From Aporhodopirellula sallentina SM41 (GTDB lineage: Bacteria > Planctomycetota > Planctomycetia > Pirellulales > Pirellulaceae): a stretch of DNA of 35,350 nt. Positions 1-35,350 of the stretch are shown here, one piece after another. The DNA is taken from NCBI RefSeq assembly GCF_000346505.1, contig NZ_ANOH01000047.1:1-35350 (forward strand), in the 5' to 3' direction. Within the stretch, counting starts at the first letter, position 1; each line of letters starts with the position of its first letter. The position numbers and the translations under genes are program-made. The notes under the pieces are model-generated. The model was not told the DNA's origin and did not search any database. It saw only the letters and a program-made list of their open reading frames with translations.

Positions 1-2042
1 CAGGAATCTCACGCGAAACATTCCGGTGGTCGCACGCGCCGGTATGGGATCTCGCCATCACGCTGGCGTTTTCATTCGCCGGGCTGATCGCGATGCGGAT
101 TAATGCTCGGTGCAGTCGGTCGATGATGTTCGCGAACTTTCTCTGCGTTTGGGTCGGCGGCCTAATCGGAATCAAACTACTGATACAAGCGATGGAGTCG
201 CTACGGCAGACGTGGTTTGAGGACGCGTCATGGTTCACCTTGCTTTACCGAAATGAACTGCGGAGTGAGACGGCGATCACCTCCATGATGTTTGTGGCTT
301 TGTTTCCGATCATTTGTCGGCGTTGTGGCGTGGTCCTCACCTTGCCGTCGCTCTCCGATTCAACCGTCGATCAACGCGAACCAGGGAACACCGATGAATC
401 AACGGGTGCCGAAACGGGAGTCCTCCCGCAATCGCGAGGGCAACGCATTTTCGGTGCGTCGGGTCAGTTGTTTGGCGGAATCGCGTTGGTCGTCATGCTC
501 GCAGCCATCATGCTATATCCGTTCACGCAAGTCGTCGGATACATGCACGGTGATGACCTCGGATACCGGATTGGCGGATGGCCGTTCACCTATTGGGTTG
601 TGACGCAAATTGAACCGACAGACGCGGCGTGGTATTGGACGGAACCCGAAATTTGGCAGACCGTTCGTTTCCAAACACTCCCGCTGCTAATCGATATCGC
701 TCTGGTCGTGATCACGTTCTTACTCGTCTTTCCCATCGCGTGGATACGAAGGACACTCACACCCCGTGGTATTCAGATCGGCCGCTACGCACTCGGGTTC
801 TTCCTATTGGCAATGTTGGCGCACTCGGTTTTCGGTGCTGTCTATTGGAGGCAGTTTCGTTACGCGTCCATTCCTGGCCTCGCTATCGAAGATTATGATC
901 AATATCCGAGGCTCGGGTTATTCGAATCGATCGCACAGGCCATGGACACCTCGTGGCGTGGCACGAGTGGGCGACTCGAACGTGGCTTGCCTTCCCATGT
1001 GACTCTCACCAATGCAGCCGTAGACGTGATCGACGAGGTCGTTAGCAGTTTTCCGCTGCGTTATCTCAAGTTTGAAAACTGCAAAATCACACCGGACCAA
1101 GTTGAAAAACTTGCCAACAACGACAACCTACTCGCGGTGACGTTTTCGAACTGCAACATTCCTTCCGACGCGGTCGAAACACTCGTTGCGAGGCGACTCA
1201 TCAATTCCATTCGTATTGACGAGAAGAGTAAATCGCGAACATACAGATGGAGGGGATATTCGAGTCACCGAAGACGGCCTTGGGATCAACGCGGGCTCTA
1301 TGACATGGAACTCGTATCGAAAGGTGGGGAGCACCGGATTGGTGAGAACATTGAATCGATAGAGCTCACTGTTCCCGACCACGTTGATTCGCGGTTCGTA
1401 TTTCATGGTTGTGAAAACCTTTTAAGCGTGCGCGCTCGGAACTCGGTCGGTGAGATCCCCGATTCGGTCAGTGAACTGATTTTTCCCAATGCACCGCAGC
1501 TCAAGACCGTGACGCTCGACAATTATCAGAAGTTCGCGGTGTCGATATCATCAGCCCCCCGTTTGCAGTTAGTGAACGGATACTTCGATGACGTTAGCTA
1601 TCACGAGGCGCGTCTCGTATCACTGAAGATCACCGGTGAGAACGATATCAATTCTGTCTGTGTCGACGTCTCGCAATGCGAACAGATGGAACTCGGAACG
1701 CCACCGGATCGTTCGATATGGGGGACGTTACAACTCAGCAGCCAATCGGGGATCCGCAATCAACCGCGGAAGGTTCTCTCTGCGGAGGAGTCTCGCAGGC
1801 GATTGGCGTCGTTGACGTCCCTCAAGAACGCTTACCGAGTCGTGTTACGAGGATTCATGCTTGATGCCGCAACTTTGGACCTTCTGCCGACACCGTTGGA
1901 ATCGTTGCACCTCGAGGGATGCGTGTTGGTCGGCGAAAACGAGGCGTCACTGCGTCGAAGATGGCCCACGGTCACCGAGGTTGTCATCAACGACGATGAA
2001 CTTTCGGACGTACCGGAATCACGCGGTGATCCGAACGAGTGA
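1..2042 (+). CDS. Multi-pass membrane protein with C-terminal irregular leucine-rich-like repeats, 5' partial
   Basis: The reading frame is open to the left edge (first full codon at base 3), and the residues before the first ATG at 93 already form a hydrophobic helix (LAITLAFSFAGLIAM). The gene therefore probably starts upstream of the window. About six hydrophobic segments are visible in the first 260 residues, for example GGLIGIKLLIQ, LFGGIALVVMLAAIML, LLIDIALVVITFLLVF and YALGFFLLAMLAHSVF. The second half is soluble and has LRR-like lines such as LRYLKFENCKIT followed by LLAVTFSNCNIP, then more irregular beta-rich stretches. I do not recognise a family and give no function. Planctomycetes encode many such membrane proteins with degenerate LRR domains. 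It reads away from no obvious partner and is followed by an independent propeller gene about 100 bases downstream. Confidence 0.75.
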   Translation, partial: GISRETFRWSHAPVWDLAITLAFSFAGLIAMRINARCSRSMMFANFLCVWVGGLIGIKLLIQAMESLRQTWFEDASWFTLLYRNELRSETAITSMMFVALFPIICRRCGVVLTLPSLSDSTVDQREPGNTDESTGAETGVLPQSRGQRIFGASGQLFGGIALVVMLAAIMLYPFTQVVGYMHGDDLGYRIGGWPFTYWVVTQIEPTDAAWYWTEPEIWQTVRFQTLPLLIDIALVVITFLLVFPIAWIRRTLTPRGIQIGRYALGFFLLAMLAHSVFGAVYWRQFRYASIPGLAIEDYDQYPRLGLFESIAQAMDTSWRGTSGRLERGLPSHVTLTNAAVDVIDEVVSSFPLRYLKFENCKITPDQVEKLANNDNLLAVTFSNCNIPSDAVETLVARRLINSIRIDEKSKSRTYRWRGYSSHRRRPWDQRGLYDMELVSKGGEHRIGENIESIELTVPDHVDSRFVFHGCENLLSVRARNSVGEIPDSVSELIFPNAPQLKTVTLDNYQKFAVSISSAPRLQLVNGYFDDVSYHEARLVSLKITGENDINSVCVDVSQCEQMELGTPPDRSIWGTLQLSSQSGIRNQPRKVLSAEESRRRLASLTSLKNAYRVVLRGFMLDAATLDLLPTPLESLHLEGCVLVGENEASLRRRWPTVTEVVINDDELSDVPESRGDPNE

Positions 2043-2145
2043 CGGGCAACTGAGCCGCTGCCTTGCCGATTGCGAATGAAGCGGATGTGATATAGTGCGG
2101 CGTCCACCCGTTATGTTTGCTCGCTCCAGTTTTACGTTACCGACT

Positions 2146-3277
2146 ATGTCTGATCGACGATCTTTTCTCGCAACCAGTGTTCTCGCATCCGCCGCAACAT
2201 TCTTAGCGGCTCGTACAGCCACTCCGCTACATGGGGCGGCGAACACGTCAAAGGATGATGACGTGATCGGCCACGGCGATTTTCGCTATCGCGTCCACAA
2301 GGACTGGGCGCAGATCAACCCATTCCAAGTTCATCTCGACAACTGCCATGAGATGGTGCAGGACTCGGAAGGGGCGGTTGGTAATGATTGGCGATGACCC
2401 ACGAAACAACATCATTGTGTTTGATAAGTCCGGCAAGGTTCTCGATAGCTGGGGCACGTATTGGCCCGGCGGGCATGGGCTGACGTTGGCCAACGAGGGG
2501 ACCGATGACGTCCTTTTTGTCAGCGAGAGCGGTTGGGCTCGCAGCCTCGATGACGGTGTCGCAATGGTGCGGCAAAACGGTTACGTCGCAAAGATGACCA
2601 TGGACGGGAAAATGATCTTTACGATCGGACACCCGATGACGATTGGGGAATACAAACCCAATATGGGGTTCCAGCCGACCGAGACGGCGGTGGCCCCCAA
2701 TGGTGATATCTACGTCGCCGACGGATACGGATCGGACTATATCCTCCGGTACGATCAGCACGGACGCTTCATCCAAAAATTCGGAGGACGCAACAATGAA
2801 GACAAGAACTACAACCTCGCCAACGCGCACGGCATCGCGGTCGACACTCGCGACCCCGCCGATCCGAAGTTGATCGTGACCAGTCGTGGTCAGAAGGCGT
2901 TTAAGTACTTCACTCTCGACGGCAAATGGCTCAAGACGGTGAACCTCGCGAACTTGCAGATTTGCCGCCCCGTCATCCACGGTGACCATGTCCACGCCGG
3001 GGTTTGCTGGAGCCATCAGTTCGGCGCGGTCAAGGTGCCCAAACCGTGGTTGTATCAATCGGGGTTCACGATGGTGATGGACAAGAATGATCGCGTTGTC
3101 TCTTGTCCCGGTGGAGAGCAGCCGGTTTACAAAGATGATGTTCTGCAACCGGTGCAGCAAGATGCCGAGAAGACGTTCTATCACGGCCACGACGTCTGCA
3201 TTGATGACGACGAGAACGTCTACGTCTGCCAGTGGAACGGCGAAAAGACGCCGCCGGTAAAGTTGGAACGGGTTTGA
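2146..3277 (+). pseudogene. Tat-exported NHL/6-bladed beta-propeller protein, interrupted by an apparent +1 frameshift
   Basis: Two frames join into one protein. The first starts at ATG 2146 with a twin-arginine signal (SDRRSFLATS, then a hydrophobic Ala-rich run) and reads into NCHEMVQDSEG. It then goes out of frame and stops at 2397. The homologous continuation (RLVMIGDDPRNNIIVFDKSG) is in the next frame and runs to 3277. Removing one G from the GGGG run at 2371-2374 restores a continuous reading frame of about 376 codons. The body has NHL-type lines typical of extracytoplasmic propellers (APNGDIYVADGYGSDYILRY, HGIAVDTRDP, VCIDDDENVYVCQW), similar to proteins often annotated as peptidylglycine-monooxygenase-like in planctomycetes. 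The Tat signal implies export. The ATG at 2095 would add an N-terminal extension in front of the Tat signal, so 2146 is preferred. It may be a real pseudogene or a sequence error. Confidence 0.75.
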
Positions 3278-3431
3278 CATCGTAGCGACGATGCCGGTTC
3301 ACAGTGACGAGCACGACATCGATTGACGGTACAAGCTCAAACAAGGTATGCAAAGGATTGTGGCGAGTCGACGCCTGCTTTTCAGGTTCAAAGGCGTCGC
3401 GAGAATCGCCAAGATTTTCGGCGATCCGCGA

Positions 3432-3463
3432 GGCCTGCCGAAACTCTTGGCGAGTTTCGCTAC
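3432..3463. repeat. Palindromic intergenic repeat, copy 1
   Basis: This 32-base stretch recurs identically at 27997-28028. Its core is a perfect inverted repeat, CGAAACTC-TTGGC-GAGTTTCG (8-bp stem, 5-base loop), followed by CTAC. The flanks upstream of the two copies are also related but diverged. It sits in the 228-base spacer between the convergent propeller and copper-protein genes, where a hairpin could act in termination. From memory, such short palindromic elements are common in Rhodopirellula-type genomes. Their mobility mechanism is not visible here. Confidence 0.7.
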
Positions 3464-3505
3464 CTGAAAACTAGGTGGTCTAAGGCTGCAAACAGTGTGG
3501 GATTT

Positions 3506-3839
3506 CTAGGCTGCCATCGAGCTGCAGCTTTCTTCGCATTTGCGGCAACATTCGACGCACTTGTCCATGCCGCCGACTTGCTCGCAACTGTCCGCGCACG
3601 CCTTGCAGATTTCCGCACACGCTTTGCAGTAGCGAGCGTGGTAGTCGCTGTTGCGGCTCATGAATCCGACGCACGCGTTGCATGCAGCGATGCAGTCGAG
3701 CATCAGTTTGACGTTGTTTTTGCTCAACGTGGTCGCCACCTTCGGCCAAACACGTCGCGGTTAACATATCGCTGACGATGGTTTGGCACTCTTGGCAGTT
3801 CTGGATGCATTCTTGTTTGGATGCAGTTGCGGTACTCAT
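3506..3839 (-). pseudogene. Four-helix-bundle copper-storage protein (Csp/DUF326 type), apparent frameshift
   Basis: A Cys-rich protein starting at ATG 3839 with a good ribosome site (AGGAG, 8 bases away) reads KQECIQNCQECQTIVSDML, then TCLAEGGDHVEQ. The remainder (VKLMLDCIAACNACVGFMS, YCKACAEICKACADSC, KCVECCRKCEESC) is in another frame ending at 3506. Removing one A from the A5 run (T5 on the plus strand, 3717-3721) joins them into about 110 residues, the usual Csp length. The CxxxC pairs on successive helices match Csp proteins, which store many Cu(I) ions inside a four-helix bundle. No signal peptide is visible, so a cytosolic Csp3-like role is likely. Either the gene is broken or the homopolymer is miscalled. 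The rest of the coding sequence is clean, with no other stops. Confidence 0.8.
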
Positions 3840-4055
3840 AATTGTTCTCCTGATTCATGTCTCGATTGCGGCAACGTTGCCGATTGAGAGATGTGCAATC
3901 AGGATGCCGGGATCGGCAAAACTGTCGAACGCGTTGAGTTTCTTCCTCATGACGAGAGGCTGGTGGATGAACGACCGAGTTGTGTCTTCAGCGGGCAGCG
4001 GACAGCACCAGAATTTTCCTGCGACGCTCGGTGAGTTGACCTCCGCCCCGACGCA

Positions 4056-4634
4056 TCAATCGATCCGGCGGAACCAATCGAATACGTGGTCGTAACCGTC
4101 GAGACCGGTTACCGCGTAACGAGCCGGAAGTTCGGCGAACTTAGAATGTTCGAATCGGGAGATAATCGTCGGGTTCTCGGCAGGATCGGTCGTGCGATCG
4201 GAGTCCCATCCGATCATGATGTGACCACTGGGAATGAGAGCGCGGTGACATGCCTCGATCATCTGTTCGATTTGATCCGGGGTGTTGATACCAAACCCCA
4301 GGATGCCATTGAGGTGAATGACATCAAAACGGACGGACTCGAATACTTTGTCGACTTCGCAAAGGTCGCCGGTTCGATGAAAACGTCCGTTCCCGAAACG
4401 GGCTGCCGATGGGGCAAAATCCAATGTCCACACGATTGTATCGTTTGGGGCGAAGAACGCCGGATAGCGACGCGTGTATCGACGAGTTCCTGCCAGAAGG
4501 ACGTTTTCCGGTTTCATCTTCGCCATCGATGGCAGCATCACCTCCCGCAGGTAAACACGGTCGGGCAACGACTGCACCTTCAGATTGAATTGGACGGATG
4601 ACAGCAACGATTTCGCTTTTGACAGTATCGGCAT
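4056..4634 (-). CDS. Class I SAM-dependent methyltransferase-like protein
   Basis: A protein of about 192 residues from the internal ATG at 4634. The frame extends to 4691, but the extra residues look non-coding. A Rossmann-like motif I is seen in NVLLAGTRRYTRRY, followed by an acidic strand end (TIVWTLDFAPSAARFG), a post-motif region (FDVIHLNGILGFGI) and the ACHRALIPSGHIMIGWD strand typical of motif III/post-III in small methyltransferases. The substrate cannot be told. The motif I glycine pattern is reduced (AGTRRY), as in a subgroup of uncharacterised bacterial methyltransferases whose neighbours do not reveal function. No signal peptide or membrane helix is present, so it should be cytosolic. 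It stands alone between the copper protein and the carbohydrate locus. Confidence 0.65.
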   Translation of the reverse strand: MPILSKAKSLLSSVQFNLKVQSLPDRVYLREVMLPSMAKMKPENVLLAGTRRYTRRYPAFFAPNDTIVWTLDFAPSAARFGNGRFHRTGDLCEVDKVFESVRFDVIHLNGILGFGINTPDQIEQMIEACHRALIPSGHIMIGWDSDRTTDPAENPTIISRFEHSKFAELPARYAVTGLDGYDHVFDWFRRID

Positions 4635-4836
4635 GACGGTAACCGGCGAGAACGGAATGCAAGGCCGAGGAGTCAGGCGACTCGCCGGCAACGGCGGCTT
4701 TGAGTTTCGTACATAATACTTTTCTCAGACGACAGGGGCAGGGTTTCTTTCACGCCGCGCATGATGCCGCGGCACCCCGATCGCTGACCGACAGTCGACA
4801 GGTGGGATGGGGCAAGCGACCGTGCCTGTGGGCGAA

Positions 4837-6972
4837 CTATTGAATTTTTTGTCGATGGAGAATCTCTTCCCACGAGTCAACGCCGATCAATCGCAGGTAC
4901 CGATCCGCCACGGCGTCTTCTTGCGTCGTTCCCAGTGCCCGGTAGAGATTCCAAATTTGCTTTTTACCGAGAGGGTCGTTCTGGTCATCAGGGAATTTGC
5001 GTAGGCCAATCCGCAGGCCACCTTCGTGTCGGTTGTCGATCCAGTTGTGATAGTGCCAAACCTCAATCGATGAGAGCGATTGAATTTTCTTCCAGGCGAG
5101 TGCCATGCCGGCGGCTTGATCTTGCTGAGCCGCGTCGGAGTAGTCTTTGGAATTGAAACCGTTCTCGGATAGATGAACCGGGCGGACGGAGCCATGATAT
5201 CGGTTCTTAGGCAGTTTCATGTAGGCATCAAGAACCTCGAGATTCTTCGGAGTGATTTTGGGTGTGTCGAACTGATACGTCGCTAGATGGTCCTGCCACG
5301 TCCTCGGATGAAAAAGGCTCTGTGGGTACGGATGGTAGGCCAGCCCCCAAGGGAAGTTGCCTTCGGTTTGACAAAACTGCACGAGCAGATCGAGCATGCG
5401 TTTGGAACCATAGCCGTACTCGTTACCTCGTTCTGCCCAATGATGAGTCAGTGAAATCCAGGTTCTCGCGTGCGGATCATATTGCCGAACGATTAAGTCG
5501 GTCATGCGCATCGAGCGTTGGTAGAGATCCATGTACGCGAGATCCGATTTGCGACCTGCGTTCGTCCAGACCCAGCCGAAGTCGACTTCGTTATGCACGA
5601 TCCAGTGATGCACGCGGCCATGGATGCCGTCGTCGCGAGACCAACGTTCGGCCATCAAGTTGAGAATCGCGCCGTAGTAATCGATTCCTTCCGAAGAAGT
5701 GACAGCGGGCATTGCATACACTCCGCTCGGATCAGCGTCAGGATGTCGGAGTCGTTGAAGGTCTTCATCACGAGAGTTGTCAGGATTGCTGATTAGCAGG
5801 ATGGCCGAAACCATCACGTTGTTCTCTGCCGCTTCGCGGAACGTTAAGTCGAGTTTTTGGAGTGCTCGTTCGTTCGCGTAGTAGTCGCGTCCCTGCCAAC
5901 TGAATTGGGTGTGATTCGGGTGCGGGCGCGTGGAGACGTATTGGTGCAGCCCCGAGACGTTTACGGTGACGGCGGTGATACCTAAGTCCTTGAGTTCGTT
6001 CTGTAACGCGCGACTGCGTTGAGCCGACCATCCACCCAAACCTTTTTTGGAACTCGGTTTTGCCGGTGGCAATTCTGAATGACGGCATGCGACTGTGTCG
6101 GCGTAGTGTGCGTGACTGATCGCAACGTTCCCCGAGGGGCCGTCGTGAAAGAGTTGCCATCGATCGGTGAGGCGGTCCACTCTTCGACCTTCGACGAGTG
6201 TGGTGCGAGGTACGCTGACGTCGAAGGATCCGTCGTTTTGAATATCGATGTCAATGAGTTCGCGATACGGTGATTCGTCGCCCAGGAGAGTTTCCATGGG
6301 GATGTCACCGAGCGTTACTCCGGTTCGGTGGTTCGATACGGTGCCGGTGATCTGGATGTCCGATATGCCGACGTTGACGCCGGTGATCTTGCTGGCGAAG
6401 GTGCGCGAGAGATACGCGTTCAACAACTCAGGGTCCGCCGCGTAGGCGGAGAAGTGATCGTCTGTCTCAAGGTCGCTCTCTTGAGGGCGGCGAAGGCGAA
6501 CGTTGCGGATTTGAAGCGCCGCGTCGCCTTTCATCATCAGGTCCAGACGCAAGACGTCCACACCGGCGAGATGAAAACCTTTTGACTCTTCGAGAATCGC
6601 GACATGCGGACGAAACGTTTCGCTGTGCATGAACGGTGGCAGCGATCGTGGAGTCGAGGTTTGGTTTTCAGGGGTCGCGTCTTCGGATGCCGAGTCAGGC
6701 GAGGTCGATTTGCCAAACACAGGTGCCAGCGTCATTTGTTCCACGCCGCCGACGCAGAATGTTTCGAATTCGATCGCCCAATCGCCTTCACTGACTTTCG
6801 ATTGCGGAACGATTTCAATCAAAGCGGAGCCGTGAATTTCAACTGTTCCGTTGTTGAGTTGAACATTCTCTCGATTGGTTTTGTTCGGGACTCTCAAATC
6901 GCATTGGATTTGCTCGGCGAAGAGTTCACTGCATAGAACGATTGCACAAAGCGCAAGGCAGGTTCGAAACAT
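4837..6972 (-). CDS. Secreted DUF5722 glycosidase-like protein
   Basis: A protein of 711 residues from ATG 6972, chosen because a clean signal peptide follows at once (FRTCLALCAIVLCSELFAEQ). The 40 upstream codons of the open frame are not signal-like. The N-terminal third is beta-rich. The C-terminal half looks like a TIM-barrel clan-A glycosidase. Glu462 in WIVHNEVDFG is placed like the acid/base after a conserved Asn, and Glu603 in HLSENGFNS is placed like the nucleophile at the end of a later strand. DUF5722 is common in marine planctomycetes and no activity is firmly assigned to my knowledge. It follows the sulfatase and the 322-residue secreted protein on the same strand (137-base gap), which supports a role in polysaccharide breakdown. 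The glycosidase reading is inference from motif placement. Confidence 0.75.
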   Translation of the reverse strand: MFRTCLALCAIVLCSELFAEQIQCDLRVPNKTNRENVQLNNGTVEIHGSALIEIVPQSKVSEGDWAIEFETFCVGGVEQMTLAPVFGKSTSPDSASEDATPENQTSTPRSLPPFMHSETFRPHVAILEESKGFHLAGVDVLRLDLMMKGDAALQIRNVRLRRPQESDLETDDHFSAYAADPELLNAYLSRTFASKITGVNVGISDIQITGTVSNHRTGVTLGDIPMETLLGDESPYRELIDIDIQNDGSFDVSVPRTTLVEGRRVDRLTDRWQLFHDGPSGNVAISHAHYADTVACRHSELPPAKPSSKKGLGGWSAQRSRALQNELKDLGITAVTVNVSGLHQYVSTRPHPNHTQFSWQGRDYYANERALQKLDLTFREAAENNVMVSAILLISNPDNSRDEDLQRLRHPDADPSGVYAMPAVTSSEGIDYYGAILNLMAERWSRDDGIHGRVHHWIVHNEVDFGWVWTNAGRKSDLAYMDLYQRSMRMTDLIVRQYDPHARTWISLTHHWAERGNEYGYGSKRMLDLLVQFCQTEGNFPWGLAYHPYPQSLFHPRTWQDHLATYQFDTPKITPKNLEVLDAYMKLPKNRYHGSVRPVHLSENGFNSKDYSDAAQQDQAAGMALAWKKIQSLSSIEVWHYHNWIDNRHEGGLRIGLRKFPDDQNDPLGKKQIWNLYRALGTTQEDAVADRYLRLIGVDSWEEILHRQKIQ

Positions 6973-7109
6973 GGATGGCGGGCCGTGTGGTGGGATGGCT
7001 GTATGGTGGGAGAGCCGTGAGGTAGGAGGCCTTGAGGCTCGGGAAGGTAGGAAGGCGTGGTGCGGACTACCGCACATCCTGTTCGGGATCACATCCTGTT
7101 CAGTATCGG

Positions 7110-8078
7110 TCAGCGATGGGCGACTTCCGACGTTTCGGATGAATACTTTGCTCGCAAGATGTCGAGACGTTCTGCGATCTCAGATTCGGTTCCGACGGTC
7201 AGCCAATATCGATATCGAAAGGTGCACGCGTGGCTTAATCTTACTCGGTCGATCGGTGCAACGTGCATGCAAGGGCCATCGTCGGGACGCTTCAATAGTT
7301 TGGCGCCGTGTGGGCCAAAGTTCCATGTTGATCCTGACGTCGGCGAGTAGATGGCTACTCCTTGGCCGGACGGAGCGAACATTGCCATCGCTTTGAGTGG
7401 TGGATTCGTTTTGCCCCATGGCGGGCCGGGCGGTTGGTGTTCGGATCTCCAATCGCCGTTGCCGAGATAGCTGCGGATGTCCGAAAAATTACGCGTGAAA
7501 TAACAGGCGGGGAGTTCTTGCGGATTGTTGGTAACGCCGCCCCAACGATCGCCTACCTTACGCATCGTTTGGAACTCGCATTGCACGCACACGACACCGG
7601 TCATGTTGGGTTGCAGCGTTGTCCACTGACGCATCAACGCGCTCGCTTCCTCGTTGGGCATGTCCCATAGTTTGGGGATGGTTTCGGAGTAGAGGCCATC
7701 GGCGTCTTTGCGAAATGTTGTCACCCGTGCCCAGCTACCTTGGTCGCCCGTGCTCCCGACTCCGCCACCTTGGATCGGGTTCCATGACCAGGGGCTCCAC
7801 GCTTGATTTTGCCCATCAGCTGTGCGGTCGATTGCTCGCCCGGCGTAATACGATTGCTGAATCAGTCGCCCGGGATCGGCGATGTTGACGATGTTTTTGG
7901 GATATTGGCTCGACGACAGCCAAGTGATCGCGCCTCCTTTTCGCCGATCGATCCCAACCTTCACTTTGTCGTCTTCGATCGTCAGCAGGTCGACGGGGGC
8001 CGGCTCGTTTGCAACCGTCATGCCGGCGCAAATGAATGCGAGGCACATGCCCAGTGCTGTGAATGTCAACGTTTTCAT
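7110..8078 (-). CDS. Secreted conserved protein of unknown function in sulfatase operon
   Basis: A protein of 322 residues with an N-terminal signal peptide (TFTALGMCLAFICAGMTVANE). The start is fixed by a four-base ATGA overlap with the stop of the upstream sulfatase gene, which indicates translational coupling. The sequence is beta-rich and Trp/Gly-rich, with LTIEDDKVKVGIDRRKGGAI followed by DPGRLIQQSYYAGRAID. This opening resembles beta-sandwich sugar-binding or mutarotase-like folds that start with a strand describing an asymmetric ligand, but the match is by eye only. I cannot assign a family or a reaction. The coupling with a sulfatase and a downstream DUF5722 protein suggests a periplasmic or extracellular role on the same glycan, as a lyase, a binding protein or an accessory glycosidase. 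Confidence 0.75.
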   Translation of the reverse strand: MKTLTFTALGMCLAFICAGMTVANEPAPVDLLTIEDDKVKVGIDRRKGGAITWLSSSQYPKNIVNIADPGRLIQQSYYAGRAIDRTADGQNQAWSPWSWNPIQGGGVGSTGDQGSWARVTTFRKDADGLYSETIPKLWDMPNEEASALMRQWTTLQPNMTGVVCVQCEFQTMRKVGDRWGGVTNNPQELPACYFTRNFSDIRSYLGNGDWRSEHQPPGPPWGKTNPPLKAMAMFAPSGQGVAIYSPTSGSTWNFGPHGAKLLKRPDDGPCMHVAPIDRVRLSHACTFRYRYWLTVGTESEIAERLDILRAKYSSETSEVAHR

Positions 8079-9706
8079 TTCGGTGCTATCTGCTTCTTAC
8101 GTGGTTGAGAGGCTTCGGACCATTTGACCACGATGATTTCATCACCGTTGCCCGTTCGACGGTTGTAGGACTCTTCAGGGTCATCCATCCGTCGATATCG
8201 TGGTTCGCCCGTGGATGGATTCCAACGCTTCTCCGGGACATCGGCGTACCAACTTTCCCAACGCTTTTGAAGACTCACGGCGAGTTCGGGACGTAGGCTG
8301 GCGAGATCGTTCTGTTCGGTACGGTCGGCGTTCATGTCGTACAACGCCCAAGGCGAGTCCCAGTTGCTAACCAATTTCATCCCGTCGGCAATGATCGCTC
8401 GATTGTGGAAGAGATGAAAGTACAACGCGTCGTGAGATGCACGCGGACTGCCGGTGAGCAACGGTCGAAGGCTCAATCCGGGAAGTTTCTCCGATGCTGT
8501 TTCGGAGATTGGTGTACCTGCCACGTCCGTGATCGTAGCCATTAGGTCAACGATGTGTGCTGGTTCATCGATCAGACGACCGCCGGTCGTTATCACCGAC
8601 GGCCATGACGCCACGCATGAGGTCAGAATGCCGCCGTTCCCCATCTCACACTTGTATCGTTGAAAGGGAGTGTTGCTGACGTTCGACCATCCGACGCCGA
8701 CCCAGTAACCATTTTTTCCCGCTCCGTTTTCGCCGAGTAATCCTTCGACCGTTTTGGGCGCGATGGAGGGATCCGACGCGCTGCCACCATTGTCGCTCAA
8801 AAAAATCACTAGCGTGTTGTCTTCTTCGCCGTGTTCTTTGACCCGGTCGAGGACGCGTCCAATGGCCTGGTCCATTCGATCCACCATTGCCGCGTAGATC
8901 GCCATTCGGGTTGATTCAAAATCCTTTTCTCGCTGGCTGAGCGTTTCCCATGCGGGAACGCTCGGGTCTCGAGGAGGCAATTTCCATTGTTCTTTGGTGA
9001 TCCCTATATCGATCTGTTTTTTGTGTCTCTGCTGACGAATGATGTCCCAACCGGCTCGATAGGTATCGCGGTACTTCGCAATGTCCTCGGGCAACGCATG
9101 CAACGGTGAATGGGGGGCGTTGAATGCGAGGTACATCATGAATGGCTTGTTCTCGTCTTCCTGCCGTAGTTCATCAATAAACTCGATCGCGTAGTCCGCG
9201 TTGGCGTCGGTCATGTAAAAGTCATCGCCGGGTGGTTGTCTGAAAACGTCATGGTTGAGTCGCTGGGAAGCGGCAACGCGAAAGTAGTGGCTGCCTCCGG
9301 CAAGATGTCCGAAATAACGATCGAATCCTCGGTCTACCGGATTCCCGTCAAGATGCCATTTCCCGACCGCGAACGTCGCGTAGTCTCTTTGTTTCATCGC
9401 TTCGCCCATGGTTTGACCGCGTTTGACGCCGAAGCCTGTATCTTGCCAGTATTGTCCGCTCATCAATGACGCACGCGTCGGTTCGCACTTGGATGAGTTG
9501 TAGAACTGAGTGAAACGAACGCCACCATGAGCGAGTCGATCGAGGTTGGGTGTCGCAATTTCGCTGCCGTAGCAACCGAGGTCGGAGTAGCCCATGTCGT
9601 CGGCCAAAATCAAAATGATGTTGGGATGCTGTTCCGCGTGAGCGTGGTTCACCGAGAACACCAGACTGATGATGGCGAAGGCAACGGCGATCGTTGGTGT
9701 GGGCAC
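8075..9706 (-). CDS. Secreted S1-family sulfatase (formylglycine type)
   Basis: A 543-residue arylsulfatase-type enzyme with a signal peptide (AVAFAIISLVFSVNHAHAEQ). The first metal motif is IILILADDMGYSDLGCYG. The maturation motif is CEPTRASLMSGQ, in which Cys74 would be converted to formylglycine by the sulfatase-modifying enzyme. A later metal/active-site strand reads LVIFLSDNGGSASD. The length is normal for S1 sulfatases. Such enzymes remove sulfate esters from glycans outside the cytoplasm. It is the first gene of a minus-strand operon with the coupled 322-residue protein and the DUF5722 protein. The upstream ECF sigma/FecR pair lies 413 bases away on the same strand and could control it. 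The exact S1 subfamily and sugar position cannot be read by eye. Confidence 0.93.
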   Translation of the reverse strand: MPTPTIAVAFAIISLVFSVNHAHAEQHPNIILILADDMGYSDLGCYGSEIATPNLDRLAHGGVRFTQFYNSSKCEPTRASLMSGQYWQDTGFGVKRGQTMGEAMKQRDYATFAVGKWHLDGNPVDRGFDRYFGHLAGGSHYFRVAASQRLNHDVFRQPPGDDFYMTDANADYAIEFIDELRQEDENKPFMMYLAFNAPHSPLHALPEDIAKYRDTYRAGWDIIRQQRHKKQIDIGITKEQWKLPPRDPSVPAWETLSQREKDFESTRMAIYAAMVDRMDQAIGRVLDRVKEHGEEDNTLVIFLSDNGGSASDPSIAPKTVEGLLGENGAGKNGYWVGVGWSNVSNTPFQRYKCEMGNGGILTSCVASWPSVITTGGRLIDEPAHIVDLMATITDVAGTPISETASEKLPGLSLRPLLTGSPRASHDALYFHLFHNRAIIADGMKLVSNWDSPWALYDMNADRTEQNDLASLRPELAVSLQKRWESWYADVPEKRWNPSTGEPRYRRMDDPEESYNRRTGNGDEIIVVKWSEASQPRKKQIAPK

Positions 9707-10119
9707 GCGTGTAATCCTTTTTTCGATAGCGAGATGTTTGGTGGAAACGTGTGTTTCGATAGGAGTTGACGGCCGCCATATTGAACGGTGCAGTAGTCGG
9801 CGCAGACCGGCGTTATCAGAGCCGGTTCGTCGTTAACGCAGCGACATAAACAGCGAGTGGGAGGGCGTGGTTTCTCGCTGGTTCTCTTTGTGGTTGCATG
9901 CCGTTGGCCGCGTTGTTTTGCGGATTTCGTAGGATGTCATTCGCGAACGGCGGGATCTCGGCGGTAGGGTTTTGGGCGAACGGATGCATCCGACGTACAA
10001 CATGGCGGGGCGGTTCAGGGCCGTGATCCCGATGCCAACGTTGATTCTGAGTTTAACGCGGAGAAACCAATGGCGACGTTTTGCGTCGCTGGTATTTCAT
10101 GTTCAGCGAACTGCACTAC
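9707..10119. other. Intergenic region upstream of the sulfatase operon
   Basis: A 413-base spacer between the FecR/LamG gene and the sulfatase, both on the minus strand. Small open frames cross it but none has a convincing start, codon pattern or homology. It probably carries the sulfatase operon promoter. I could not pick a sigma-70 or ECF motif with confidence. Confidence 0.5.
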
Positions 10120-11952
10120 TCAAGGTTTTCCGTTTTCCCAGAACGCTTTGATTTCAGACTCATCGAACACGCGGTCGGCGATCACGAGTTCATCAATGGC
10201 ACCAAAGAAGCGACGTTGAGCCGAGCCGCCGGTTTCTTCCAGTTCTTCAACGGTCGTCCCGAAATTGCCGAGTTCCATGAAGTCGAGTAGCAGAGGTTCG
10301 GCGCGTTTGAACTGTCCTGTACCGATTGGTTGACCGTTGAGGTAATGGGTCACCGTACGTTTTTTCGCGTCACAGGTGACGCCCATGCATGCCCAGGTCC
10401 CCCAACGATCCGAACGTGTGTATGGATGGTCGACTGCGAGTTTGTCATAGTCGCTTTCCTTGATGCCGTGTCCGACGCTGAACAGCACGTTGTTCGTGTG
10501 GTGTGCCAATTCCCATCGAACGGTTTCCACGGTCGTTTTGCTGCGTCGTTCCATCGCTTCGCTGATCGATTGATCATCGGCTGGCGAAAACAACGCCCTG
10601 CGGCCAGGGTGTTCGGTCATCAATAGCGATGTTGTTTCTTGGGTGATCGCGTCGACACGAGCCCAAACCAGGAAGGTCGCTTTGTCGAATGCCCCCGGTA
10701 CCTGGAACAGCACCCGATCGCTCGCATTGCGGTAAAGCAGTGCTCTCTTGGATCGCCACCGGCCACGATCCCATTGGCACCCAATGATTACTCCGTCGGT
10801 TGCTCGTGATGGATCCCTTGCCACGTTGGTCAACTCCAACGCACTTGGATCGTTCTCCTCGAATGTGTAGTGCAGGAGGACCGACGGATCGGCGCTCAAT
10901 GTGTGCGCGTATTCTTTCCAGGCGTTGTATCGACGTCGGGCGATGGCATTTTGTCGCCCACGAATGACTGACGTTTTGAGGAATCGATCGGGAGAGTACT
11001 CGATGTCCTCGGGCCCATTCTCACTCATTCGAATCGCGTGCATTTCGTGCACTTTGTGCGTTTCGTGTTGGGGGGATTTGATTTCAACGGAGCCTTCGGT
11101 CACATGAACCTCCGGGTTACCGCCTAGTTTGACGTCAATGCTAAACGCCGTCCCACGATCTACAACTTCCATCGATTTGGTTAGCACTCGGAACCCGTGT
11201 CCCATGTCCGTCACGAAGCAGCTCGCTGCGCCGTATCGAATGAGTACTTCATCGGCTGCACGAAGCTCAATATTGGCGGGAGCCTGCAGCAGCAAACGGA
11301 CACCTGAGAGGAATTCGATTTGCACGGCACCACGGCGAAGGACTAGGTCACCGAGTTCGAGACCTTCCCCCGCGACGGGGCGATTTTTACCGCTCCATTG
11401 AGCGTTGACGGCCTGGCTGAGGACGGCGACCGCGGACGTTCTCGAGTGAGAAACTAGTTTGACCCCGCCGAGCGGCCGCCGGGGCTGGGCGTTCGTGCCG
11501 CCTTGGTTTTCTGGAACGATTTCAATGGGGGGGGGACCTTGTTGGCGAGCAAATGCGTTTTCACCTTCGATGCCCTGCTTGGCAAGCCATCCGGGAAGAA
11601 GAGCGAAAGCGACGATAGCGGCCGCTGTCGACACGAGTGCAGCCACCGCAAACCATTTGCGTCGCGATCGATACCTCGGGGCGATCTGAGACAAACCCGC
11701 CATCACACGAGATTCGAACACCGCGTCGTCGTCCCCATGTTCTAAAGCGGCCCCTAACGCATCCTCTAGCTTCAACCACCGTGGCTCGCTGGCCTGAACC
11801 GCTCGCGTTTGGCTGAGCATGGCCAACTCTTCGGCCAGAGATTGACGTAACGAACGGTCTGTCCTCAATCGTTGTAGAGCGGGGGCCATTTCAGCATCGT
11901 CCCACTCCCCCGATAGCCATGCGGCCAGCAAGATTCTCAGGTCTTGATCCAT
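10120..11952 (-). CDS. FecR-domain membrane protein with C-terminal LamG/ConA-like domain
   Basis: A 610-residue protein from ATG 11952. The start is set by a TAATG overlap with the stop of the upstream sigma factor gene. Residues about 1-90 are helical and resemble an anti-sigma N-terminus (DLRILLAAWLSGEWDD). One membrane helix follows near residue 105 (WFAVAALVSTAAAIVAFALL). A FecR-like beta domain comes next (LVLRRGAVQIEFLSGVRLLL, VDRGTAFSIDV, VHVTEGSVEIKSP). The last 230 residues look like a LamG/concanavalin A-like jelly roll (LLHYTFEENDPSALELTNVA, TVTHYLNGQPIG, FGAIDELVIADRVF). FecR proteins pass an outside signal to an ECF sigma factor. The glycan-binding type of domain suggests the signal could be a polysaccharide, which fits the sulfatase genes around it. 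That link is inference. Confidence 0.85.
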   Translation of the reverse strand: MDQDLRILLAAWLSGEWDDAEMAPALQRLRTDRSLRQSLAEELAMLSQTRAVQASEPRWLKLEDALGAALEHGDDDAVFESRVMAGLSQIAPRYRSRRKWFAVAALVSTAAAIVAFALLPGWLAKQGIEGENAFARQQGPPPIEIVPENQGGTNAQPRRPLGGVKLVSHSRTSAVAVLSQAVNAQWSGKNRPVAGEGLELGDLVLRRGAVQIEFLSGVRLLLQAPANIELRAADEVLIRYGAASCFVTDMGHGFRVLTKSMEVVDRGTAFSIDVKLGGNPEVHVTEGSVEIKSPQHETHKVHEMHAIRMSENGPEDIEYSPDRFLKTSVIRGRQNAIARRRYNAWKEYAHTLSADPSVLLHYTFEENDPSALELTNVARDPSRATDGVIIGCQWDRGRWRSKRALLYRNASDRVLFQVPGAFDKATFLVWARVDAITQETTSLLMTEHPGRRALFSPADDQSISEAMERRSKTTVETVRWELAHHTNNVLFSVGHGIKESDYDKLAVDHPYTRSDRWGTWACMGVTCDAKKRTVTHYLNGQPIGTGQFKRAEPLLLDFMELGNFGTTVEELEETGGSAQRRFFGAIDELVIADRVFDESEIKAFWENGKP

Positions 11953-12509
11953 TATCCGATCTCCGCTTTGACACACTCGCGAAGCAGGCTACTGGCGCGA
12001 TAGTTTAGGTTGTAAATGGCTCCCAGCGATGTCGAGAGCTCTTCCGCCAATGCGGCAGCTTTGGTTCCTTCCAAGCCCGCTCGAACCACATGTCGCATTC
12101 GATCAGGCAGTTTGCTGATGCAACGCAGGAGCGCCTCGATCGCGAAGTTGTTCTGGCGGACGAATATTTTCTCTAGGTCATGTTCGAGTAGTTGTGCCAC
12201 TTCCTCCCGGAACTTCGATTCTCGCTGCGATCGACGCTGCGTTGTTCGGAAATACATCAGCAATTTGTTGCGTGCGATTCCTCGGAGCCAAGCTCCGAAG
12301 TCGCCATCAAGATCGAATTGGTCGAGGTTGCGATACGCACTCATGAATACTTCTTGGGAAAGATCGTCTGTCTCGTCACTGCGATGCAATTGGCTGCCTA
12401 CGTAACTACGGATCATCAGCCGGTATTCCCGTACAAGCAACCGAAACGCGTCCGTGTCTCCTGCGAGCACCTGACGAACGGCCTGTTTTACTGGATCTGA
12501 ATGCGGCAC
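11952..12509 (-). CDS. ECF RNA polymerase sigma factor (Rhodopirellula/Verrucomicrobium type)
   Basis: A 185-residue sigma-70 family factor with only regions 2 and 4. Region 2 covers about residues 20-90 (FRLLVREYRLMIRSYV, DDLSQEVFMSAYRNLDQFD, FGAWLRGIARNKLLMYFR). Region 4 covers about residues 125-180 (LLRCISKLPDRMRHVVR, then a helix-turn-helix with ELSTSLGAIYNLNYRASSLL). The start is GTG at 12509, supported by a strong GAGGAG site nine bases away. It fits the planctomycete/verrucomicrobial ECF group that usually sits directly before FecR/LamG proteins, and here the two genes overlap by one base. It probably controls the neighbouring sulfatase genes, but no promoter motif was verified. Confidence 0.9.
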   Translation of the reverse strand: MPHSDPVKQAVRQVLAGDTDAFRLLVREYRLMIRSYVGSQLHRSDETDDLSQEVFMSAYRNLDQFDLDGDFGAWLRGIARNKLLMYFRTTQRRSQRESKFREEVAQLLEHDLEKIFVRQNNFAIEALLRCISKLPDRMRHVVRAGLEGTKAAALAEELSTSLGAIYNLNYRASSLLRECVKAEIG

Positions 12510-12919
12510 TGATTGTTTCTCCTCGATCTAGTGTTTGCCTCTCGGATTGGAATCTCACCTCAAAATCGAAAATGCATTGTGAACTTGGGCGGGGAAGCTC
12601 GGCTTTTTCGCGGAGCTCTACCCTGTCGAGCACCATTGTCCAAAGAGCAATTTGAGCGAGCGATTGCGAGTCGAACGTTTGAGTTTGGTTTCTTTTGGCC
12701 GCATCTGTGAGTGTGTGACTCTCATTAAAAAATGCGAAAATTGAAAACTGCGTGAGAGATTCTGCGGATCCTAGCAAACAAGTTAATGACTCGGCTGCCT
12801 CGTCCATTTTTCGTGGAAGGAGTCGAAGGCGATTCGGCCCGATTCCGATGCGGCCCGATCGCGATGATTCTGTTTGCTTTTGCCCGACTCTAGAAGACCT
12901 CGTGAGTGGAGTTTCTCTG
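12510..12919. other. Divergent intergenic region between sigma-factor operon and lipoprotein gene
   Basis: A 410-base spacer between divergently read genes, so it should hold promoters for both directions. The only site I can support is the GAGGAG ribosome site of the sigma gene (12519-12524, minus strand). An A/T-rich patch (12725-12750) is a plausible promoter position, but no clear hexamers are present. Open frames that cross the spacer lack sensible starts. Confidence 0.45.
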
Positions 12920-13090
12920 ATGTTGAAACCTGTTTTGTTCGCGTCTCTGTTGCTGTTGTTCTGTGGGTGTGGGGAGGCGAAGCCGGGGCCCGATGGCACA
13001 GAACAGGACGCTATTGAAGCTTATATCGAGGCCAATCCCAACGTTGATGACGGGCTCGATGTGATCGACGAAAGTGACACGGGTGAGTGA
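12920..13090 (+). CDS. Small lipoprotein upstream of DUF1559 gene
   Basis: A 56-residue protein from ATG 12920 with a GGAG site eight bases upstream. It has Lys at position 3 (LKPVLFASLLLLFCGCGEAK), a short hydrophobic core and a Cys suited to lipid attachment, although the box (LLFCGC) has Phe and Cys in place of the usual small residues. The mature part is short and acidic (EQDAIEAYIEANPNVDDGLD). Small acidic lipoproteins of this kind are frequent just before DUF1559 genes in planctomycetes, and the next gene here is one. No function is known. The longer open frame from 12752 would bury the signal and is not supported. Confidence 0.65.
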   Translation: MLKPVLFASLLLLFCGCGEAKPGPDGTEQDAIEAYIEANPNVDDGLDVIDESDTGE

Positions 13091-13245
13091 GTCGGTCAGG
13101 CTGCCGTGCCGGTGAAACGGTTCAGGGCATGTTGTCTTGGCCGTGTCGACGCGTTGGTGCTGCTCGCGCGTTTGTTTTTCTTGCGTATTGTCGAGCTCAG
13201 TTGTTGGGTTCGTGTTTTGTGTTTCTCTTTTCGGGTTAGTTTCTT

Positions 13246-14454
13246 ATGAGTTTCTCGCGATCACGGCGGGCGTTCACGCTCGTTGAATTACTCGTTGTTA
13301 TTGCCATTATTGGTGTTTTGGTTGGGCTGTTATTGCCTGCGGTACAGGCGGCCCGAGAAGCAGCCCGGCGGATGAGTTGCAGCAATAATTTTAAGCAGAT
13401 CGGGCTTGCGATGCACAACTATCACTCTGCCTACGACCAGTTGCCGATGCAGTCGGGAGGGACCGCTGACTTCACGGGAACATCACAGGCGAACACAAAT
13501 GCTGCTGAGGTGCCGCGTACAAATAACTCGTTGGAGTTGAGTTTTCTTGTCGGGCTGACTCCCTTCTTCGAACAGCAGGCTCTTTGGGAGCAGATCAGCA
13601 ATCCTTTGGTCGATCCTGTGAGTGGAAACATTTTTCCACCAATGGGCCCCAATCCTCGCCGGACACTGACGGCAAATGGAGTGGCTCGCTACGAGCCATG
13701 GTTGACGAATATTCCATCGCTGCGTTGTCCCTCTGATCCGGGTGTGGGGATCCCGTCGCAGGGGCGAACTAACTACGCCGGTTGCATTGGTGATGCTGTT
13801 AAGGAAACGTCCAACGGGGCGAAAAACCAAAACGGTACCAGCAATGGCAAAGAAGCGGATGTTCAAGCGTCATGTCGTGGCGTTTTTGTTGCGCGAAAAC
13901 GCACGCGATTTCGTGATATCCTTGATGGGCTTTCTAACACCATCTGTGCCGGTGAAATCTTGACCGATTTGGGTGATAACGATGTTCGGACTCGCGGTGT
14001 GCGGCGAACGGCCGGAGCGTCGGTATGGAATGATGTGCAGAAGTGTGAGCGAGGCAGAGACGCAGAACGACCGCAGTTCTGGATGTCGACGCTCCCTGCT
14101 CAGATCGCGTTTTATGGGAACGCAGAACAGCGTCGTGGTTATCAGTGGGCCTTGGGGCGTCCTTATTTCACGGGTGTCTCCACGATTTCTCCACCGAATG
14201 ATGAAGTGTGTTTGCAAGTGAACCACATCAACGTCGGTAATTTTCCGCCGAGTAGCCGACACCAAGGGGGGGCGCATGTCCTGATGTCGGACGGAGCGGT
14301 GAAGTTCATCACCGATTCAATCGAAGCGGGGAATCAGGCGAGCAAAACGGTGCAACTCAGTGGCGGTCTGCCTCCGGGATCTGAAAGCCCGTATGGACTG
14401 TGGGGGGCTCTTGGGACACGAGCCTCGAAAGAAGTGATTGACGAAGAATTTTAA
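13246..14454 (+). CDS. DUF1559 protein with prepilin-type N-terminal cleavage/methylation motif
   Basis: A 402-residue protein beginning SRSRRAFTLVELLVVIAIIG, a type IV prepilin/pseudopilin signal with the conserved Phe and Glu5 followed by a long hydrophobic helix and then QAAREAARRMSCSNNFKQIG. The C-terminus carries the H-X9-DG signature of this planctomycete family: the His in SSRHQGG is followed nine residues later by DG in LMSDGAVKFI. These proteins are heavily expanded in planctomycetes and are thought to be anchored pseudopilins of uncertain role. The ribosome site is weak. A strong hairpin begins 38 bases after the stop. The gene lies between a lipoprotein and a sulfatase and may be part of surface machinery for polysaccharide handling, which is inferred from position only. 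Confidence 0.93.
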   Translation: MSFSRSRRAFTLVELLVVIAIIGVLVGLLLPAVQAAREAARRMSCSNNFKQIGLAMHNYHSAYDQLPMQSGGTADFTGTSQANTNAAEVPRTNNSLELSFLVGLTPFFEQQALWEQISNPLVDPVSGNIFPPMGPNPRRTLTANGVARYEPWLTNIPSLRCPSDPGVGIPSQGRTNYAGCIGDAVKETSNGAKNQNGTSNGKEADVQASCRGVFVARKRTRFRDILDGLSNTICAGEILTDLGDNDVRTRGVRRTAGASVWNDVQKCERGRDAERPQFWMSTLPAQIAFYGNAEQRRGYQWALGRPYFTGVSTISPPNDEVCLQVNHINVGNFPPSSRHQGGAHVLMSDGAVKFITDSIEAGNQASKTVQLSGGLPPGSESPYGLWGALGTRASKEVIDEEF

Positions 14455-14492
14455 TAACGTTCTTCGTGTTTGACTCTGGTGTCTAACAGGCT

Positions 14493-14533
14493 TCCGCAGG
14501 CGTGCCGCGATTTTTGCTGTGCACGCCTGCGGA
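14493..14533 (+). terminator. Stem-loop after DUF1559 gene
   Basis: A perfect 13-bp inverted repeat, TCCGCAGGCGTGC at 14493-14505 and GCACGCCTGCGGA at 14521-14533, encloses a 15-base loop that contains TTTTT. It begins 38 bases after the stop at 14454. It is GC-rich enough to stop transcription, but no U-tract follows the stem, so it may instead be a REP-like or mRNA-stabilising hairpin. Confidence 0.5.
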
Positions 14534-14620
14534 TCGAGTGCTTCGGTGCAGGTTCGATCGCATCGAGACTTAGGATCCATTTGTTCTATGCCGATTGGAT
14601 CTGCGCCCCTCGCTTTTGCG

Positions 14621-14720
14621 CCGATTTGTTTTGTGCGTAGGTTAATTGTTTCGTGGGCGGGTCCATTGTTTTGTCAAGTGGACCGTTGTTTGGTGGGCAT
14701 GGCCCTTGTTCGCGAGACGA
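14621..14720. repeat. Five degenerate tandem units of exactly 20 bases sharing a TTGTT core
   Basis: TTGTT occurs at 14626, 14646, 14666, 14686 and 14706, exactly 20 bases apart. In the first four units the conserved core extends to TTGTTTNGT, often followed by G-rich bases (GGGC). The fifth unit is weaker. Twenty bases is about two helical turns and is not a multiple of three, so this is not a coding repeat. The array lies 170 bases upstream of the second sulfatase gene. It could be a protein-binding array or decayed tandem duplications. Confidence 0.55.
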
Positions 14721-14890
14721 ATGGTTCACATGAATGGATCCAATCTGGATAGCACTCTGAATTTGCGGCAGCAAAGGCAAGGCTCTCGGGAGGTGAATCC
14801 TCTGCGTGCCGCACCGCATCTCGATATGTCCATGGCTTCCGCTCGCACCTTCGATCCCGTTTTTAATCTCCCGCAGGAGTGATTCGCCGC

Positions 14891-16693
14891 ATGGCTCTAT
14901 CGCATTGTCCGAAACGTAGGCTAGTCTTGACAACTCGTATTCCAGTTCTGCTGCTCGTATTTGTATCTGCCTCGTTTTGCACGCCTTCGTTCAGCGGCGA
15001 AGATCACACGAGACCGAATGTAATTGTGATCCTCGCGGACGATCTCGGAATTGTCGACGTTAATGCGTACGCGACCAAGTTCACGGAAGCCAAACCGGCG
15101 GACATGTACTACGAGACGCCGAACCTGGATCGGTTGACCAAGGAAGGGCTCGCGTTTTCTCAAGCCTATGCCTGCCATCTCTGCTCACCGGCGCGAGCCA
15201 GCCTGTTGACGGGAAAGTATGCTGCGCGAACGGGGTTCACGACGGCCGTTGGTGGAAACGTTCGCACGTTCTACAACCAGGCGATTACGCCGCCGCAGGG
15301 CTACGTCGCTCAAGATGCACTCATTTGGCAAGACAGGATCCCAATCCAGCAGGCATTGCTCAACGGCACCACTCGCGATGCATTGGCGTCGGGCCAGCCT
15401 TCGGACAATGGACAGGACGAAACGACTCTTGCCGAAGCGATGGTAGATCACGATGCTGCCTTCATTGGCAAATGGCATCTAGGCGGTCATGGCTCGCAAG
15501 GTTGGCAGCCTGCGGATCAGGGGTTCGAAGAGATCTCTTACTTTGACGAAGGCGGTTCGCCCTATTTCAATTGGCGAGTGACGTGGGATAGCGGTCGAAA
15601 GCTGTATCCAAAAACGCCACAACCGAAGTTGCTGCGTGGCAAGTCCGGCGGAAACCTTGGGCAGGAATATCTCACCGATGAACTGACCGAGCATGCAGTG
15701 AATTTCTTGCAACGGCGAGCGAAATCTTTGGCGTCCGGCGGCAAGCCGTTCTTTCTGCACTTTTGTCACTTTGCCGTTCACACACCATTCCATGGACGTG
15801 CGGATGATGTGTCGCACTTTGAAAGCAAGCCGACACGTGGTTGGAATGGTCACGACAATCCTGTCTACGCGGCGATGTTGAAACGGTTGGATATTTCGGT
15901 TGGTCGAATTCTCGACACGCTCGAGGCAACCGGGCTCGATGAAAACACATTAGTCATTTTTATGAGTGACAACGGCGGAGTGACATACACCGATCCCGTC
16001 GCGACCAACAACTCGCCGTTCAAGGGTGGGAAGGCATTGCACTTTGAAGGCGGCATCCGTGTACCGTTGGTGGTCCGATGGAAGAACCATGTGGACGGCG
16101 GTCGGTGGAGTGATGTGCCTGTGGACTGCAACGATATCTTCCCCACGGTTTTGGATTTGGCCGGCTACGATGTTTTCGAGCATACCAATCCCGGCGGGAT
16201 CGACGGGCGAAGTATGGCTCCGCTGTTTGACGACCCGGGCAATCGCACGCACCAATACCCTCGCGACACATTTTTCTGGCACTACCCACTCAACGTGATT
16301 GTTCAAAATCCCGAAGATGGCTTGCCATCGGCTCCTTCATCCGCGGTTCGGAAAGGGGATTGGAAGTTGATTTTTGATTGGTCGGGAGTCCTGAGGCTAT
16401 ATAACATCGCCGAGGATCCTTATGAAAAGAACGAATTGTCTGCCGCGATGCCGGAGAAGGCTCGTGCATTGTTCATCGTTCTGAACGACTGGATCGATGC
16501 AAACGTCGACGTCAAATACACGCCTGCGATCAATCCCAACTACGATCCGTCAAAAGAGTCTCGCGATCGACCGTTCGTCGACCTGCGCCGCAAATATTTG
16601 GGGGACACGCGAGCGATCCGTACCACCAAAGAGGATCCGAGGTTTGCGTTGATTTCTGACAGAATGAAACCTCACGTCAACAGATCCAATTAG
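14891..16693 (+). CDS. Secreted S1-family sulfatase (formylglycine type)
   Basis: A 600-residue sulfatase from ATG 14891, chosen over the in-frame GTG at 14879 because AGGAG (14875-14879) is correctly spaced only for the ATG. A signal peptide is present (IPVLLLVFVSASFCTPSFSG). It has the metal motif NVIVILADDLGIVDVNAYA, the classic maturation site CSPARASLLTGK with Cys98 as the future formylglycine, a substrate/metal Lys-His strand (FIGKWHLGGHG) and LVIFMSDNGGVTY. It differs from the first sulfatase in an insertion between the Cys motif and GKWHLGG, so the two probably act on different sulfate esters. It precedes a GH78 rhamnosidase on the same strand, which fits desulfation of a rhamnose-bearing glycan before or after chain cleavage. 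Confidence 0.94.
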   Translation: MALSHCPKRRLVLTTRIPVLLLVFVSASFCTPSFSGEDHTRPNVIVILADDLGIVDVNAYATKFTEAKPADMYYETPNLDRLTKEGLAFSQAYACHLCSPARASLLTGKYAARTGFTTAVGGNVRTFYNQAITPPQGYVAQDALIWQDRIPIQQALLNGTTRDALASGQPSDNGQDETTLAEAMVDHDAAFIGKWHLGGHGSQGWQPADQGFEEISYFDEGGSPYFNWRVTWDSGRKLYPKTPQPKLLRGKSGGNLGQEYLTDELTEHAVNFLQRRAKSLASGGKPFFLHFCHFAVHTPFHGRADDVSHFESKPTRGWNGHDNPVYAAMLKRLDISVGRILDTLEATGLDENTLVIFMSDNGGVTYTDPVATNNSPFKGGKALHFEGGIRVPLVVRWKNHVDGGRWSDVPVDCNDIFPTVLDLAGYDVFEHTNPGGIDGRSMAPLFDDPGNRTHQYPRDTFFWHYPLNVIVQNPEDGLPSAPSSAVRKGDWKLIFDWSGVLRLYNIAEDPYEKNELSAAMPEKARALFIVLNDWIDANVDVKYTPAINPNYDPSKESRDRPFVDLRRKYLGDTRAIRTTKEDPRFALISDRMKPHVNRSN

Positions 16694-17020
16694 TTTTTTG
16701 GAAAGCAATCGCACCTGAAAACGGCGTCTACTGATCGTTGTTCAGTGCTAATGTTTATGCGTCGATGACGAATCGCTGTCAATTGGTTTTACGCTCGCTT
16801 TTGTGCTGCCGTATGGGCATACCGCCGTCTGTGTGATGCCGAAATTTGTTATCGCATTTACTGTCGGTCATGACGTGTATCGCTCTTCTGTATTGAGCAA
16901 TACGAGAGCATTTTTCATGGTTGACGTGTCTGACTCCTGTAGCTGGATTCGCCGGAATTCAGGCCCTCCGAGTTGCGTTGAGATCGGCTACATCATTCTT
17001 AAAAACGCTTGAAAGACAAA
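16694..17020. other. Intergenic region between sulfatase and rhamnosidase genes
   Basis: A 327-base spacer between two plus-strand genes. I see no convincing gene, hairpin terminator or operator. Its length suggests that the rhamnosidase may have its own promoter, but no clear promoter hexamers were found. Confidence 0.4.
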
Positions 17021-19861
17021 ATGAACAGCAACGAAATGTTCCACTCAATCCGCCTTGCGGTGACCGGTGTCCTATTGCTTGCCGGGACGGTTTCGGTCGC
17101 CCGATCCGAGCAACCGAAGCCTGACGTTCAATTGGTCAATCTGCGCTGCGAATATCGAGAGAATCCAATCGGTATTGATGTCCTCAAACCCCGATTGAGT
17201 TGGATGGCATCGAGCGAGCAGCGTGGTGTGCGGCAAACCGCGTATCGAATTCAGGTTGCCAGTTCATCTGAACGCTTGGGATCAGGCGAAGGAGATCTTT
17301 GGGATACCGGTAAAGTGAGTTCGGAACGGTCCACCCATATCCGTTACGCGGGTGGAAAACTCGCCGCCCGTCAAACCTGTTTCTGGCGGGTTCGGGTATG
17401 GGACCAAAATGACCAACCGTGCGATTGGTCGCCTGTTGCCAAATGGGAAATCGGTTTGCCTGAAAAAAGTGATTGGCGAGGCGCACAGTGGATCCGTCTG
17501 GATACGGACCTTCGGAAATCGTCGCTTGCCGCCCGGCCTGTTCAAACGAAAAAGATGGCTGTGCCCGATTACTCCAAGACACATCCGGCGCCGCTGTTCA
17601 GGAATGAAATGCTGGTCAAGTCGGGGCTCGTCCGTGCTCGTGCCTATGTTTGCGGACTCGGATACAGCGAGCTGACCGTGAACGGAAAACCGACCGCGGG
17701 CGATGCCGTTTTGAGTCCTGGTCAAACTACCTATGACGTGCGAGCACTCTACACGACTCGCGATATTACTGGCCTGCTTCAGGAAGGGAGTAACGCGATC
17801 GGAGTCATGATGGGAAATGGTTTCTTTGGTCAGGACCAGGCTTTTCATGCCCCCAAGCTCGGCTATGGTGAACCCGCGTTGTTGGCCAAGATCGTCCTGG
17901 ACTATGCCGACGGATCAACCGAGGCGATAGGCACAAATTCAACTTGGAAATCCAGCACCGGACCTGTTGTTTATGACAACGTTTACGGCGGCGAAACCTA
18001 TGACGCGCGGTTAGAACATATCGGATGGAATCGACCTGGCTTTGATGATTCCCAGTGGCGGGATGCCGTCACGGTCACCGCTCCGACTCAGTCGGTCAAC
18101 GCACAGATGGTGCCTGAAATCCGTCGGATGGAAACCTTGCCGTGTCAGGAAATCCGCGAAGGCGAAAATGGCAAGTGGATCTTCGACATCGGCCGCAACA
18201 TCGCCGGATGGGCCAGGATCCAAATCAGCGCTCCCGCCGGTACGGTCATTTCGATGGAGTATGCCGAGGTCCTGATGCCCGACGGAAGCAGACTCGATAC
18301 TGCAACGACTGGAGGTCACGCGACTGGGCTGCAGCAAAAAGACATCTATGTCTGCAAGGGGGGTGGCATGGAAACGTGGGAGCCGCGGTTTACGTATCAC
18401 GGTTTTCGCTATGTCGAAGTGGAAGGACTGACCGAAAGGCCGGCTGACGATTTCCTCGCAGGCGTCCTCGTGCATACCGATGTGCCGCGACATGGGATGT
18501 TCGAATGCTCAGATGCTTTACTCAACCGTATCTACCAGACGTCGCTCTGGACGATCGAAGACAACATACACAGCGTCATCGAAGATTGCCCGCACCGCGA
18601 AAAATGTGCTTGGCTCGGTGACGCTCATGCCGTCGGCGAAACCGCGATCTACAACTACGATATGGCTCTGTTTTGGACCAAGTTTGTCGATGACATTGAA
18701 ACGGTCCTCGGTCGGGGTGGCGTCACGTATTGGGGGCAAAGGGCGACACCTGGGATTCCCTGCAACATTGCTGTTGGACGGCGACTCTGCCAGGAAGCTA
18801 GGCCTGACTGGGGAGCTGCGTATATTCTTCTGCCATGGTGTTTGTTCAACTACTATGGCGACACGGATGTCTTTACCCGTCACTACGATCATCTCGCTCG
18901 CTGGATCAGCTACGTCAACGGTTTGAGTGAAGAAGGCATCGTGGTTCGAGGCTACGGCGATTGGTGTCCGCCCGGCGGTAACAAGACAATGGAGTGCCCG
19001 CCGAACCTCACGTCCACAGCGTTTTTCTACGGCACAGTTCGGATCATGGAAAGGTTTGCGGAGGAGCTCGGCAAGACCGACGACGCGGAGCAATACAAAC
19101 GACTCGCCGCCAGGGTTCGTGAAGCGTTCAACCGTGAATTTTTCGATCCTGAGACCGGAGGCTACGGATCCCAGACCGCTGATTCCGTTGCTCTGCGTTT
19201 CGGTCTGGCATCGCCCGATACGGCAGGTCAGGTCGGCAACTCGCTGCGGGCCGGAGTCGTCGAGCAGCATCAAGGCCATGCCAGCGTCGGCATTCACGGC
19301 GGTCGCTCGCTGTATACGGAACTTTGCGAATCCGGATCAGAAGATGTCGCCTTCGCGGCGATCCGGAAGGAAACGTTTCCCGGATACGGCTACATGCTCA
19401 AGAAAGGGTTCACAACTTGGCCAGAGGTTCCCTTGAAATATGACGCGGGGAAACCCTTTGCCCATCATTCACTCAACCACCCAATGCAAAGTGGCTTTGC
19501 TGTTTGGTTCCACGAATGTGTAGGCGGCATCCAACCCGCGTCACCGGGGTTCAAGAAAATCAAATTGAAACCCTACGGCTACACTCAGTTGGAGTGGGCG
19601 AAGGCCCATTACGAAAGTCCCTTCGGCAAGATCACGAGTGATTGGAAAGTCGACGCAAACACCTTTCAATGGACGGTCACCATTCCACCAAACACCTCGG
19701 CCATCGTTCACGTGCCAACCGACAAACCTGAGGATGTTTTCGAGGGAATGGGGACAGCCCGAAACCGCAATGGTGTGGAAGCGATGGGGACGAAGGATGG
19801 TCGTGCGCTCTTTCAAATCGGCTCCGGTACCTACATTTTCAGTTCAAACCTCGGAACGTGA
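17021..19861 (+). CDS. Secreted GH78 alpha-L-rhamnosidase
   Basis: A protein of about 946 residues from ATG 17021, with a signal peptide (IRLAVTGVLLLAGTVSVARS). Domains follow the usual GH78 order. An FN3-like domain opens with NPIGIDVLKPRLSWMASSEQ. An N-terminal rhamnosidase domain follows (RARAYVCGLGYSELTVNGKP). A beta domain ends in FTYHGFRYVEVEGL. The (alpha/alpha)6 catalytic barrel contains EDCPHREKCAWLGDAHAVGE near residue 522, where GH78 enzymes carry catalytic acids. A C-terminal beta domain completes it. The family removes terminal alpha-L-rhamnose. Together with two sulfatases this suggests a rhamnose-rich sulfated substrate such as ulvan. The ribosome site is weak. ATG 17036, before the signal core, is an alternative start. 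Confidence 0.93.
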   Translation: MNSNEMFHSIRLAVTGVLLLAGTVSVARSEQPKPDVQLVNLRCEYRENPIGIDVLKPRLSWMASSEQRGVRQTAYRIQVASSSERLGSGEGDLWDTGKVSSERSTHIRYAGGKLAARQTCFWRVRVWDQNDQPCDWSPVAKWEIGLPEKSDWRGAQWIRLDTDLRKSSLAARPVQTKKMAVPDYSKTHPAPLFRNEMLVKSGLVRARAYVCGLGYSELTVNGKPTAGDAVLSPGQTTYDVRALYTTRDITGLLQEGSNAIGVMMGNGFFGQDQAFHAPKLGYGEPALLAKIVLDYADGSTEAIGTNSTWKSSTGPVVYDNVYGGETYDARLEHIGWNRPGFDDSQWRDAVTVTAPTQSVNAQMVPEIRRMETLPCQEIREGENGKWIFDIGRNIAGWARIQISAPAGTVISMEYAEVLMPDGSRLDTATTGGHATGLQQKDIYVCKGGGMETWEPRFTYHGFRYVEVEGLTERPADDFLAGVLVHTDVPRHGMFECSDALLNRIYQTSLWTIEDNIHSVIEDCPHREKCAWLGDAHAVGETAIYNYDMALFWTKFVDDIETVLGRGGVTYWGQRATPGIPCNIAVGRRLCQEARPDWGAAYILLPWCLFNYYGDTDVFTRHYDHLARWISYVNGLSEEGIVVRGYGDWCPPGGNKTMECPPNLTSTAFFYGTVRIMERFAEELGKTDDAEQYKRLAARVREAFNREFFDPETGGYGSQTADSVALRFGLASPDTAGQVGNSLRAGVVEQHQGHASVGIHGGRSLYTELCESGSEDVAFAAIRKETFPGYGYMLKKGFTTWPEVPLKYDAGKPFAHHSLNHPMQSGFAVWFHECVGGIQPASPGFKKIKLKPYGYTQLEWAKAHYESPFGKITSDWKVDANTFQWTVTIPPNTSAIVHVPTDKPEDVFEGMGTARNRNGVEAMGTKDGRALFQIGSGTYIFSSNLGT

Positions 19862-20338
19862 TCTCTGTTTTCCTGGTGAAGCAGATCGGGCGCCAGCGCA
19901 GGAATCACGTGTGCCGGCTAGAAAACGCAGATCGCCGAAAAATCGTGAATCGGCATCGTGGCACCGTTATTTGCGTTGTGGCTGATTGTCGAGGTGACGC
20001 TGATACCTGCGATCTGAGGCGTCTCGGGTGTGAACGCCAGGCCGCGAGAGGACACCGGTTTCGACTCACCGTGAGAACTGTTATCCTCGAAAAGGCAAAG
20101 TAGATTCGGGTTCGCTGGCGAGTAGGCTTTCGCTGAGCGTGGGCTTTGCGTGGGAATATTGTCGCTCGAGGCGGAATCGCTGTCGCGATTTGTTTCTGCG
20201 AACGGGACACGTTTCGTTTCAAATTGCTCGTCATTTTTGACTAGTCGCATTTTTACCTAGTTACTGGGAGACCACAATTTTTCTCGCTGGCCGAATAAGA
20301 CGCACAGGCTCCTGCGAGTAAAATTCGATATCGTTCGG
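19862..20338. other. Intergenic region upstream of the ureido-type operon
   Basis: A 477-base spacer, the likely promoter region for the downstream seven-gene operon. A TTGACT at 20237-20242 is followed 17 bases later by GTTACT (20260-20265). This is a tentative sigma-70-like pair with a poor -10 element. Short open frames in both directions lack coding features, and no palindromic operator stands out. Confidence 0.35.
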
Positions 20339-20929
20339 ATGCGTATGCTTATCCTTCGTCTAACGATGGTGCTTCTTTGTCAGGCAGTGGTTTTCAGAAG
20401 CCACCATGCGTCTGGTGCCGCTCAAAATCCGTCGGGAGATTTGATTTCAACGGAGGAAACAATGAGCCCTGAAAATTCTCTTGATTCGGCAGGTTCTGCA
20501 CCGCCGAGTAGCTCCGTTCCCGGCCCAGCGGTCGCCGAGATCGTGTTGGCCCAGTCCCGTTTCGAAAACGTCCGCGAAGGCTATCAGGCATTGCAGTGGA
20601 ACGAGATCGAGGGGGCATCGCGTTATCAGGTCCTCGATGCGGATGGGTATTCGTACTACGACGGCACATTGACGGAAGCCTTCATCTCCGGGTTGCCTGA
20701 TGGGGAACACACATTCGAAATTCAGGCGTTTTCGGCTGACAATGTATTGGTCGGTGTGACCGATCAACCCGCCGTGATTGAAGTTCACCATTGGCCGATG
20801 TCGCAGGCGTGGGCTTCGTTTGCAGTCGGATTGGTTGTCTTTCTCGCGATGATTGGATTGATCATTGTGGGCGCCACACGTTCATCGACTCCATCACAAG
20901 ATGCCAGCGGATCGGGGGCGGACTCGTGA
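20339..20929 (+). CDS. Single-pass membrane protein with FN3-like domain, upstream of symporter
   Basis: A 196-residue protein. The N-terminus from ATG 20339 is a possible signal peptide (LRLTMVLLCQAVVFRSHHAS). A Ser/Pro-rich linker follows. Residues about 75-150 look like a fibronectin III-like beta sandwich (ALQWNEIEGASRYQVLDADG, then ISGLPDGEHTFEIQAF). A C-terminal membrane helix (WASFAVGLVVFLAMIGLIIV) is followed by a short polar tail. If the signal is real, the FN3 domain lies outside the cytoplasm. A second in-frame ATG at 20462 has a much better ribosome site (GGAGG, 20452-20456) but would delete the signal. The stop overlaps the GTG of the symporter gene (GTGA), so the two are probably translated together. 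It could be an accessory or sensor subunit of the transporter. Confidence 0.7.
   Translation: MRMLILRLTMVLLCQAVVFRSHHASGAAQNPSGDLISTEETMSPENSLDSAGSAPPSSSVPGPAVAEIVLAQSRFENVREGYQALQWNEIEGASRYQVLDADGYSYYDGTLTEAFISGLPDGEHTFEIQAFSADNVLVGVTDQPAVIEVHHWPMSQAWASFAVGLVVFLAMIGLIIVGATRSSTPSQDASGSGADS
20452..20464 (+). promoter_or_regulatory. Strong internal ribosome site and alternative ATG in the FN3-protein gene
   Basis: GGAGG at 20452-20456 is five bases before an in-frame ATG at 20462. It is a far better match than anything before the ATG at 20339. It would give a shorter protein without the signal peptide, starting at the Ser/Pro-rich linker. Either the annotated start is wrong or two forms are made. 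Confidence 0.4.
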
Positions 20930-22407
20930 TCACGAATTTGGATTGTCCGGCGGTTGTGGCAACTGCGGTGTTGTCGCCCATGGCCGGCTATGTGATGCTC
21001 GCGTGTTTCAGCGTTCTGTGGGTTTCGCTCGGGATATGGTGGGGCCGACGGGCGACTTCCTATGACGGATTTGCCGTCGCGGGACGCAACGTCGGGTTGG
21101 CGCTCGGGACGGCGACCGCAGTCGCCACATGGATTACCTCCAACACGACCATGTTGGCGCCGCAGTTTGCGTTGCAGTTGGGCGTTTGGGGAGCGGTTGC
21201 CTACTCGACGGCGAGTTTTGGTTTGTTCGCGTTTGCTCCCATGAGCGGTCGCATTCGCCAACTCATGCCCAAAGGCTACACGGCGGTCGAGTTTGTTCGT
21301 CGTCGTTACGGCAGTATGGGCTCGATACCATTTCTGCTGATTTCAATTTTCTATGCGATCACATGGTTGATCTCGATGTCGATGGCGGGTGGGAAACTGC
21401 TCGAAGTTCTGTCCGGGATTCCGTATCCGGTCGGAATGACCGTGGTTGTGGTGGTATGTGTGACGTACACGCTATTCGGCGGGATGTACGCGGTGATCGG
21501 GACGGACTTCATCCAAAGCCTGATCATCCTGATCGGGTTGGTTGTCGTTGCGATCGCGGTATTGATGCAAATCGATATCGCCGATGTGCATTCGAAATTG
21601 GAAACGAACCGCCCGATGCTGTTGTCGGTGTTCTTTCCCGCGGCATTGATGGCGTTGTTTAACAATATGTTGTTTGGGTTCGGTGAAATCTTTCACAGCA
21701 ACGTGTGGTGGAGCCGTGCGTTCGCGATGCGAGAAGGCGTCGGGCCGAAGGCATACGCCCTCGGCGGTGTGCTCTGGCTGCCGGTTCCGATTGTGGCTGG
21801 ATTCTTGGGACTGGCCGCCCCGGCGCTGGGGATTGGGATCAGCCATCCGGACACGGTTGGGCCTTTGGTGGCGGCGACGTTGCTGGGGACCGGTGGTGCG
21901 TTGTTGGTCTTTGTCGTGGTGTTTTGTTCTCTCGCGTCGAGCATCGACAGCCTCCTGGCCGCGACCGCGGATTTGATCGTTAACGACATGGTCGAGCCGA
22001 TCGCGAAAGCCAAGCGTGCAGGCATCAAACCGGACGGTCACGCGATGTCGGATTCCGCGAAACGTCGTGCATCGAGTTTTGCAATCATCTTCCTGGGTGT
22101 GCTCTCCTGGGCGGTCGCCCTTCCTAACGTGGGCACGTTGGCGACGGTGCTGTTTTTCGCCGGGCCGATGGTGGGCAGTTGTATTTGGCCGATCGTGGGC
22201 GGACTGTATTTCCGTCGTCCGAGCCCGTTGGCGGCCGGTGCGGCGATGACGATCGGAACGGCTACGGGTCTGTGGGCTTACTTCGCGATCGGTTGGTTTG
22301 TTGCCTCACTCGTTGGTGCCGCGGTGTCGGGCGTGGTTTTTGCTCTGGCGACTTGGCTTGCGCCGGCCCAGTTCGACTTTTCGACTCTTGCTGACGAGGC
22401 GGCGTGA
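20926..22407 (+). CDS. Sodium/solute symporter (SSS family)
   Basis: A 493-residue, about 13-helix transporter from GTG 20926, whose GTGA overlaps the stop of the FN3-like gene. The open frame extends upstream to 20791, but that stretch overlaps the previous gene. Features of SSS proteins are visible: GRRATSYDGFAVAGRNVGLA after the first helix, TAVATWITSNTTMLAPQFAL with helix-breaking residues, YTAVEFVRRRYGS, and LASSIDSLLAATADLIVNDM near the Na+-binding helix equivalent to TM8. Substrates of the family include amino acids, nucleobases, urea, sugars and organic acids, and the substrate cannot be read here. The genes that follow act on amino and N-carbamoyl groups, so a nitrogenous solute is likely by inference. 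Confidence 0.9.
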   Translation: MITNLDCPAVVATAVLSPMAGYVMLACFSVLWVSLGIWWGRRATSYDGFAVAGRNVGLALGTATAVATWITSNTTMLAPQFALQLGVWGAVAYSTASFGLFAFAPMSGRIRQLMPKGYTAVEFVRRRYGSMGSIPFLLISIFYAITWLISMSMAGGKLLEVLSGIPYPVGMTVVVVVCVTYTLFGGMYAVIGTDFIQSLIILIGLVVVAIAVLMQIDIADVHSKLETNRPMLLSVFFPAALMALFNNMLFGFGEIFHSNVWWSRAFAMREGVGPKAYALGGVLWLPVPIVAGFLGLAAPALGIGISHPDTVGPLVAATLLGTGGALLVFVVVFCSLASSIDSLLAATADLIVNDMVEPIAKAKRAGIKPDGHAMSDSAKRRASSFAIIFLGVLSWAVALPNVGTLATVLFFAGPMVGSCIWPIVGGLYFRRPSPLAAGAAMTIGTATGLWAYFAIGWFVASLVGAAVSGVVFALATWLAPAQFDFSTLADEAA

Positions 22408-22532
22408 GCAACATGTTTCCACTTTGGTTTCTTCAAGTTCTGGTGATTGGTGCGTTGGCGTTAACCTGCGTCGGCGTGGCGGCTCTGATCACGTTCCTTA
22501 TTATCGACTCTCGAGACCGACAAATCTGGTGA
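22404..22532 (+). CDS. 42-residue single-pass membrane microprotein between symporter and carbamoyltransferase
   Basis: A short frame from GTG 22404, overlapping the symporter stop as GTGA, to TGA 22530-22532, which overlaps the GTG of the next gene, again as GTGA. The product is one hydrophobic helix of about 25 residues (LQVLVIGALALTCVGVAALI) with a short N-terminus (SNMFPLWF) and a charged C-terminal tail (IDSRDRQIW). An ATG at 22413 is an alternative start. Several SSS transporters depend on small membrane partners encoded next to them, for example the DUF485, DUF997 and DUF3311 proteins beside ActP-, PanF- and MctP-type permeases. This protein is shorter and I do not recognise it as any of those. 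A symporter small subunit is the best guess. The exact overlaps on both sides argue strongly that it is a real gene. Confidence 0.7.
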   Translation: MSNMFPLWFLQVLVIGALALTCVGVAALITFLIIDSRDRQIW

Positions 22533-23629
22533 GTAGTACCGAAATGAATATGTTCAATCACGCCTCGTCACCGCTGACGAACGCCGCGAGTAATTCGAAG
22601 GGACAACGCCTGTCCCCTTTGCGACTGCTCGATCACTACGATCACCAGATCGATTGTGAGGCGTTGAAGGGGTTGGCGGGCCAGTCGATCCTGAACCCAC
22701 GTCAATTCAACCGCCGCCAAGTCATCGCTCTTGCACAGTTGGCGGCGTTGCTGGAAACGCGTAACGTCGAGATGGAAAAACCTCTCGATGGAAAAATCGC
22801 GATCACCGCATTCTTTGAAGCCAGTACCCGAACTCGGTTGTCGTTTGAGAGCGCGGTGTTGCGTCTCGACGGGAAAGTCCTTTCGGTGCCGGACGGGCAA
22901 GTGACGGGCATCGCAAAAGGCGAATCGCTCGCTGACATCGGTGAAATGTTCAATACCTACGGTGACGTCGTGATCATGCGGCATCCCGATACCGATTGTC
23001 TCGACGAGATCAGCAAAAACCTGCAGCGTCCGTTGATCAACGCGGGCAACGGTTCGGGGCACCACCCGACGCAGGCCTTGATCGATTGGTACGCTTTGTT
23101 GAAGTGGCGGCCGGAACTGTGTGACCCGAATTGTCCGGAGTCCAAACGTGTTCACCTCGGAATCATCGGGACACCGGGATCGATGCGTGCGGTGAAAAGC
23201 TTCGTGCGGCTCGCGCTGATGTTTGCCGGCGCGGTGAAGAAAATCACGCTGATTTCGGAATTGGCCGATCCGGTTGGGTTGGACCTAACCGAGCCGATCG
23301 AGGAGTCGCCGATCGAGATTGAGATCATCAACGATGTTCAGGAGGTCCTGCCGGAACTCGATGTGGTGTACGTCAACTCGATCGCGTTTTTGGGTGACAG
23401 CTATCGCAAACTCGACGCCCGTTACAAGTTGGACGAAACGAGTAACCTCAAATCCGACGCGGTGATTTTGCACCCGCTGGCGCGAAATGATGAGTTGAGC
23501 GAAAGTCTCGATCAAACGGCACACAATTTGTACTTTGCCCAGGCGGCGGGAGCGGTCTTCGTCCGGCAAGCGTTGCTCACCGCCGTTCTCGACAGGCTCG
23601 ACCGTATCTCGGGGATCAACGACGTTTGA
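22529..23629 (+). CDS. Aspartate carbamoyltransferase-like enzyme with altered second-substrate site
   Basis: 366 residues from GTG 22529 (GTGA overlap with the microprotein gene), or 361 from ATG 22544. The carbamoyl-phosphate half resembles PyrB: STRTR at 99-103, Lys130 in AKGESL, Arg151 in MRHP, His179 and Gln182 in HHPTQAL. The C-terminal end also matches (NLYFAQAAGAVFVRQALL, compared with PyrB YFQQAGNGIFARQALL). The loop that in E. coli PyrB carries Arg229-x-Gln231 for aspartate is YVNSIAFLGDS here, with neither residue, and the HPLPR loop is HPLAR (315-319). The enzyme probably transfers a carbamoyl group to an amine other than aspartate. An N-terminal extension of about 45 residues is unusual. 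It is placed among genes for amidotransferase and N-carbamoyl hydrolases rather than pyrimidine genes, so the symbol pyrB is not used. Confidence 0.85.
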   Translation: MSSTEMNMFNHASSPLTNAASNSKGQRLSPLRLLDHYDHQIDCEALKGLAGQSILNPRQFNRRQVIALAQLAALLETRNVEMEKPLDGKIAITAFFEASTRTRLSFESAVLRLDGKVLSVPDGQVTGIAKGESLADIGEMFNTYGDVVIMRHPDTDCLDEISKNLQRPLINAGNGSGHHPTQALIDWYALLKWRPELCDPNCPESKRVHLGIIGTPGSMRAVKSFVRLALMFAGAVKKITLISELADPVGLDLTEPIEESPIEIEIINDVQEVLPELDVVYVNSIAFLGDSYRKLDARYKLDETSNLKSDAVILHPLARNDELSESLDQTAHNLYFAQAAGAVFVRQALLTAVLDRLDRISGINDV

Positions 23630-23713
23630 CTTTCGTCGTTTCCGTCTCGCACGTTTCGTCGCTGAACGAACTCCGAGTTCCATCTCTCTCAACTCACAAA
23701 ATTTGTTTTTGTT

Positions 23714-25633
23714 ATGTGTGGTATCACCGGTTTTTGGAACCCGTCGCGCACCAACGAACGGGATCTGCGGTTCGCTCTCGACCCGATGTTGGACGTCCTC
23801 GATCACCGGGGGCCTGATGAACGAGGCAGCCGATTCTTTCGTGAACTTGGCGTCGCCTTGGGGCACACCCGGTTATCGATCATCGGTCTGGATTGTGGAC
23901 ACCAGCCGATTGAGACCGATGATGGCGACTATGCGGTCACGGTGAACGGTGAGCTGTACGGATATAAAAAGATCCGCACGGAACTCGCGTGTCAGAGATA
24001 CACCTGCAACGGCAAGAGCGACAGTGCGGTCACGTTGCCGTTGTATCTCAAACATGGTCTTGCGTTTGTCGAGAAGCTGCGTGGTGAGTTTGCAGTCGTC
24101 TTGTTCGATCAACGTGAACAACGCCTGATCCTGATCCGCGATCGTTTCGGGGTGAAGCCGCTTTACTATCACGTCGGCGACTCCGGTTTGGTGTGGGGGT
24201 CGGAGGTCAAATCGATCCTCAAGCACCCAGACGTCACTCCGCGGCTGTGTCCGAAAGCGGCCGTGCACCAGATGATGCAGGTCATGGTCCCTGGCTCGAC
24301 GTCATTCGAAGGCGTCGAGGCACTCAAGCCCGGGCACATGCTGATCGCGAACCTGCGTGGCGATCGGCTCGAGGTGGAAACCAAACGTTGGTGGGATTTC
24401 GAATTCCCGGATTCGCACGAAGAGGGCGTCGACCCGACCGAGTATGTCCAAGGGGTTCAGGAACGATTGATCGATGCGGTGGCCACACGGTTGGAGGCTG
24501 ACGTGCCGGTGGGTTGCTACTTGTCCGGCGGTATCGACAGTTGTTCGATTCTCGGTCTGGCGACGAACCTGCAGCAGTCGCCGATCAAGGCGTTCACGAT
24601 CGCGTTCGATAGCGACGAATACGACGAGTCGAACATTGCTCGCCGAATGGCCGAGAGCACCGGTGCGGAGCAGGAGTTGCTGCGGTTGACCGAGAAAGAA
24701 CTCTACGGTCCCGCGTTCGAGCGAGCGACATGGCACGCCGAGCGGACTTTCTACAACACGCTCGCCGTTGCCAAATGGCACATGAGTCGCCGAGTCCGGG
24801 CGTGCAACTACAAAGCCGTCATCACCGGTGAAGGATCCGACGAGTTGTTCGGCGGATACCCGTTCTTTCAACGGGATTGGTTGGGACGCGACAGCGAAGG
24901 AGGGATCTTTGCCGGTGCGATCCTGGCCGAGGAAGATCAAACTCATAACGCATGGCAGGACCTCTGTGGTTTCACGCCGTCCTGGATTCAACCGTGGATG
25001 ATGGTTCTCGAACGAGTCAAACCGTTGTTCAGCTCGTCGGTGCAGGACCTCCTGGCTGACTACGATCCGGTCGCGGAGGTCGCCGGTGCGATCGATCCGA
25101 ACATGGTCCGCGGACGCCATCGTCTGGACATCTCGCAGTACACGTGGAGCAAGACGATGCTCGAGGGGCAGATCCTCACGTGGGGTGGCGATCGAATGGA
25201 CATGGCCAACTCGATGGAAGCCCGACCGGCGTTCCTGGATCACCACGTTGCCGAGTACGCGACCACGATCCCGCCGGACGTCCGTATCCGCGACGGTGTG
25301 GAAAAATGGGTGTTGCGAGAAGCGATGGTGAACGTGCTGCCGCGTGAACTCTACGAACGTAAAAAGTTTGCTTTCATGGCACCTCCGGCGCACACCGATC
25401 CGGTGAAAAAGGCGGCGGTGCAGGAAATGATCAACCACTGGTTGACCCCCGAACGTGTTGCCGCAGTCGGCTTATTCGACTACGGTCGGCTCTCCCAATT
25501 CCTGACCGATTCGTGGAACGAAACCGATGGCACGCTTGCACGTCGCAACGACATCGTGATGAACCACGCGCTGCAACTGCATATGCTGCACGGTCAATAT
25601 GTCGAAGGACTTCCGCTGCCGGCGGTTGACTGA
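23714..25633 (+). CDS. AsnB-type glutamine-dependent amidotransferase (asparagine synthetase family)
   Basis: A 639-residue protein. The start is fixed by MCGITGF, in which Cys2 becomes the N-terminal nucleophile of the class II glutaminase. The glutaminase domain (about 1-190) shows DHRGPDERG, GHTRLSIIGL, TVNGELYGY and RDRFGVKPLYY. The synthetase domain has the ATP pyrophosphatase loop GCYLSGGIDSCSILG and TGEGSDELFGGYPFF. Members make asparagine, or amidate other carboxylates in pathways for lactams and for N-acetylglutaminylglutamine amide. Both half-sites look intact. The gene lies 84 bases after the carbamoyltransferase gene and 2 bases before an M20 hydrolase gene. It may therefore amidate a dedicated intermediate rather than make bulk asparagine. 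No ribosome site is evident. Confidence 0.9.
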   Translation: MCGITGFWNPSRTNERDLRFALDPMLDVLDHRGPDERGSRFFRELGVALGHTRLSIIGLDCGHQPIETDDGDYAVTVNGELYGYKKIRTELACQRYTCNGKSDSAVTLPLYLKHGLAFVEKLRGEFAVVLFDQREQRLILIRDRFGVKPLYYHVGDSGLVWGSEVKSILKHPDVTPRLCPKAAVHQMMQVMVPGSTSFEGVEALKPGHMLIANLRGDRLEVETKRWWDFEFPDSHEEGVDPTEYVQGVQERLIDAVATRLEADVPVGCYLSGGIDSCSILGLATNLQQSPIKAFTIAFDSDEYDESNIARRMAESTGAEQELLRLTEKELYGPAFERATWHAERTFYNTLAVAKWHMSRRVRACNYKAVITGEGSDELFGGYPFFQRDWLGRDSEGGIFAGAILAEEDQTHNAWQDLCGFTPSWIQPWMMVLERVKPLFSSSVQDLLADYDPVAEVAGAIDPNMVRGRHRLDISQYTWSKTMLEGQILTWGGDRMDMANSMEARPAFLDHHVAEYATTIPPDVRIRDGVEKWVLREAMVNVLPRELYERKKFAFMAPPAHTDPVKKAAVQEMINHWLTPERVAAVGLFDYGRLSQFLTDSWNETDGTLARRNDIVMNHALQLHMLHGQYVEGLPLPAVD

Positions 25634-25635
25634 TC

Positions 25636-26874
25636 ATGCCATCACTGCAAGTCGACTTGCAACGAATCAAATCGGATATTCTCTCGCTCGCGGAGATCGG
25701 TCGAGACCCGGTTGACCACGGCATCTACCGAATGGCGTTCACGGACGCCGATATGGAAGGAAAGCGTTGGTTGACGGACCAAATTGACGCTGCCGGATTG
25801 CCTCATTGGACCGATGGTGCGGCGAACATCTCGTCCAAGGTCGAAGGTGCCAGCGATGCACCGGAGATTTTGATCGGCTCGCACATTGACACGGTTCCCT
25901 GCGCCGGGGCTCTCGACGGGACGCTCGGCGTGATCGTGGGGCTCGAGTGCCTGCGTTGTCTCCGGGAGGCGAAGGTATCGCTCGAGCGGACGATCGAATT
26001 GGTTGCTTTCAGCGATGAGGAGGGACGTTTCGGGGGAATGTTCGGGTCGCAATCGGTCTGTGGAGAGATCAATCCTGAAAAGCTCGCCACGATGACGGAC
26101 ATGAACGGAGTCCGGCTCGAAGACGAGCTTGTCCGTCACGGCCTCGATCCGATGGGGGCTCTCGACGCGGCTCGGAACCCGGAAACGATCGAAGGCTATT
26201 TAGAGCTGCACATCGAGCAAGGGCCGGTTCTCGATCGGATCGGTAAACCGGTTGGCATTGTCGACGAAATCACTGGCCTTTTCACGTGGTCGGTGCGATT
26301 CAAGGGTGAGGCGAATCATGCCGGTACCACCCCCATGAATATGCGGAACGATGCGTTCATGGGGCTCGCCGATTTTGCTCACGAGATCCCACGGATTTTG
26401 GATGAAAACGGCAGCGACCGGAGCCGGGCGACCATCGGCAAGGCACAAATCCTGCCCGGTGCCACGAACACCGTTCCGGGGTTGGTCGAGTTTTCTTTGG
26501 ACGTTCGTGATACCTCCGATGAAGTCCTCGACGAACTCGCCACGGCGTTTCGAAAAGCGTTATCGGCGATCGCCCGTCGCAGGCATCTGATGTTTGAATT
26601 CGAACAGAAGAGTTACATCGCACCGGTGAAGTGCAGCAAAAAGATGATTAACGCATTGACCAATCAGAGCTCCTTGCTCGGACTTGATTCGAATACAATG
26701 CCTAGCGGAGCCGCTCACGATGCCCAGATCATGGGACGGATGGTTCCCGTTGGAATGATTTTCGTCCCCAGCAAAGGGGGCCAGAGCCATTCGCCGTCCG
26801 AATGGACCGCGTGGGCGGACATCGAGGCGGGGGCCAACGTGATGCTCAACACCCTTGTTCAACTTGCTAGTTAA
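25636..26874 (+). CDS. M20-family Zn-dependent N-carbamoyl-amino-acid/allantoate amidohydrolase
   Basis: A 412-residue enzyme of the HyuC/AmaB/AllC type. Metal ligands are visible: His83 in GSHIDTVP, Asp94 in GALDGTLG, Glu128/Glu129 in FSDEEGRFGG, the His of ELHIEQGPVLD, and a C-terminal His in PSGAAHDAQIMG. The LHIEQGPVL line separates this group from ordinary M20 peptidases. The family hydrolyses N-carbamoyl amino acids, beta-ureidopropionate, allantoate or ureidoglycolate, releasing CO2 and ammonia. The start is two bases after the asnB-type stop, so the two are co-transcribed. Its presence beside a carbamoyltransferase suggests that the operon both makes and breaks N-carbamoyl groups, or that the carbamoyltransferase works in the catabolic direction. 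Substrate is not determinable from sequence alone. Confidence 0.9.
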   Translation: MPSLQVDLQRIKSDILSLAEIGRDPVDHGIYRMAFTDADMEGKRWLTDQIDAAGLPHWTDGAANISSKVEGASDAPEILIGSHIDTVPCAGALDGTLGVIVGLECLRCLREAKVSLERTIELVAFSDEEGRFGGMFGSQSVCGEINPEKLATMTDMNGVRLEDELVRHGLDPMGALDAARNPETIEGYLELHIEQGPVLDRIGKPVGIVDEITGLFTWSVRFKGEANHAGTTPMNMRNDAFMGLADFAHEIPRILDENGSDRSRATIGKAQILPGATNTVPGLVEFSLDVRDTSDEVLDELATAFRKALSAIARRRHLMFEFEQKSYIAPVKCSKKMINALTNQSSLLGLDSNTMPSGAAHDAQIMGRMVPVGMIFVPSKGGQSHSPSEWTAWADIEAGANVMLNTLVQLAS

Positions 26875-26877
26875 TCA

Positions 26878-27618
26878 ATGATCGACGATATCGACCCTTC
26901 CAATCCCCACGTTGATCCACTCCGTGATGTTTATCACGAATCGTTTATCGACAACCCCAAGCACATGGAGTTCCTCACCGGGAGGAACACGGCGTTGTTG
27001 TGCATTGATCTGCAGTATCTCGACGCGGCTCCCGGGTGCGGCGTCTTTGCCGATTCCGAAGCCAGCGGGGTTCCGCCCGAAGCGCAGGAGTACTATTTCG
27101 ACCGCCTCGAAAAAATCGTTCTTCCGGGAGTGCGTAAGCTGCAAGACGCGTTTCGGCAGCACGGTCTCGAGGTCATCCATACCCGCATTCAGTCACTGAC
27201 CCAGAACGGTCGTGATCGAGGAATGGGGCACAAACGTCTCAATCTACTCGCACCCCCGGGCTCGCGCGAGGCCGAGTTTATCGATCAAGTCGCACCGGCG
27301 CCCGCCTACGATGAGATTGTGATTAACAAGACCGCGAGCGGCGTGTTCTCGTCCACCAATCTGCACTACGTGCTGAAGAATCTGGGCATCGAGTCGTTGT
27401 TTGTTGTCGGTGTCTACACCAACGAGTGCGTCGAAACCACGATCCGTGACGCCTGCGACCTGGGCTACCTCGTCACGATGGTCGAAGATTGTTGTGCGAC
27501 GGTGACACCGGAATTGCACGAAGCCTCACTATCAACGCTGCGTGATCGCTACGCCCGGGTGCTCACCCTCAATGAGACACTCGGTGATGTTGATACCAAA
27601 GTTCCGATGCTCGACTGA
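26878..27618 (+). CDS. Isochorismatase-fold cysteine hydrolase
   Basis: A 246-residue protein with the Asp-Lys-Cys triad of the cysteine hydrolase group: Asp44 in LLCIDLQ, Lys151 in VINKTASGVF and Cys184 in YTNECVETT. Known members with this triad include N-carbamoylsarcosine amidase, biuret hydrolase, ureidoacrylate hydrolase (RutB), nicotinamidase and isochorismatase. An N-terminal extension of about 30 residues precedes the first strand. The gene starts three bases after the stop of the M20 hydrolase gene and is the last of the operon. The family and its neighbour both attack carbamoyl or amide bonds, so a ureido-type or primary amide substrate is likely by inference. There is no signal peptide, so it acts in the cytoplasm. 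Confidence 0.88.
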   Translation: MIDDIDPSNPHVDPLRDVYHESFIDNPKHMEFLTGRNTALLCIDLQYLDAAPGCGVFADSEASGVPPEAQEYYFDRLEKIVLPGVRKLQDAFRQHGLEVIHTRIQSLTQNGRDRGMGHKRLNLLAPPGSREAEFIDQVAPAPAYDEIVINKTASGVFSSTNLHYVLKNLGIESLFVVGVYTNECVETTIRDACDLGYLVTMVEDCCATVTPELHEASLSTLRDRYARVLTLNETLGDVDTKVPMLD

Positions 27619-27667
27619 GTCGGCTCGCGGTGCACTGCGACTCGGAACGCTGTTAGAGTGGCGTAGC

Positions 27668-27712
27668 CGATGTCACCAGACTTCGGTGCTCTGAATTCTG
27701 CCGAATCCAGCT
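27668..27712 (+). repeat. CCAGACTT-type intergenic repeat, copy A (short)
   Basis: It begins CGATGTCACCAGACTTCGG and ends GCCGAATCCAGCT. It matches the first 45 bases of copies B (27845) and C (28576) with several substitutions. The later part of the element is missing, replaced by the REP-like inverted repeat. Confidence 0.6.
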
Positions 27713-27739
27713 GCCAGACTAATCACGTAGCGAACCAAA

Positions 27740-27822
27740 GTAGGCCGGATGAAGGAGGCTTTGCGACGCCCATCCGGCAGGCGTGTGAATGCCGGAACGT
27801 CGCTGCGCTTGGTCCGGCCTAC
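27740..27822. repeat. REP-like nested inverted repeat
   Basis: Outer arms GTAGGCCGGA (27740-27749) and TCCGGCCTAC (27813-27822) are perfect complements. Overlapping inner arms GCCGGATG (27744-27751) and CATCCGGC (27771-27778) form an alternative smaller hairpin. The GCCGGAT/ATCCGGC arms recall enterobacterial REP elements, though I claim no homology. It lies about 120 bases after the operon end and could serve as a terminator or mRNA stabiliser. Confidence 0.6.
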
Positions 27823-27844
27823 GAACCTATTCGATTGACGTACT

Positions 27845-27922
27845 CGATGTCGCCAGACTTTGGCGGTTTGAATTCAAGCGAGTTTAGCTACGGGGATTGG
27901 GCGTTTCAGATATCAGAATGCT
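27845..27922 (+). repeat. CCAGACTT-type intergenic repeat, copy B
   Basis: A 78-base element from CGATGTCGCCAGACTTTGG to ATATCAGAATGCT. It aligns over the same length with copy C at 28576-28653, by eye at roughly 70-80% identity. Confidence 0.65.
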
Positions 27923-27996
27923 ATGGTGATGCGTCACGATCAAGAATCGAGTTTTGAGGGCTCCCGAAAGTTGCCGAAGCATTCGGTGGTTCGCAG

Positions 27997-28028
27997 GGCC
28001 TGCCGAAACTCTTGGCGAGTTTCGCTAC
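27997..28028. repeat. Palindromic intergenic repeat, copy 2
   Basis: Identical over 32 bases to 3432-3463, including the CGAAACTC/GAGTTTCG hairpin and trailing CTAC. The bases before it (GCCGAAGCATTCGG) are a diverged version of those before copy 1. It lies 48 bases from the end of the DoxX-like gene, on whose strand it could act as a terminator hairpin. Confidence 0.7.
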
Positions 28029-28076
28029 TCCGAAATATGTCGTGCCGGAATGCGGGCAAGAAGAAGCGATGATAGG

Positions 28077-28499
28077 TCAAGCGTCTGTGGGATCGGAGCC
28101 GGCGCCATCGGCATCGGTCGTTGCTGGAGGGGCACCGAATGCGAGGTGGAAAACACGCGGGTCACGCATGCCTAGCGCGACCCAAGCGATCACACCTATG
28201 ATAATCGGAACGAAAAAGGGATCACCCACTCGCACGTGAGATGCGGTTGCCCCGCCGAGATACGCCGACAACAAAATCGCGGCAACGAACGCGGTTCGCG
28301 GGATGAGAAACAAGACGGCGATGGCGACCTCCACGAGGCCAACCTTGAACATCACATCGGGATCCCAACCCAGGTGCCCGAACATTTCCGCCTTGCCGTC
28401 CCACTCGGTGAATTTGCCGCTCGCGCTACCGAAACACAGCATGGCGAAGAGTAAACCGCTGATGATCCAACCCGCGATTCTGGTTTTCGATTTTTTCAT
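28077..28499 (-). CDS. DoxX-like membrane protein
   Basis: 140 residues from ATG 28499. Four hydrophobic helices are visible: GWIISGLLFAMLCFGSASGK, MFKVGLVEVAIAVLFLI, FVAAILLSAYLGGATASHV and FFVPIIIGVIAWVALGM. The pattern and the lines KFTEWDGKAEMFGHLGWDPD and GGATASHVRVGDPFF match the DoxX-like family (DoxX_2). These small inner-membrane proteins have no agreed function. The reading frame is open to 28622, but the added N-terminal residues are translation of a dispersed repeat, so that start is rejected. It stands alone, with an Ala/Asp-rich C-terminal tail. Confidence 0.85.
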   Translation of the reverse strand: MKKSKTRIAGWIISGLLFAMLCFGSASGKFTEWDGKAEMFGHLGWDPDVMFKVGLVEVAIAVLFLIPRTAFVAAILLSAYLGGATASHVRVGDPFFVPIIIGVIAWVALGMRDPRVFHLAFGAPPATTDADGAGSDPTDA

Positions 28500-28575
28500 A
28501 GTCGTACTGAAGGTTGAAGATCCGACGAGCGGGGAGAAGGCGTTGAGTTGCGAGCATTTTGAAGAACGACGAGGC

Positions 28576-28653
28576 CGATGTTGCCAGACTTTGGAGGACT
28601 GAATCCTGGCGAATCCAGCCATGGCGATCGGGCAGTTTCAATTTCAAAATGCT
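28576..28653 (+). repeat. CCAGACTT-type intergenic repeat, copy C
   Basis: A 78-base element from CGATGTTGCCAGACTTTGG to TTTCAAAATGCT, related to copies A and B about 700-900 bases away. It lies upstream of the DoxX-like gene and downstream of the DUF1579 gene. Confidence 0.65.
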
Positions 28654-28746
28654 CTCATGAATGTACACGATCATTCCCGATCCGCCGCGGCCAGGTATGC
28701 TGATTTCATTCGGCGAACCGGTTGCTGCGGCGGTAAAATGGATGCA

Positions 28747-29220
28747 TCAGCGGCGATTATGAACGCCTCGCATGAATTGGGTCCACTCACCCTGGTCGCC
28801 TTGCATTTCGCTGATCATCAACCACTGGTCGCGATCAACGATTTCGATTGTATCTCGATACAAACCCGTTCCTTCGCCGCTGAACTTTGGCCCTTCTGAA
28901 TTCAGGGTGAGACGTTTGCCGGTTTCGTCGAGCACGCCTTGGTACGGCCAAATGTTGTTCATCATCGATCCGACGAACGTTCCCACATAGGCATTCTTTG
29001 CAGGGTCAAACCCCAGCGTCATGATTGCCGACCATTTGCCGTCTTCCGTTGCCCCACCGCTGCTTTCGCAGATCACCCAAAGGCCACCGAGCATGCGGCA
29101 CTCCATCGTTCCCGACGATTGAGTTTTCTCTCCTTCGGGCCCATCGCAATTGTGATCGAATGACCAAATTCCGACGAGCTGAGTGAGCCATTGGTGTTCG
29201 GATTGTGGTTTTGCAAACAT
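28747..29220 (-). CDS. DUF1579 family protein
   Basis: 157 residues from ATG 29220, which has a GAGG site at good spacing. The in-frame extension to 29328 is polar and unlike the family. The lines EHQWLTQLVGIWSFDHNCDG, MLGGLWVICESSGG, MTLGFDPAKNAYVGTFVGSM and LTLNSEGPKFSGEG match DUF1579, a lipocalin-like or calycin-type beta-barrel family of unknown role. No signal peptide is present. It does not share an operon with the arsenic genes in any clear way, because it begins 193 bases after the arsA stop, although it reads on the same strand. Confidence 0.85.
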   Translation of the reverse strand: MFAKPQSEHQWLTQLVGIWSFDHNCDGPEGEKTQSSGTMECRMLGGLWVICESSGGATEDGKWSAIMTLGFDPAKNAYVGTFVGSMMNNIWPYQGVLDETGKRLTLNSEGPKFSGEGTGLYRDTIEIVDRDQWLMISEMQGDQGEWTQFMRGVHNRR

Positions 29221-29412
29221 CTCGTTCCTCAAAATGGGGCTTATCAGGAAGACGAATTCCCGAGGGGATGAGAGTATTGCCCCTCGTTTTGTCTTACGTT
29301 TACCATTAGACGAACGGTGCCGCTGCAAATCGACAGCCCGAGGGAAAAATTCTTCTTTCGCGAGAATGTTTGTTCACCGACGTTCGTGCAGCGACTGTGT
29401 TGCACGTGCTTT

Positions 29413-31185
29413 TCACACCGGCATTTGCTTGTGCCGACTGATGTCGCGTAGGCCTTCGATTCCGGTTGGTGGTTCGGGACGCCATGGGATCAACGCCATG
29501 CGATTGGCGTGCTCGGTTTGGACTTCTTCGATGAAGCCACGCTCGTATTGTTGGCGACTGCGTAGCGTTCGGTCGGTAACGTCCAACGGCGTGAGGCTTT
29601 GATTGATCACCCATCCAAACGGTTCGATCTCTGCCCGTCGCAGATCGTCTTGCAACCCGGCCGCCTCGTGAACGGGAGTTGCCTCGGGGAGGGTGACAAC
29701 GAGCACGCGGGTGAATTGTGGATCGCGTAGTCGTGGCAACAAGTTGGCAACTTCTTCCGAGATCTCGTTCGTTTGCCGAGACACTTCGCGGTGATAGGCC
29801 AACGCCGAATCGAGAAGCAAAATCGTGTGACCGGTCGGTGCGGTGTCCAGCACCACGAATCGGTCCGAACCTTCCGCAACGGCTTTGGCGAATGCCCGAA
29901 AGACCGCGATCTCTTCGGTGCACGGCGAGCGAAGATCCTCTTCGAGTAGTGCCCGGCCTTCGGTATCCAAGTCGTCTCCGGCGGTGGCGAGGACCTCGGC
30001 GGTGTACTTGGCGGTTTCCTCCGCGGGATCGATGCGTCCGACAGTCAGGCTCGGCAACTCGCCCGCAGCGAGCGTCGCGGCGAGATGCGCGGCCGGGTCC
30101 GTTGTCGACAAGTGCACCTCAAAACCACGATCGGCCAAGGCGACTGCGACCGCGGAGGCGACAGTGGTTTTGCCGACGCCGCCCTTGCCCATCGCCAAAA
30201 CGACGCCGTGGCCTACCGAGGCGAGGTCGTCGATCAGAGTTTCAAACTCATCGGCGGCAATCGCGGGCAGTTGCGGATCGGGATCGGCGGAGAGGTCTTC
30301 GGCGGGCGGCTCGCCGACTCGTCGCAACGAATCGACGCCCATCAAACCTCTCGCCGACAACGGCACGGTGGTTTGCGGGAGTGCACCGATTGTTGCCGGC
30401 ATGGTTTGCAGGGCTTGGTCGCCGCGTTTCTGCATCGCAACGGCGATCGGATCGGAACGGTCTTCGCTGTGAAAGACACCGTTGACGATTAAGTGTTGGT
30501 GGGTGACTCCGATCGCTTTGAGTTCTTCGCTGGTGCGGCTGGCTTCCTGAAACGCCGAAGGTTCCGGACGTGTCACGAGAACCAACGTTGTTGTGTCCGC
30601 GTCGCATAGTGCGTTGACGGTTTGTTTGTAGATTTGTTGCTGAGCCTGCAATCCCGCGAGTGGTCCCAAGCACGATGTTCCCGAGGTGTTGGTTTCAATG
30701 AAACCGGACCACGCCGAGGGCAATGTTAATAGCCGGAGGGTGTGCCCGGTCGGGGCGGTGTCAAAGACCACGTGGTCGTAGTTCTGTGTGGCCTGTTGGT
30801 CACCGAGTAGGCGGGCGAACTCATCGAAGGCTGCGATTTCGAGCGTGCACGATCCAGAGAACTGCTCTTCCATGCTGGCGACCGCCGTGTCGGGGAGCAC
30901 ACCGCGATAGGGGCCAACCATTCTTTCCCGGTATTCCTTCGCGGCGGTTTCCGGATCGATGTTCATTGCATCGAGGTTAGGCACCGAGTCCAACGGTGTG
31001 GGGACGCTGCCGAGTTGGGTGCCAAGTACTTCATCGAGATTCGATGCCGGGTCGGTCGAAACCAACAGCACGCGATGACCACGGTCGGCCAACTGCACCG
31101 CGGTCGCGCAGGCCATCGACGTTTTTCCCACGCCTCCCTTGCCGGTAAAGAAAAGATTTCGAGTCGGTTGTTGTAGGAATTGCAT
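29413..31185 (-). CDS. arsA: ArsA arsenite-transporting ATPase, two-domain
   Basis: 590 residues from ATG 31185, the start with a GAGA-type site. It is the classical duplicated form. P-loop 1 is FFTGKGGVGKTSMACATAVQ, with LLVSTDPASNLDEVLG. P-loop 2 is VLAMGKGGVGKTTVASAVAV, with LSTTDPAAHLAATL. Each half carries the DTAPTGHT signature (VVFDTAPTGHTLRLLTLP and VVLDTAPTGHTILLLDSA). Cysteines for metalloid binding are seen in SGSCTLEIAAFDEF and RSPCTEEIAVFRAF. ArsA couples ATP hydrolysis to As(III)/Sb(III) export through a membrane partner (ArsB, or Acr3 in some bacteria) and takes metalloid from ArsD. It follows arsD by 58 bases. No pump gene is found in the window. Confidence 0.96.
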   Translation of the reverse strand: MQFLQQPTRNLFFTGKGGVGKTSMACATAVQLADRGHRVLLVSTDPASNLDEVLGTQLGSVPTPLDSVPNLDAMNIDPETAAKEYRERMVGPYRGVLPDTAVASMEEQFSGSCTLEIAAFDEFARLLGDQQATQNYDHVVFDTAPTGHTLRLLTLPSAWSGFIETNTSGTSCLGPLAGLQAQQQIYKQTVNALCDADTTTLVLVTRPEPSAFQEASRTSEELKAIGVTHQHLIVNGVFHSEDRSDPIAVAMQKRGDQALQTMPATIGALPQTTVPLSARGLMGVDSLRRVGEPPAEDLSADPDPQLPAIAADEFETLIDDLASVGHGVVLAMGKGGVGKTTVASAVAVALADRGFEVHLSTTDPAAHLAATLAAGELPSLTVGRIDPAEETAKYTAEVLATAGDDLDTEGRALLEEDLRSPCTEEIAVFRAFAKAVAEGSDRFVVLDTAPTGHTILLLDSALAYHREVSRQTNEISEEVANLLPRLRDPQFTRVLVVTLPEATPVHEAAGLQDDLRRAEIEPFGWVINQSLTPLDVTDRTLRSRQQYERGFIEEVQTEHANRMALIPWRPEPPTGIEGLRDISRHKQMPV

Positions 31186-31243
31186 CGGTACTTTCTCGTG
31201 CGTAGGCGAAACCAAAAAGGTCAGACGGATCGGTGAGCGAGGC

Positions 31244-31663
31244 TCAGCAACAGTTGCTCTTGCCGTCGCAGCATCCTTCCGAACCGGTAGGCTGCGATTC
31301 GTCTGCGGACGCGTTGACGGTCGGCAGACCGATGGTGCTCGATTGAGCGGCGGTTTTGAGAGTCGATCCGGTCCACATCGCGAGGCTCTCGCGAGACGGA
31401 TATTCGTTGCGACTGACGACGGTGTTGTCGACGATGATCAGCGGCAGGCATTCAACGCCTTCATCGCTGAGCATTTGTTTGACGCGTTCGTTTTGTGCGA
31501 ACTGCAAGGCGTCTTGAGCCAGATTGAAACGCTCGACGCTGTGCCCTTGCGACCTTAGCCAATCTAAGTCGGCGGCGAAGCGAGGTAGAACCGGATCGAC
31601 CTGAGGTCCGCAAACGCCGGTCGAACAGCACATGGCTCGGTCGTAGATCTGAACGTGACTCAT
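31244..31663 (-). CDS. arsD: ArsD arsenite metallochaperone
   Basis: 139 residues with a thioredoxin-like fold and the conserved Cys12, Cys13 and Cys18 (AMCCSTGVCGPQ) that hold As(III) and pass it to ArsA. QNERVKQMLSDEGVECLPLI and TVVSRNEYPSRESLAMWTG match the family core. The C-terminus carries two more vicinal pairs, Cys131-Cys132 and Cys138-Cys139, which occur in some ArsD proteins and are dispensable in studied cases. The start has a GGAG site six bases upstream. A candidate ArsR operator lies 44 bases upstream of the start, so it may have its own arsenic-induced promoter. arsA follows. Confidence 0.95.
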   Translation of the reverse strand: MSHVQIYDRAMCCSTGVCGPQVDPVLPRFAADLDWLRSQGHSVERFNLAQDALQFAQNERVKQMLSDEGVECLPLIIVDNTVVSRNEYPSRESLAMWTGSTLKTAAQSSTIGLPTVNASADESQPTGSEGCCDGKSNCC

Positions 31664-31707
31664 GTTTTTCTCCGATAGGTAGATAGGGGGTGTCTTCTAG
31701 AATCGCT

Positions 31708-31726
31708 TATCGTCGATTGGCGATAT
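31708..31726. promoter_or_regulatory. Candidate ArsR operator upstream of arsD
   Basis: TTATCG-TCGATTGG-CGATA, an imperfect inverted repeat, matches the arsR-proximal site (32282-32300) at 15 of 19 positions. It lies 44-63 bases upstream of the arsD start, where it could repress an arsDA transcript separate from arsR. Confidence 0.55.
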
Positions 31727-31925
31727 TGCGGGTTAAAAAAAACGAACGAAATACGATAGTTTGGGTTAGGGATCGACCAATTGGTCACACGTGGGACATG
31801 GGACCGTCGCAGTCTGGGTGCCGGGTAGAACGCTCATGGGCTTTACTGGCTTCGTCGTCATCGACGCCAAAAAGTGTGGAGTCAATGACGAGGGTTCAGC
31901 GTCCGCGGTTGTTTGGCGTGTGTTC

Positions 31926-32270
31926 TTAAAGTGCTTTCACGAAGCTTTTCAGTTTTTCAAGTTGTGGCGGATTGATGCAGTAGCAGACCTTTGGCCCGTC
32001 CACTTCGCCTTGGATCAAACCGGACTCTTTGAGAATCTTCAGGTGCTGTGAAACGGTGGACTGAGCCAACGGCAGGCAATCGACGATTTCGCCGCAAACG
32101 CAGGCTTCGCGTCCGATCAACAGCCGAACGATCTGGACTCGTGCCGGATGAGCAATCGCCCACGCGAGTTTCGCAAACTCCTCGGCGGTCGGGTCCGGCG
32201 TCAGTTTGACCGGATCGGTCGAACACTTTTTCTTGGCGGCGAGTTTCGCGGTGCTGGATCGTTTTACCAT
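31926..32270 (-). CDS. arsR: ArsR-family arsenic-responsive repressor
   Basis: 114 residues from ATG 32270, which has an AGGA site six bases upstream. It is a winged-helix repressor of the ArsR/SmtB family: FAKLAWAIAHPARVQIVRLL leads into the sensor cysteines Cys57 and Cys59 (EACVCGEIVDCLPL), followed by the recognition helix AQSTVSQHLKILKESGLIQG and wing EVDGPKVCYCINPPQ. The CVCG pair resembles the ELCVCDL metalloid site, and Cys65 or the wing cysteines could be a third ligand. It should repress its own gene and arsDA until As(III) binds. The N-terminus is rich in Lys (KLAAKKKC). An inverted repeat immediately upstream fits autoregulation. A 262-base gap separates it from arsD. Confidence 0.94.
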   Translation of the reverse strand: MVKRSSTAKLAAKKKCSTDPVKLTPDPTAEEFAKLAWAIAHPARVQIVRLLIGREACVCGEIVDCLPLAQSTVSQHLKILKESGLIQGEVDGPKVCYCINPPQLEKLKSFVKAL

Positions 32271-32281
32271 CTGAATTCCTG

Positions 32282-32300
32282 TTATCGTTGATCTACGATA
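32282..32300. promoter_or_regulatory. Candidate ArsR operator upstream of arsR
   Basis: TATCGT-TGATCT-ACGATA is a perfect 6-bp inverted repeat with a 6-base spacer, 12-30 bases upstream of the arsR start on the minus strand. The size and position suit an ArsR dimer blocking the arsR promoter. The same sequence pattern recurs upstream of arsD. Confidence 0.65.
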
Positions 32301-32390
32301 GACGGTACGCCGCAGCCTCGTGAAAGTCAAGGCGACATGGGAATCTGGTCTCAGCGGAAATTCGTGTTGAGGGCGTGTTGGGCCCCGATT

Positions 32391-33371
32391 TCAAAGGGGA
32401 TTCGCCGCGATTCCGTTGAAGTGCGCCCGCCCCAAATTGGCGACCTCTTCGGCACATCCCCAGGCGACCGTGAATCCACCGCCGCCGTGCCCGTAGTTGT
32501 GGATGACCGTTTGTCCGTTTTCGAGCGTTTCCGTTTCCAGCCGAACGGCATGGCGGCCGGGACGCAGTCCAACCGTGGCTCCCAAGACTTTCGCGTCTTC
32601 AATCGCAGGCACCGCGCGGACGCATCGCTGGATGATCGCGGCTGAATCTTCGTCGCGAACGTCGCGTCCCCAATCGTTCTCGTTGGAGGTTCCACCGAGG
32701 ATCACGTCGTCGATCCGCGGCAGGATCAGAGTGAATTGGTCGTCTTTCTGGTAAACACGGGTCGAACAACGCAGCCCATCCGGTCGTGCCACCCGGACGA
32801 CCTGGCCACGGATCGGAAAAACCGATTCGTCGCCGACAAAGTCACGAGCGGCCACGCCGGTGCAATTCACCACGAGGTCGAATTCGGGAAACAATTCCGC
32901 AGGTGATCCAATTTCACGTCGAACGAACTCAGCGTTTCTCTCGAGAAGTTGATCGCGAAGGTAGGCCAGATGGCGGGGAACGTCGATAACCGGCAACACG
33001 ACACGAAACGCCTCAGCGCAGTCGAACCCGTATTCGCTCGCGTCGATTCGTTCCCACTGATCGACAGATTGCAGGACGTAGCTGCTTTCGTCGGGATCGA
33101 TACAGAACCGGAAGTGCTCTTCGAAGTGTACTCCGGAGTCGGGAATCTGTTTCAATCGAGCGTATTCGTCGTAGGAGCACTTCGCCCATTGCTGCACCCT
33201 TTCGGTCGGGTACGTGCGGTGCGGCCACCAGTAGGCGCCGGCTGACATCGAGGTGGTTTGCTCGAACGGTTCTTTGGAGAAGAGCACCACCTGATGGCCT
33301 TGATCGAGCAACTTTGCTGCGGAAGTCAGCCCGATAACGCCTTGGCCGATGACGGCTATTCTTCGAACCAT
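32391..33371 (-). CDS. D-amino-acid oxidase family flavoprotein
   Basis: 326 residues from ATG 33371, with a GGAG site seven bases upstream. The N-terminus is an FAD-binding Rossmann motif, VIGQGVIGLTSAAKLLDQG. Typical D-amino-acid oxidase lines follow: SMSAGAYWWPHRTYP, DLVVNCTGVAARDFVGD, FPIRGQVVRVA, DDVILGGTSNENDW, VGLRPGRHAVRLE and the C-terminal YGHGGGGFTVAWGCA. The length is near that of eukaryotic-type DAAO (about 340). The enzyme would oxidise D-amino acids to keto acids, ammonia and peroxide in the cytoplasm. The upstream open frame to 33551 is not signal-like and is not used. It has no operon partner here, and D-aspartate oxidase activity is an alternative. Confidence 0.9.
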   Translation of the reverse strand: MVRRIAVIGQGVIGLTSAAKLLDQGHQVVLFSKEPFEQTTSMSAGAYWWPHRTYPTERVQQWAKCSYDEYARLKQIPDSGVHFEEHFRFCIDPDESSYVLQSVDQWERIDASEYGFDCAEAFRVVLPVIDVPRHLAYLRDQLLERNAEFVRREIGSPAELFPEFDLVVNCTGVAARDFVGDESVFPIRGQVVRVARPDGLRCSTRVYQKDDQFTLILPRIDDVILGGTSNENDWGRDVRDEDSAAIIQRCVRAVPAIEDAKVLGATVGLRPGRHAVRLETETLENGQTVIHNYGHGGGGFTVAWGCAEEVANLGRAHFNGIAANPL

Positions 33372-33857
33372 TGATACGCTCCGGGGAAAGTTCTCGCGAG
33401 GCACGTTTGTCGTGGGAACGCAAACCCGTCCTTCGCAACGGAAAGACTGTGTCGCACTGCAATCGACAATTGTTTGCCTTTGGCAAGCCTGACGCAACCT
33501 CGCGGGCATCTCACGGATGCGTCTCGAGCATCTCGCTGCGTGTGTGACCAATGACTACGCCGGAGAAATTGTCTCGCAAGTCGCATCATGCACGACGCGT
33601 TCCAGCGAGCATGTTTTTTGTCTATTGACCCTGTCGTTTCGATGTATGCGGTAACGGACAGGAATCCATGTCGGTTCGGCGTGCGGTGGATCGTCGCGAC
33701 GATTCTCGGAAACACCGTAATTTGCGGCGTTTTTGTGTTGTCGGTGTTTCCGTGCGCCCATTCGTCTGTGGTGAAAGCCTTGTGACCTGGCGCATAATCG
33801 ATTGCTTCGAAGAGAGTGGGGGTCACTTTCGGTACCAGGAGAAAGCGGTGGTTTGCG
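33372..33857. other. Divergent intergenic region
   Basis: A 486-base spacer between the minus-strand DAAO gene and the plus-strand propeller gene, likely holding both promoters. A 65-codon plus-strand frame (33588-33785) has hydrophobic residues but no ribosome site or recognisable family, so I do not call it. No repeat or strong hairpin was found. Confidence 0.45.
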
Positions 33858-35297
33858 ATGCAGCCTTCATCGATCGATCGAACGATTTCCGTCGTGGTTT
33901 TTGTGATGGCGGTGTTCTGTTTGGTGAGTTTGTTTTTTGCCCGCTCGTCAATCCCGGTTGGGATGCGCGTTCCCGGCATGGACGGTACGCCTCAAGTATT
34001 GGTGACCGCAAACCGTCTTCCTTACGAAGCGGTGATTGCGGGGCGTCCGGTTTCGGGATCTGGAGTGGCGTCAGCCATTGGCGGCACCTGGCCAGGGTTC
34101 CGGGGCCCCAATCACGATGGCGTCTCGCGTGAAAACAAAACGTTGGCTCGTCACTGGCCAGAGACCGGCCCGCAAAAGTGTTGGGAAGTCACGTTGTGCG
34201 AAGGCTACGCGAGCCCCGCGGTGCGCGACGGGCGGGTGTATGTGTTGGATTACGACGAGGCAGTCGGAGCCGATGTGCTGCGGTGTCTTTCGCTCGATGA
34301 CGGGCGTGAGATCTGGCGTGCCGGCTACCCGGTGGCGGTCACACGCAACCACGGAATCACGCGGACGGTTCCGGTCCTGTTCGAAGATTGCGTGATCACG
34401 TTTGGCCCGCAATGCCATGTCGCCTGTTGGGACGCCGTGACCGGAGAGAACCGTTGGTTGATGGACCTGCGTCAGCGGTATCAAACGACCGTTCCACGTT
34501 GGTACGCCGGGCAGTGCCCGTTGATCGACCAAGGTCGTTTGATCTTGGCGCCGGGGGACGCAGCGTTGATGGTCGCGATCGACCCGAAATCCGGTGCAGT
34601 GATTTGGCAAACCGAGAATCCTCGCGGTTGGGAAATGACCCACGGGAGTATCGCGGTGATGCACCACGCAGGGGTTCGAATGTATGTGTACTGCGGCAGT
34701 GGTGGTGTCATTGGAGTGGATGCCGAAACCGGGGAATTGCTGTGGGAGACCATGCAGTGGCCGGTGCAATTCGCTCACACGCCGACGCCGGTGCCGCTGC
34801 CCGATGGACGAATTTTCGTGTGCAGCGGGTATGGAAACGATGTCGGTGCGTTGATGCTCCGTCTCGATGAAACAGCACGCAATGTTTCCATCGAGCGAAA
34901 GTTTTCTCCGAAAGAATTCAACTCCGAACAGCAAACACCGATCTTCTACAACGACCATCTCTTCGGCATTCGCAAACGGGGCGGCGGCCCGATGGTTTGC
35001 ATGGATGTCGATGGTAACGAGATTTGGAACAGCGGTCGGGATCGGTTTGGCCACGGTCCGTACCTAATCGCCGACGGCTTGCTTTTCATGATGAGCAACT
35101 TTGGCGAACTGACGATCGCGGAGGCCAGCCATGAAGGTTATCGCCGGCTCGCCAGCCATCTGGTTTTTGAGGATGGACACGATGCGTGGGGGCCGATGGC
35201 AATTGTCAACGGCTACCTGTTGCTTCGCGACATGACCCGGTTGGTCTGTTTGGACGTGGCGGCGCGAGAAACGTCGGTTGGCGAGGGGCCGCTATGA
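33858..35297 (+). CDS. Membrane-anchored PQQ-like beta-propeller protein
   Basis: 479 residues from ATG 33858, with GGTGG seven bases upstream. The in-frame GTG at 33816 is less likely. A single N-terminal membrane helix (TISVVVFVMAVFCLVSLFFA) anchors an outer-face propeller. WPGFRGPNHDGVS is the opening line of the planctomycete PQQ-binding-like family. Repeating strands follow, such as SPAVRDGRVYVLDYDE, CLSLDDGREIWRAGY, CWDAVTGENRWLMDL, AIDPKSGAVIWQTE and GVDAETGELLWETM. The residues needed for true PQQ dehydrogenase activity cannot be confirmed, and most members of this family are thought to be scaffolds or of unknown role. The stop overlaps the next ATG (ATGA), which indicates an operon that continues out of the window. 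Confidence 0.88.
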   Translation: MQPSSIDRTISVVVFVMAVFCLVSLFFARSSIPVGMRVPGMDGTPQVLVTANRLPYEAVIAGRPVSGSGVASAIGGTWPGFRGPNHDGVSRENKTLARHWPETGPQKCWEVTLCEGYASPAVRDGRVYVLDYDEAVGADVLRCLSLDDGREIWRAGYPVAVTRNHGITRTVPVLFEDCVITFGPQCHVACWDAVTGENRWLMDLRQRYQTTVPRWYAGQCPLIDQGRLILAPGDAALMVAIDPKSGAVIWQTENPRGWEMTHGSIAVMHHAGVRMYVYCGSGGVIGVDAETGELLWETMQWPVQFAHTPTPVPLPDGRIFVCSGYGNDVGALMLRLDETARNVSIERKFSPKEFNSEQQTPIFYNDHLFGIRKRGGGPMVCMDVDGNEIWNSGRDRFGHGPYLIADGLLFMMSNFGELTIAEASHEGYRRLASHLVFEDGHDAWGPMAIVNGYLLLRDMTRLVCLDVAARETSVGEGPL

Positions 35298-35350
35298 ACG
35301 AACGAAATTCCGGCGCTGTCTGGACGCCGATGTGGGTGATGCTCAGCGTC
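35294..35350 (+). CDS. Start of a gene coupled to the PQQ-like protein, 3' partial
   Basis: ATG 35294 overlaps the stop of the preceding gene by four bases (ATGA). Only 19 codons are visible (NERNSGAVWTPMWVMLSV), the last part hydrophobic and suggestive of a first membrane helix. Identity cannot be told. Confidence 0.6.
   Translation, partial: MNERNSGAVWTPMWVMLSV

Follow-up and report, generated by a model that had tools for sequence, protein, structure and literature searches.

A gene cassette scattered across four bacterial phyla may make, re-import and dismantle a carbamoyl- and amide-capped amino acid

The operon for N-acetylglutaminylglutamine amide (NAGGN; asnO-ngg, PA3459-PA3461) encodes an AsnB-type enzyme and a second enzyme that mask, respectively, the carboxylate and the amine of a solute derived from glutamine; a peptidase gene is linked to the operon and a MarR repressor is encoded divergently (PMC8070244, in excerpt). 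N-carbamoylglutamine amide (CGA) accumulates in Ectothiorhodospira marismortui (PMC1224877, in excerpt), where it is a minor component alongside betaine (PMC3857566, in excerpt), and is also treated in PMC7824335. Genes for CGA are not named in the available portions of these three papers, and none was found in the open-licence literature, so that a report published elsewhere would be missed. In ect clusters, the SSS-family importer EctI is encoded among the other genes (PMC13342039, in excerpt).

The window analyzed here, a stretch of 35,350 nucleotides from Aporhodopirellula sallentina SM41, contains a run of seven genes at positions 20339-27618, all on one strand and separated by two 4-base overlaps and gaps of 11, 84, 2 and 3 bases:

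20339..20929, + strand: FN3-type protein with a signal-like helix (2-21), a beta sandwich (66-149) and a C-terminal transmembrane helix (154-182)
20926..22407, + strand: SSS-family symporter; GTG start, 4-base overlap with the FN3 gene; PF00474, 59.6 bits
22404..22532, + strand: 42-aa microprotein with a single transmembrane segment; GTG start, 4-base overlap with the symporter gene; ends D-x6-W
22544..23629, + strand: carbamoyltransferase (CT); gap 11; PF02729/PF00185 above cut-off
23714..25633, + strand: AsnB-type glutamine amidotransferase; gap 84; PF00733, 305.6 bits; PF13537, 129.3 bits
25636..26874, + strand: putative M20 N-carbamoyl-amino-acid hydrolase; gap 2; NF006771, 533.6 against a cut-off of 399
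26878..27618, + strand: isochorismatase-fold cysteine hydrolase; gap 3; PF00857, 129.9 bits

All seven frames are open with a single terminal stop in each, and the coordinates, overlaps and gaps reproduce the tightly spaced same-strand run given in a preliminary description of this DNA. For five of the seven products, Pfam and NCBIfam assign the families named there; the FN3-type protein and the microprotein gave nothing above a family cut-off in either collection. The first gene, left unnamed in that description, is called FN3-type here.

The preliminary description had set a lack of conserved gene order in relatives as a possible refutation of the operon. CT was found at 79-88% identity in 14 of 59 other relatives, and all 14 keep the order FN3 protein, symporter, microprotein, CT, AsnB-type amidotransferase, followed in the same order by the M20 gene in 13 and the isochorismatase-fold hydrolase gene in 12 (within the 16 kb examined per locus, L041 is without both and L046 without the latter). 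The repetition of this order argues that the arrangement is not due to chance. At L036, the symporter was matched across two frames. L039 carries the whole cassette and belongs to a relative that we take to be the Rhodopirellula baltica type strain; the available text of the R. baltica salt transcriptome does not name the cassette enzymes (PMC2754498).

The order also holds across four phyla, in which symporter, microprotein, CT and AsnB-type amidotransferase recur together. A cross-phylum contig scan with two peptide queries kept 80 of 99 relatives, a sample biased towards near kin; the symporter lies 5′ of CT in 80 of these 80 loci and the amidotransferase is present in 78. The M20 and isochorismatase-fold genes form a pair that is separable from this core: at match thresholds of 200 and 50 bits, respectively, 26 loci have both genes downstream in the same orientation, 11 have both upstream on the opposite strand and 4 have both downstream but inverted, with one gene only in 5 and none in 34, absences that partly reflect missing sequence on short contigs. 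Thirteen of the 80 loci have flanking room on both sides and hold symporter, CT and amidotransferase with no M20 or hydrolase match above these thresholds; three of them (L089, L103 and L132) carry a weaker M20 match (24-31%). The cassette is common to scattered bacteria of the four phyla, among them members of the non-marine genera Sphingobacterium and Chitinophaga, and it turns up patchily, in 5 of 288 genomes and in 1 of 395 (counting the centres, with the top 5-7 candidates per genome scored).

CT relatives at 28-32% (L048-L050) were excluded, as no match to the remaining operon genes turned up there. In a plasmid collection, the best identity among the matches listed was 36% for CT (30 of 100 records) and 39% for AsnB (25 of 96 records), with none of at least 60% for either protein; an M20 relative on a Nitratireductor plasmid has a different gene setting, and the AsnB matches H31, H40 and H53 lie in other, uninformative settings. 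Besides the cassette itself, the protein clusters found in at least 5 of the 80 neighbourhoods are MarR, the betaine/BCCT genes, sulfatases and a 76-aa frame without a name, the rest being frames antisense to cassette genes; by cluster name, none is a carbamate kinase or an Ngg acetyltransferase/ligase.

CT resembles PyrB in its fold (TMt 0.85 and 31% identity to E. coli ATCase) and in its active-site residues: STRT, K84, R105, H134 and Q137, which we take to be the carbamoyl-phosphate residues, are retained together with R167 in 27 of 27 CTs. PyrB is also nearest among the NCBIfam models scored, but CT stays below every cut-off listed (TIGR00670, 174.1 against 236.95; NF002032, 170.7 against 263). 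The two differ further at R229, which is Ser or Ala, and at Q231, which is Ala or Val, in all 27 CTs. Arg229 and Gln231 presumably form the aspartate-binding pair of PyrB, and their replacement by small residues argues that CT is not PyrB. By comparison, the transcarbamylases at all 15 readable loci of 22 paralog loci show a PyrB or ArgF signature, 11 keeping R and Q and 4 carrying D-x-W-x-SMG. In a quick tree, CT forms a group of its own; the branches are long and E. coli PyrB stands beside CT with weak support. The genome of the window encodes three transcarbamylases, as do 12 of 12 named genomes searched, which disposes of the possibility, raised in the preliminary description, that CT is the only pyrB. 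Judged by its residues, CT is a third transcarbamylase and not PyrB, and we propose that it acts as an amino-acid (glutamine) N-carbamoyltransferase. The models for YgeW and for putrescine, ornithine and N-acetylornithine carbamoyltransferases scored far below cut-off, and these identities were rejected; the score against the YgeW model TIGR03316 (23.8 bits, cut-off 500) also sets the cassette apart from ygeW/allantoin clusters.

Scored against the general model for asparagine synthases, the AsnB-type protein lies above the cut-off (TIGR01536, 397.7 against 267.1), and it lies below that of the NAGGN model (TIGR03104, 268.7 against 570.1); Cys2 is present in 73 of 77 loci. We propose that it amidates an alpha-carboxylate. 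The cassette is like the NAGGN operon in pairing an AsnB-type amidotransferase with a candidate amine-capping enzyme. It differs in that the amine cap would come from a carbamoyltransferase, in that symporter and microprotein are fixed parts of it, and in that its amidotransferase scores far below the NAGGN cut-off. The M20 protein lies above the cut-offs of NF006771 and TIGR01879, and its closest PDB chain is 3n5f, an N-carbamoyl-L-amino acid hydrolase (276 bits). The positions that we take to bind metal and substrate are kept in 44-45 matches with a single exception at N278, and the enzyme is proposed to remove the carbamoyl group. In the isochorismatase-fold protein, which is proposed to remove the amide, Asp-Lys-Cys is kept in 40-41 matches; its closest PDB chains are a cysteine hydrolase, a putative amidase, biuret hydrolase, N-carbamoylsarcosine amidohydrolase and RutB, all below 65 bits. 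These related hydrolases constitute the likeness to Rut and ureide systems (RutB model, 57 bits against a cut-off of 377.95; allantoate/hydantoinase models for M20).

The nearest solved relative of the symporter is the urea symporter DUR3 (83.7 bits, against 28.4 for the next kind). DUR3 was also nearest for the symporters of L093 and L097, that is, in three of three tried, whereas a control SSS protein (L108:11635-12876) was nearest SGLT1. The DUR3-like symporter is proposed to import the ureido product. The microprotein, 39-55 aa long, is present in 80 of 80 loci and has Asp at -8 and a terminal Trp in every one; on the reverse strand, frames occurred in 8 of 80 and none ended in Trp. It is probably a subunit of the symporter. 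The AF2 model of the FN3-type protein has a pLDDT of 82.2, with sandwich blocks of at least 90, and its best PDB matches are the FN3-like modules of 3pe9 (E 6.3e-5, 15-16% identity). A frame of 100-400 aa with a hydrophobic tail abuts the symporter gene in 69 of the 72 loci with enough upstream DNA, and the blastp cluster of the FN3-type protein takes in 52 loci. The protein is possibly a symporter accessory.

Links to salt stress were found in the neighbourhoods of a combined set of 95 loci (the 80, the 14 and the window), which overlap in origin and are thus not 95 independent genomes. A MarR of one group is encoded near the cassette in 20 of these, in four phyla, at 0.5-5.1 kb from the symporter (19 loci measured). 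In the annotated plasmid records opened, relatives of this MarR have ect genes within 4 kb in seven of seven and adjoining in six; in Vibrio nigripulchritudo, proVWX lies between the MarR relative and the ect genes. A profile of ect-linked MarRs drew on records that the cassette MarRs had themselves retrieved, so that its result is not independent of those matches. Neighbours of the group are not always osmolyte genes (Vibrio sp. THAF190c, L154, L155, L156 and L160). Betaine synthesis genes and a BCCT transporter adjoin the cassette in 6 of the 95 loci: glycine/sarcosine methyltransferase, sarcosine/dimethylglycine methyltransferase and BCCT lie 5′ of it on the same strand in L063 and L066-L069, and the same genes lie upstream and divergent in L075, a Phycisphaerales MAG. 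Five of these six loci are near kin. BCCT alone occurs near the cassette in two of the 95 (L134 and L135). The cassette is like ectoine clusters in combining biosynthetic genes with an SSS symporter and, in the 20 loci, with a MarR of the same group, and in six loci it adjoins betaine genes; it differs in its enzymes, its predicted product and a symporter nearest DUR3 among solved structures.

Taken together, these data lead us to infer that the cassette makes, re-imports and dismantles a small neutral salt-stress protectant, a carbamoyl- and amide-capped amino acid that is probably derived from glutamine; we hold this reading with somewhat better than even confidence. CT would use carbamoyl phosphate to carbamoylate the alpha-amine of an amino acid whose side chain is not acidic, preferably glutamine, and the AsnB-type enzyme would then amidate the alpha-carboxylate at the expense of glutamine and ATP. 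Both charges of the amino acid would thereby be masked, as in NAGGN. The chemistry of the two enzymes predicts an N-carbamoyl amino-acid amide, which from glutamine would be CGA itself. The DUR3-like symporter with the microprotein, and perhaps the FN3-type protein, would recover leaked solute. Once the solute is unwanted, the isochorismatase-fold enzyme would strip the amide and the M20 enzyme would then cleave off the carbamoyl group, yielding amino acid, CO2 and ammonia. In some lineages a neighbouring EctR-type MarR would link the cassette with salinity, and in some the cassette would prolong a glycine-betaine operon. The core kept in four phyla, the residue changes in CT, the DUR3-like symporter, the MarR kinship and the betaine neighbours all argue for an osmolyte, and the betaine genes beside the cassette raised our confidence in it.

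Several observations point the other way. The window's genome has no MarR of the group at E <= 1e-15, and of 12 further members of the genus just 2 have one; no betaine or ect gene match lies within the window. Some holders, in Sphingobacterium and Chitinophaga, belong to genera that are not marine. In an NMR study of R. baltica over salinity, nitrogen and temperature, the principal solutes were reported to be glutamate, sucrose, MGG and trehalose, with no mention of CGA in the available portion of the paper (PMC3694870), although the L039 relative has the whole cassette. Continued use of the product as an osmolyte in Rhodopirellula is put forward as a supposition. The missing MarR and the R. 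baltica solutes would suit a product of the same chemistry that serves as a nitrogen store or shared good, kept or released and later hydrolysed for ammonia; both hydrolases, the presumed source of that ammonia, accompany the cassette in 41 of 80 loci. The kinship of MarR with ect-linked regulators and the betaine neighbours suggest salt instead, and the 13 loci with room are without strong hydrolase matches; we consider a nitrogen store unlikely. Slightly less likely again, the CT and AsnB-type pair may cap another amine, whether in making a specialised metabolite or a signal or in rendering a toxic amino acid harmless. The substrate of CT is a proposal from sequence and the cassette is patchy in occurrence, which would suit such a role, but apart from MarR, betaine/BCCT genes, sulfatases and the 76-aa frame its recurrent neighbours are antisense frames only.

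The preliminary description had offered both a synthetic route, with an amine carbamoylated, a carboxylate amidated and the product (for example a nitrogen store, or an osmolyte by analogy with NAGGN) later taken apart by two amidohydrolases, and the catabolism of an imported ureide. The evidence favours the former and disfavours the latter. Import and breakdown of an external ureido compound, with CT and the AsnB-type enzyme reusing nitrogen or running in reverse, would account for the DUR3-like symporter and for hydrolases akin to those of ureides. The hydrolases are nevertheless the dispensable part, missing as strong matches from the 13 loci that keep symporter, CT and amidotransferase, and CT and the AsnB-type enzyme are the constant one; an ATP-using amidotransferase would moreover be unfitting for a degradative route, and no cluster in at least five loci is named carbamate kinase. 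We regard catabolism as improbable. That the cassette merely serves housekeeping, with redundant copies of PyrB and asparagine synthetase next to a transporter, is very improbable: CT does score closest to PyrB models and the AsnB-type protein does exceed the cut-off for asparagine synthases in general, but plain PyrB and spare AsnB are rejected on the lost aspartate pair, the separate tree group and the copy number of transcarbamylases, and the gene order is retained over four phyla.

If the osmolyte reading is right, the synthesis of CGA would be reducible to a test with two purified enzymes, and transcarbamylases would acquire an osmotic role. The capped amino acid would be a candidate solute with which marine Verrucomicrobiota, Bacteroidota and Planctomycetota adapt to salt, and the conserved microprotein of about 40 residues would be a candidate symporter subunit.

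The preliminary description had claimed a run of seven genes joined by four-base overlaps and short gaps, and both frames and spacing were borne out at 20339-27618 on the + strand, with two 4-base overlaps and gaps of 11, 84, 2 and 3 bases. The cassette encodes, in order, an FN3-type protein, an SSS symporter, a microprotein, a carbamoyltransferase (CT), an AsnB-type amidotransferase, an M20 hydrolase and an isochorismatase-fold hydrolase. The gene families assigned earlier stood, five of the seven being backed by Pfam and NCBIfam; the product of the first gene, previously left without a name, has a signal-like helix, then a sandwich for which FN3-like modules are the best structural matches, and a transmembrane helix at the C terminus. 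Elsewhere in the window we noted by eye a 600-aa frame on the - strand (29413-31215) resembling a tandem ArsA-type ATPase with two GKGGVGKT motifs, and two sulfatase-like proteins with a DUF1559-type protein between them (8075-9706, 13246-14454 and 14879-16693).

CT was found at at least 79% identity in 15 of the 60 genomes searched: the window's own, 11 of the 12 other genus members (all but G001), and G018, G023 and G025. In the 14 other holders the first five genes were matched in order without exception, the M20 gene in 13 and the hydrolase gene in 12. A class-wide draw of 297 genomes yielded CT in only 6, own included; the distribution is therefore patchy. A single genome-contig scan returned 99 relatives, of which 80 were kept (34 Verrucomicrobiota, 21 Planctomycetota, 19 Bacteroidota, 5 Myxococcota and one without a phylum). 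A same-strand symporter lies upstream of CT at 80/80 loci and an AsnB-type gene downstream at 78/80, the remaining two contigs stopping 82 and 199 bases past CT. Drawn samples, whose counts take in the centres and known holders, contained the cassette in 5/288 genomes (phylum of L097's genome), 1/395 (phylum of L093's) and 5/29 (order of L128's). As to whether relatives conserve the gene order, it is thus kept nearby (14/14) and across four phyla, and the cassette is real. Our search of open-licence PMC papers turned up no account of it.

CT has the ATCase fold and scores closest to ATCase, yet under the ATCase cut-off. The E. coli PyrB residues that we take to bind carbamoyl phosphate, together with Arg167, are kept in 27/27 CTs. 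In contrast, the Arg229 position holds Ser in 26 and Ala in one, and the Gln231 position Ala in 26 and Val in one. Among 15 readable paralogs from 22 loci, 11 keep Arg229/Gln231 and 4 carry D-x-W-x-SMG. The CT rows form one group in a quick tree, with full SH-aLRT support. The possibility that CT is the sole pyrB was addressed by the 12 named genomes, all of which hold three transcarbamylases. These residues suggest a substrate that is an amino acid with its alpha-carboxylate still held and a non-acidic side chain.

Cys2 of the AsnB-type protein is kept in 73/77 loci, and every one of the 74-75 matches that span the synthetase motif positions keeps them. In L082, L114, L134 and L135 (Sphingobacterium or kin) the protein starts MS, not MC; with the glutaminase nucleophile thus gone, the enzyme may use ammonia directly. 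Three of these loci (L114, L134, L135) have room on both sides and gave no M20 or hydrolase match at 200 and 50 bits, respectively. In L061 (R. baltica BR-MGV) matches to the AsnB-type gene near 10690 fall in two frames, a frameshift in that assembly; in L089 and L132 (Bacteroidota) about 3 kb extra, with a weak M20 match (24-26%), parts CT from the AsnB-type gene.

A hydrophobic microprotein frame of 39-55 aa lies between symporter and CT at 80/80 loci, always with Asp eight residues before the end and a terminal Trp; the opposite strand of the same stretches gave a hydrophobic frame in 8/80, none with a terminal Trp. A 100-400 aa frame with a hydrophobic tail abuts the symporter in 69 of the 72 loci with enough DNA, and blastp places 52 loci in one cluster with the FN3-type protein. 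DUR3 is the closest solved relative of the symporter in all three cassettes tried, from three phyla, whereas one other SSS protein, from L108, is closest to SGLT1. This kinship, drawn from the few SSS structures that exist for comparison, would suit a ureido-bearing substrate. At L036 the symporter match falls into two overlapping pieces, and at L058 (Neorhodopirellula pilleata) only part of it is listed; both are broken or misassembled. In L127 (Polyangia MAG, 5540-7103) about 1.5 kb separates its halves.

The M20 enzyme is closest to the N-carbamoyl-L-amino acid hydrolase 3n5f, and the positions presumed to bind substrate are conserved, one Asn in one locus excepted; the isochorismatase-fold enzyme has Asp-Lys-Cys intact. 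The M20 enzyme would require a free carboxylate, so the isochorismatase-fold enzyme would have to take the amide off beforehand. At presence thresholds of 200 bits (M20) and 50 bits (hydrolase), both genes occur in 41/80 loci, in three arrangements, one of them in 5 and neither in 34; 13 of these 34 have room on both sides, three with a weaker M20 match. At 11 loci the pair lies upstream, on the strand opposed to the making genes. Since presence and placement vary, making and unmaking are separable, and synthesis with optional breakdown fits better than a degradative pathway. Of the two pathways proposed earlier, making and later undoing the product is accordingly favoured, and catabolism of an imported ureide is disfavoured by the 13 roomy loci lacking strong hydrolase matches.

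At five loci three betaine-type genes precede the FN3-type protein on the same strand.

Betaine-type genes at L063, L066, L067, L068 and L069
Glycine/sarcosine methyltransferase, cassette strand; matched by tblastn at all five loci and over its cut-off at the three that were scanned
Sarcosine/dimethylglycine methyltransferase, cassette strand; 366-396 bits against a cut-off of 550
BCCT transporter, cassette strand; ahead of the FN3-type protein

At L075 (Phycisphaerales MAG) both methyltransferases and BCCT lie upstream and divergent, and at L134 and L135 a BCCT gene lies downstream. Betaine genes with BCCT thus occur at 6 of 95 partly overlapping loci, five of the six being near kin, and BCCT alone at 2. 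Sulfatases, usual in such genomes, likewise recur around cassettes.

MarR proteins of one group lie near the cassette in 20/95 loci; at the 19 named loci where it was measured, the distance to the symporter is 0.5-5.1 kb. Bacteroidota and Verrucomicrobiota cassette queries retrieve many of the same plasmid records, whereas a control MarR from L063 retrieves others (best 12 of 34 matches). Of ten plasmid records examined, the seven annotated ones all have ect (ectoine) genes within 4 kb of the MarR relative, adjoining it in six; proVWX intervenes in the Vibrio nigripulchritudo record. Among the three unannotated ones, a BCCT transporter lies one frame away in Aeromonas caviae, a TreS-like enzyme, under its cut-off, is seen in Gemmatirosa, and Vibrio sp. 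THAF190c is a miss, with an ABC pair and a GGDEF/EAL protein. Scored against a profile built from the seven ect-linked MarRs, themselves found via cassette MarRs, 15 cassette MarRs reach 89-169 bits and the control 52. In Pirellulaceae relatives the neighbours of the group MarR include a glycine/sarcosine methyltransferase at L152 and L153, a glgC-like gene at L157, a sucrose-phosphate synthase domain at L159 and an ectA-like stretch at L161. Next to it at L154, L155, L156 and L160 we recognised no known osmolyte gene, and the window's genome has no MarR of this group at E <= 1e-15. EctR1 and CosR repress compatible-solute genes in a salt-responsive manner (PMC7876524).

The whole cassette is present at L039, to which an NMR survey of R. 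baltica bears directly if, as we presume, this is the type-strain genome. The available portion of that survey gives other compounds as the main solutes (PMC3694870) and is the main counter-evidence to an osmolyte, and to N-carbamoylglutamine amide (CGA), as product. Hence either Rhodopirellula makes little of the product or uses it in other circumstances, or else CGA is not what is made, or the compound is no osmolyte. The excerpts available describe CGA as accumulating in Ectothiorhodospira marismortui (PMC1224877), a minor solute there alongside glycine betaine and known from that one organism (PMC3857566), and mention it without genes (PMC7824335). A carbamoyl group at the alpha-amine and an amide at the alpha-carboxylate would mask both charges; with glutamine as starting amino acid, CT and the AsnB-type enzyme would yield CGA. 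Taken together, osmolyte synthesis is the best-supported putative function of the cassette, and CGA its best-supported candidate product.
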